The notes under the pieces were generated by a model, which worked only from the letters and a program-made list of their open reading frames with translations, was not told the origin of the DNA and did not search any database. From contig CAIKOL010000346.1 in assembly GCA_903829085.1 (NCBI GenBank), forward strand, positions 1 through 45,220: 45,220 nucleotides of DNA, written 5' to 3'. Of this stretch, positions 1 through 45,220 are shown one piece after another (positions within the stretch are counted from its first letter, which is position 1; the number at the start of each line of letters is the position of its first letter). Origin of the DNA: an uncultured Anaerolineales bacterium. Its GTDB lineage: Bacteria > Chloroflexota > Anaerolineae > Anaerolineales > Villigracilaceae. The position numbers and the translations under genes are program-made.

Positions 1-91
1 CGCCCCTGGGGTTTTGGGGTGTTGGGGGGTGGCTTCCCACCCGCCAACACCCCAATCTTTCCCTACTTCATGGAGACTCCCAAAGAGCCGC

Positions 92-206
92 GCTCCTGCA
101 GTACAGGGAACTGGGCTCTTGCAGTACAAGGTACTGGGCTCTTGCAGTACAAGGTACTGGGCTCTTGCAGTACAAGGTACTGCGCTCTTGCAGTATAATC
201 TGCCAG
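92..206. repeat. 23-bp tandem repeat, about 5 copies (starts 92, 115, 138, 161, 184), each of the first four carrying a CAGTAC-N3-GTACTG type inverted repeat
   Basis: Direct reading: gctcttgcagtacaaggtactgg repeated at 23-bp period. Copies at 122-136, 145-159 and 168-182 contain a perfect CAGTACAAGGTACTG dyad; the 99-113 copy is degenerate (CAGTACAGGGAACTG); the last copy diverges into cagtataatc. Confidence 0.9.
194..199 (+). promoter_or_regulatory. putative -10 box (TATAAT) 10 nt upstream of the ftsY ATG; possibly a leaderless transcript
   Basis: Exact TATAAT at 194-199, formed where the last tandem repeat copy diverges; ATG at 209. No well-spaced -35 recognised. Confidence 0.4.
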
Positions 207-208
207 TT

Positions 209-1117
209 ATGCCAGATCTTTTTTCACGTTGGAAATCCGGACTCTCCCGTAGCAGCAAAGCCGCATTTGGTCGGCTTGCCAGCCTGTTTGGCGCGACGGA
301 GATCAACGCTCAGACCTGGGATGAACTGGAGAGTCTGCTTATCCAGGCTGATTTGGGTCTGGAGACGACCGAATCTGTGCTTGCTTCCCTCCGTAACGTG
401 GTACAGACCCGTGGGATCACCCGCTCGGCAGATCTCCGCTCCCTGCTGGAAATTGAATTGCGTCGTCGCCTTGATGCGTCTCCAGCCTTGGAATTTTCAT
501 CCAAGCCCGTCATCATCCTGCTGGTTGGCGTGAATGGTTCCGGTAAAACCACCACGGCTGCAAAACTTGGCCGGCGTTTTACCGATGAAGGGAAACGCGT
601 CCTGCTTGTGGCCGCGGATACCTTCCGCGCCGCAGCCGTGGATCAGTTGCAGGTCTGGGCTGAAAGGGTGGGAGTCCCCATTGTGGCTGGGCAGATGGGC
701 TCTGACCCGGGTGCGGTGGTCTATGACGGCATCCAGTCGGCTATCTCCAGGGGTGTCGACCTGGTCTTGGTGGATACGGCTGGTCGTCTTCACACCCGCT
801 ACAACTTGATGGAAGAACTCAAGAAAGTATATCGAGTGGCTGGCAAGGCGCTCTCTGGAGCTCCACACGCGGTCTGGTTGGTGCTGGATGCGACCACCGG
901 GCAAAACGCTCTGGTACAGGCCCGGGCATTCAAGACAGCTGTTAATGTGACCGGTGTTATCCTGGCGAAACTCGATTCATCTGCCCGCGGAGGGATGGCC
1001 TTTGCCATTCAAAGCGAGCTTGGGTTGCCAATATTATTTGCCGGGTTGGGCGAGAAAGCTGAAGACCTGACGCCTTTTGATCCGGATGCATTTGTAAAAG
1101 GTATCCTGGCAGAGTAA
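209..1117 (+). CDS. ftsY: Signal recognition particle receptor FtsY (SRP GTPase)
   Basis: GVNGSGKTTTAAKLG, DTFRAAAVDQL, DTAGRLHTRYNLMEELKKV and ILAKLDSSARGG motifs. The 14..1117 ORF is over-extended into the tandem repeat; ATG 209 (MPDLFSRWKSGL) is the likely start. Confidence 0.95.
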   Translation: MPDLFSRWKSGLSRSSKAAFGRLASLFGATEINAQTWDELESLLIQADLGLETTESVLASLRNVVQTRGITRSADLRSLLEIELRRRLDASPALEFSSKPVIILLVGVNGSGKTTTAAKLGRRFTDEGKRVLLVAADTFRAAAVDQLQVWAERVGVPIVAGQMGSDPGAVVYDGIQSAISRGVDLVLVDTAGRLHTRYNLMEELKKVYRVAGKALSGAPHAVWLVLDATTGQNALVQARAFKTAVNVTGVILAKLDSSARGGMAFAIQSELGLPILFAGLGEKAEDLTPFDPDAFVKGILAE

Positions 1118-1120
1118 CCC

Positions 1121-1513
1121 ATGGATAAGGTGAACGATAAGCTCGTTGCCATGGAAAAAGCTGCCTTGACCCGCTGGGGCAGGGGCGATCCGGATGGCTT
1201 TCTGGAAATATTAGCCCCGGATGTGGTATATTTTGAACCCTATCAGGAGCTGCGTCTCGACGGTCTTGCGGCCATGAAGGCGCTATATGAAACCATTCGC
1301 GGTCAGGTACAATTCGACCGCTTCGAATTGCTCAATCCGCATGTGGTTGCCTCTGCTGACCTTGCGGTCCTGACTTTCAACTACGTATCGTACCTTGGCG
1401 ACACAGCTTCACGCTGGAATTGTACGGAGGCTTACCGCCTCGAACCGGAAGGCAATTGGCGGATTATCCAGACGCACTGGTCCTATACCAATGTGTTCAA
1501 ATATCGTAAATGA
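1121..1513 (+). CDS. NTF2-like/SnoaL-like (DUF4440-type) small protein
   Basis: 130 aa with the fold-typical pattern ALTRWGRGDPDGFLEILAPDVVYFEP...NWRIIQTHWSY. Confidence 0.7.
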   Translation: MDKVNDKLVAMEKAALTRWGRGDPDGFLEILAPDVVYFEPYQELRLDGLAAMKALYETIRGQVQFDRFELLNPHVVASADLAVLTFNYVSYLGDTASRWNCTEAYRLEPEGNWRIIQTHWSYTNVFKYRK

Positions 1514-1529
1514 TGGAAGGGAATTTCCA

Positions 1530-2613
1530 ATGCAAGATTTGCTTAATCGTTTGCAGACCGCGGGGGAAGTACTTCGCCAGTTAATGGTGCGTCTTTGACT
1601 TACCTGCCAGGGAAATACAACTGGCTGGGCTTGAAAAAGAGATCGGTACCCCAAATTTTTGGGACGATCCTTCCCATGCCCAGCAGGTGAGTAAAACCGC
1701 CGCCGGCCTGCGTGAGCAGGTGGATGACTGGTGCAGTTTTGAACAACGGCTGAAAGACGCCACTGAATTGGCTGCTCTCGATGACGAGTCTCTTCGCCCG
1801 GACCTGGAAGCTGAAATCTCTTCCATGGAAACCGAGTTGGAGAAGCGTTCGTTTACCGCCATGCTTTCCGGCCCATATGATACCGATGATGCCCTCCTTG
1901 CCATCCACGCCGGCGCCGGTGGTACAGATTCACAGGATTGGGCCGCCATGCTGATGCGCATGTATTTGCGCTGGGCTGAAAAGAATGGCTACCAGACCGA
2001 GGTTCTGGATTCGAGCGAAGGCGAAGAAGCTGGCATCAAATCTGCCACTATCAGCGTCACCGGGAGATATGCCTACGGCTATTTGCGTTCAGAAAAGGGT
2101 GTCCATCGCTTGGTACGCCTTTCGCCTTTTGACTCTGCCCACCGGCGGCATACGTCTTTTACCCTGGTGGAGGTATTGCCTCAGGTGGCGTTTGACAGCC
2201 CCGAGGTTCCCATCGACCCTGCCGATTTGAAAATTGACGTTTTCCGATCTTCTGGTGCGGGCGGACAAAATGTTCAAAAGAATGCCACTGCCATCCGCAT
2301 CACCCATCTTCCAAGTGGAATTGTGGTCACCTGTCAGAATGAACGCTCGCAGTCCCAGAACCGTGAATTTGCCATGCGTATTCTGCGCTCACGGCTGCTG
2401 GAGATCCAAAAAGCAGAGAAGGACGAAGAAATAGCTGTACTGCGTGGCGAATATACCAAGGCGGAATGGGGCAGCCAAATTCGTTCCTATGTCATCCATC
2501 CTTACCAGATGGTGAAGGATCACCGCACCGGGTACGAGACCGGGAATACACAGGCTGTTCTGGATGGCAGCCTGGAAGATTTCATGAAGGCATATTTACG
2601 GCAAGGTGCCTAG
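1530..2613 (+). CDS. prfB: Peptide chain release factor 2, expressed by programmed +1 frameshift (1530..1595 joined to 1597..2613)
   Basis: Zero-frame MQDLLNRLQTAGEVLRQLMVRL then CTT TGA C at 1593-1599; +1 frame continues DLPAREIQLAGLEKEIGTPNFWDDPSHAQQVSK into the 1687..2613 ORF, which contains the release factor GGQ motif (RSSGAGGQNVQKNATAIRITHLPSGI). Confidence 0.95.
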
Positions 2614-2765
2614 TTTAAACACGCTTTTCACAAAGTTGGGGTTTGGGACAACCTGGTTTTCTTGCTTTGTGAAAGTTGTGCTAATTTAAAAAATCGGGCT
2701 TGACGCTCACCAGCTTCACCGATATAATCAGCCCGCTTAATCGGAATCATATAAAGGAGTAAGGA

Positions 2766-2963
2766 ATGCCCCCTCAACCCAAGCGTAAACTTTCTAAAGG
2801 CCGCCGCGATCGGCGCCGCGCCCATGATGCCCTGGATGTACCCAACCTGGTGGCTTGCACCAATTGTGGTACGATGATCCAGTCCCATATCGTTTGCCCA
2901 AATTGCGGTTTTTATAAAGGCCGCGAAGTGATCGAGGTCAAGAAGGAAGAAAAGAAGAAGTAA
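2766..2963 (+). CDS. rpmF: 50S ribosomal protein L32
   Basis: MPPQPKRKLSKGRRDRRRAHDAL...CTNCGTMIQSHIVCPNCGFYKGREVI; strong SD aaaggagtaagg. Confidence 0.95.
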   Translation: MPPQPKRKLSKGRRDRRRAHDALDVPNLVACTNCGTMIQSHIVCPNCGFYKGREVIEVKKEEKKK

Positions 2964-2965
2964 GA

Positions 2966-2992
2966 AAGGGGCCGTGAATTCCACGGCCTTTC
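2966..2992 (+). terminator. Hairpin downstream of rpmF
   Basis: GGCCGTG-aattc-CACGGCC stem with flanking aaagg/ccttt extension; weak T tract. Confidence 0.7.
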
Positions 2993-2994
2993 AA

Positions 2995-3150
2995 TTAAAT
3001 AAATGGATGACCTGGTCGGCAGGTTCTTCCAAACCGGGAAAGGCGAAAATTTCGGCAGCGCGCTGGAAGAGTTGGTGCGCTGCTTCTTTATTTTCTATCG
3101 CTGCCAGCCTGGCTCGCCTTCAGACTCTTTCCGCAAAAAAAACCGCTTTC
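2995..3150 (-). pseudogene. Possible decayed C-terminal gene fragment
   Basis: The reverse strand reads ...RARLAAIENKEAAHQLFQRAAEIFAFPGLEEPADQVIHLFN then stop, protein-like but interrupted by a stop/frameshift upstream and without a start. Confidence 0.3.
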
Positions 3151-3287
3151 CCCCCTTTATTGAGATGATACCTCAATATTATGAAAAAGATATGACACCT
3201 GACCATACAGGAGAGCGGCAACTAAATTATAATTCGTTGAACGATTGTTAGTTCTTGTTCGAGAAGTGGTTGTAGTTTGCCAAAAGA

Positions 3288-4532
3288 ATGGAGAAACTCA
3301 TGAGCCTGAGTACTGTTGCATGTTCAATTCCTGCCTCGCCGACCATTGCCCTGAATGAAGAAGCCCGGCTCCTGCGTGAAAAAGGGGAACCGGTGATTCA
3401 TCTGGGTATTGGGGAACCGAAGAACAAGACTCCCATCGCTGCCATCCTGAGTTCAGCAGCCAAGCTGAGCAGTGGGGATGTAAAATATGTGCCCACCGAC
3501 GGGACGCCCTCCCTCAAAAAGGCTATTGTCCGTTACAGCGAGGAGAACTACGACAGGGTGGTGTCACCGCAGAATATTATTGTCTCAGATGGGGCCAAGC
3601 AGTCGCTATTTAACATTCTATTTACTCTCTGCAATCCGCAGGACGAAGTAATCGTTCTCGCTCCATATTGGGTGAGTTACCCCGAGATGATCAAGATGAT
3701 TGGAGCCATTCCAGTCATTGTTACGCCCGAAGACGGTTCTTTTCTGCCGACTTTTGATGAGATTGAGCGGGTGGTTGGTTCATATACCAAGGCGATCATA
3801 GTCAACAGCCCTAATAATCCTTCGGGCATGCTCTATCCTGAAGACTTGATCAGTAAAATCGTGGAGCTATGCGAGCGCAAAGGCATCTATATGATTTGCG
3901 ACGATATTTACCACAAGTTGGTTTTCGATGGCAGACTGGCTGTTCCGGCATGTAAATACACCCAGAAGGATGTGGAAAATTCGAAGATCATCCTGGTGAA
4001 TGGCGTGGCAAAACTCTATGGGATGACCGGCTTTCGCATTGGATGGGTCATCGCGCCCAGGAGATTGGTCGCCATCATGACCAATGTCCAGTCTCAAACC
4101 ACCACCTGCGTTTCACCAGTTATGCAAGCCGCTGCTGAAGGTGCTTTGACCGGGATGCAGTCCATCGTTGAATCTCTGCGCTTATCCATCCAGAACAATC
4201 GCGATGTGCTCATGCAGGAATTGCACTCGTTTACCGATGTAAAATGCGTCAAGCCTCAGGGCACGTTCTATGCCCTGCCTGACTTTAAGGCCTACTGTCG
4301 TAATAGCGTCGCCAAAAATTCGGTTGAACTCTGCCAGTTCCTGCTAAAGAAGGCCCTGGTTGTAACAGTTCCAGGCAAGGAATTCGGGATGGAAGACCAT
4401 TTGCGTCTGAGCTATGCCGGAACTGTCAAAGAGCTGACAGAAGGCGTTGAACGGATGAAGTGGGCGCTCGACCCGAATGCTCCCAGTGAAATTTACATCG
4501 GTGACCGTAAACTTGTGAGAGATTGGTTATAG
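3288..4532 (+). CDS. Class I/II pyridoxal-phosphate aminotransferase (aspartate aminotransferase-like)
   Basis: HLGIGEPKNKTP, YVPTDGTPSLKKAI, VNSPNNPSGMLY and FRIGWVIAP motifs. An alternative start at the downstream Met (MSLSTVAC) is possible. Confidence 0.9.
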   Translation: MEKLMSLSTVACSIPASPTIALNEEARLLREKGEPVIHLGIGEPKNKTPIAAILSSAAKLSSGDVKYVPTDGTPSLKKAIVRYSEENYDRVVSPQNIIVSDGAKQSLFNILFTLCNPQDEVIVLAPYWVSYPEMIKMIGAIPVIVTPEDGSFLPTFDEIERVVGSYTKAIIVNSPNNPSGMLYPEDLISKIVELCERKGIYMICDDIYHKLVFDGRLAVPACKYTQKDVENSKIILVNGVAKLYGMTGFRIGWVIAPRRLVAIMTNVQSQTTTCVSPVMQAAAEGALTGMQSIVESLRLSIQNNRDVLMQELHSFTDVKCVKPQGTFYALPDFKAYCRNSVAKNSVELCQFLLKKALVVTVPGKEFGMEDHLRLSYAGTVKELTEGVERMKWALDPNAPSEIYIGDRKLVRDWL

Positions 4533-4584
4533 AAATCGTCCCCGGCTTCATAGTTTCTGAATAGGGATTGATGGAGAGTGTGGC

Positions 4585-6228
4585 ATGAATAATCTATTGA
4601 ATATTAAGACTCCCGCCGAAGGACAGGCTGCCGCCAGTCGCGCCGACTACGGTTTGGATTACCTTGGCTTGACCAATTTGCATAAAGTTTACTGGAATCT
4701 GCCGACCGAGGCCTTATATGAAGAGGTGATCTTCCGCGGGGAAGCCAGTATCTCGCAACAGGGACCGCTTGTGGTTAACACGGGCAAACACACCGCACGG
4801 GCAGCCAGTGACAAATTTGTGGTTCGGGAAGCCACCACCGAGGAGAATATCTGGTGGGGTCAGTATAACCGGCCTTTCAGCGCGGATAAATTTGGCGAAT
4901 TGTTTGCCCGCCTGCAGGGATATTTGCAGGGACGCGATGTTTTTGTTCAGGATTGCTATGGCGGTGCAGACCCGGATTATCGCTTGCCAGTTCGTGTCAT
5001 CACTGAGGCAGCCTGGCACAGCCTGTTTGCCCGTAATATGTTCATTAAACCAGAGACCGCGGAGGAATACCGCCGTTTTGCTCCTGAATTTACTGTTATT
5101 TCCGCTCCCGGTTTTAAAGCCTTTCCGCAGATCGACCAGACTCCCACCGAGACATTCATCGTTCTCAATTTTGCCCAGAAACTTTGCATCATCGGCAACA
5201 CAGGCTATGGCGGTGAGATAAAGAAATCTGTGTTTACCCTGTTAAATTATCTTTTACCCTTACAGGATGGGGTGATGACCATGCATTGCTCTGCCAATGT
5301 GGGCAAGGATGGCGATGTGGCGCTCTTCTTTGGCCTTTCAGGAACGGGAAAAACGACTCTTTCTGCAGACCCCAACCGGGGTTTGATCGGTGATGATGAG
5401 CACGGCTGGTCTGATAACGGAGTGTTCAATTTCGAGGACGGATGTTATGCCAAGGTCATCGAACTCTCTCCGAGTGCCGAACCGCAGATTTACGCCTGCA
5501 CACGTCGCTTTGGAACAGTGCTCGAAAATGTGGTTTTTGATCCGGTAACCCGCTTCATTGACTTGGATGATTCCTCGCTAACCGAGAATACGCGAGCTGC
5601 ATATCCGCTGACTTATATTGAAAATGCCATTCCTGAAAAACGCGCTGGGCATCCCAAAAACATTATTTTCCTTACCTGTGACGCCTCAGGCGTGATGCCC
5701 CCGATTGCACTTCTATCTGTTGAACAGGCGATGTACCATTTTATATCCGGCTACACCTCCAAGATTGCCGGCACGGAAGTCGGTTTGCGTGATGAACCGG
5801 AGATCACTTTCAGCGCCTGTTTTGGTGGGCCGTTCATGGTACACAGACCTGCTTACTATGCCTCGCTCCTGCGGCGCAAGATAGAACGCTACAATGTCAA
5901 ATGTTGGTTGGTCAATACTGGCTGGGTGGGTGGGCCATATGGGATAGGCAAGCGCATCAGCATCCGCCATACCCGTAACTTACTGACTGCTGTCTTGAAT
6001 GGAGCGCTCGATAAAGTGGAATTCTATACCGATCCGGTGTTTGGTTATAAAGTACCGGAAACTTGCCCGGATGTACCCGAGGATGTGATGTACCCGGCCC
6101 GCTCCTGGCAAAAAGAGACTGATTATTGGAAGAAGTACAAGCAATTGGCATCCCGCTTCATTGATAACATGAAGAAATTCGAATCAGACACCCCGAAGGA
6201 AGTGCTTGCAGCTGGGCCTAAAATATAA
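4585..6228 (+). CDS. pckA: Phosphoenolpyruvate carboxykinase (ATP)
   Basis: GLSGTGKTTLSADPNRGLIGDDEHGW kinase motifs, FGGPFMVHRP and NTGWVGGPYGIGKRISIRHTR. Confidence 0.95.
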   Translation: MNNLLNIKTPAEGQAAASRADYGLDYLGLTNLHKVYWNLPTEALYEEVIFRGEASISQQGPLVVNTGKHTARAASDKFVVREATTEENIWWGQYNRPFSADKFGELFARLQGYLQGRDVFVQDCYGGADPDYRLPVRVITEAAWHSLFARNMFIKPETAEEYRRFAPEFTVISAPGFKAFPQIDQTPTETFIVLNFAQKLCIIGNTGYGGEIKKSVFTLLNYLLPLQDGVMTMHCSANVGKDGDVALFFGLSGTGKTTLSADPNRGLIGDDEHGWSDNGVFNFEDGCYAKVIELSPSAEPQIYACTRRFGTVLENVVFDPVTRFIDLDDSSLTENTRAAYPLTYIENAIPEKRAGHPKNIIFLTCDASGVMPPIALLSVEQAMYHFISGYTSKIAGTEVGLRDEPEITFSACFGGPFMVHRPAYYASLLRRKIERYNVKCWLVNTGWVGGPYGIGKRISIRHTRNLLTAVLNGALDKVEFYTDPVFGYKVPETCPDVPEDVMYPARSWQKETDYWKKYKQLASRFIDNMKKFESDTPKEVLAAGPKI

Positions 6229-6231
6229 TCA

Positions 6232-6263
6232 TACCCCCCAACTCGTTTATAAGTTGGGGGGTA
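6232..6263. terminator. Hairpin in the convergent pckA / minus-strand intergenic region
   Basis: tACCCCCCAACT...AGTTGGGGGGTa stem, no strong T tract. Confidence 0.6.
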
Positions 6264-6309
6264 GTATGGATAATTATTCAAGGGAATATTAATCCTCTAT
6301 CCTGTTGCC

Positions 6310-6519
6310 TCAAAGTGCCCATGCAAGCATCAGGCCGAAGATGGCAATCAATAACCCGAGGTGAAGAAGCAAGTTACTCTCCCTCACCCATCCGACTGGG
6401 AGAAATTGTAGAACGAGATTAGCTGCAATCAAGAATAACCCAATAAGCGGCAGGAGGCCTTTGCGTGGGGCGAGGAATTCGGAGAGTTTGTCAACCATCT
6501 TATTCAGCCATTGGAACAT
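6310..6519 (-). CDS. Small two-TM membrane protein, overlapping the 3' end of hflX
   Basis: 69 aa, hydrophobic segments GLLPLIGLFLIAANLVLQFL and LLLHLGLLIAIFGLMLAWAL; start overlaps hflX by 20 nt. Confidence 0.6.
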   Translation of the reverse strand: MFQWLNKMVDKLSEFLAPRKGLLPLIGLFLIAANLVLQFLPVGWVRESNLLLHLGLLIAIFGLMLAWAL

Positions 6520-7864
6520 CGTCTTCCTCCTTCTCTTTCTCGCCTGGTTTTACCTGCCAGGGTTTGAACTGCGCCACAAATCTTCCTGGGATGCGTCCTT
6601 GCATCAGAACACCTTTTCTTCCATGTACCAAGCGCTCAACCTGGCCGAACTCATGGAAAAGGGAGATGAGTTGACCTTGTTGATAAGGCAGACGGATAAG
6701 AATGGGTGTAAAGGTTTCGTATAAGGTACTACGAAGCATGCCGAGTAGGTCGTCAATCCCTTCACCGGTACGGGCAGAAATGGCAACAGCCTGTGGGAAA
6801 TGTTCTACAGCGTTGCGGGCGGCTTCTGGATCTGATAAACGGTCTATCTTATTCAAGACGGTGATTACCGGAACGTTTTCCGCATCGATTTCAACCAATG
6901 TTTCATGGACGGCTTCCGCCTGGTTCATGGCATTCGGATGCGAAATATCTACCACATGAAGGAGCAGATCTGCTTCTGAAATTTCTTCCAATGTGGCGCG
7001 GAAGGCAGCCACTAGCGTGGTTGGGAGTTTTTGGATGAAGCCAACAGTATCGGTAAAAAGCGCCTGATAGCCGCCGGAAAGTTCGACGCGGCGGGTAGTC
7101 GGATCAAGAGTGGCAAATAACTGGTCAGCAACGTAAATATCCGCTTTTGCCAACTTGTTAAGCAAGGTGGATTTCCCGGCGTTAGTGTAGCCGACAAGTA
7201 CCACGGTTGGGATGCGGCTTCGTTTGCGCTGGACGCGATGGAGTGAGCGATGAGTGCGCACTTTTTCAAGTTCATCCTTGAGATGGGCAATTTCATGCCG
7301 GACTGCACGCCGGTCTACTTCCAACTGGGTTTCACCTGGACCGCGCAGGCCAACCCCGCCTGTTGACCCGGAACGGCCTCCACCACCTCCTGCCTGCCGG
7401 GCCAGGTGTGTCCATTGACCGGTCAGGCGTGGCAGGAAGTATTCATATTGTGCCAGTTTAACCTGTAACTGGCCCTCGTTGGTTTGAGCGTGTTGGGCGA
7501 ATATGTCCAGAATGATGGCAGTCCGATCGAGGATGCGAATATTCTCGCCGATATGTTCTTCAAGCTCGCGCTGGTGGCGAGGGGAGAGTTCGTTATCAAA
7601 GACAATCACTTGGGCAAGGGCATCATCAGCCAACGCCTTGAGTTCCTCCACCTTCCCAGAGCCGATAAATGTCACCGCGTTGGGGCGGCCCATTTTCTGA
7701 GTAAGTTCGCCAACAACCTCCAGCCCAGCTGTAGCACATAGCAGGGATAGTTCCTTGAGAGAATCTTCAAATGGTAGAAGTTGCTCGTGTCCACGCAATT
7801 CCACTCCAACCAGAAAGGCACGTTCGCGCGGTGGAGTGGTCGGTGTGGTTCTCTTTTTTTGCAT
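6500..7864 (-). CDS. hflX: GTPase HflX
   Basis: GGGGGRSGSTGGVGLRGPGETQLEVDRR, GYTNAGKSTLLNKL, DTVGFIQKLPTTLVAAFRATLEE and NKIDRL motifs. Confidence 0.95.
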   Translation of the reverse strand: MQKKRTTPTTPPRERAFLVGVELRGHEQLLPFEDSLKELSLLCATAGLEVVGELTQKMGRPNAVTFIGSGKVEELKALADDALAQVIVFDNELSPRHQRELEEHIGENIRILDRTAIILDIFAQHAQTNEGQLQVKLAQYEYFLPRLTGQWTHLARQAGGGGGRSGSTGGVGLRGPGETQLEVDRRAVRHEIAHLKDELEKVRTHRSLHRVQRKRSRIPTVVLVGYTNAGKSTLLNKLAKADIYVADQLFATLDPTTRRVELSGGYQALFTDTVGFIQKLPTTLVAAFRATLEEISEADLLLHVVDISHPNAMNQAEAVHETLVEIDAENVPVITVLNKIDRLSDPEAARNAVEHFPQAVAISARTGEGIDDLLGMLRSTLYETFTPILIRLPYQQGQLISLFHEFGQVERLVHGRKGVLMQGRIPGRFVAQFKPWQVKPGEKEKEEDDVPMAE

Positions 7865-7977
7865 ATACAGCTCCTTATAAGGCTGTCAGCGGAATAACGG
7901 AAGTTAAAAAACAACGCGGAATGCTTGGATATTTTTTCGCGTATTGTTTCTTCTGCAGCGCAGGTTTTATTTGTGCA

Positions 7978-9201
7978 TTAATGATCTGATTTTGTTTCCA
8001 CGCCAAACAACTTCGCGAATTTTGGGTCTGGCGGCTCGGTGCGGATAGGCAAGAGCACATGGAAGGTGGAACCTGGGCAGCGCTTTTCATCGTGGCCGTC
8101 TGATTCAACCCAGATAGTACCCCCATGCGCTTCTATGATACCACGTGCAATGGGTAGGCCCAGACCCGGCCCACCTCCTTTGAATTTTGTTTTCCCGCTG
8201 GAATGCAGGGATGCATTTCCAAGCTGGCTGAACTTTTCAAAGATGGTTTCCTGATCCTCTGGAGAGATGCCAATGCCGGTATCAGCTATTGTCACCTCGA
8301 TAAAACCTGGGAGTGTGCGGCCGTCCAGGATGATTGAACCGCCATCTGGAGTGTACTTGATGGCATTGCTCAAGAGGTTACGGAAAGCCTGGTATAACCG
8401 TTCAGAGTCGCCAAAAAGCATTTGATCATTTCCGGGAAAAGGCCGTAATTCAAGGGTCTGTTTTCGGGAAACGACTGAAACGATAAGCTCGTTGCGCACC
8501 AGATTAAACAGCTTAAATAACCAGAGTGGTTGGAAGTTTAGCGACATCAAGTTATTGTCAATCAAAGAAACATCGATCATATCATCAACGATGGTTCGCA
8601 GACGTCGGATGCCGTTGTTGATCCCCTCGATTAAAGAATCCATCTGAGCACTTGAATTGTTCTTGGTTGCCTCATTCATCATGGCTGTATAGCCTTCGAT
8701 AAGCGTCAGGGGTGTTTTTAATTCATGTGCCGCAACCGAGATGAAACTGGATTTACTTCGGTCAAGGCGCTCCAGCTTGCTTTGCACACCGGTCAGCTCG
8801 TTAGCAATATATGCCACGCGCGTTTCCATCTCATAGCGGGCCGCCTTATCAAGCGCATATGTAAAGACTGGTAAGATGGACCCAAGTGTATCCATGGCTT
8901 CCTGTTCGGTCAGGTCTTCGCGTACCAATTCATATGTGATCATCAACATCCGGTTGAGAACAGCTGAAATGTTTTTCTCCCCTTCGCGTAGGTCACTTTG
9001 CGTGGGAGAAGCAGACCAATCATACAGGATCGGGTCGACCCAAGCCGGGTCGCCGGTCTCTATTGCCTGAACCAACAGGCTGTAAAACCGTTCCAATTGT
9101 CCCTGAAAATTCTCGCGTACACCTGCGCCGCGAGCCATACTATTGGCCACGCGGTGGATCCAGGTATCACGGATTTCCTTCAAGACTTCAGGAACATTCA
9201 T
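7978..9201 (-). CDS. Sensor histidine kinase (HisKA plus HATPase_c), no obvious TM
   Basis: FISVAAHELKTPLTLIEGY H-box, NLLSNAIKYTPDGG N-box, DTGIGISPED and GLGLPIARGIIEAHGG. Confidence 0.9.
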   Translation of the reverse strand: MNVPEVLKEIRDTWIHRVANSMARGAGVRENFQGQLERFYSLLVQAIETGDPAWVDPILYDWSASPTQSDLREGEKNISAVLNRMLMITYELVREDLTEQEAMDTLGSILPVFTYALDKAARYEMETRVAYIANELTGVQSKLERLDRSKSSFISVAAHELKTPLTLIEGYTAMMNEATKNNSSAQMDSLIEGINNGIRRLRTIVDDMIDVSLIDNNLMSLNFQPLWLFKLFNLVRNELIVSVVSRKQTLELRPFPGNDQMLFGDSERLYQAFRNLLSNAIKYTPDGGSIILDGRTLPGFIEVTIADTGIGISPEDQETIFEKFSQLGNASLHSSGKTKFKGGGPGLGLPIARGIIEAHGGTIWVESDGHDEKRCPGSTFHVLLPIRTEPPDPKFAKLFGVETKSDH

Positions 9202-9240
9202 ATAAGGTTAAGTGTATGACAGGTTATAGATTTTGACAAT

Positions 9241-10122
9241 CTATTTTTGGTATGCAATCCATCGCCACAGGGTCTCTCCCACGGTTTGGAGACTTTGAGC
9301 AGAGACTTTGTCAACAGTATCTTGGGAAGTATGCCAGTATGGATAATCAAAATCTATGATGTCCACTGCTGGAATACCTGCCTCAAGGAATGGGATGTGG
9401 TCATCAATCATATCGTATTTTGGTGTATTGATAAAATATTTACTATATCCTAACGCGGCAGCCTGAGCCCATATTTCTGTTGTTAGCGTGGCATCCGAAT
9501 TTTCCTCGATATAGAGATTTAAGTCGGCATCCCCGACCATATCGACAATTATGGTTGCCTGGGGTTTATTTGTCAGTGAGGCCACAAATGCCCGCGCACC
9601 CATAATCCATTGCCGGTTATCCAACCCGCCGTTATCTTCGGCATCAAAGAAGACCAGCCAAATTGAAACACCATCCTTTGGGAGTGTTCGTGCCAATTCG
9701 AGGAGTAGAGCAACACCTGATGCTCCATCATTGGCGCCTGGCACAGGGCCACTGCGCCTCGGGTCAGAATCCTGATCTGCTAGCAATCGACTATCATAGT
9801 GGGCTCCGATGATAATTTGAGGGGCGGTATCCGAGCGGGATGCAATAATGTTTTGGATGGAGAATCCCAACCATTTCGTTGCTTGAATTTGCACTTTCCA
9901 ACCGGCTTTTTCCAATTCCTGTTTGATAAAGGTGATGACTTGAGCGTGAGCCGCGCTGTCTGGAGTACGGGGGCCGAGTGATACCTGTGCGAGAACATCT
10001 TGATATGCCCTTTGACCGTCAAAGTGATAAGTGGGCGTTAGCATTTGGTACACCAACCAACTTGAAAGCCCGATCACGAAAATACCCAGGCATGTAAAGA
10101 AAATAACTCGTTTATTGCGCAT
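9241..10122 (-). CDS. M28-family zinc metallopeptidase, N-terminal TM/signal anchor
   Basis: IIIGAHYDSR, PGANDGASGVALLLELART, FFDAEDNGG; N-terminal VIFFTCLGIFVIGLSSWLVYQML. Confidence 0.88.
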   Translation of the reverse strand: MRNKRVIFFTCLGIFVIGLSSWLVYQMLTPTYHFDGQRAYQDVLAQVSLGPRTPDSAAHAQVITFIKQELEKAGWKVQIQATKWLGFSIQNIIASRSDTAPQIIIGAHYDSRLLADQDSDPRRSGPVPGANDGASGVALLLELARTLPKDGVSIWLVFFDAEDNGGLDNRQWIMGARAFVASLTNKPQATIIVDMVGDADLNLYIEENSDATLTTEIWAQAAALGYSKYFINTPKYDMIDDHIPFLEAGIPAVDIIDFDYPYWHTSQDTVDKVSAQSLQTVGETLWRWIAYQK

Positions 10123-10127
10123 AGTTA

Positions 10128-11486
10128 TTATTTATCGCGTATTTCTTCGAGAAAACTTTCCAGGCTTGCCAGCGCCCGTTCGGCTATCAAGCGTGACCTC
10201 TCACTTTTATCCATTCGACGGTTACCATTAAGAGAGGGCAGAATACCGAAATTGGCTTTCATCGGCTGGAAATCAATCATGTCAGCATTGGTTATGTAAT
10301 GACATAACGCGCCAAGCATCGTTGTTTCCGGGAAGGTGAGCGGCTGCTGGTCATGGAAGAAACGTGCTGCGTTCAAGCCTGCCAGTAAACCCGTGCCGAT
10401 GTTACCCATGTAACCTTCCACACCAGTTATTTGACCTCCAAAGAACAAATCGGGACGAGTGCGAAATTGTAGCGTGGGGAAAAGGATCAATGGCGAAGCA
10501 ATAAAGGTATTACGATGCATTTGTCCATAACGGACGAATTCAGCCATTTCCAATCCCGGGATCATCCGGAAGATTCGTTCTTGTTCTTGGTAGGTTAGGT
10601 TGGTCTGGAAACCGACCAGGTTATAGAGACTCCCTGCCAGGTTATCCTGGCGCAATTGAACCAGGGCAAATGGCCATCTCCCTGTGCGTGGATTTGTCAA
10701 ACCGGCTGGGCGCATCGGGCCGAACGTCAGAGCCTGCTGGCTGCGCTGAGCGATGATTTCAACCGGCAGACATCCTTCAAAGAATTTTTGTGCTCCAGCG
10801 TCTACTCCCAATTGGATTTCAACCTCAAAGGATGATAAATTAATTCGTTTTGCTGAACGCAAGGCATTGACAAAAGCTTTATATTCATCTTCGGAAAATG
10901 GACAGTTTATGTAATCACCGATTCCATCTTCTCTGGAACCGTAACGCGAGGCGCGATAAGCAACCTCCATATTGATGGAATTGGCTGTTATGATGGGTGC
11001 AATGGCATCGTAGAAATAAAGGTGCTTTTCTCCAGCCAGGATACCGATGGCCTGTGAAAGCCGTTTCGAGGTCAGAGGGCCAGAAGCGATGATAGAAAGT
11101 CCAGCCGGTATGGTTGTTACCTCTTCGTGAACAATCTCGATACCGGGGTGGGCAAGGAGTTGGTCTGTTACCAGTTTGGCAAAAAGGTCCCGGTCTACTG
11201 CCAGCGCAGCTCCGGCAGGCAGTGCAGAATTTTCGGCGCATTTTAACAGCAAGGAGCCAAGCCGGCGCAACTCGTTCTTCAAGATGCCAGAAGCGCGATC
11301 GGATAAGTTCGAGCCAAGGGAATTTGAGCAAACCAGTTCAGCCAGGTTAGAGGTTTGATGAGCACCGGTGGAGACTGTCGGGCGCATTTCATAAAGTCTG
11401 ACGCGCAGCCCGTGTTGAGCCGCTTGCCAGGCAGCTTCTGAACCAGCCAAACCTCCTCCTACTACCATCACATCAGGGGTCAACAT
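10128..11486 (-). CDS. trmFO: Methylenetetrahydrofolate-tRNA-(uracil-5-)-methyltransferase TrmFO
   Basis: VVGGGLAGSEAAWQAAQHGLRVRLYEMRP, LAELVCSNSLGS and GGQITGVEGYMGNIGTGLLAGLNAAR. Confidence 0.95.
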   Translation of the reverse strand: MLTPDVMVVGGGLAGSEAAWQAAQHGLRVRLYEMRPTVSTGAHQTSNLAELVCSNSLGSNLSDRASGILKNELRRLGSLLLKCAENSALPAGAALAVDRDLFAKLVTDQLLAHPGIEIVHEEVTTIPAGLSIIASGPLTSKRLSQAIGILAGEKHLYFYDAIAPIITANSINMEVAYRASRYGSREDGIGDYINCPFSEDEYKAFVNALRSAKRINLSSFEVEIQLGVDAGAQKFFEGCLPVEIIAQRSQQALTFGPMRPAGLTNPRTGRWPFALVQLRQDNLAGSLYNLVGFQTNLTYQEQERIFRMIPGLEMAEFVRYGQMHRNTFIASPLILFPTLQFRTRPDLFFGGQITGVEGYMGNIGTGLLAGLNAARFFHDQQPLTFPETTMLGALCHYITNADMIDFQPMKANFGILPSLNGNRRMDKSERSRLIAERALASLESFLEEIRDK

Positions 11487-11601
11487 GATTGAGATTGTTT
11501 CCTTTCAATAAATAGGGAATTGAGGAGAAGTGCAGTAGTAGATTGTCTGCACATTCTTGCCTCCCCCAATTTATTGAGATAATACTTGATATTGTACCAT
11601 T

Positions 11602-11629
11602 TTGGTTTTTGTGGGATGTGATATATAAT
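11602..11629 (+). promoter_or_regulatory. Candidate sigma70-type promoter for the phosphorelay genes
   Basis: TTGGTT (11602-11607), 16-nt spacer, TATAAT (11624-11629), upstream of the ATG at 11649. Confidence 0.4.
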
Positions 11630-11648
11630 CACGTTGAGGGAACTTCAC

Positions 11649-14252
11649 ATGCCAAAGAGTCAAATGAATATTCAACTTAAAGAGATGGGCCAACTAACAG
11701 GAGTATGCTGGGCAGCATGGCTTGAACGTACGAGTGAATGGGAACTGCTCGCAGCATATAAAGTAAATCACCCCCAGCAAACCATTCTCATGAAATTTGT
11801 TCAACAACCCTCTGTGAAGATCTGGTTGGATGGGGCTATACCCGGGAATCGAAGTCGGTCCCGTCTTATCACTGAGAAGTTGGATCTGATGGGACGGAAA
11901 TTGTATGTGTTCCCAGATCAGGCAACTCAACGGGTTATCTTGGTTGGTGCAAATGAACTTTCGGATGCAATGCGGCGGTTCTGGAGAGTGATTGCATTAG
12001 TGGATTCAAGTCGTTCATTATTTGATGCAGGGCATGTTCAGGTTCCAGTAAACATCGAATCGGTACCCTATCATTTACCAAGGGCGCTTGATCGTATCCT
12101 TGGGCTAATTTTACAAACTTCCACATGCCAGGGAGGCTGGCTGGCGGTTCGCTCCGGAGATTACCTCGAGATCAAGGCGCATTCAAACTGCGCGGAGTGC
12201 CAGGATGTACGCTTCTCCATCGATGCAAACCCGCTTATGCGTGAATTGATTCAATCCCGGAAGGCTCGTATCTTACGGAATATTGATCCAGAGTGGGTGA
12301 TGACACCGCGAGTGGGATTTTCACTTTCTACACAGTCATGGATTGGCCTTCCGCTGGTCATTGGGCAAAGGTTGATTGGACTTGTGGCATTATGGAGTGA
12401 GAATTCCTTACAACCGGCAGAATTGGAAAAACTAAAACAACTGGCTGGGAAATTATCCCCTTCTGTTGAAGGTAGCATTACATTTGCTGACCTGTCTAAT
12501 CATTTACATCGGATGGCATTACTGAATGATTTTGCTGTTACAGTCTCATCTTCTTTGGATCTGGAGCAAATTGTTCAAAGAACCTTTGCGTTGTTACGCC
12601 GCGCTTTCAGTACGGAGCGGATCAACCTGATTGTCATCTCCTCGGATGGTAGCGGAGTTCAGAATTATTTTGACCAGCAGGGGATGATTATTGTTCAAAC
12701 GATGTCAAATGCACTGCTTCCGTGGCTGGTTGAAAAGGGGGATGTCTATCGCGCCGATTCGATTACATCAGAATCGCCATATAAACCAGTTTACCCCGGC
12801 TCGCTCTCTGCTTTGGTAATTCCGTTGAAATATCGAAAACAGGTTATCGGCGCATTGGGTTTGGAGAATGTAAAAGCAGGAGCATTTACTGTATACGATG
12901 AACATTTGCTGGTGGTGATAGCCAGTTATTTGGCAGGTTTGTTGGAAAACGGACGGTTACGGCGGGAAGCAGAAGCACGGGCGCGCAATCTAAGTCTGAT
13001 CCACGAAGTTGTTGAGCAAGTTATTGGTCTGACAGATGTCCGTCAGGTCGCCCAAATCGCTGCAGAATTAATGGCGCGGAACTTCGAATATGAACTTGCT
13101 GGAGTTGGACTGGTGGTAGGTCCCGAAAAGGAATTACAGCTAGCTGGGATTGGTGGAAATGCAGCCGACTTGGTACAACACGGGCTCACGTATATGAATG
13201 AAACTCGTGAAAATGGAATTGTATTACGCGTAGTTGCCACCGGTCAAAGTATACTTGTCAATGATGTCAGTCAGGACCCTGTCTACCTTCCCATTCCGGA
13301 TTGGGATGCCGGTTCTGAAATGTGTGTAGCCTTAAAAGACGGTGAGCAGATTCTGGGTATTGTGGATGTTGAAAGTCGACGGAAAAATGCATTCTCGCAA
13401 AACGATTTGCTTGTACTGGAATCACTCGCCGGTATCCTTGCTAGTGTGATTTCCAATGTTGGGCAGTACCAAAAACTCCAGGAAACGGTTAATCAACTCC
13501 GGACAACACGGGAGGAACTTCAAGAGCGTATTGCTGCGCAGCATGTTGCGGAAAGCCGGCTTATACAAGCCGCCAAATTAGCGGCAGTTGGCGAAATGGC
13601 AGCAGGGATTGCCCACGAGCTAAATAACCCATTGACAACCGTTTCGGGCTTTACTGAATTGTCCCTGGAAGAATTGCCAAACGATTCTCCGCTACATAAA
13701 GACCTTGAACTAGTACTGCGCGAAGCCCACCGGGCACGCGATGTAGTACGTCGTTTACTTGATTTTTCGCGTCAAAGCGAGAGTGTGAGAGCTCGTTCTG
13801 ACATGAACGAAATAGTTATGGATGTGTTGGCGTTGGTGAATCACTTGTTACACACGAGCGGCGTACAGATCTTTACTGATCTTTCTATTGGACTTCCATG
13901 GGTTTTGGTAGATCATAACCAGGTTAAGCAAGTAATCCTTAATCTGATTCACAATGCATTGCATGCCATGCCGAATGGTGGTGAATTACATATCAAGACT
14001 GAACACCTTCGCCGCGACCAACGCGATTGGTTGACAATTGCTATAACTGATTCAGGAATAGGAATCTCGCCGGAAAATCTGGAACGGATTTTTGAGCCGT
14101 TTTTTACCACGCATGCGAAAGATGGCGGCACAGGACTTGGTCTCTCAGTTTCCTATGGAATAGTTGCAGAACACGGTGGTTTTATCGAGGCAGAGAGTAA
14201 AATTGGCCAGGGTTCAATTTTTACGGTCTGGTTTCCGGTTGAGGCGGATTGA
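11649..14252 (+). CDS. Multi-GAF sensor histidine kinase (NtrB-like HisKA plus HATPase_c)
   Basis: AAGIAHELNNPLTTVSGFTEL, NLIHNALHAMPNGGEL, DSGIGISPENLERIFEPFFTT and GTGLGLSVSYGIVAEHGG; upstream GAF-like blocks. The ORF track starts at TTG 11634, but ATG 11649 follows a plausible RBS. Confidence 0.88.
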   Translation: MPKSQMNIQLKEMGQLTGVCWAAWLERTSEWELLAAYKVNHPQQTILMKFVQQPSVKIWLDGAIPGNRSRSRLITEKLDLMGRKLYVFPDQATQRVILVGANELSDAMRRFWRVIALVDSSRSLFDAGHVQVPVNIESVPYHLPRALDRILGLILQTSTCQGGWLAVRSGDYLEIKAHSNCAECQDVRFSIDANPLMRELIQSRKARILRNIDPEWVMTPRVGFSLSTQSWIGLPLVIGQRLIGLVALWSENSLQPAELEKLKQLAGKLSPSVEGSITFADLSNHLHRMALLNDFAVTVSSSLDLEQIVQRTFALLRRAFSTERINLIVISSDGSGVQNYFDQQGMIIVQTMSNALLPWLVEKGDVYRADSITSESPYKPVYPGSLSALVIPLKYRKQVIGALGLENVKAGAFTVYDEHLLVVIASYLAGLLENGRLRREAEARARNLSLIHEVVEQVIGLTDVRQVAQIAAELMARNFEYELAGVGLVVGPEKELQLAGIGGNAADLVQHGLTYMNETRENGIVLRVVATGQSILVNDVSQDPVYLPIPDWDAGSEMCVALKDGEQILGIVDVESRRKNAFSQNDLLVLESLAGILASVISNVGQYQKLQETVNQLRTTREELQERIAAQHVAESRLIQAAKLAAVGEMAAGIAHELNNPLTTVSGFTELSLEELPNDSPLHKDLELVLREAHRARDVVRRLLDFSRQSESVRARSDMNEIVMDVLALVNHLLHTSGVQIFTDLSIGLPWVLVDHNQVKQVILNLIHNALHAMPNGGELHIKTEHLRRDQRDWLTIAITDSGIGISPENLERIFEPFFTTHAKDGGTGLGLSVSYGIVAEHGGFIEAESKIGQGSIFTVWFPVEAD

Positions 14253-15844
14253 TGGCAGAAACGCGAATATTGGTTGTAGACGATGAACCCGGTATCACCC
14301 TATTATGCGAGCGGCTGCTTGTGCGGGCGGATTATGGGGTAACCTCTTTTACCGATCCAAAAGAGGCATTAAGTTATGTTGAACATAACAAATTTGATTT
14401 GTTATTGGTTGACATTCGCATGCCGGAAATTAGCGGTTTTGACCTCATTTTCCAGGTAAAACAATTCCAACCGGACACAGCTGTATTGGTCATGACTGGT
14501 TTTGGAACGGTTGAGACCGCCATCCAGGCACTCCGTCAGGGTGTGGATGGCCTGTTGCTAAAACCTTTTAAAACAGGTGAAGAACTGGTGCAGGCTGTCC
14601 GGCAGGCCTTGGATGATAACCAGAAAAAAAGAGACATAGCCCGTATTCAAGCGTTGCGTCCGCTTTTTGATATTACAGAAACGTTGTTGGCTGAAACTCG
14701 TCCAGAACGTCTTGTCGAGCTTGTTGTAATTGCAATTTGCGGACACCTTCGTTGTAATAACGCTGGATTTTATAAGTATTCTGCCAATGAAAATTCCTTG
14801 ATCCTACAGTCTGGGCGCGGAATTACATTAACAGGAAACATTAGCGCAGCTGGTAGTGGGATGGTTGGCCGTACCGATGCTTTCGGAATCCCATTCTGGG
14901 TAAACGCTGGCGGTCCTGGCGATGAAGGCCTCCAGAGTGACCTGATGGTTTTGGGATTAAGCTCCGCTTTTTGTGCGCCAATCTCCCGTCAAAATGTACA
15001 TGGGGTATTGTATGCTGGAAGAAATACGGACGTTGCACCGTTTCGCGAAGTGGACTGGGAGATGTTCCTCCTGATGGCACGACAGGCTGCTGTTGCCATG
15101 GAGAATGCAGTTCTTTATGAAGAATTGCGCGAATATGTCCGCCGTGTAGAAGGATCGCAGCAAGCACTAATTCGCGCTGAAAAAATGGCTGCAGCAGGCC
15201 GACTGACTGCATCCATTGCTCACGAAATCAATAATCCATTGCAGTCATTACAGAATTGTTTGCATTTGGCTACTCGTAGAGAGGTTCCAGCGAAGAAACA
15301 GCGTGAATATATAGATTTGGCGAATCATGAATTAATTCGCTTAATGAACACTGTTCAGCGTATGTTGGATTTCTACCGCCCCGGAGCTGTAGACCCGCAG
15401 CAAGTGAATCTGGAAATTCTGTTACGAAGGGTGATTAAATTACTTACACCGCAATTGAAGGCGCACGCAATCCATATCAGCACAGGGTTTTCGTCCAAGT
15501 TGCCCATGATAATGGCAGTGAGCAGCCAGTTGGAACAAGTCTTCATAAATCTCATCTTGAATGCCTACGATGCCATGCCAGACGGGGGTGATTTGCGAAT
15601 TAGCGCACGCCAGATACTGGACAATGTTGAAATATTCGTTCAAGATTCAGGTCCCGGAGTCAAAGAAGAGAACCGCAGTCACATTTTTGAGCCGTTTGTC
15701 AGTACGAAAGAAGGTGGGACTGGACTTGGATTATCCGTGAGCTATGGAATTATCGCAGCTCATGGCGGCAGCCTTGATCTTGTGACTGACCGCGGACCAG
15801 GCGCCTGCTTCCGAGTGACGTTACCGGTGAAGGGAGAATCATGA
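14252..15844 (+). CDS. Hybrid protein: N-terminal REC, GAF, HisKA, HATPase_c
   Basis: ILVVDDEPGITLLCERLL...LLLVDIRMPEISGFDL...LLLKPFK (REC); TASIAHEINNPLQSLQNCLHLA (H-box); GTGLGLSVSYGIIAAHGG. ATG at 14252 overlaps the previous stop. Confidence 0.9.
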   Translation: MAETRILVVDDEPGITLLCERLLVRADYGVTSFTDPKEALSYVEHNKFDLLLVDIRMPEISGFDLIFQVKQFQPDTAVLVMTGFGTVETAIQALRQGVDGLLLKPFKTGEELVQAVRQALDDNQKKRDIARIQALRPLFDITETLLAETRPERLVELVVIAICGHLRCNNAGFYKYSANENSLILQSGRGITLTGNISAAGSGMVGRTDAFGIPFWVNAGGPGDEGLQSDLMVLGLSSAFCAPISRQNVHGVLYAGRNTDVAPFREVDWEMFLLMARQAAVAMENAVLYEELREYVRRVEGSQQALIRAEKMAAAGRLTASIAHEINNPLQSLQNCLHLATRREVPAKKQREYIDLANHELIRLMNTVQRMLDFYRPGAVDPQQVNLEILLRRVIKLLTPQLKAHAIHISTGFSSKLPMIMAVSSQLEQVFINLILNAYDAMPDGGDLRISARQILDNVEIFVQDSGPGVKEENRSHIFEPFVSTKEGGTGLGLSVSYGIIAAHGGSLDLVTDRGPGACFRVTLPVKGES

Positions 15845-16578
15845 CAGCTAAAGCTAATATTCTTGTTGTGGATGATGAGCCAATAGAACGACAAACATTA
15901 TCAGAAATACTTCGGTTGGAAGGATACCATGTTGCTGCTGTGGCAAATGGAGAGGCAGCGGTGGATTATCTACGTTTAAATACGATCGATTTGATCCTAC
16001 TTGATTTACGCATGCCAGGAATGAGTGGCCTGGACGTGATAAAGGTGGTCAACCGAACATTGCCAGAAGTAGAAATTATTTTATTTACCGCCCATGGGTC
16101 TATGGAATCAGCGATTGAAGCATTGCGCAATCGCGTCCAGGATTATTTACTTAAACCAGCTTCACCATCTCAAATCCTGGATAGTGTTGCGCGTGGCCTT
16201 GCTCGGCGGATGGACAGAATGCAATCAAAAGAAAGCCAGGAAATTACGTCAGATACCAATCTTCATGCCATCGTTGCCATGGGGGATGGCACAATGATTG
16301 ATTTCGGCCGAAGACTTGTGCGATCTGGCTCTCAAACCGTTTTTTTGACTCCTGCAGAAGGAAGGTTACTAAGGATATTTGCTGAAAATATAGGGAAAGT
16401 ATTCACACATCGGGAATTAGTGCTTCTTGTTCAAGGCTACTCGACTTCGCAGCAGGAAGCCCCAGAAATACTCCGCCCGCTGGTAAGCAGATTACGACAA
16501 AAGTTAGCTGGTGTTCCTGGACTAATGCGGCGGATTGTAAGTGTGCGAGGGACCGGGTATGTATTTGAGAACGAGTAA
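15841..16578 (+). CDS. Response regulator, REC plus OmpR/PhoB-type winged helix
   Basis: ILVVDDEPIERQTL...LILLDLRMPGMSG...YLLKPASP; C-terminal LTPAEGRLLRIFAENIGKVFTHREL...VSRLRQKLAGVPGLMRRIVSVRGTGYVFE. Confidence 0.9.
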   Translation: MTAKANILVVDDEPIERQTLSEILRLEGYHVAAVANGEAAVDYLRLNTIDLILLDLRMPGMSGLDVIKVVNRTLPEVEIILFTAHGSMESAIEALRNRVQDYLLKPASPSQILDSVARGLARRMDRMQSKESQEITSDTNLHAIVAMGDGTMIDFGRRLVRSGSQTVFLTPAEGRLLRIFAENIGKVFTHRELVLLVQGYSTSQQEAPEILRPLVSRLRQKLAGVPGLMRRIVSVRGTGYVFENE

Positions 16579-16680
16579 ACCTGGGTCCTAATTTGATGAG
16601 ATCCGGATATTACCTGCCTCTTGCATATCAAAGAAAATTTTTACGTATTGAAATTCTAAGAAATACGATTTTCAAGGTTT

Positions 16681-16722
16681 GGCTATTTACGAATTTACTT
16701 GTGGCCTCAGATGTGAATAGCC
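16681..16722. terminator. Long-loop inverted repeat in a convergent intergenic region
   Basis: GGCTATTTAC (16681-16690) and GTGAATAGCC (16713-16722), one G:T-type mismatch, 22-nt loop, between convergent genes. Confidence 0.35.
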
Positions 16723-16760
16723 TAAATTAAGTGTGGCAATTTTCGACTCTTTCCACAACC

Positions 16761-17717
16761 CTAATCACGTGGTACCCAGGGAAGATCTGGGGGAATTTCC
16801 GGCGGACGCAACCAGCCAAGCAGTCCTTGCATCCTCCTTTTTTCGGGTTTTATTTTTTCAAAACCAATCAGGAGAAGACTTATCCCCAAGAGAGCAGCGC
16901 CAATCCATTGGACGACTTGCAGGTTTTCATGAAGCCATAAGTGACCCACGGTGATGGATACAAGTAATTCACCAAGACCAAGGAGAGCTGTCTGCAAACC
17001 GCCAAGTTTTTTTATTCCCAAGAAGAGGGTCAAGCGGGAGAAGAGAGTGACAATCGTTAACAGTATCACAGGGGTCCAGGATGTACCAATAGGTTGCGGT
17101 TGTTGATTGAAGAGAAAATAGACTGGAACGACGACTGCGCTCATTGCCAGGAGTGTATACAAGGTCACTGTGGGCGCCGGGATATCGTACAGGACACGCT
17201 GATTGATGGGTAAATGGATGGCATACATTGCGGATGCACCCAGCATTAACCCGACACCAATCCAATCCACATGGCTGGAATTGAAGGATGTTAGGAAGAT
17301 TACCCCCAGAAGCGCCAGTCCAATACGAATATAAGTGAGTTTTGAAGGTAGCTGGTGGTCAATTATTAACCAGAGAACAAGAAAAACCGGGTAAAGAGAA
17401 TAAAGTAATTGACCTACACTAACGCTTAGCCGGCCGAGGGCCAGATAATAGAACAAAGATCCTATCCCATTGATGGCACCTGCCAACGCACAACCAATGA
17501 TTCCCACTGGATAGATGAATAAGTATGATCGGCGGAAGATGGCTACTAGTATTAAGAGAATCCCCGCGGCCATACTGGTACGGAGGGCAACAACCGCCAG
17601 CGGAGAAAAGCCAGAGATGATGGCTTGCTTTCCGAAAATAGGGATCATGCCAAGGAACAATGGAGATACCAGCGCAGCTTGAATCCCAGTAACCTGGCCT
17701 CTTTTTTTGTTTATCAA
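16761..17717 (-). CDS. EamA/DMT-superfamily permease (10-TM type)
   Basis: Repeated hydrophobic segments; EamA-like PIFGKQAIISGFSPLAVVALRTSMAAGILL. Confidence 0.85.
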   Translation of the reverse strand: MINKKRGQVTGIQAALVSPLFLGMIPIFGKQAIISGFSPLAVVALRTSMAAGILLILVAIFRRSYLFIYPVGIIGCALAGAINGIGSLFYYLALGRLSVSVGQLLYSLYPVFLVLWLIIDHQLPSKLTYIRIGLALLGVIFLTSFNSSHVDWIGVGLMLGASAMYAIHLPINQRVLYDIPAPTVTLYTLLAMSAVVVPVYFLFNQQPQPIGTSWTPVILLTIVTLFSRLTLFLGIKKLGGLQTALLGLGELLVSITVGHLWLHENLQVVQWIGAALLGISLLLIGFEKIKPEKRRMQGLLGWLRPPEIPPDLPWVPRD

Positions 17718-17739
17718 ATAGTAGAATCCTTGCGAGCAA

Positions 17740-19416
17740 TCAGCGGATGAGTGAATTTACCTCTTCCAAGAATTCATCGTTTAAAAAGTCTCCCTTTTGT
17801 AAAAGAGCCTGAATCTGACCTTTAAGTTTTTCTTTTTCTTCAACAGTTAATTCTTTGGCAGTAGAAACAATTACAGGTATGCTCGCAGTGTCAGGAGATG
17901 ATTTTAATGCATCCAGAACAGCAAACCCATCCATCTCTGGCATCATAAGATCCAGAATGATCAGGTCGGGAAGTTCGTTCTTTATTAATTTGAGAGCTTG
18001 TTTACCACTCTCAGCTTCTTGAATGGTGAAATTTCCTTGAGATTGAAGGATGCGGCGGATGAGACGTCGGGCATCCGGGCTATCATCCACCAGGACAACA
18101 TGCGGGAAGCGGTCGGGAGCTACGCGACTGAGGGCTGCCAGCAGGCCCTCTTGGGGGGTCTCTTCCATCATTCTGGAGGGGAGGACAACATTACGAGCCC
18201 AGTTGTCTCCTAAGATAAAGGGTTCCGTGGGCATGGTGTGCCCGGTGCAGTTGACCACCACCACGTCTGTAGGTTTAATTATCCCAGCTCGAATCAGTTT
18301 AAATAATCCCGCAAAAGCCACGGCTGCGGCTGGTTCGGCAGAAATACCTTCCATTTTTGCCAGCACATGCAAGGCGCGGAATGCTTCCTCGTCGCTGACA
18401 CTTTCGAAAATTCCATGGGAATCGTATACTTTCCTAAAAAGTAAAGTATATGCTCTGCCAGGATCGCCAGTTGCTAATGTTTCAATGTGCGTACGGGGTG
18501 ATGAGACTGGAGTAGCAATCTCAGAATGTTCTTTCCAGGCATTTACCATTGGCGCACAGCCTTCAACTTGAATAGCAGCAATGGCAGGGATTCGATCAAC
18601 CAAGTTCATCTTCTTTAGTTCGCTAAAGCCTTTACTGATCCCTAAAGGTCCCATTCCGCCGCTGACAGACTGAATGTACCAATCTGGTGTTCGCCAAATG
18701 GGATGAGACTTACCATTGGTGTTATAAGCCGATCCCATCAGGGTGGTCAACTGCTCGGCAATCTCAAAAGCAATAGTTTTCATGGCTTCGATGGAAGTGA
18801 TCGTTCTTGCTCCCATGTCCAGGTAAAGATTCCTCTGGCGTGCAAATTCTGCGGCTACCTGTTTGGCCTGGTCATAAGAACCGGTCACTTTGACAACCTG
18901 GCTGCCGTAGATGGCAATCTCGCGCATTTTGACAGCTGGAACCAGGCTGGTGACAAATGCCCATAATTTGATGCCGGCACGAGCGGCATAAGCAGAGTAT
19001 GAGATAGCAACATTGCCAGTCGAGGCGGCAACCATTTCTGTTATTCCAGCTTCTTTAAGAGCGGCGATGGTTACAGCAGCTTGACGATCTTTGAACGACG
19101 CTGTAGGGCCTTGGCGCTCATCTTTGATGAAGATGTTTGGGCATCCGAGCATCATTCCAAGATTCACTGCTTGGATGAGGGGAGTACCTCCTTCTCCAAG
19201 CATTATCGCTGGATTGGGATTGCGTACCGGAAGTAGTTCGCGGTAACGCCAAAGATCAAAAAGTCGCCCTGGTAGTTGAAGCGGAAGGCTCTTAGAGACT
19301 GTTGCCAAATCATACTCAGCCTCACGCCACTGGCTATTGCAGCGTGGGCAATTCATTGAAGTAGGATAATATGGAGTGGTATGGCTGCAATCGAGACAGC
19401 GGACTACGAAGGACAT
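17740..19416 (-). CDS. Threonine-synthase-like PLP enzyme with C-terminal response-regulator receiver (REC) domain
   Basis: N-terminal zinc ribbon (CLDC...CPRC), LGEGGTPLIQA, GPTASFKDRQAAV PLP lysine, AASTGNVAISYSAYAARAG, VSGGMGPLGI; then FPHVVLVDDSPDARRLI...LIILDLMMPEMDGF...IPVIVSTAKEL...LLQKGDF (REC, about 17740..18108). Confidence 0.92.
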   Translation of the reverse strand: MSFVVRCLDCSHTTPYYPTSMNCPRCNSQWREAEYDLATVSKSLPLQLPGRLFDLWRYRELLPVRNPNPAIMLGEGGTPLIQAVNLGMMLGCPNIFIKDERQGPTASFKDRQAAVTIAALKEAGITEMVAASTGNVAISYSAYAARAGIKLWAFVTSLVPAVKMREIAIYGSQVVKVTGSYDQAKQVAAEFARQRNLYLDMGARTITSIEAMKTIAFEIAEQLTTLMGSAYNTNGKSHPIWRTPDWYIQSVSGGMGPLGISKGFSELKKMNLVDRIPAIAAIQVEGCAPMVNAWKEHSEIATPVSSPRTHIETLATGDPGRAYTLLFRKVYDSHGIFESVSDEEAFRALHVLAKMEGISAEPAAAVAFAGLFKLIRAGIIKPTDVVVVNCTGHTMPTEPFILGDNWARNVVLPSRMMEETPQEGLLAALSRVAPDRFPHVVLVDDSPDARRLIRRILQSQGNFTIQEAESGKQALKLIKNELPDLIILDLMMPEMDGFAVLDALKSSPDTASIPVIVSTAKELTVEEKEKLKGQIQALLQKGDFLNDEFLEEVNSLIR

Positions 19417-19433
19417 ACTTTCATCTCACCTTT

Positions 19434-22400
19434 CTAGGGTTTAATATGTCTTAATGCTCGTTCCAGTAGAGCCAGAAGTTCACTTTCATTCAGAGAACCT
19501 TTTCGGAGTAGCTTCTGGCCAAAATCTTTCAATTGTGCTTGTTGTTCGCCTGTAAGGTCTGCTCCACTGACAACGATAACTGGAATGTCATTTAATTCTG
19601 AAGTGGTACGTAACTTTTCCAGGATGGTAAAGCCATCCATATCGGGCATGAACAGGTCGAGAATAACCGCATGTGGAGGATTCTTCGAAAGAATTTCCCA
19701 ACCCTGACGCCCACCTTCCGCCAGGATTGGAGTGAATTGGCCCTGTTGAAGGATTTTTCCGTAGAGGCGCAAATCTTTGGGGTCGTCATCAATCACAAGG
19801 ACATTATGAATTTCACCCTCAGCGTTTAACTTGTTGAGGGAGTTAAGCAAATCATCCTCAAGGATTGGTTTGACCAGGTAATCAGCTGCACCTAAACTAA
19901 ACCCTTTTTCTTCTTCTTCCAGAATGCTGCAAACTAGAACTGGAATATCACGTGTGGTGGAATCTTTTTTAAGCTCTGCAAGCACAGTCCAACCATCCCG
20001 CCCTGGCATCATGATATCAAGCGTGATGGCATAAGGTTTGAGTTGGCGTGCACGCTCGACAGCTTGTAATGGATCGGTCAAGCCAACAACTTGAAAACCT
20101 TGTGGTTGGAGGTAGCGTTCATATAACGCAATGACCTGGGTATCATCGTCGATGGCAAGAATGATTTTCTCTTCAGTCGCTCCTTCGAGCCCTGCTTTAT
20201 TCTCCTTTATTTTTGGAAGAGGCAGGGTGAAATAGAAGGTGCTGCCTTTATCGATCTCACTTACAACATCGATCAACCCGCCGTGTAATTCAATCAGGCG
20301 GCGGGATATGGATAACCCGAGACCTGTCCCACCGGTCTTGCGGGTAGGCGTGGAATCAACTTGTGAGAACGGCTGGAACAGTTTTTTCTGATCAATCAGT
20401 GAGATTCCAGAGCCAGTATCAATTACTTTGACAACAACATCTGACTGTCCATCTTTTTCCGTTTCCAAACTTGCCGTCACGGTAATCGTACCTTCCTCAG
20501 TAAATTTCGCAGCATTAGAAAGCAAGTTGATCAAAACCTGGCGCAGACGCATGGCATCTGCGCGAATAATAGGGATATTAGGCGCGATATCCAGATTAAT
20601 CTTAATGGGTTTTTCTTTTACGAGCCCTGATGCAGTTGGAATTACGCTTTGGAGTAGTTCAGCAATATTGACATCATCGAAGGACAATTCCATCTTGCCT
20701 GCATCAATCTTGGAGCTGTCGAGGATGTCGTTAATTAGGCGCAGTAAATGCTGGCCTGAATTATAAATTGCTGTGAGATCCTGATCCTGGAGGTCTGTGA
20801 TGGGACCATCAATCCCTTTAAGGATGACGCGTGAGAACCCGATGATGGAATTAAGTGGTGTCCGAAGTTCATGACTCATATTTGCCAGGAATTGACTCTT
20901 GAGCCGATCCAGTTCGCGCATTTCGTTGATGGCTTGTTGTGCAAGTTCATACGAACGGGCGTTATCGATGGCAACAGCTACCTGGTCAGCCAGTGTCTGC
21001 AAAACAGCAATATCATCGGGTGCGAAAGCATCCACTTCCTTGGATTGAAGGTCAAGCGCACCAACCGTTCGTTTGCCAATGTGCAGCGGAATGGCAGCCT
21101 CCGAACGTGTGTCCGGGAGCAGAGGGTTTGGGCGGTGAATTGGATCAATTGTAGTATTGTTTACGACCAACGGAGTTCCTGTCGAAGTGACAGTACCCAC
21201 AATGGAGCGTGAACCTACTTGTAGAGCGTGTTTACGTCGCAGCATTTCTTCACCGGCAGCACCGGTTGCAGATTTCAAGACAGTATTAAAACCAGTTTCT
21301 TCTGTATTGAATATCGCCACATGATAGAAACCGAAACGTTCGCGGATGAGGCTCACAGTCCGCGAGAAGAGCGTATCCAGGTCTAGGGTTGAAGTGACCA
21401 GCCGGCCAATTTCAGAAGAAGTCGCCAGATATTCATTTTGCCGGCGAAGCGTTTCTTCAAAATTTCGGCGTTCTGTAACATCTCTGGCAACCCAGTAAAC
21501 CTGGTTTTCGTTCAGTTTGGAAATACTTGCATCAAACCAATAAGTCCTATTTTCAAGAACGAGAGGATATTCAAGTTTGTTGACTTCTCCCGTTTCAAGG
21601 GTTGCATGAATGGCGCCCAAAAATGGTTCGTGAGTTTCGGGTGGTAGAACATCGACGATTCTCTTGCCTAGCATATCGTCAGGTGGTTTGAACAATCGGG
21701 AAGGATTTGTAGGAGCAACGCGAACGTAGCGACCTTCATTATCATAAACGATAATCACATCTGTCATCGATGTGAACAGGGCGCGCAATTCAAGCTCAGA
21801 TTGTTTCCGCTCAATGGCTACGGCAACCTGGTTGGCGACAAACGCGAGCGTATCACGGTCACGATTGGTCAAGCGAACATTCTGCTGATAGGTCTGGATC
21901 GCCAGAACTCCAATTACATGTTCGCCACTGCGCAATGGAACTCCCAACCAATCAATACCAATTGTGCCGCTTCCTTCCACATCCCCATTTTTTATCATTA
22001 GTGCATATATTTCTGGGGTGGCAAGTAAGGGCTTACCGCTACGCAAGACAAAACTGGTGAGATTCTTTCCTAGGCTCGCTGGAGGCAAGGGTTCGTCGTG
22101 TTCGTCAATATAGTATGGGAAACTCATTATGTCGGTCTTGTCATCGTATGTGGCTACGTAGAAGTTATCAGCCGGCATAAGTGTTTCTATGGATTGTTGA
22201 ATACTGCGCATCAAGGTTGTTATGTCGGGCGCAACCAGCGCAGCTTCTGAAATTGTACGGATGGCTTCCTGAACGCTTTCAGCAAATTTGCGTTGTGTAA
22301 TGTCTTTATCCATACCACGGTAACCGGTTCGGTTGCCGTTTGCATCGAGAACGGGTACTGCACTGGTTGCAATATAAATAGAATGGCCGTCTTTCGCTCG

Positions 22401-25109
22401 AAGCATTTTCTCAATATCAATTGCCTGGCCACTATTTTCGATTCCTTGCAGCAGCAATTCGGTAACCCGCACGGTCTCTTTGGGGTCGGCCAATTGATCA
22501 GCTGAAAATCCCAACATTTCTTCAGGTGTGTAGCCAAGGACATCTTTGACCCGCTCGGATAAATAGGTGTATTGCCAGTCCAGGTTGGTTTCCCAGATGT
22601 AGTCTGCGCTAACTGAAACTACATCCCGGAAGCGAGATTCGGAAGAGCGGATCTGATCGAACAATCGGGCGTTTTGAATGGCAATCGATGCTTGGTTTGC
22701 AATCGCTATGAGCAATTGCTGGTCATGCTCCGTATAGGCATTTGGTTCATGGTATGCTTGAACAGCCATTACCCCAAGGATAGTGTCGCTGATCAGGAGT
22801 GGCACCCCCAGCCAGGATCTCGCAGGTTCACCGACGCTTTGCATTCCATGAGCTAATAGCCAACCTTCAACGCCATCTGTAATAAGCACTGTGTCATGAG
22901 TTCGGATGATATACCCTGTGATCCCTTGCCCTGCCGGGAGCCGCGAAATTTCCTTGTCAATTTTCGATTCAGTGACGTTAAGCTGAAAAACATTCTCGTT
23001 TCTTTCGGCATCGAATAGGGCAATATAAAAGTTTGTCGTATCAATCAAGCGGGAAACTCCGCTATAAACTTCAGCCAATACCTGGTTGAGATCAATATGG
23101 GATGCCAACGCTCTGCCAAGATCGTTAAGCGCAGCCGTTTCCTCGGCGCGTATCTGTGTTTGCTGGAATAGATTGGCGTTTTCAATTGCAAACCCAATTT
23201 GACGACCAATCGTGCGTGTCAGTTCGATTATGTGCTCCGGGAAAGGTCTGGGGGTTTGATTAAAAGTACACAGGGTGCCCAACACCCGCCCGCGGGCTTC
23301 CAGAGGCACCCCGAGGTAGGCTTGAAGGCCATTCGACAACATCGCATCGACGTCTATCGGGGCACCTCGGTTTAAATCTTCAATTGCTAAATAGTTCTTT
23401 GATAAATAGACTTCCTCACAAAGTGTTCCACCCAATCCGGATTTTTCTGCGAACTTCCTTAATGAATCTGGTAATCCCCGGATACTGGCAAGTTCCAGTC
23501 TCTGACTATCCTGGTTAAACATACTAATAAGACCACCCCCCTGACCTAACAATACCAGCACCTGAGCCAGGACTTCATCCAGAATATTCTGCAAATCCAG
23601 TGTGCGGCTTGCAGAACTGATAATTTGATTTAAAGCTCCCAATTCTTCATTGCGGGAAGTTGTCTCCACGAACAAGCGGGCATTTTGAATTGCGATGGAA
23701 GCCTGACCAGCGATGGAGGTCATCAAACTACGGGTATGGAAGTCGAAAGCAAATGGATCATCGTAACTTTCAATCCCAATTACCCCAATAGGATGATTAC
23801 CGAGAAGCATCGGTACACCCAGCCAACATTTCGATTCTGAGCCAACAATGTCAAGACCAAGAGCTTGTATTTTTTGAACCGTAAAGTCTTCGATAAGCAA
23901 GGGCTCGCCATGGCGGATGATATATTCGGTAAGTCCATTTCCTGCTTTCCTTGATGAGAAGCTGATTTGTTCTCCTTTCTCATACAGGAGGGGGAAACTG
24001 ACCATGTCATGCGCTGCATCGTATAGAGAAATGTAAAAACTTCTTGTATCCAGCAGGCGAGACGCAAATTGGTGAATATATTCGACAATACCTTTTATAT
24101 CAAGCGTTCCGGACAGGGCACGTGCCATTTCGTTCAAAACTGCCAGCTCCTGGGCGCGGTTTTCAGACTGCTGAAACAGGCGTGCGTTTTCAAGAGCAAT
24201 TGCTGCCTGGTTGCTAATGGTTCTAATTAACTCAAAGTCATGGTCTGAAAAGAGTTTGGAAGATTGGATGCTTTGAAGAACAATCGCACCAAGAGTGCGA
24301 CTTCCCAGTACCAATGGGACACCGAGCCAGCAAAGGGCGGGTTTGTCACTGCCAATTGCGACAAACTCTATTCCCAATTGTTCCATGGCAGCAGGAACAT
24401 TTTCTGGAATGAAAAGAGGTTGGTTGGAACGCAAAACGTAATCGGTAAGCCCATTTCTCAACGGGCGGGCAGGTGCGGAATCCCGAATGCCATCGTTGAT
24501 CGTAATGGGGAATGAAATGAGTTGTGTTTCCTGTTCATATTGGGCGATAAAGAAGTTTGTGGTGTCCATCAGCCGAGATGTAAACCGGTAAACCGTGTCG
24601 GCAATATTTGAAACATCCAATTGGGTAGAAAGTTCACGGCCCATTTCGTTAAGAAGTGTCAACTCCTGGGCCTGGCGCTGGGTTTGTTGGAACAAGCGGG
24701 CATTTTCCAATGCAAGTGAGAGCTGGTCCGTAACTTGCTGGATTAGCAATTGTTCTTCTTCACTCCAATGCCGTTCTGTAGATGGGTTGGCTACTTCAAT
24801 CGCGGCCCAGGACTCGGAATCGATACGAAAGGGTGTCGTAAGAATATTTAATGCCGGGCTTGAGAAACTTTGGGGGTGCGCATCTGGGGTAAGAGGCTGG
24901 GTACCCATTTCGAATTCCGAATGCTGGGAAATGGAAGGATCGCCGACGGAATGGGCCAGCTTCTGATCTGGAATGCTTCTTCTGGTTTCCGGCTTGATGT
25001 CAGACGTTACTTCTATCTTGCGTTGATCAGGAGTAGTGTCTTCGGCTTGTTTAATATCTATAAAGAGTTTGTCAAGCCGTTTCTGTATTCGTTTGCTGGA
25101 CATATTCAA
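19434..25109 (-). CDS. Giant hybrid histidine kinase: N-terminal half-GAF, about 6 GAF, 2 PAS, HisKA, HATPase_c, 2 REC
   Basis: 1891 aa; several NARLFQQ...LNEMGRELS...LDV GAF boundaries; PAS (SRFRDVVSVSADYIWETNLDWQYTYLSERVKDVLGYTPEEML); FLANMSHELRTPLNSIIGFSRVIL; GTGLGLSISRRLIELHGG; two REC (ILAIDDD...LDIMMPGRDGW; VLVIDDD...LDLFMPDMDGF). A start at Met 25103 is equally possible. Confidence 0.93.
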   Translation of the reverse strand: MNMSSKRIQKRLDKLFIDIKQAEDTTPDQRKIEVTSDIKPETRRSIPDQKLAHSVGDPSISQHSEFEMGTQPLTPDAHPQSFSSPALNILTTPFRIDSESWAAIEVANPSTERHWSEEEQLLIQQVTDQLSLALENARLFQQTQRQAQELTLLNEMGRELSTQLDVSNIADTVYRFTSRLMDTTNFFIAQYEQETQLISFPITINDGIRDSAPARPLRNGLTDYVLRSNQPLFIPENVPAAMEQLGIEFVAIGSDKPALCWLGVPLVLGSRTLGAIVLQSIQSSKLFSDHDFELIRTISNQAAIALENARLFQQSENRAQELAVLNEMARALSGTLDIKGIVEYIHQFASRLLDTRSFYISLYDAAHDMVSFPLLYEKGEQISFSSRKAGNGLTEYIIRHGEPLLIEDFTVQKIQALGLDIVGSESKCWLGVPMLLGNHPIGVIGIESYDDPFAFDFHTRSLMTSIAGQASIAIQNARLFVETTSRNEELGALNQIISSASRTLDLQNILDEVLAQVLVLLGQGGGLISMFNQDSQRLELASIRGLPDSLRKFAEKSGLGGTLCEEVYLSKNYLAIEDLNRGAPIDVDAMLSNGLQAYLGVPLEARGRVLGTLCTFNQTPRPFPEHIIELTRTIGRQIGFAIENANLFQQTQIRAEETAALNDLGRALASHIDLNQVLAEVYSGVSRLIDTTNFYIALFDAERNENVFQLNVTESKIDKEISRLPAGQGITGYIIRTHDTVLITDGVEGWLLAHGMQSVGEPARSWLGVPLLISDTILGVMAVQAYHEPNAYTEHDQQLLIAIANQASIAIQNARLFDQIRSSESRFRDVVSVSADYIWETNLDWQYTYLSERVKDVLGYTPEEMLGFSADQLADPKETVRVTELLLQGIENSGQAIDIEKMLRAKDGHSIYIATSAVPVLDANGNRTGYRGMDKDITQRKFAESVQEAIRTISEAALVAPDITTLMRSIQQSIETLMPADNFYVATYDDKTDIMSFPYYIDEHDEPLPPASLGKNLTSFVLRSGKPLLATPEIYALMIKNGDVEGSGTIGIDWLGVPLRSGEHVIGVLAIQTYQQNVRLTNRDRDTLAFVANQVAVAIERKQSELELRALFTSMTDVIIVYDNEGRYVRVAPTNPSRLFKPPDDMLGKRIVDVLPPETHEPFLGAIHATLETGEVNKLEYPLVLENRTYWFDASISKLNENQVYWVARDVTERRNFEETLRRQNEYLATSSEIGRLVTSTLDLDTLFSRTVSLIRERFGFYHVAIFNTEETGFNTVLKSATGAAGEEMLRRKHALQVGSRSIVGTVTSTGTPLVVNNTTIDPIHRPNPLLPDTRSEAAIPLHIGKRTVGALDLQSKEVDAFAPDDIAVLQTLADQVAVAIDNARSYELAQQAINEMRELDRLKSQFLANMSHELRTPLNSIIGFSRVILKGIDGPITDLQDQDLTAIYNSGQHLLRLINDILDSSKIDAGKMELSFDDVNIAELLQSVIPTASGLVKEKPIKINLDIAPNIPIIRADAMRLRQVLINLLSNAAKFTEEGTITVTASLETEKDGQSDVVVKVIDTGSGISLIDQKKLFQPFSQVDSTPTRKTGGTGLGLSISRRLIELHGGLIDVVSEIDKGSTFYFTLPLPKIKENKAGLEGATEEKIILAIDDDTQVIALYERYLQPQGFQVVGLTDPLQAVERARQLKPYAITLDIMMPGRDGWTVLAELKKDSTTRDIPVLVCSILEEEEKGFSLGAADYLVKPILEDDLLNSLNKLNAEGEIHNVLVIDDDPKDLRLYGKILQQGQFTPILAEGGRQGWEILSKNPPHAVILDLFMPDMDGFTILEKLRTTSELNDIPVIVVSGADLTGEQQAQLKDFGQKLLRKGSLNESELLALLERALRHIKP

Positions 25110-25857
25110 TCAGCTCCTCAGCCAGACTGCGATACTGTTGTGCGCCACGACTGGTGGGTTTATATTGGGTGATGGGCAGACCAAGGATCGGACTTTCGCG
25201 CAATTTTGTATCGATTTCAATGATGGTTTTAAAGATACCGACTCCGAAAGCACGGTCTAATTGATCATGAATATCGCGGTGGGTGCGGTTCCGTTGGTCT
25301 AGTAAGGTGACTAGTATACGATAAGCAAGATTAGGATTTTCATCAGCACGAACTTGGCGGATGATTGTCATCATGTCACGGAGGGCATAAGCCGAGAAAT
25401 ATTCAGCCTGGGTTGGGATGATAAGCAGATTGGCAGCGGTGATCGCGTTGATTGTAATGGCTCCCAACGATGGGGGGCAATCAATTAGGATGAATTGGTA
25501 AGGCAGAGGATTTACTGCATCAATCGCAGTTCGTAATCGGGAAGTGTAATTCAGATAAACGGGCATCATCTGTTCTGCCTGTTCAAGTCGATTGCTTGCT
25601 GGAATAATGTCAAGATTGGGAAAATTCGTCGCAAGGCATGAATCCATCACTGGGGATGTGTCCATAAGAATACTTGCGGAATTATTTGTATCCTTTCCTG
25701 GCTCAAACCCAAGAGCAAGAGTCAGGTTGGCTTGCGGGTCCAGGTCAATGAGCAGCACCTTTTGACCGGCCTCGGCGAGCGTTGCTCCCAAGTTTAACGC
25801 AGTGGTAGTCTTTGCCACCCCGCCTTTTTCATTGGATATTGCGATAGTATAGAACAT
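25072..25857 (-). CDS. ParA/Soj-family ATPase (orphan, no ParB adjacent)
   Basis: ISNEKGGVAKTTTALNLG deviant Walker A, LLIDLDPQANLTLALG, FILIDCPPSLGAITINAITAANLLIIPTQAEYFSAYAL; overlaps the start of the giant kinase by 38 nt. Confidence 0.93.
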   Translation of the reverse strand: MFYTIAISNEKGGVAKTTTALNLGATLAEAGQKVLLIDLDPQANLTLALGFEPGKDTNNSASILMDTSPVMDSCLATNFPNLDIIPASNRLEQAEQMMPVYLNYTSRLRTAIDAVNPLPYQFILIDCPPSLGAITINAITAANLLIIPTQAEYFSAYALRDMMTIIRQVRADENPNLAYRILVTLLDQRNRTHRDIHDQLDRAFGVGIFKTIIEIDTKLRESPILGLPITQYKPTSRGAQQYRSLAEELIEYVQQTNTETA

Positions 25858-25883
25858 GAGCCTCTTTTAAAATTCCAACGTGA

Positions 25884-28427
25884 TTAATTTTCGGCTTTTC
25901 GATTTTTTTTATTTGGCGTACCATGTGTTTTAATGGCTTGGTTCACTGGCAGGGTTACATAAGGCCGGATCCGAATTTCGTCTGTTCCGAGTACTTTCTT
26001 TAGTTCTTCGATCGCTGTTGTGAGCATGGTTTGTGGGTCGGTTGTGGTACGAATTTTTGAAGTGATATCAGAAACCGTGCGTTCGCGGTTGGCCTGCCGT
26101 GTGGTTTCTTCAAATAACCGCGCATTTTCAGCTGCAAGGGCCACTCGATCTGCAACAGCGTTGACCAAGTCGATTTGCTCTTGACTCCAAGAATGACCTG
26201 ACGGCAACTGTACAATGAGATTCCCAATAGTCTCGCCTCGCAACGAAATTGGGACCGAAAGAGAATTCGATGCCGATTTTTGTTTTTTGTGTTCACTTTC
26301 GGGAGTGTTCGACAACTGAAGAGGAGCCTCAATAGGTTGGGCACTTGTTCCAGAGTAACGGAATCCAATCAAATTCTGTTCGCTAGGCAAACGGCTCCAG
26401 GTCTGGTGCGAATATTGGCGAGAAAGGGCTTCAGCCTCTGCAAGTGAACGTCGTGTTGTATCAAACAAACGAGCATTATCGATAGCAAGGCTGACTTGGT
26501 CAGCAAGAATAGCAAGTACTTTTATGTCTTCGTCGGAGAAAGCGTTTGTCTGGAGGCTCTGAACATCCAGCACACCAACAGTTCGCGCACCAATCTGTAA
26601 AGGAAGCGCCATTTCAGCGCTGGTTTCAGGTAGATCGGGGTTATTGAAGTAGGCTGCATCATCTCCTACATTACGAGCAATGCGTATTGTTCCTGATGCG
26701 GCGACGCGCCCAACAATCCCTTGTTCTCCGATCATAAGGCGATGACCGCGATTTAACATTCTACGCCCTCCCTCGCTATTGGCAGCGCTAAGGATGGCAT
26801 ATTGATTGCTTTCATCATTTAGAAAAATACCAACATGGTAATAATTAAACTGCTCGCTTATTAGCGTGGTTATTCGAGGCAGGAGTTCTTCGGTTTTACG
26901 GATTGAATTGATTGCTTGTGTGATCAGTGCGACAACTTCAAGTTGGGAAGCACGCCGCTCTGCATGGCGAGATTCGGCTTCTAATTCGGAAGTTCGTTCA
27001 GCAACTCTATCTTCCAAAGATTGGATATTTTCCCTTAAGGTAGTGGTCATGACATTCAGTGTCTTAGCAAGCGTCCCGATTTCATCCTTACTTTGTACTT
27101 GTATTTTCGCATCAAGGTCACCGTTCGTGATTTCTTGTGCTGTCCTGGTTAATGCTGTTAATGGATTAGTTAATCCATTACTAATTAATAGCGTTGCAAG
27201 TATGGCAATTACCAAGATCCCCGCTACCAAGAATATACTTTGAGTTACCGTATTCCTTGTCACTTGGGCGATTTGCTCTTTAGCGAGGATGGATTCTGCA
27301 AGCATTTCACTGGAAGGAACAATGATAGCCAAGCCATAATCTACTTCAGGGATTGGCTGATAAACGATAAATCGATCTACCCCGCCGATTGATATTGTAT
27401 CCAAACCACTCTCGCCCGATGCTATTTTCGCTAGCAATATATAAAAATTCGAAGGAACATTCTTAATTGTTGACTGATAAAATAATGCACCAAGTGGAGT
27501 TGTTGAAGGCGATAAACCAAAATCCTTGTAACCTGAATCGGGCATCGCGACCAATCGTTCGTTCTTATCGATTAGAAAAGCATAGCCTGTTTCGCCAACA
27601 TGGATATTGGAAACTAAACCTGTAATCCTGTTAAGCTGAATATCCATGGCTACAACGCCAGCGAAATTTCCTCCGGAGTCGTATACGGGGGAACTGGCCG
27701 TTACAACCAATCCATGCAGAGCTGCATCGAGGTATGGGTCAGACCATACAGCTGTGCGTCCCGGATTTGATATTGGCGCAGCTTTGACGAACCACGGGCG
27801 CGTGGTCACATCGAAATCGGGCGGTACAAGTGATGCCAAGTCGACATTGGGGTAATAGAGCGTTTCACCAGATGTACCACCGAAGTACATGGCAACTGTG
27901 TCTGAATTTTTAGCAAGGATCGAAGGTACTAGGAAATCCAATTGTCTGATTGTATTTAACTCTGACACTAAACGATAGGATAAATCAATTTTGGCAGGTA
28001 TAAAAATTGAGGCCGGGTCTGTGTTTGAATTATCCCAACTTCCATTTGGTAAACGAACCAATGATTGAGTGGCATCCCAGTAATTTCCATTGCTGAAAAT
28101 CATCTCGTGGGAAAGTAAATTCTCGGTGGTGTCACCGACTGTAATAATGTTGTCTTTTATCGACGCGAAGAAATTATTAAGAACAAGTGCTTGTTCTACG
28201 CTTGTCGAGGTTAATTTCTCTTCTGCCTGCTGTTGGACGTTTGTATCCAATTGAGTGGTCAAATAGGTGCTTTCTTGCTGGGAACGAAGAAAAACATAAT
28301 ATCCTGTTCCTATAATTGCAATAAATGCAATTAATATGTTTCCCAGGATCAACTTGGTTCGGAGGGTAATCGATCCAAGTGATAGCCGTTTTGAGAAAAA
28401 CGATCTTTTGGGTAATGGAATTTTCAT
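25884..28427 (-). CDS. Membrane receptor: dCache-like sensor, TM, HAMP, GAF, degenerate GAF, C-terminal half-GAF tail; no kinase domain
   Basis: DVTTRPWFVKAAPISNPGRTAVWSDPYLDAALHGLVVTASSPVYD...GVVAMDIQL (Cache-type); LTNPLTALTRTAQEITNGDLDAKIQVQSKDEIGTLAKTLNVMT (HAMP); YYHVGIFLNDESNQYAILSAANSEGGRRMLNRGHRL (GAF). Confidence 0.88.
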   Translation of the reverse strand: MKIPLPKRSFFSKRLSLGSITLRTKLILGNILIAFIAIIGTGYYVFLRSQQESTYLTTQLDTNVQQQAEEKLTSTSVEQALVLNNFFASIKDNIITVGDTTENLLSHEMIFSNGNYWDATQSLVRLPNGSWDNSNTDPASIFIPAKIDLSYRLVSELNTIRQLDFLVPSILAKNSDTVAMYFGGTSGETLYYPNVDLASLVPPDFDVTTRPWFVKAAPISNPGRTAVWSDPYLDAALHGLVVTASSPVYDSGGNFAGVVAMDIQLNRITGLVSNIHVGETGYAFLIDKNERLVAMPDSGYKDFGLSPSTTPLGALFYQSTIKNVPSNFYILLAKIASGESGLDTISIGGVDRFIVYQPIPEVDYGLAIIVPSSEMLAESILAKEQIAQVTRNTVTQSIFLVAGILVIAILATLLISNGLTNPLTALTRTAQEITNGDLDAKIQVQSKDEIGTLAKTLNVMTTTLRENIQSLEDRVAERTSELEAESRHAERRASQLEVVALITQAINSIRKTEELLPRITTLISEQFNYYHVGIFLNDESNQYAILSAANSEGGRRMLNRGHRLMIGEQGIVGRVAASGTIRIARNVGDDAAYFNNPDLPETSAEMALPLQIGARTVGVLDVQSLQTNAFSDEDIKVLAILADQVSLAIDNARLFDTTRRSLAEAEALSRQYSHQTWSRLPSEQNLIGFRYSGTSAQPIEAPLQLSNTPESEHKKQKSASNSLSVPISLRGETIGNLIVQLPSGHSWSQEQIDLVNAVADRVALAAENARLFEETTRQANRERTVSDITSKIRTTTDPQTMLTTAIEELKKVLGTDEIRIRPYVTLPVNQAIKTHGTPNKKNRKAEN

Positions 28428-28445
28428 AGTTATTTTTTCTTTTTA

Positions 28446-30341
28446 TTATTCTGCAGTCTTATCGTTACCTTGAAATTGGATAACTACTTCTGAGCCCGGG
28501 ATGACGCGGCCGAGTTCTTCGACAGCGGTCTGCAGTACGTTGCGCAGGTTAATAGAACCACCGACTTTTGAAGCAATTTCACCAATAACCGATTCAACTT
28601 CAGCACGTTTGCTGATCTGTTCATACAAACGGGCACTTTCCAGAGCTGAACCCAGTTGTTCTGAAAGGGTACCGGCGGCAGCAATTTCTTCCTCGGTCCA
28701 TTGACCTCTTCCTTGAGTTTTTTCCAAGCGGATGGTACCAATCACATCCTCGCGAACTTTGATGGGTAAATGGAGAGTGGTGTTGTCATTCGTCAGAATA
28801 GGTTTCCCAGATTTAATTACCATCAAGGATTCGGGACTGGCTTCATCCGTAATTGGAAATACTGAACGAGCAGCGCTAACAAATCCAATCTTTTCTGATT
28901 TCTCCTGCAAAAGTCGTTGCCAGCCAACACGACCAGCTTCACTATACGTTCGGCGAGTGGATTCGAGAGCGGCTTGAGTGCTGGCAAAAAGGCGGGTATT
29001 TTCAATGGCGATGGCAACCTGGTCAGCGAGAACCTTTAATATACTAACGTCTTCTTCCGTAAACGCCATTTCCTTTACACTTTGAACATCCAGTGCACCA
29101 AGGATCTTCCCACCAACAATGAGTGGCAATGCCATCTCGGAATGTGTCTCAGGAAGGTCGGGGTTATTGAAAAAGACTGCATCCTTTCCTACATCCAATG
29201 CGATACGAGCCTGCCCACTCCCAGTCACATAGCCGACGATACCAACCTGACCAACTTTCAACTTATGCCCCCGCGCCAACATACGCTGTCCGCCTTCGCT
29301 GTTCGTTGCACGTAAAACGGCGTTCTCTTCTGTATTGTCAAGCAAGAAAATACCTACATGATAGAATGCAAAACGCTGACTGATGAGGCGTGTTACCTGC
29401 CCAAGTAGTTCATCAAGATTGCGGATGCGGGTAACCGCCGCACCGATTTCTGCTGTAGCCTGCAATTGGGAAGCACGTCGCTCCAGAGCCTGTGTGCGCT
29501 CAGCAATCCGTTGTTCAAGGCTATCAATAAGAGAATGTAATTGGTCTGCCATTGAGTAAAAAGATTTGCCCAGTAACTTGAGTTCTGAACTTGGAAAACC
29601 TATATTTGGCCGGAAATCAAGTTCCCCTTCCGAAATGCGAACAGCAACCTGGGTCAATGTAGAGATTGGTGCAGCCAACCTATCGCCCAAGAACCATCCT
29701 GCCAATCCAACCAGTGGCAATGAAAATACGAAAATACCGATAAACCAATATAGAACTTGCCTTTCATTAGCAAGGATCTTATTCGCTGAAATGTCAACTC
29801 CGATGATACCTGCTAATTGGTTATCAGAAGTGTAAAAAGGGGCATAGGCTGAAAGGAAGGTTCCATATTCATCTGTATAAAAATCATTTTCAACCATCGG
29901 GTGATCCATGGTTGTAAAGTTAGCCGCTAGCACTGGCCCAGGAATATTATAGCGTTCGCCAAATGCAGACCCAAGCGGATCACCAGGTTCGACTGCGTCC
30001 ACCACAAAATAGAGACCTTGCGAGTCAAAACGCATCGTGTAGACGAAAGCTAAATCTGGATCCGAGCTACGAATTCGCAGATTCTGTAACCGTATCTGTT
30101 CAAATGCTGGATCGGATGATGAGTTAATACTTACAAACAAGTCACCATTTTGTTGGAGGGAAGCCAGGGAAACAATATTCAAAAGACGTTGGCGTAGATC
30201 GGTGCGGTCCTGCTGGCGATAGATTGTATAGCTTATTGTTAACGTTAGGCCAACAGCTAGAAATGCCAATAGTATAAAACTGAGAACCAGTCTCGACCGC
30301 AAACTTATTGTTCGCATGAATGGAGAATTTCGGGTTTTCAC
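28446..30341 (-). CDS. Membrane receptor: extracytoplasmic Cache-like sensor, TM, HAMP, GAF, degenerate GAF, half-GAF tail; no kinase domain
   Basis: N-terminal TM, periplasmic loop with FYTDEYGTFLSAYAPFYTSDNQLAGIIGVDIS, HAMP, FYHVGIFLLDNTEENAVLRATNSEGGQRMLARGHKLKVGQVGIVGYV. Confidence 0.87.
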   Translation of the reverse strand: MKTRNSPFMRTISLRSRLVLSFILLAFLAVGLTLTISYTIYRQQDRTDLRQRLLNIVSLASLQQNGDLFVSINSSSDPAFEQIRLQNLRIRSSDPDLAFVYTMRFDSQGLYFVVDAVEPGDPLGSAFGERYNIPGPVLAANFTTMDHPMVENDFYTDEYGTFLSAYAPFYTSDNQLAGIIGVDISANKILANERQVLYWFIGIFVFSLPLVGLAGWFLGDRLAAPISTLTQVAVRISEGELDFRPNIGFPSSELKLLGKSFYSMADQLHSLIDSLEQRIAERTQALERRASQLQATAEIGAAVTRIRNLDELLGQVTRLISQRFAFYHVGIFLLDNTEENAVLRATNSEGGQRMLARGHKLKVGQVGIVGYVTGSGQARIALDVGKDAVFFNNPDLPETHSEMALPLIVGGKILGALDVQSVKEMAFTEEDVSILKVLADQVAIAIENTRLFASTQAALESTRRTYSEAGRVGWQRLLQEKSEKIGFVSAARSVFPITDEASPESLMVIKSGKPILTNDNTTLHLPIKVREDVIGTIRLEKTQGRGQWTEEEIAAAGTLSEQLGSALESARLYEQISKRAEVESVIGEIASKVGGSINLRNVLQTAVEELGRVIPGSEVVIQFQGNDKTAE

Positions 30342-32056
30342 TTCCCGGCTCCTTTATCTTTAGCACGCTTATGGGTTTCAGGCTTTATGGAATTTTGCAG
30401 CCTTACTTCGGCCAGCTTGAGACCAAGAGAATTCCTTATTTCCTGAACAGCAGTCTGGAGTACCACATCAATATCCAGCGTTTCGCGCATTCTGGTAGCA
30501 GCCTGCCCGATGGCTCGTTCACGCTCTGCACGCATTTGAGCATCTGATACCAGACGAGTATTTTCGAACGCCAAGCTTACGCGTGATGCAATTGTTTCAA
30601 GCAGTGTTATCTCATCTGCCAGCCACTCGTACTGCGGATTTTTGTTTTCATAGCCGATGATACCAATGACATTTCCACGCAAAATGATGGGAGCGATCAA
30701 CCTGGATCGGGGGTTTTTATCTGTTGTGGAATAAGTTGTGGAATTCCCAGCCAGTAATTGCTGATTAGTATCAAAGGGAAATGTTTCTGTAACAGGTAGA
30801 ACCTGAAGCTGGTCGTAGTGATAGCCGAGCGTTCCTCCGCTCTTTATCTGCTCCCAGGCACTTTTTGTGGTTTTAGCAGCCAACTGATCGATTTCTTTTA
30901 TGCGGTTTTGCAATTGTCCCACCAGTCGAATATTTACGATGGAAAGTGAAACCTGGTCAGCAAAAGTTTGCAGGATTTGCTGATCTATATATTGCGGATC
31001 CGGGGAAAGGGTTTGGATATTAATTAATCCGATAATTCGTTCCCCGAAAAGAAGGGGAAACGAAGAGTTGGTTTTGGTGTCAGATAACTGGATTGGTCGC
31101 TCAAGATAAAATTGTTGTTCGCCAGCCTTGTAATGCAACCTGTCAATCGGCGCGTAGGTTAACCCGATATCCCCGTGAATAATGGCTAATTGGTATTCAC
31201 TGGCAAGCAAAGCGATTCCTTCTGGACTGTTGGTCGCCTTTAGAACAGCAAATTCCTCGTTTTCACTAGCGAGGTAAATCCCAACATGATCCAGTTCTAG
31301 ATGATCTACCAACAATTGGATGGTCTGTTCGAGGAGGGCGATTTCATCTTTTACCTGACTTGCCAGGCGAGCAGCTTCAATGACAGTTTGCAGAAGAATG
31401 TTTCGCTGTTCAAGGGCTACTGTTCGCCCCTGTAACAACGAGCGACTCTCTTCCAATTGAATATTGGTGGCATGTGATTCTTGTTCATCTTCCAAAATCC
31501 TTTTAGAGGAAGCTGTAATGCTTCGAATAGCCAGAAATAATAATAACAAGACAGCAGTGAACGTTATCGTGTGGGAAAGTAACACCGAGGACGTGGATAC
31601 ATAGGCTTGGATAGCCAACCAGCCCCGGGTTTCTGCATAGATCAAGCCAACTCCGGCAAAAACTGTTAGGACAGTAAAAGTGATTCCGCTTTGGATACCC
31701 ATTGTCAAACCGGCGGCGAGAATCACAATGGCGAAAGAAGCAAAACCCGAATCACGAACGCCCCCATATAAAATTTCTTCCAACAGGATAACCAGCCATA
31801 ACAACGAATTAAAGAGAAAACTTGCCAGTCGAATATGTCCGGAATGTAGTAATGATAACAAACCCAATTCAAGTATTACTGCAACAATGGCAATGATGAA
31901 CTGTCCGGGCGGAGGGAAGAACAAAGCGTATAAGAAATAAACAAACGTCAAAGCAAGCGTAAATAACAGAATGGTGTTTATATTCTGTGCTTGAATACTC
32001 TTTTCTGGAGTATCAAAGGTGGGAGCCTTAAGAAGATTCCTAAAACGAGCCAACAT
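30338..32056 (-). CDS. Membrane receptor: multi-TM N-terminus, GAF, degenerate GAF, half-GAF tail; no kinase domain
   Basis: About 6 hydrophobic segments in the first about 190 aa, then GAF-like LDHVGIYLASENEEFAVLKATNSPEG; 4-bp overlap with the next gene. Confidence 0.82.
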   Translation of the reverse strand: MLARFRNLLKAPTFDTPEKSIQAQNINTILLFTLALTFVYFLYALFFPPPGQFIIAIVAVILELGLLSLLHSGHIRLASFLFNSLLWLVILLEEILYGGVRDSGFASFAIVILAAGLTMGIQSGITFTVLTVFAGVGLIYAETRGWLAIQAYVSTSSVLLSHTITFTAVLLLLFLAIRSITASSKRILEDEQESHATNIQLEESRSLLQGRTVALEQRNILLQTVIEAARLASQVKDEIALLEQTIQLLVDHLELDHVGIYLASENEEFAVLKATNSPEGIALLASEYQLAIIHGDIGLTYAPIDRLHYKAGEQQFYLERPIQLSDTKTNSSFPLLFGERIIGLINIQTLSPDPQYIDQQILQTFADQVSLSIVNIRLVGQLQNRIKEIDQLAAKTTKSAWEQIKSGGTLGYHYDQLQVLPVTETFPFDTNQQLLAGNSTTYSTTDKNPRSRLIAPIILRGNVIGIIGYENKNPQYEWLADEITLLETIASRVSLAFENTRLVSDAQMRAERERAIGQAATRMRETLDIDVVLQTAVQEIRNSLGLKLAEVRLQNSIKPETHKRAKDKGAGK

Positions 32057-32091
32057 GTGCTTCGCCTCTGTATCAATGACGTTATGGAATT

Positions 32092-34107
32092 TTAGTTCGT
32101 GTCTTTATCTTCTTGAGAATCAATGCCAATTTGGATGAATGTATTTGTTGTTCCAAGCGCAATACCTAATTCACGGACAGTATTCTGGAGCAACGTGTCC
32201 AAATCGGTTGATTGTTGAATTCGGGTAGAGATTGTACTTATTTGTTGTTCGCGGGAAGCAAGACGTTGAGCATCCTGTAGCAAGCGTGCATTTTCCAAGG
32301 CCAGACCAACCTGGTTGGCTACTTCAATTGCAAGGGTTTGATCAGAATCACTCCAGGCATCCCCCGCTTTTCGCAATAACCTAATTGTACCGATATGTTG
32401 CCCGCGAAGTGTGATGGGTGTGTTTAAATGATTGGATTCTATGTCGTGAGCCAGTGGTTGAATATCTGATGGCCTGAGCGGGGATAGTCCGATAGATGTA
32501 TATCGAAAAGCCTGTTTGTTCCCGCGAACGCGTTGCTGCCAGACTCGGCGGATGTTTTCATTAGTGGTGGCTTCCAGTTGTTGGAGAGCATTTTGACTTT
32601 CTCCCAGTGATCGGGCATTCTGGATTGCCAACCCAATCTGATCTGCTAATGTTTGAACAATTTCGATATTTTCTTGAGAGAACTCTTCTTTTTCTGTGGA
32701 CTGAATGTCAAGAACGCCAATTACCTTGCCGTGCGCTGTCAAAGGAACGGCTGCTTCAGAATGAGTCATGGGCAGATCTGGGTTTTCAAGAAATGCCGTG
32801 TCTCTCCCAACGTCCCCAGCGATGTGTGGACGATTCTGGTAGGCAGTTGAACCCACAATGCCTTGTTGCCCAACCTTGAGCCGGTGTCCGCGTATTAGCA
32901 TACGTTGTCCGCCCTCAGATGATGCCGCTTGAAGAACGGCATACTCATTTGTATCATTGAGTAAGAATATAGCACAATGATAATAACCAAACCGTTCAGA
33001 AATCAATTTTACGGTCTGAGAGAGGAGCGTATTGATATCTTGGAGCTGTGCTGCGTCGCGAGCGACCTGTGAGGCGGCTTGAAGTTGGACGGATTTGCGA
33101 ACCAAGTCAGAAGTTCGTTCTTCAACTTTGTGTTCAAGTTCCAATTGCGTACCGCGTAGCTCGTCCAAAAGCTGATTCAGACGAATGGTAAGTTGAGCTG
33201 TTTCATCGGATGTGATAATGATTGCTCGCCGGGAGTAAATCCCTTTCCGGATTTCATCCATTGTTTGAATCATTTCATGCACGGGTTGTGAAACAGAAAG
33301 AGTTAGGAATCCTGCTTGGCCAAGGCCAAATACTATGGATACCACACCTATTATGGAAGCTTGCACAAGATATTGGTGGATTTCTGTTGCAGAATTTGAG
33401 CCGACTGCTGATGCATTGAGTAGTTTTTGATAACCAAGGGCTCCAATCATCAGGATGGTGGACAGTATCAGCGAAGCAATAATAGCCTGCAAGCGAACGG
33501 TCATTCGCAATCCAGATTCTGCATTTTGTCGCTCTGAATTGCGTGGTAAAAGAGCACGGCGAATGGGAGCGAGAATGCGATCCAAGGTAAGGGTTTCTTG
33601 GATCACGACCCAGGTGCTTGAGATAAATCCACCAATAGCAACATGGATAATTTGAATGGTGGTTGCGCCTCCTACCCGGTACATGAATAGGACACCTGGA
33701 AGAACTACCAATAAATAAGCAGTTGCAATTTCTATCAGGGCAAAGCGCCAAGGGAGGATGATTATTTCGCGCCAGGCTTGTATTTCCAATTCATTTTCAT
33801 CTTTTCCTGCTGGAAGGGTTTTTCCTTTGAAAAGGATATCCAGACGTGTACGGGCGTGTGTGGTTGCCATGGCCGTGTATATTGGGATGACCAGGTTCAC
33901 AAATAGGACAAATCCAAAAACACTTATCAGTAATTCCACGGTTTGAAGAGCAGAAAAATTGGCTGTAATCAGGATGTAATAAATACCAATTGCCGCAGCA
34001 AAATATGATATTAATTGTGTGATGGATTGCATACGCAGGACATAACTGCCTCCCCACCTGGAGAGCAAGCGTTCCAATCGATCTTTTTGGCGAATTGGTT
34101 TATTCAC
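32092..34107 (-). CDS. Membrane receptor: about 6 TM, HAMP, GAF, degenerate GAF, half-GAF tail; no kinase domain
   Basis: Multiple TM, HAMP-like SVSQPVHEMIQTMDEIRKGIYSRRAIIITSDETAQLTIRLNQLLDEL, YYHCAIFLLNDTNEYAVLQAASSEGGQRMLIRGHRLKVGQQGIVG. Confidence 0.85.
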   Translation of the reverse strand: MNKPIRQKDRLERLLSRWGGSYVLRMQSITQLISYFAAAIGIYYILITANFSALQTVELLISVFGFVLFVNLVIPIYTAMATTHARTRLDILFKGKTLPAGKDENELEIQAWREIIILPWRFALIEIATAYLLVVLPGVLFMYRVGGATTIQIIHVAIGGFISSTWVVIQETLTLDRILAPIRRALLPRNSERQNAESGLRMTVRLQAIIASLILSTILMIGALGYQKLLNASAVGSNSATEIHQYLVQASIIGVVSIVFGLGQAGFLTLSVSQPVHEMIQTMDEIRKGIYSRRAIIITSDETAQLTIRLNQLLDELRGTQLELEHKVEERTSDLVRKSVQLQAASQVARDAAQLQDINTLLSQTVKLISERFGYYHCAIFLLNDTNEYAVLQAASSEGGQRMLIRGHRLKVGQQGIVGSTAYQNRPHIAGDVGRDTAFLENPDLPMTHSEAAVPLTAHGKVIGVLDIQSTEKEEFSQENIEIVQTLADQIGLAIQNARSLGESQNALQQLEATTNENIRRVWQQRVRGNKQAFRYTSIGLSPLRPSDIQPLAHDIESNHLNTPITLRGQHIGTIRLLRKAGDAWSDSDQTLAIEVANQVGLALENARLLQDAQRLASREQQISTISTRIQQSTDLDTLLQNTVRELGIALGTTNTFIQIGIDSQEDKDTN

Positions 34108-34127
34108 GGGCTACTCCTTTATACCGC

Positions 34128-36059
34128 CTAATCCATTTTCAATTCAATCGTTGCTTCATCTGCTCGCAATGCCCGACCGAGTTCTTTAATGGCAGTTTGC
34201 AGAATCAGGTCCGTATTCGGGGAGGACCAAATTTTCCCAGTGATTTCAGCAGCCAGCCGTTCTCGCAAGGCTAATTGTTGACTCTCTTCCAACAAACGTG
34301 CATTTTCCAGAGCAAGGGAAGCCTGCGTGGCAACAGCCTCAATGAGATCGCGTTCTTCGGATGTCCAATCTTGCTGGCCTTCCAAAGATAGATGCCCGAT
34401 GATCTGATCTCGCAAAGTTAAAGGTACATTAACGATAGAGTCGTCTTTTCCGGTTCCAAGCGTTTCCACTCCTGAAATGTATTCAAATCCACCATTTTGA
34501 CGAGCGGTTTCAGACCATGCTTCTGAAACATACAATCGATGTGTTGTGCGCAGTTCTTCCAAGCTTGCCTGGGTCTCCTGGAAAAGACGCGCATTTTCCA
34601 ATGCAATTGCCACCTGATTTGCCATGCCCTGGAGAGTATCAATTTCCTGTGATCCAAAGGCCGCCTCTTGTGTGGATTGCACATCCAACGCCCCAATTGT
34701 CCGTCCGCCAACGATTAACGGAAGGGCAATTTCTGACCTTGTATCTGGCAGTAAAGGGTTATTGAAGCGGACTGGTTCTGAACCGACATCTTCAGCAATA
34801 CGGGCCTGTTGTGTCGTAATTGCTGCCCCGACCATGCTTTTCCCACCGAGTTCAAGGCGATGGCCACGGGCTTTGAGAGTTTGGCCGGCGGTCCCGGTGG
34901 CATCTTTGAGTTCTGCCCAGCGATTTGCAGCATCAGTGATGAAAATTGCCGCATAATAATAGTTAAAACGGTCGGTAATCAGGTTTACTACTTTGGAAAT
35001 TAGTAGATTAGTATCCAGGATACTACTGGCAACCCGGCCAACTTCAATTGTAGCATTGAGTTGTTCGGTCCGGTCGGAAACCCGTTTTTCCAGGCCGGTT
35101 TGCAGTTCCTCCAGCCGAGAGATCATCCGGTTGAAGTACACAGCTAGTTCGCCAACCTCGTCTGTGGCTGTGATAGGAACCCGCTGTTTCAAATCACCAT
35201 CTTCAATCTGTCTGAAGGTTTTGATCATTTGGCGAATTGGTTGGGAAATGGAATTTGAAATAACAATAGAGATTCCGAGACCAATTAACAGAGAAAAAAC
35301 ACCAACTATGATTGACTGGACCTGTAAATTTGCGAGAACGTTTAGCGAACCAATTTCTCGGTAAAGAACTGTTACTGTCTGGTGATACCCGATTGGAGCT
35401 ATATTCAGAATTGTGATAAGAATAAGGGCAATGAACGCTGCAAGTATCTTGACCAACAGACGTATACCCCTGACCCCCGCTGTCTGCGAATCGAAACCTT
35501 GTGGAGTTAATATTTGGCGGACGATTGTAAACATGCGTTCGACAAAAAGGACTTCAAAAATTTCAATTATTAGACCAGATGCGATCCCGGCGAAAATCAG
35601 ATAAAAAACTTGGTCACTATCGCCTTTTAATACAAGAGATAGATAAGTGGCAGAGAGGGGCAGAATAAATACAAACAACGTAATGAGTGCAATTCCAACA
35701 TAGCGCCAAGGTAAGGAAGTAATCTGTTTCCAAGCCAAGGTGTCTTCAGTATCACCACTTACAAGAGGTCTATTAATAGCCCACTTCCCTAGGCGTAAGA
35801 TTACTGCTCTGTTTGAAGTGTGGGAGTAGATTAATAGAAATATGTTCCGGAAGAGCATCAGTAAAGCGGTGACAATCGCTACCTGAGTTATTTGCAGGAT
35901 TGTTAGTTCCGAATTAATTCTCATCAGGAACATCGTAAACATAATTCCTAATAGAATAGCGATCAATTGTGAAATGATGAGCACGGATATGATATAAAAT
36001 CTGCCAGTCCTGTTAAGCAACCACCCAGCGAAGTTGTTGGAAGGAGGAAGGGTATTCAT
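34128..36059 (-). CDS. Membrane receptor: about 6 TM, HAMP, GAF, degenerate GAF, half-GAF tail; paralogue of 32092..34107
   Basis: Shared W+QITSLPWRYVGIALIT block with the neighbour; SISQPIRQMIKTFRQIEDGDLKQRVPITATDEVGELAVYFNRMI (HAMP); YYYAAIFITDAANRWAELKDATGTAGQ (GAF). Confidence 0.85.
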   Translation of the reverse strand: MNTLPPSNNFAGWLLNRTGRFYIISVLIISQLIAILLGIMFTMFLMRINSELTILQITQVAIVTALLMLFRNIFLLIYSHTSNRAVILRLGKWAINRPLVSGDTEDTLAWKQITSLPWRYVGIALITLFVFILPLSATYLSLVLKGDSDQVFYLIFAGIASGLIIEIFEVLFVERMFTIVRQILTPQGFDSQTAGVRGIRLLVKILAAFIALILITILNIAPIGYHQTVTVLYREIGSLNVLANLQVQSIIVGVFSLLIGLGISIVISNSISQPIRQMIKTFRQIEDGDLKQRVPITATDEVGELAVYFNRMISRLEELQTGLEKRVSDRTEQLNATIEVGRVASSILDTNLLISKVVNLITDRFNYYYAAIFITDAANRWAELKDATGTAGQTLKARGHRLELGGKSMVGAAITTQQARIAEDVGSEPVRFNNPLLPDTRSEIALPLIVGGRTIGALDVQSTQEAAFGSQEIDTLQGMANQVAIALENARLFQETQASLEELRTTHRLYVSEAWSETARQNGGFEYISGVETLGTGKDDSIVNVPLTLRDQIIGHLSLEGQQDWTSEERDLIEAVATQASLALENARLLEESQQLALRERLAAEITGKIWSSPNTDLILQTAIKELGRALRADEATIELKMD

Positions 36060-39000
36060 TTCGTTTCTTTCCCTGTTGGATCGGAAGATGTAGTCTGTTT
36101 ATTATCTACATCAAACTTGATCTGGGCACGACGAGCACCAAGTGCCTTGCTCAATTCACTTGTGGTAGTCGCCATGATGGTTTGCATGTCAGTGGAGCGT
36201 CGAATTTTACTGGTCACTTCGTAGAGCAATCGGTCTTTTTCCACCTGGTGACGGATTTGTTCCAGGAGACGGGCATTCGCCATAATTGCCGCAAGGCTAC
36301 CCCCCAGTGTGCCAAGTAATTCCTCATCATTTTCACTATAAGCGCCGGTTTGATCGCTTTCTACATTCAGAACCCCAAGCAGTTCTCCGCGATAGGAAAG
36401 GGGAATCGCCAATTCTGAACGAACGTTCGAACCAACTTCAATATAGCGCGGATCTTGTGTAACATCATTGATTCGTTGAAGTTGTTGATGTACAGCAACC
36501 CAGCCAGTGATGCCATCGCCCAAAGGAACTTCCACCTGCTTAACTTCCTCAGAATAACCGGCTGTTGCCTTCACTGTTAGTATCTTCTTTTCTCTGTCAA
36601 GCAGTAAGATGGCCACCCGATCTCCCCCCAATGTGACCTGGAGGCCTTGAGCAGCGCTGTTCAAGGATTCTTCAAGAGTAGTTCCAGATGCAGCCGCAGT
36701 GGTTACATGGTGAAGAAGGCGGTGCTGAGAAAGGTGTTCTTGTGTCTCTGCGAACAATTCGGAATTTATGACTGCCACAGCCAATTGATCGGCAAGGATT
36801 CGCAAGACACTGATATCCTCTTTCTTAAAGGAATACGGTTGAACGCTCTGAACGTCCAGGGCTCCGAGAATACGCGCCCCTACTTTAAGCGGAATCGCTA
36901 CTTCCGCCCGAGTATCGGGTAACAAAGGATTGGCATAATATGTTGCATCGCGGCTTGTGTCATTTACAATTAGAGGTTCACCGCTTCCGGTGACATAACC
37001 TACAATTGACTTGGAACCGACTTTGAGTTTATGCCCGGCACGTTTCATTTGCATGCCAGCTTCGCCCGTAGCTTCACGGATGACGGCGTATTCGTTGGAA
37101 GGATCAATCAAGAACACAACTGCGTGGTAAAAATTCAAACGCTCGCGGATAAGCGTAACCGCTTCGCTCAGCAATTCGCCCAAGTCAAGGGAACTGGAAA
37201 TATCACGGGCAATTTCAGCCGCAGTCTGGAGCTGTAATGCGCGACCTCTTGTTTCGTCCAATAAACGAGTATTATGGATTGCACCAGCAATTTGCGCTGC
37301 GAGCGTGGTTAGAAAACGCATATCTCCGTCATCAAATGCACGTTCGTGTTCGGTATCCTGAACGACGATAGCGCCAATCACATCCCCTGATGTAACCAAA
37401 GGTACACCCAGCCATGATTTTGCAGTCTTTCCTACTACTTTTGCACCCAGAGCTGCTGAGCGTTTTTCAGTATCTTCAACGATCATTAAGGGCTGTTTCG
37501 TACGGATAAGGATGGAAGTCAATCCTTCTCCAAGCGGGAATGCTTCAATTTGTGAGATTTCACTACCAGAGATATTCTTCTCAAACATATAGGGGATGGC
37601 GATAGAGTCGGTCCCTGCATCGTAAAGAGCAACCAGGAAGTCTATATCCCCTAAAGTCTGGCGAATGTGCCCATGGAGAGCGCTGTAAATTGCGGGTAGA
37701 TCTCTGAGTGATGAGATTTCCTGACTGGCGAGTGTAATCGCTTCCAATTCAAATACGCGGCGTTCGGTACTTTTCGTTTCAAGAATGCGGTCAAGAGAAA
37801 TTGCCGTTATTTCTGCGATGCTAATATAGGGCTGAATATTCGATATTGATAATGGGTTTTTTTCCCTGGTTCCAATAAGTATGATGGCTGAGATCGACTT
37901 GTTTCGCAAAACGGGTACCAGCGCTACACTAAATATTCGAAATTGTTGCAGAAGTTTAATTAAGTTGCTCGGTAAGGTATTTATACGCGCTTCTTCACCG
38001 ATAAATATCCCTGTCGAAAACCAGGATTCGAGCTCTCCCAGTGTGATTGCCATAGACTCTGGCAGGAGCAATCCTCGCTGCGCTCCCAGACCGGACTTTA
38101 TCAAGATCCGAAGGCTTTCTCCTTCAACAGCCAGATAGAGGAATAAATAAGGCGCCATTGAAAAGATTTCTTGAATTTTTTGATAGATATCATTTTCTGT
38201 CTGCGCTTGGCCGATCTGATAGCCAAGGCGATATATGTCAGCCACTTCCTGGTTGCCTGAAAAACGTGACTCGAGCGATCTAACATTTTGAAAAACGAAT
38301 GCAATCTGGTTGGCGAGTGTCTGGAGGGTCACAATTGTTTCAGAATCAAATGAATTAATATTAATACTTTGTACATCCAGCGCTCCAAGCACCTGGTCCC
38401 CAGTCATGATAGGCACAGCCACTTCTGCCTGTGTCTCTGGTAATAATTCATTCTTGAGATGAATTGGATCTTCGATTACATTGGAGACCAATCGGGGCTG
38501 TTTGTTGGCTGTCACCCACCCGATGATGGATGGCGACCCAACCGCCAGGCGATGAGTCGCTTTCAATATTTGTTTTGCACTTGGCCCCTGAGCCGCGCGA
38601 AGGACAGCATACCGTCCGGTGTCATCAATTAAGAAAACGCCTGCATGGTAATACTGAAATCGTTCGATAATCAAGTTGACGGTTTTATTGAGTAATGCGT
38701 CCAAGTCAAGTGAGGTGGTGATATCCTGAGCAATATCTGCAGCGATCCGTATCTGCCGTGTTCGTTCCTCAACCCGTTGTTCGAGGGTGGCTTGCAGCGA
38801 ATGTAATTTTCGATTGGCGTCAACAACTTCTCCTAAACGTTGGCGTTCAAGGAAATTGCGTGCAAACATCACAATGAGTACTGTACCGCCCAAAGCTGTG
38901 AAATTGATAACCAGGAAATAAGCGCTTAACGAAGTTAAGCTAGGCGCTACGAAGGGTACCAATGCTGTAGCAATAATATTGAAAAGGACTAGCGCCACTG

Positions 39001-39412
39001 CTGCCCCAACCGGTAAGAGAATGCTGGCGATGAGCATTGATAGCGGAATCGTTAAATACAGTGCAAAATCAGAAAATTGACCACTACTGATTGCAAGCAA
39101 ATATCCAATTGCTATTGGGCTGATGGCGAAGATGATGACCCCAATGACGTGAAATTGGCTCCGGGTCAACAGGTAAGCAACAAAGAAGATTCCGCTTAAA
39201 CCCAATAGTCCGAAAATAATATTCTGTATGTATCGATGTTCAAAATATGCCAGCCCTGTAGCGACGAGCGTAAGAACCACCATGGCAAGCGAAATTGCAG
39301 ATGATAACTCTGCTTTTCGGCGGATTACGACATCCTGAACAGAAGGATGAGCTTGAATGAGATTTTGAAAGAATCTATTGATGGTCAGCTGATTATTATT
39401 TTCAGAAGACAT
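36056..39412 (-). CDS. Membrane receptor: about 6 TM, about 5 GAF (one divergent), half-GAF tail; no kinase domain
   Basis: 1118 aa; YYHAGVFLIDDTGRYAVLRAAQG, SWLGVPLVTSGDVIGAIVVQD, FYHAVVFLIDPSNEYAVIREATGEAG and DRVAILLLDREKKILTVKATAGY GAF blocks; 4-bp overlap with the downstream gene. Confidence 0.87.
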   Translation of the reverse strand: MSSENNNQLTINRFFQNLIQAHPSVQDVVIRRKAELSSAISLAMVVLTLVATGLAYFEHRYIQNIIFGLLGLSGIFFVAYLLTRSQFHVIGVIIFAISPIAIGYLLAISSGQFSDFALYLTIPLSMLIASILLPVGAAVALVLFNIIATALVPFVAPSLTSLSAYFLVINFTALGGTVLIVMFARNFLERQRLGEVVDANRKLHSLQATLEQRVEERTRQIRIAADIAQDITTSLDLDALLNKTVNLIIERFQYYHAGVFLIDDTGRYAVLRAAQGPSAKQILKATHRLAVGSPSIIGWVTANKQPRLVSNVIEDPIHLKNELLPETQAEVAVPIMTGDQVLGALDVQSININSFDSETIVTLQTLANQIAFVFQNVRSLESRFSGNQEVADIYRLGYQIGQAQTENDIYQKIQEIFSMAPYLFLYLAVEGESLRILIKSGLGAQRGLLLPESMAITLGELESWFSTGIFIGEEARINTLPSNLIKLLQQFRIFSVALVPVLRNKSISAIILIGTREKNPLSISNIQPYISIAEITAISLDRILETKSTERRVFELEAITLASQEISSLRDLPAIYSALHGHIRQTLGDIDFLVALYDAGTDSIAIPYMFEKNISGSEISQIEAFPLGEGLTSILIRTKQPLMIVEDTEKRSAALGAKVVGKTAKSWLGVPLVTSGDVIGAIVVQDTEHERAFDDGDMRFLTTLAAQIAGAIHNTRLLDETRGRALQLQTAAEIARDISSSLDLGELLSEAVTLIRERLNFYHAVVFLIDPSNEYAVIREATGEAGMQMKRAGHKLKVGSKSIVGYVTGSGEPLIVNDTSRDATYYANPLLPDTRAEVAIPLKVGARILGALDVQSVQPYSFKKEDISVLRILADQLAVAVINSELFAETQEHLSQHRLLHHVTTAAASGTTLEESLNSAAQGLQVTLGGDRVAILLLDREKKILTVKATAGYSEEVKQVEVPLGDGITGWVAVHQQLQRINDVTQDPRYIEVGSNVRSELAIPLSYRGELLGVLNVESDQTGAYSENDEELLGTLGGSLAAIMANARLLEQIRHQVEKDRLLYEVTSKIRRSTDMQTIMATTTSELSKALGARRAQIKFDVDNKQTTSSDPTGKETK

Positions 39413-39475
39413 GCAGGTCTCCTCAAAAGATGGAAGACGAAATCAGGAACAGATGCAGGGTCTTGCTTATGGTGC

Positions 39476-39940
39476 TTAGCTCATCTCCCAAACTGGATTT
39501 CCAGCGAGAATAAAGCGGATCTGGTCTGGAAAACGGTCGGGGTCAAGCGGTTTACCAAGAAAGCCATCGAAACCGGAGCTTCGAGCCTTGTTCATCTGTT
39601 CAACACTGGCCTCAGCGGTAACGGCGATGATTGGAACTTTCTTTAATCGTTCAGATGCCCGGATTTTCTTAAGCGCACCGAATCCGTCTTCGTAGGGCAG
39701 GCGGATATCCATGAGAACGAGATCGAGACGCGGAAGTGTATCAGCATATTCAACAACTTCGTAACCCGATGTTTTCCATTCGCAATGGATGCCAAGATAA
39801 CCCAGCATGCGGGCAATGAGAACAAAGTTCGATACATTGTCTTCCACCACCAAGACTGTGCAATCTTTAGGAATGGTATATTTCCGGGTTGGCTGGGTAT
39901 CGGAGGTGGGGTTTTGAATAGTATCTTGTGGATCAGACAT
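39476..39940 (-). CDS. Stand-alone response regulator receiver protein
   Basis: TVLVVEDNVSNFVLIARML...LVLMDIRLPYEDGFGALKKI...IIAVTAEA...GFLGKPLD; no output domain. Confidence 0.92.
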   Translation of the reverse strand: MSDPQDTIQNPTSDTQPTRKYTIPKDCTVLVVEDNVSNFVLIARMLGYLGIHCEWKTSGYEVVEYADTLPRLDLVLMDIRLPYEDGFGALKKIRASERLKKVPIIAVTAEASVEQMNKARSSGFDGFLGKPLDPDRFPDQIRFILAGNPVWEMS

Positions 39941-39942
39941 AA

Positions 39943-40317
39943 TTATCTTTTCCTTAGGTAGACATCAACTTGCTGAGGAAGAAGATCAACATCAATTGGC
40001 TTTTGGATATAGCCATCACAGCCAGCCTCGAGGGATTTTTCGCGGTCGCCACGCATCACGTTGGCGGTCAGTGCTACAATGGGAACGCTTTCAAAACCTG
40101 GAAGTGAGCGGATACGGGCGGTTAAAGAGTAGCCGTCCATATCAGGCATATTAATATCCATCAAAATTAAGTCCGGGTGCAGGGTTTTAAGTGCTTCCAA
40201 ACCTTCTCCAGCGTTCCCGGCCTCTACGATTTTATAACCCTCTGCCGTTAATACTCGCCGGACAAGCAAACGGTTATCGAAATTATCTTCAATATTGAGG
40301 ATGGTTGCAGAACCCAT
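39943..40317 (-). CDS. Stand-alone response regulator receiver protein
   Basis: MGSATILNIEDNFDNRLLVRRVL...LILMDINMPDMDGYSL...VALTANVM...GYIQKPID; the ORF extends to 40344, but Met 40317 has a GGAGG upstream. Confidence 0.92.
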   Translation of the reverse strand: MGSATILNIEDNFDNRLLVRRVLTAEGYKIVEAGNAGEGLEALKTLHPDLILMDINMPDMDGYSLTARIRSLPGFESVPIVALTANVMRGDREKSLEAGCDGYIQKPIDVDLLPQQVDVYLRKR

Positions 40318-40457
40318 AAATTTCTGAGGCCTCCGATAATCCATTTTAGCATGTCAAGAATAGCGGCGCATAACAGCATCCTTGCAATCTCCACCAAAAA
40401 AACTGGCTGGAATTGGCGGGAACGTTTACAATAAAAGCAGACGAAAATAGGAGCGAA

Positions 40458-42470
40458 ATGATGACTCAAAGTGATGATCTTGAACTTCGGGCAGTGAATA
40501 CAATCCGGTTTCTCTCAGCGGATATGGTCCAGCAAGCGCGTTCCGGACATCCGGGACTACCGATGGGTTGCGCAGCAATAGCTTATACAATCTGGACGAG
40601 GCACTTACGCCACAATCCCCGAAACCCGCAATGGCCTGACCGGGACCGTTTCATCCTTTCAGGTGGTCATGGAAGTGCACTTCTATATTCACTCTTACAC
40701 TTGACCGGTTATGATCTATCGTTGGATGAATTAAAGAACTTCCGAAAATGGGGAAGCAAGACACCTGGTCATCCTGAATATGGAATTACACCTGGAGTGG
40801 AAGTAACAACCGGTCCTTTGGGACAGGGTTTTGCCAATGGTGTTGGGATGGCGGTTGCTGAAGCACATCTCGCAGCTGAATTCAATATGCCTGGTAATCA
40901 GGTGATAAACCATACGGTTTACGCGATTGTCACAGATGGCGATTTGATGGAAGGAATTTCTGCTGAGGCTGCCTCGTTGGCTGGTCATTTAAGACTGGGG
41001 AAGCTTATTTACCTTTACGATGATAACCGGATATCAATCGATGGCTCAACGGAAATTGCCTTTACCGAGGATCGAGCCGCCCGGTTTGCAGCCTATGGCT
41101 GGCAGGTTCTGCGGGTCGCCGATGGAAACAATGTGGAAGAAATTGATGCCGCAATCCAGCAAGCAAAAACTAACCCGCGTCCGTCACTCATCGTTTGTCG
41201 AACTACGATTGGGTTCGGTTTACCAACCCGGCAGGGAACCAGCAAGGCACATGGTGAACCACCCGGCGACGAGGAATTGGCTGGCGCCAAGAAGAATCTA
41301 GGCTGGCCGATAGAGCCGCGTTTCTTAATCCCTGAGGAGGTACAAGCATTTTTCCGTCAAGCAGTGGAAAAAGGCCGCGTGTGGGAGGCAAACTGGAGGT
41401 CTAAATTGGAAATCTACCGGGCCACCCAGCCAGAAAAAAGCGTTGACCTGGAACGTCGTTTGCGTGGGGAATTACCAGTAGACTGGCAGTTAGCAATTCC
41501 TGTCTTCCCAGCGGATGAGAAAGGATTGGCGACGCGCATCGCATCTTCGAAAGTACTGAACGCATTGGCAGTTAAAATTCCCGAGTTCATTGGTGGTTCT
41601 GCAGATTTAGCCCCTTCGACTAAGACATGGATCGAAAACAGCCCAGCATTTGAGCCAGAAACCCCAAGTGGACGAAACTTTCATTTTGGCGTGCGCGAAC
41701 ATGCCATGGGCGCAGTCGTTAATGGTCTGGCTGTACATGGCGGCATTATTCCATTTGGCGCAACATTTTTGGCGTTTGCCGATTACATGCGTGAACCGAT
41801 CAGACTTTCGGCTCTCTCGCACTATCCAAGCATCTGGGTCTTTACACATGATAGTATTGGAGTAGGTGAGGATGGACCGACTCACCAACCTGTGGAACAC
41901 CTGGCGACTCTCCGTGCAATACCCGGAATGACAGTTATACGTCCGGCAGATGCCAATGAGACCGCAGTCGCCTGGAAATTTGCAATAGAACACCGGAATG
42001 GGCCAACCTTGCTGGCATTGACCCGTCAAAATGTTCCCACGCTTGACCGAAACCTGTTTTCCCCGGCTGACGGTCTGGAGAGAGGTGCATATATTCTGGC
42101 CGACTTGGGGGATGGCGACCCGGAGATAATCTTAATGGCTTCTGGTTCAGAAGTGAGCCTGATCGTTGAAGCAGGTTTGCGACTGGCTGCGGAAGCTGTC
42201 TCGGTGCGTCTGGTATCTTTCCCATCCTGGGAAATATTCATTGCGCAGGATCCGGCGTATCGAGAGAGCGTTTTACCGACTATGGTCAAATCCCGGCTTG
42301 CAGTTGAAGCAGGCGTTTCAATGGGTTGGGAACGTTGGGTAGGGGATGGAGGAATTATTCTTGGAGTGGACCGTTTTGGCGCGTCTGCTCCCTATGAAAT
42401 CGTATATCGAGAATTCGGCTTATCGATTGGGAATATTGTTAAGCGGGCGCTTCAACTGGTGCGACATTAA
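40458..42470 (+). CDS. tkt: Transketolase
   Basis: [57 protein letters not shown] and [31 protein letters not shown] ataggagcgaaATG at 40458. Confidence 0.95.
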
Positions 42471-42558
42471 AAATAGCGTATCCAGATAATTATCGATAGG
42501 GATAAGTAGAACTGTTAATAGAGATGAGGGAATACACGATCGAGCAGGTAGCGTTCTC

Positions 42559-43299
42559 CTAGAATCTCCATAATTTAGAACCATAACCTGTTCTAAGATA
42601 TTTTTCGATTGAGTTGCGCATATCATTTTCGTCGACATACAAAAGCGGAATTTGCGAACGTTGACAGGCGAAACCATCTTGCCAGGCTTTTAGCCCAGCC
42701 GAGGAAATTTCCAGCGAGAAGGTTTCCGGATTAACAGGCAGCCATTCAGCAAGAGTATGCTCACCATAGATCAGGTACGGGTAATCAGCGTAATGCCAAA
42801 GGGGGATCCCTAATCGTTCCGCTGCGGTGCGGGTCAGGACATGGTCCCGGTGCGATCCAATAGCCAATGGTGAGACCAATTCACATGGCTCGGTTATATT
42901 CTTGCGGATGAAATCGGTTACCGGCGGGATAAGGTAAGACTCAACCGGTTCCAATGGCTTCATTTGATCCTCGTTCTCTTTTATCACTGGTTCGTCAGTT
43001 CCTGGAATATATCGGTAGATATTATCTGGAACCGTATATCGCCTAAAGGACGCTGCACCCAAAACATTGCAGCACGCTGCATCCTCAATGCTGCGGTTTA
43101 AGGGGACATCATCGCCGATATTCCAGAAACCGTGAAGAAGTTGAGCGTATTCTGTCAAAGGTCTGCCTGCAGGCGGGTCACCGGCGCAAATGGTCCAGAC
43201 CTCCACCTTATCACCACGCTGAGCCAGTTCCCAAACCAGGCCACCAGCGGAGAGCACCACATCATCAAAATGAGTAGAGAGGAAAACCCAGTTTTTCAT
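42559..43299 (-). CDS. PIG-L/LmbE-family deacetylase
   Basis: VFLSTHFDDVVLSAGGLVWELAQRGDKVEVWTICAGDPP; SPLAIGSHRDHVLTRTAAE. Confidence 0.85.
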   Translation of the reverse strand: MKNWVFLSTHFDDVVLSAGGLVWELAQRGDKVEVWTICAGDPPAGRPLTEYAQLLHGFWNIGDDVPLNRSIEDAACCNVLGAASFRRYTVPDNIYRYIPGTDEPVIKENEDQMKPLEPVESYLIPPVTDFIRKNITEPCELVSPLAIGSHRDHVLTRTAAERLGIPLWHYADYPYLIYGEHTLAEWLPVNPETFSLEISSAGLKAWQDGFACQRSQIPLLYVDENDMRNSIEKYLRTGYGSKLWRF

Positions 43300-44594
43300 T
43301 TGGCCGCCTGAGTGCGAGAGTTGATCTCTTTTTGAGGCACCTTGATGGCGAAAATGATACCACCTAGTAAGAATAAGAATGCCGAGATAATGAAAATTGA
43401 CATGAAAGTGGTGCGGGTCAGGGTTACCAGTATCACCCCAAATATCAAACCACCCAATGCACCCGAGACGCCAGTCGATAGGTTGCTGTAAGCCATATAT
43501 TGGCCGGCCTCATCTTTGGGAGCCAGATCACTGGCCAGAGCAGGGGCGATGGCCATGATTGGACCGGTGGCAGCCGATCGGATGGCAGCCAATATTAGAA
43601 ACGCAATGTAATTGTTCACTAAACCCATCAGTAAAGTGGTTATTGCGCATAGGAACATTGCCCATAGGATTAATGGACGACGTCCAATCCTGTCAGAAAC
43701 TACGCCCGAGATGATTGCAGAAACCATCGTAAAAACCAGGCTGATACCGCCCATTGTCCTGAAGCCCGCGTCCGGATTGACCGCCGGGAAGTAGACCTGG
43801 AAGAAATAACGGGCAAAGAACTGCAAGCTGTTGATCCCCATATATGCCAGCAACATGGCAAAAACAACCCAGAAGAAAACCGCAACGCGTGTCTTGACTC
43901 GGAACATATCGCGCACCGCCTGTCCGAGACTTATTTTGTCCGAAGATTGTGCTGGTTTATCTTTTCCACGGATAACCACGGCATTGATAATGCCGCTCAC
44001 CGCAAGAACCCCGCCGATCAACCAGAGTGCAAGTCCGGTCTGGCCGTTTTGGTTGAAAATGGTAACCACTACAATGCCTATGGTTGCCCCGATCATAGTT
44101 AGGAAACCCTGGATTCCGGAAGCTGTACCGCGTTGGTTCTCGGGTACAACATCCACCAGCAGCGGCCACCAGGCTCCGTTGCCTACGTTGGTGGTAAACT
44201 GCATCCCGCAGTAGCTTAGAATAATGATCGGCAATCCAAGGGAGAGGAAAATCGGCCTCAAGGTTGGGGCGAGAAAGAGGGTGGGCAGCCCGATCAAGGG
44301 TAAACCTATTATCGCACCGATCAAGATCGCCGGAGTGCGTCGGCCCCACCGGCTTGCGCTATGGTCGCTCAGGATGCCGGAAAGTAGACTGACAATAATC
44401 GCCAGGAGAGTACCGAAGAAACCAATTAAACCGGTCACCAGTCCTTTTCCCTGGGTCACGACTCCTTCCACGAGGGTGGGCAACAGAACGCTATTGTAGG
44501 CGGTCCAGACCAGGTTGGCCCCCAACATCAACATACTCATCCCAAACAAGAAACCAATGGAACGTTTTACTGACAAACCTGATTGAGTTGTCAT
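43296..44594 (-). CDS. Major facilitator superfamily transporter
   Basis: 12-TM pattern; GILSDHSASRWGRRTPAILIGAIIG and GVVSDRIGRRPLILWAMFL loops. The ORF extends to 44654, but Met 44594 (MTTQSGLSVKR) has ggagag upstream. Confidence 0.9.
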   Translation of the reverse strand: MTTQSGLSVKRSIGFLFGMSMLMLGANLVWTAYNSVLLPTLVEGVVTQGKGLVTGLIGFFGTLLAIIVSLLSGILSDHSASRWGRRTPAILIGAIIGLPLIGLPTLFLAPTLRPIFLSLGLPIIILSYCGMQFTTNVGNGAWWPLLVDVVPENQRGTASGIQGFLTMIGATIGIVVVTIFNQNGQTGLALWLIGGVLAVSGIINAVVIRGKDKPAQSSDKISLGQAVRDMFRVKTRVAVFFWVVFAMLLAYMGINSLQFFARYFFQVYFPAVNPDAGFRTMGGISLVFTMVSAIISGVVSDRIGRRPLILWAMFLCAITTLLMGLVNNYIAFLILAAIRSAATGPIMAIAPALASDLAPKDEAGQYMAYSNLSTGVSGALGGLIFGVILVTLTRTTFMSIFIISAFLFLLGGIIFAIKVPQKEINSRTQAAK

Positions 44595-44695
44595 GCTCTC
44601 TCCGTTGTTGGTCTTGGAATCATTCAATGAACGGATTATGCGAACAGCGTTCAAGTTGGCATTATCCGTTTAGTGGATAGTTAATTGAGAAATGC

Positions 44696-45025
44696 CTACA
44701 TCATGATTTTTTGAAGTTTCATCAGGTCTTCCATTGCACCTTTGACCTGGATCTTGCGCTGCATGTAAGCAGTGGTGCCATTAACCTTCTTGTCCATGAT
44801 CCCTGATAGGATATCTGTGGTCACAGTGATCAGCACGTCTGGTTTTTCGATTGTCTCCTGGCTGAGGGTGGCGGATGTGCCGTCCACAGCCCGGATGAGC
44901 CATAACTCATTTGTGTCAGAGAACTTAAATTGAAGGGTTTTCGAGAACCCTTTCAAAGCAGCCTGAACGCTGGGGTCTGCGAATCGGGCCACCATCTTCT
45001 CAAGATACGGTTTGATGTCTGCCAT
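44696..45025 (-). CDS. SCP2 sterol-binding domain protein
   Basis: 109 aa; LQFKFSDTNELWLIRAVDG...KPDVLITVTTDILSGIMDKKVNGTTAYMQRKIQVKGAMEDLMKLQKIM. Confidence 0.85.
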   Translation of the reverse strand: MADIKPYLEKMVARFADPSVQAALKGFSKTLQFKFSDTNELWLIRAVDGTSATLSQETIEKPDVLITVTTDILSGIMDKKVNGTTAYMQRKIQVKGAMEDLMKLQKIMM

Positions 45026-45072
45026 GGAATTCTCCTTTTTCTAAATGCGATTTGATGATTAATGATTGACAA

Positions 45073-45220
45073 TTACACGATTTTTACCAGGGTATTACCT
45101 TTATGGACTGATTCATATGCTTTCTCTACTATTTTTACCGCATAACAGCAGTCCAGCGGATCAACAATTGGAGGGCGATTCTCCACCACTGAGCGGACAA
45201 ACTCCTTGACCTCCTCCACG
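45073..45220 (-). CDS. C-terminal fragment of a probable Gfo/Idh/MocA-family oxidoreductase (runs off the window)
   Basis: Manual translation of the reverse strand: VEEVKEFVRSVVENRPPIVDPLDCCYAVKIVEKAYESVHKGNTLVKIV then stop. Confidence 0.6.
   Translation of the reverse strand, partial: VEEVKEFVRSVVENRPPIVDPLDCCYAVKIVEKAYESVHKGNTLVKIV

Follow-up and report, generated by a model that had tools for sequence, protein, structure and literature searches.

The locus raises the question of whether a two-component signal can act directly on an enzyme of the threonine synthase type. The window, by which we mean the whole 45,220-nt stretch analyzed here, comes from a draft genome of an uncultured Anaerolineales bacterium (80% complete, 410 contigs) and contains a single open reading frame of 558 amino acids (17740 to 19416, minus strand). 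The frame has an ATG start at the 19416 side and a stop codon at 17740-17742, and translation of the plus strand over the same interval is full of stops. Pfam recognized two domains in the protein, PALP at residues 71-391 (215 bits, cut-off 35) and Response_reg at residues 440-541 (78 bits, cut-off 30). A preliminary description, made from the sequence alone, had proposed an in-frame fusion of a threonine-synthase-like PLP enzyme with a full receiver (REC) domain. This was borne out, and the strand, left unstated there, is the minus strand.

All features of the fusion are read from the minus strand. The enzyme part begins with a zinc ribbon (residues 7-26, positions 19339 to 19398), whose four cysteines (C7, C10, C23, and C26) were invariant in 57 of 57 aligned homologues. 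It is followed by a PLP-enzyme domain of fold type II (residues 71-391, 18244 to 19206), assigned from Pfam, matches to solved folds, and invariant PLP contacts, in which the PLP-lysine K109 lies in the motif SFKDR (19090-19092). A connector (residues 396-436, 18109 to 18231), delimited from conservation and an AF2 model, contains the short helix PQEGLLAAL and leads into the receiver (residues 437-558, 17743 to 18108). In the receiver, the phospho-acceptor D489 is part of the motif LDLMMP (17950-17952), and the other motif residues are the acidic pair DD at 444-445, T519, and K541. Every zinc-ribbon, PLP, and receiver motif claimed earlier was present, and the claimed sizes of about 436 residues for the enzyme part and 122 for the receiver matched the alignment boundaries.

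The preliminary description had suggested searching for the threonine synthase plus Response_reg architecture elsewhere, and had regarded a stop codon between the domains as evidence against the fusion. Of 100 genomes sampled from the same GTDB family, 81 encode a full-length orthologue with 69-86% identity across both domains; these genomes span nearly all genera, and the frame was uninterrupted in them. A second full-length fusion paralogue (47-53% identity) was present in 39 genomes of the same sample of 100, both counts being taken among the matches listed. Across the phylum, a full-length match was obtained in 34 of the 301 genomes sampled, and these included other Chloroflexota classes. 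Furthermore, a full-length distant homologue is encoded in the finished genome of a cultured type strain, Herpetosiphon aurantiacus DSM 785, in which a segment of the second contig matched the DSM 785 plasmid CP000876 at 100% identity. With the same uninterrupted frame in so many members of the family and in one finished genome, an artifact of assembly or sequencing, including a frameshift, was ruled out. Outside Chloroflexota, one scan of named genomes with strict patterns returned REC matches only.

In a tree of the enzyme domain, all 57 fusion PALP domains formed one clade with modest support (0.86), on a long stem and apart from stand-alone homologues. Because the fusion domains are monophyletic on this stem, the tree indicates one old fusion event, followed by duplication. 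The receiver part varies in number: in some fusions from other Anaerolineae (L053, L056, L057, L058, and L138/L150) the PLP domain is followed by tandem double receivers, and four fusions in the REC tree had a second receiver.

The phospho-site of the receiver is also well conserved. D445, D489, and K541 were kept in 57 of 57 aligned homologues, position 519 was threonine or serine in all 57, and position 444 was aspartate or glutamate; a degenerate receiver was ruled out by this conservation. In the REC tree, the receivers of the fusions clustered with the terminal receiver of the adjoining hybrid kinases (support 0.82, modest) and separately from the remaining receivers encoded there. The connector is also conserved, with G424, L425, A428, and L429 the same in at least 95% of homologues, which suggests that its helix is a coupling element, not a loose tether. 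The AF2 model, built with 57 homologues, had a mean pLDDT of 82.8 and a pTM of 0.70, with the enzyme core and the receiver well predicted. Its connector was uncertain (pLDDT below 50, low at 410-422, with a helix at 425-430), and at this connector pLDDT and pTM the model gives no trustworthy geometry between the domains.

The cofactor site of the PLP domain is equally intact. In Thermus threonine synthase, the PLP-binding residues are K61, N87, a phosphate loop, and T317. The corresponding contacts in the fusions, namely K109, N135, the SGG.G loop at 252-256, and a threonine or serine at 391, were kept in 57 of 57 homologues, with the phosphate loop differing from the GNAGN of the Thermus enzyme. 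A dead PLP domain was dismissed as the default, since the cofactor residues are invariant. Because the receiver quartet and the PLP contacts were both kept in all 57 homologues, both halves of the protein are under selection.

The substrate site is different. T88, N154, S155, R160, and N188 of Thermus threonine synthase presumably hold the substrate phosphate, and the residue letters were confirmed at these numbers against the 1uim sequence. At these positions the fusions have V/A, mostly M/R, G, mostly S/A, and G, so that all five are replaced. In addition, Q112, G202, M212, S252, and H393 are fusion-specific pocket residues that were invariant across the fusions. Replacement of the substrate-phosphate positions together with an invariant pocket of their own suggests that the fusions share one conserved, different substrate. 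This argument is of only moderate weight, because a stand-alone protein of the PRK08197 type encoded in the same genome (C372) also departs at four of the five positions, keeping the arginine.

By descent, as judged from its sequence, the fusion belongs to the threonine-synthase superfamily. The closest solved structures to the AF2 model were threonine synthases (target-normalized TM 0.84-0.88), and the best NCBIfam models for the window protein were also threonine synthases. It did not reach the cut-off of either, scoring 245 bits against 303 for PRK08197 and 153.7 against 167.1 for TIGR00260; two distant fusions narrowly exceeded the latter (168 and 189 bits against 167.1). Threonine synthases (EC 4.2.3.1; TIGR00260/PRK08197; PDB 2d1f, 6nmx, 2zsj, and 1uim) have the fold-type-II PLP core in common with the fusion at about 30% identity, including the PLP lysine, the asparagine, the phosphate loop, and the N1 threonine or serine, and the zinc ribbon is common to the fusion and the PRK08197-type homologue of its own genome. 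The fusion differs from them in its C-terminal receiver, its scores under the NCBIfam cut-offs, its replaced substrate-phosphate residues, and its separate long-stem clade. Cysteate synthase (TIGR03844; CapA2, PDB 9k3c) was matched by profile and fold as a member of the same superfamily, but it was rejected as an identification because the fusion scored only 102 bits against a cut-off of 324.9, and no receiver has been reported on that enzyme.

The genomic context bears on whether the fusion serves the cell as its threonine synthase. As the preliminary description had stated, the window contains no hom or thrB neighbors, which ruled out an ordinary threonine operon. Three further stand-alone threonine-synthase-like genes (C372, C23, and C81) are present in the same genome; that of C372 scored 580 bits, over the PRK08197 cut-off, and that of C23 was 7 bits over the TIGR00260 cut-off. 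Of the Anaerolineae genomes compared, four consist of a single contig, and in three of these thrB has a strong thrC (297-307 bits) directly beside it, far from the fusion; H. aurantiacus has a strong thrC (325 bits) elsewhere in its genome. Because of these strong thrC genes and the three homologues in its own genome, the fusion is probably not the ordinary threonine synthase of the cell. A role as the enzyme of threonine biosynthesis, as implied in the preliminary description, was not supported, in view of the sub-threshold profile scores, the five replaced substrate-phosphate residues, the three other homologues, and the thrC beside thrB in three relatives. A separate canonical threonine synthase elsewhere was one half of the counter-evidence named in that description, the other half being activity unaffected by REC phosphorylation, and the thrC next to thrB in complete relatives is such an enzyme.

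In the draft genome of the window, no thrB was found over the cut-off, and hom is on another contig. The cut-off of the homoserine kinase model TIGR00191 was exceeded in just two of the 11 genomes compared from the genus, although several are more than 90% complete, and an alternative homoserine kinase or a pathway gap is possible in this genus. The thrC-like gene of C372 (4463-5623, minus strand; L163) lies 9 nt upstream of a gene for a GAF-GAF-PAS histidine kinase (2384-4453, minus strand), so that the fusion is not the only threonine-synthase-like gene of this genome linked to a sensor kinase.

The fusion gene itself lies directly behind a gene for a hybrid histidine kinase of 1,891 amino acids (19434 to 25109, minus strand), in which Pfam identified six GAF domains, a PAS domain, HisKA with the H-box SHELRTPL, HATPase, and two C-terminal REC domains. 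The kinase frame ends at 19434, leaving exactly the 17-nt gap given in the preliminary description, and a Shine-Dalgarno-like stretch (AAAGGTGAG in the minus-strand reading) lies between the kinase stop and the fusion start. Of 45 fusion neighborhoods compared, 40 have a gene for a histidine kinase with the SHELRTPL H-box as the immediate upstream neighbor in the same orientation. By this arrangement, the fusion is predicted to be co-transcribed with the histidine kinase, and the adjoining hybrid kinase is its probable cognate kinase. The fusion thus has both the receiver residues and the histidine-kinase linkage by which a response regulator is recognized at the sequence level.

Other genes recur around this pair. 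An EamA-family permease (16761 to 17717, minus strand; Pfam EamA 81.6 bits) lies 22 nt downstream of the fusion and recurs there in 28 compared neighborhoods. Just upstream of the kinase is a gene for a ParA/Soj-like ATPase (25072 to 25857, minus strand; Pfam AAA_31), which was found in 20 neighborhoods. Beyond it is a row of six genes for GAF proteins (25884 to 39412, minus strand), of which some also have Cache or HAMP domains and none has a kinase domain by Pfam; related GAF proteins recur upstream in most compared fusion neighborhoods. The order of GAF row, ParA-like ATPase, and hybrid kinase is repeated in many related loci. At the upstream end of the GAF row are two adjoining single-receiver proteins (39476-39940 and 39943-40344, both minus strand). 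Downstream of the permease, a divergent set on the plus strand (11634-16578) encodes a GAF histidine kinase, a REC-GAF-kinase, and a regulator with REC and Trans_reg_C, and it is likewise seen in many related loci. In one related locus (L038), a separate frame of 249 amino acids between the kinase and the fusion encodes what are elsewhere the terminal two receivers of the hybrid kinase; either the gene is truly split there or the draft contains a frameshift.

The second paralogue has a different setting. In its clusters a kinase gene precedes the fusion, a gene for a single-receiver protein follows, and a PRK08197-type stand-alone threonine synthase often comes next. The kinase lacks a receiver domain both here and in H. 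aurantiacus, and therefore the fusion and the small REC protein would remain as phosphate acceptors. Counting PRK08197 genes that exceeded the cut-off, the second paralogue was 0.4-0.9 kb from such a gene in 19 of the 22 genomes holding both. This adjacency speaks for some link to threonine.

Considered as a whole, the locus is by its sequence a conserved two-component system with a PLP enzyme as its predicted output. Because the fusion gene is directly behind the gene for a sensor kinase, an external signal probably raises or lowers the activity of the enzyme directly. Our reading, to which we assign a probability of about 0.55, is that phosphorylation of the receiver by the kinase allosterically switches a neofunctionalized PLP enzyme. 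Gene order and the intact receiver suggest that the kinase, fed by its GAF and PAS sensors, would phosphorylate D489. With both domains in a single polypeptide and a conserved connector between them, the phosphorylated receiver could shift its position on the enzyme or its dimer and thereby change PLP-domain activity in cis. The retention of all cofactor contacts points to a catalytically active enzyme, presumably with a changed substrate. The fold type and the changed pocket are consistent with a beta- or gamma-elimination or replacement, in which the substrate would be an amino acid near to, and probably other than, O-phosphohomoserine.

The receiver could also sit on a true threonine synthase, a regulated isoenzyme that converts O-phosphohomoserine to threonine under direct phospho-control beside a housekeeping ThrC. 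This would fit the nearest solved folds and the best NCBIfam models, the two distant fusions just over the TIGR00260 cut-off, and the closeness of the second paralogue to a PRK08197 threonine synthase in those 19 of 22 genomes. It is made unlikely by the scores of the window protein under both cut-offs, the change of all five substrate-phosphate positions, and the strong thrC beside thrB elsewhere in three complete relatives. Moreover, the fusion is present even though thrB was not found over the cut-off in its own genome or in most of the genus, where the genomes are incomplete drafts.

Another alternative takes the PLP domain as a metabolite sensor or regulatory partner that binds an amino acid through PLP, with the receiver serving for docking, for phosphate relay, or as a phosphate sink; in one variant, the second-paralogue fusion could associate with the adjoining stand-alone ThrC and regulate it. 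That neighboring ThrC, the presence of several additional REC proteins in these operons, and the common subtype of the C-terminal receiver of the fusion and the terminal receiver of the hybrid kinase all speak for this explanation. The paralogue in the window (paralogue 1), however, has no ThrC neighbor, and conservation of the catalytic lysine, the O3' asparagine, the phosphate loop, and the N1 threonine or serine in 57 of 57 homologues exceeds the needs of pure binding, so we regard it as improbable. A chance product, whether a fusion in decay or two genes wrongly joined during sequencing or assembly, might be suspected in a window from an 80%-complete draft in 410 contigs, but the frame that runs uninterrupted through 81 of 100 family genomes and a finished type-strain genome, with both active sites invariant, reduces its probability almost to nothing.

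Response regulators with enzymatic outputs are known, for example CheB and PleD. The fusion resembles these in its full D/D/T-S/K receiver, the adjoining histidine-kinase gene, and an enzyme as output, and differs from them in that the output is a PLP-dependent amino acid enzyme of the threonine-synthase superfamily and the receiver is at the C-terminus. Attachment of receivers to standard metabolic enzymes has been observed repeatedly in bacteria, as noted in a census of archaeal systems (PMC5847659). The winged (extended) Arg/Lys/Orn decarboxylases are PLP enzymes of the AAT fold with an N-terminal receiver-like wing (PMC8503589). Like them, the fusion combines a PLP-dependent amino acid enzyme with a CheY-like receiver domain, but it is of fold type II (PALP), its receiver is C-terminal and keeps the phospho-site intact, and a kinase gene adjoins it. 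To our knowledge, the wing of the decarboxylases is not phosphorylated. A literature search, thin on subscription journals, found no report of a receiver fused to an enzyme of the threonine-synthase type. Receivers on metabolic enzymes are therefore known in general, and a threonine-synthase-type PLP enzyme as the output is apparently undescribed.

Direct two-component phospho-control of metabolic enzymes has been proposed from domain combinations and, as far as we know, little tested on amino acid metabolism. The old and conserved fusion, the probable kinase adjoining it, and the copy in the cultured H. aurantiacus DSM 785 make the question directly testable, and the interest of the system rests on its depth of conservation, its constant kinase partner, and this type-strain copy. 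In annotation, such proteins would be labeled "threonine synthase" or "response regulator" and are probably neither in the usual sense. As judged purely from gene order, the EamA permease may move the substrate or the product of the enzyme. A complete circuit, in which the kinase switches an amino-acid-making PLP enzyme of new specificity and the product leaves through the permease, is a decidedly speculative extension that we consider quite unlikely. If true, an external stimulus would lead to secretion of an amino-acid-type molecule without any step of gene regulation, across much of Chloroflexota.

Follow-up and report, generated by a model that had tools for sequence, protein, structure and literature searches.

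Six receptor genes on a contig from an Anaerolineales bacterium raise the question of why all of their products should finish in the same short block of residues. The sequence-only reading of the window (the whole stretch of DNA analysed, 45 220 nucleotides) had described a C-terminal block of about 45 residues common to the six receptors. This was borne out: six minus-strand receptor ORFs between 25884 and 39412 each finish with a homologous tail of 41–44 residues, with tail profile scores of 74–80 bits. The tails, all on the minus strand, are located at 25956..26084 (receptor 25884-28427, a stub of GAF alpha1-alpha2-beta1, 78 bits), 28464..28595 (receptor 28446-30341, 75 bits), 30389..30520 (receptor 30338-32056, 74 bits), 32119..32250 (receptor 32092-34107, 74 bits), 34131..34262 (receptor 34128-36059, which terminates exactly with the tail, 78 bits) and 36104..36235 (receptor 36056-39412, 80 bits). 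Pairwise identity between the first tail and tails 2–6 was 28–42%, and between 0 and 22 variable hydrophilic residues follow the tail. Upstream of it the receptors carry Cache, HAMP and GAF domains, as identified with Pfam. The tails of the six receptors themselves gave no Pfam match, GAF (PF01590/PF13185) included, and searches of NCBIfam and Pfam assigned the tail to no family. A profile of the six tails matched only those six at E ≤ 1 in the whole 3.2-Mb draft genome, which contains 85 GAF_2 matches. The six E-values (6e-22 to 4e-20) are circular, as the same sequences built the profile; the lack of a seventh tail is still informative.

The block had also been said to resemble the start of a GAF domain and then to stop, a description that can now be sharpened. 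The tail profile was compared with the PDB using hmmsearch and matched 6oap (2.8e-12), 8w26 (3e-8), 2lb5 (2e-7) and, among others, 6bhn and 6xhg. In these structures the match falls on the N-terminal part of GAF domains of the phytochrome superfamily, and the alignment extends through model position 39. The cyanobacteriochrome GAF domains (6OAP, 6BHN and 6XHG) matched over their N-terminal ∼39 residues with E-values from 3e-12 to 9e-6, but their chromophore-binding part has no counterpart in the tail; the tail proteins stop before that part of the domain, and the chromophore-binding Cys and the pocket are absent. Foldseek comparison with the PDB gave no matches other than GAF domains and phytochromes, a result dominated by the ordinary GAF. 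As judged by profile alignment, the tail corresponds to alpha1, alpha2 and the first strand of a GAF domain of the phytochrome/cyanobacteriochrome type. It ends at beta1 and does not contain a complete GAF fold.

The tail was found, in clusters, in 12 of 21 genomes (the genome of the window and 20 relatives). Surveys with a 46-sequence tail profile (A2) detected it (E ≤ 1e-5) in 65 of the 199 genomes sampled from the class, with many of its families represented, and in 28 of 251 sampled from the phylum; the profile survey of C-terminal tails covered Chloroflexota. The contigs that carry an orthologue of 34128-36059 belong, where named, to Anaerolineales and other Chloroflexota. A search of genomes with an HMM of the six tails had been suggested earlier as a check and, after clusters were fetched, 209 of 218 profile matches of at least 15 bits lay no more than 40 residues from the stop; 398 distinct C-terminal tails were collected, with a median of 10 residues after the strand. 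Homologues that usually continue into a full GAF or kinase domain, which would have spoken against a functional tail, were not what was found. Among matches of at least 30 bits, those that run on comprised five complete GAF domains in kinase-domain proteins (four with tail-profile scores of 39–61 bits and one of 30) and one low-complexity extension. A limited test, using the kinase of the window as the query, detected a kinase domain in none of the 398 tail proteins. The tail is thereby shown to be a piece of a phytochrome-type GAF domain that is conserved, lies at the C-terminus and is specific to receptors. Random truncation, which the sequence-only reading had doubted on account of the shared stop at one structural point, was rejected because the position near the stop and the conservation persist across many families.

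The same reading had placed the block directly after the exit helix of the last GAF domain. This is correct for the sixth receptor (36056-39412), in which a full GAF domain precedes the tail, but not for the other five (ORFs 25884-36059), in which the preceding domain is a reduced mini-GAF. The core of the mini-GAF, a strand hairpin and exit helix, lies before the tail on the minus strand at 26097..26267 (76 bits with the mini-GAF profile versus 35 with the C-terminal half of an ordinary GAF), 28608..28781 (65 versus 21), 30533..30706 (69 versus 27), 32263..32433 (78 versus 22) and 34275..34439 (79 versus 30). In the AlphaFold2 (AF2) model of one receptor the mini-GAF consists only of a two-strand hairpin between long helices. 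Directly upstream of the tail, a mini-GAF was present in 301 of the 398 receptors and an ordinary GAF in 94. Complete GAF domains in other kinases are matched by the tail profile in their N-terminal part (42–65 bits) and by the mini-GAF profile in their C-terminal part; the four full GAF domains matched by the tail profile scored 34–56 bits with the mini-GAF profile versus 17–38 bits with the ordinary C-terminal half. Completion in cis of a receptor's own mini-GAF by its tail was considered and gained no support, as the AF2 monomer leaves the tail strand unpaired and the last GAF of the sixth receptor is already full.

Conservation of the tail was compared with that of its surroundings. In orthologues of 34128-36059 (n = 4) mean identity was 0.79 in the tail, 0.76 in the GAF domain and 0.69 in the linker helix, and fell to 0.29 in the N-terminal part of the mini-GAF and 0.33 in the residues after the tail. 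The equivalent values for orthologues of 36056-39412 were 0.57 for the tail, 0.70 for the GAF domain and 0.13 after the tail. Conservation stops where the tail stops. A tail no better conserved than the linker, which had been named as evidence against a function, was not observed, although the difference across all paralogues (0.35 in the tail versus 0.32 in the linker helix) is a small margin. An aliphatic residue occupies tail positions 39 and 41 in 96% of sequences and position 40 in 7%, an alternation that reads as a strand pattern, and Glu27 is kept in 96% of the tails. These residue-level constraints hold across 212 tails with less than 70% identity. In a mean-field coupling analysis (397 sequences, effective number 273) the strongest antidiagonals corresponded to an alpha1-alpha2 hairpin (i+j ∼36) and to alpha2-beta1 packing (i+j 58–62); both signals exceeded those of 12 block shuffles each, which ignore relatedness. 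From the covariation, the strand seems to pack against a helix of the tail itself. The AF2 models are of monomers. For 34128-36059 (C-terminal 320 residues, 78 sequences) mean pLDDT was 92.9, and ∼90 on the tail, with a long exit helix that leads through a turn to a second helix in the tail; the mini-GAF was confidently folded and the tail strand was not docked on it. The model of 36056-39412 was weaker (pLDDT 73.9, low confidence) and showed the same helix-turn-helix. Covariation and AF2 together support a predicted helix-turn-helix in the tail.

In the genomes examined, the tail occurs in receptor clusters, most of which adjoin a kinase. The gene order of the window recurs in relatives: two receivers, 2–12 tail receptors, a ParA, a multi-GAF hybrid kinase, a fusion of a threonine-synthase-like protein with a receiver and a gene of ∼320 codons. 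The members located below lie on the minus strand of the window. The two stand-alone receiver proteins at the operon head (39476..40344) were identified by receiver matches and are conserved in relatives. The ParA-family ATPase (25072..25857; Pfam AAA_31, 1e-48) lies between the last receptor and the kinase, a position that is also conserved. The multi-GAF/PAS hybrid histidine kinase (19434..25109), with kinase matches and two receiver domains, adjoins ParA in relatives and is likely to be the output of the operon. The threonine-synthase-like PLP enzyme fused to a receiver (17740..19416; Pfam PALP 2e-63, Response_reg 7e-22) is similarly conserved, and is found beside the kinase in many relatives, including those with ParA-less clusters. 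This other type of cluster has no ParA and a short kinase of ∼620 residues. In two relatives, G149 and G177 (L125, L122), the product of the gene beside the kinase at ParA's usual place resembles a SAM-dependent methyltransferase (MYDYLLGGHHNFEVDR). At 25072-25109 the ORFs of ParA and the kinase share 38 bases, at the annotated kinase start, and adjacent receptor genes share 4 bases (30338-30341 and 36056-36059), an arrangement that suggests translational coupling. Divergent plus-strand genes at 11634-16578, encoding two GAF kinases and a receiver, stay beside the operon in several relatives.

A docking or oligomerisation role for the tail is favoured by its homology to a dimerisation element that has been tested by experiment. 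In SyB-Cph1 the helices alpha1(RIT), alpha2 and alpha6 constitute half of a six-helix dimer interface, and a fragment lacking residues 2–29, the RIT helix, is mostly monomer rather than dimer (PMC11264168). By profile alignment, tail positions 2–39 correspond to residues 16–53 of SyB-Cph1 (8W26, 2LB5), and other PAS-less phytochromes are similar; in both cases a helix-turn-helix leads into the first GAF strand. In SyB-Cph1, however, this segment opens a complete bilin-binding GAF domain, whereas the tail proteins stop after the first strand and carry it as a C-terminal module. The Ile and the Thr/Ser of the RIT triad (Arg-Ile-Thr) are retained in the tails, while Arg is usually Glu; the triad position reads mostly E-I/V-T/S (EIT in 73, EIS in 43 and EVT in 26 of the 398). 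We infer from SyB-Cph1 that the tail would mediate assembly, and gene neighbourhood together with complementary domain content points to the kinase as its partner. The tail is probably a reused GAF dimerisation element which assembles the receptors with each other and perhaps with the kinase. The two tail helices would bundle with helices of another molecule, much as they do where SyB-Cph1 dimerises, and the bundle would hold receptors as dimers or as larger mixed assemblies and relay what they sense to the operon's only kinase. Receptors with varied inputs would then share one standard C-terminal plug, mini-GAF and tail, and a single kinase, which carries the complementary C-terminal part of that GAF type (a mini-GAF) with no tail of its own. 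The tail might instead be a folding element that only ends and stabilises the dimeric coiled coil of its own receptor and makes no contact with the kinase. Homology to a dimerisation helix and the covariation signal of a self-packed alpha-alpha-beta unit are both consistent with such a cap, but it leaves unexplained why the tail is retained specifically in receptors clustered with kinases and was not found in the kinases themselves, and we consider it unlikely.

The N-terminus of the kinase bears on a further alternative. Residues 90–145 (24675..24842, minus strand) form a half-GAF of the mini-GAF type (44–48 bits versus 25–30 for the ordinary GAF C-terminal half) and are not preceded by a tail-like N-terminal part. 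The N-terminal half-GAFs of operon kinases in general are of this type (38–51 versus 18–35 bits). A mini-GAF was found in 37 of 41 kinases near tail genes, and a tail-like segment scoring above 16 bits in none of the 41. The tail and the mini-GAF of the kinase N-terminus, or of a neighbouring receptor, might complete each other in trans and so wire many receptors to one kinase. This would fit profiles that match the N- and C-terminal parts of one GAF type, the distribution of the two halves between receptors and kinases, and the strand pattern that the tail retains without a sheet in the same chain. It is at odds with the covariation, which suggests packing of the strand on the tail's own helix, and with the AF2 model, in which the receptor mini-GAF folds confidently with no tail strand docked; moreover, the middle of the GAF domain is missing from both halves. 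Kinases in certain clusters have several mini-GAFs, three in some, so a one-to-one fit between halves is not required. Such a trans pairing, though attractive, seems less likely still. That the C-terminus of one ancestral receptor was lost within a GAF domain before the gene was duplicated, leaving tails alike only by common descent, is very improbable: the receptors are tandem-clustered paralogues and common descent of the tail itself is likely, but conservation of the tail is like that of the GAF domain while adjacent stretches diverge, and its residue-level constraints and its spread over many families of the class also speak against a relic.

The N-terminus of the kinase (25053-25103, minus strand) starts MSSKRIQKRLDKLFIDI, and a motif like K/N-R-L-x-x-L-F-x-D-I was found at the start of 26 kinases on contigs with tail genes. 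The motif resembles the N-terminus with which ParB/Spo0J activates ParA. Four kinases from ParA-less clusters have it too, and it may therefore have partners besides ParA. A Chloroflexota multi-receptor system can be envisaged in which each operon supplies as many as twelve receptors without kinase domains, and these are coupled to one hybrid histidine kinase by a split GAF of the phytochrome type, made up of the receptor tail and the half-GAF of the kinase, with the complex positioned by ParA via the ParB-like motif at the kinase N-terminus; this composite is speculative and, taken as a whole, doubtful.

An assembly of receptors through their tails would work like two known systems. The stressosome also joins several sensor paralogues, the RsbR proteins, by one assembly module, a shared C-terminal STAS domain; the receptors here use another module and a histidine-kinase output, and Pfam found no STAS domains in them. 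Chemoreceptor clusters positioned by ParA homologues (R. sphaeroides PpfA; Vibrio ParC/ParP) likewise combine many receptors, one kinase and a ParA-family protein in the operon, but the kinase here is a hybrid histidine kinase and not CheA, and no chemoreceptor (MCP) signalling domain was found in the receptors with Pfam. The parent domain of the fragment and its role in the dimer are already known; no description of its use as a stand-alone C-terminal module, or of this type of operon, was found in the open-licence literature searched, Anaerolineae included. Hundreds of proteins thus retain, as a C-terminal module in its own right, the part of a phytochrome GAF domain with which that domain begins and forms dimers. 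As a sequence tag the tail marks out a large class of bacterial receptors that lack a kinase, and it leads to a specific, testable idea of how many sensors could share one kinase without arrays of the chemotaxis type.
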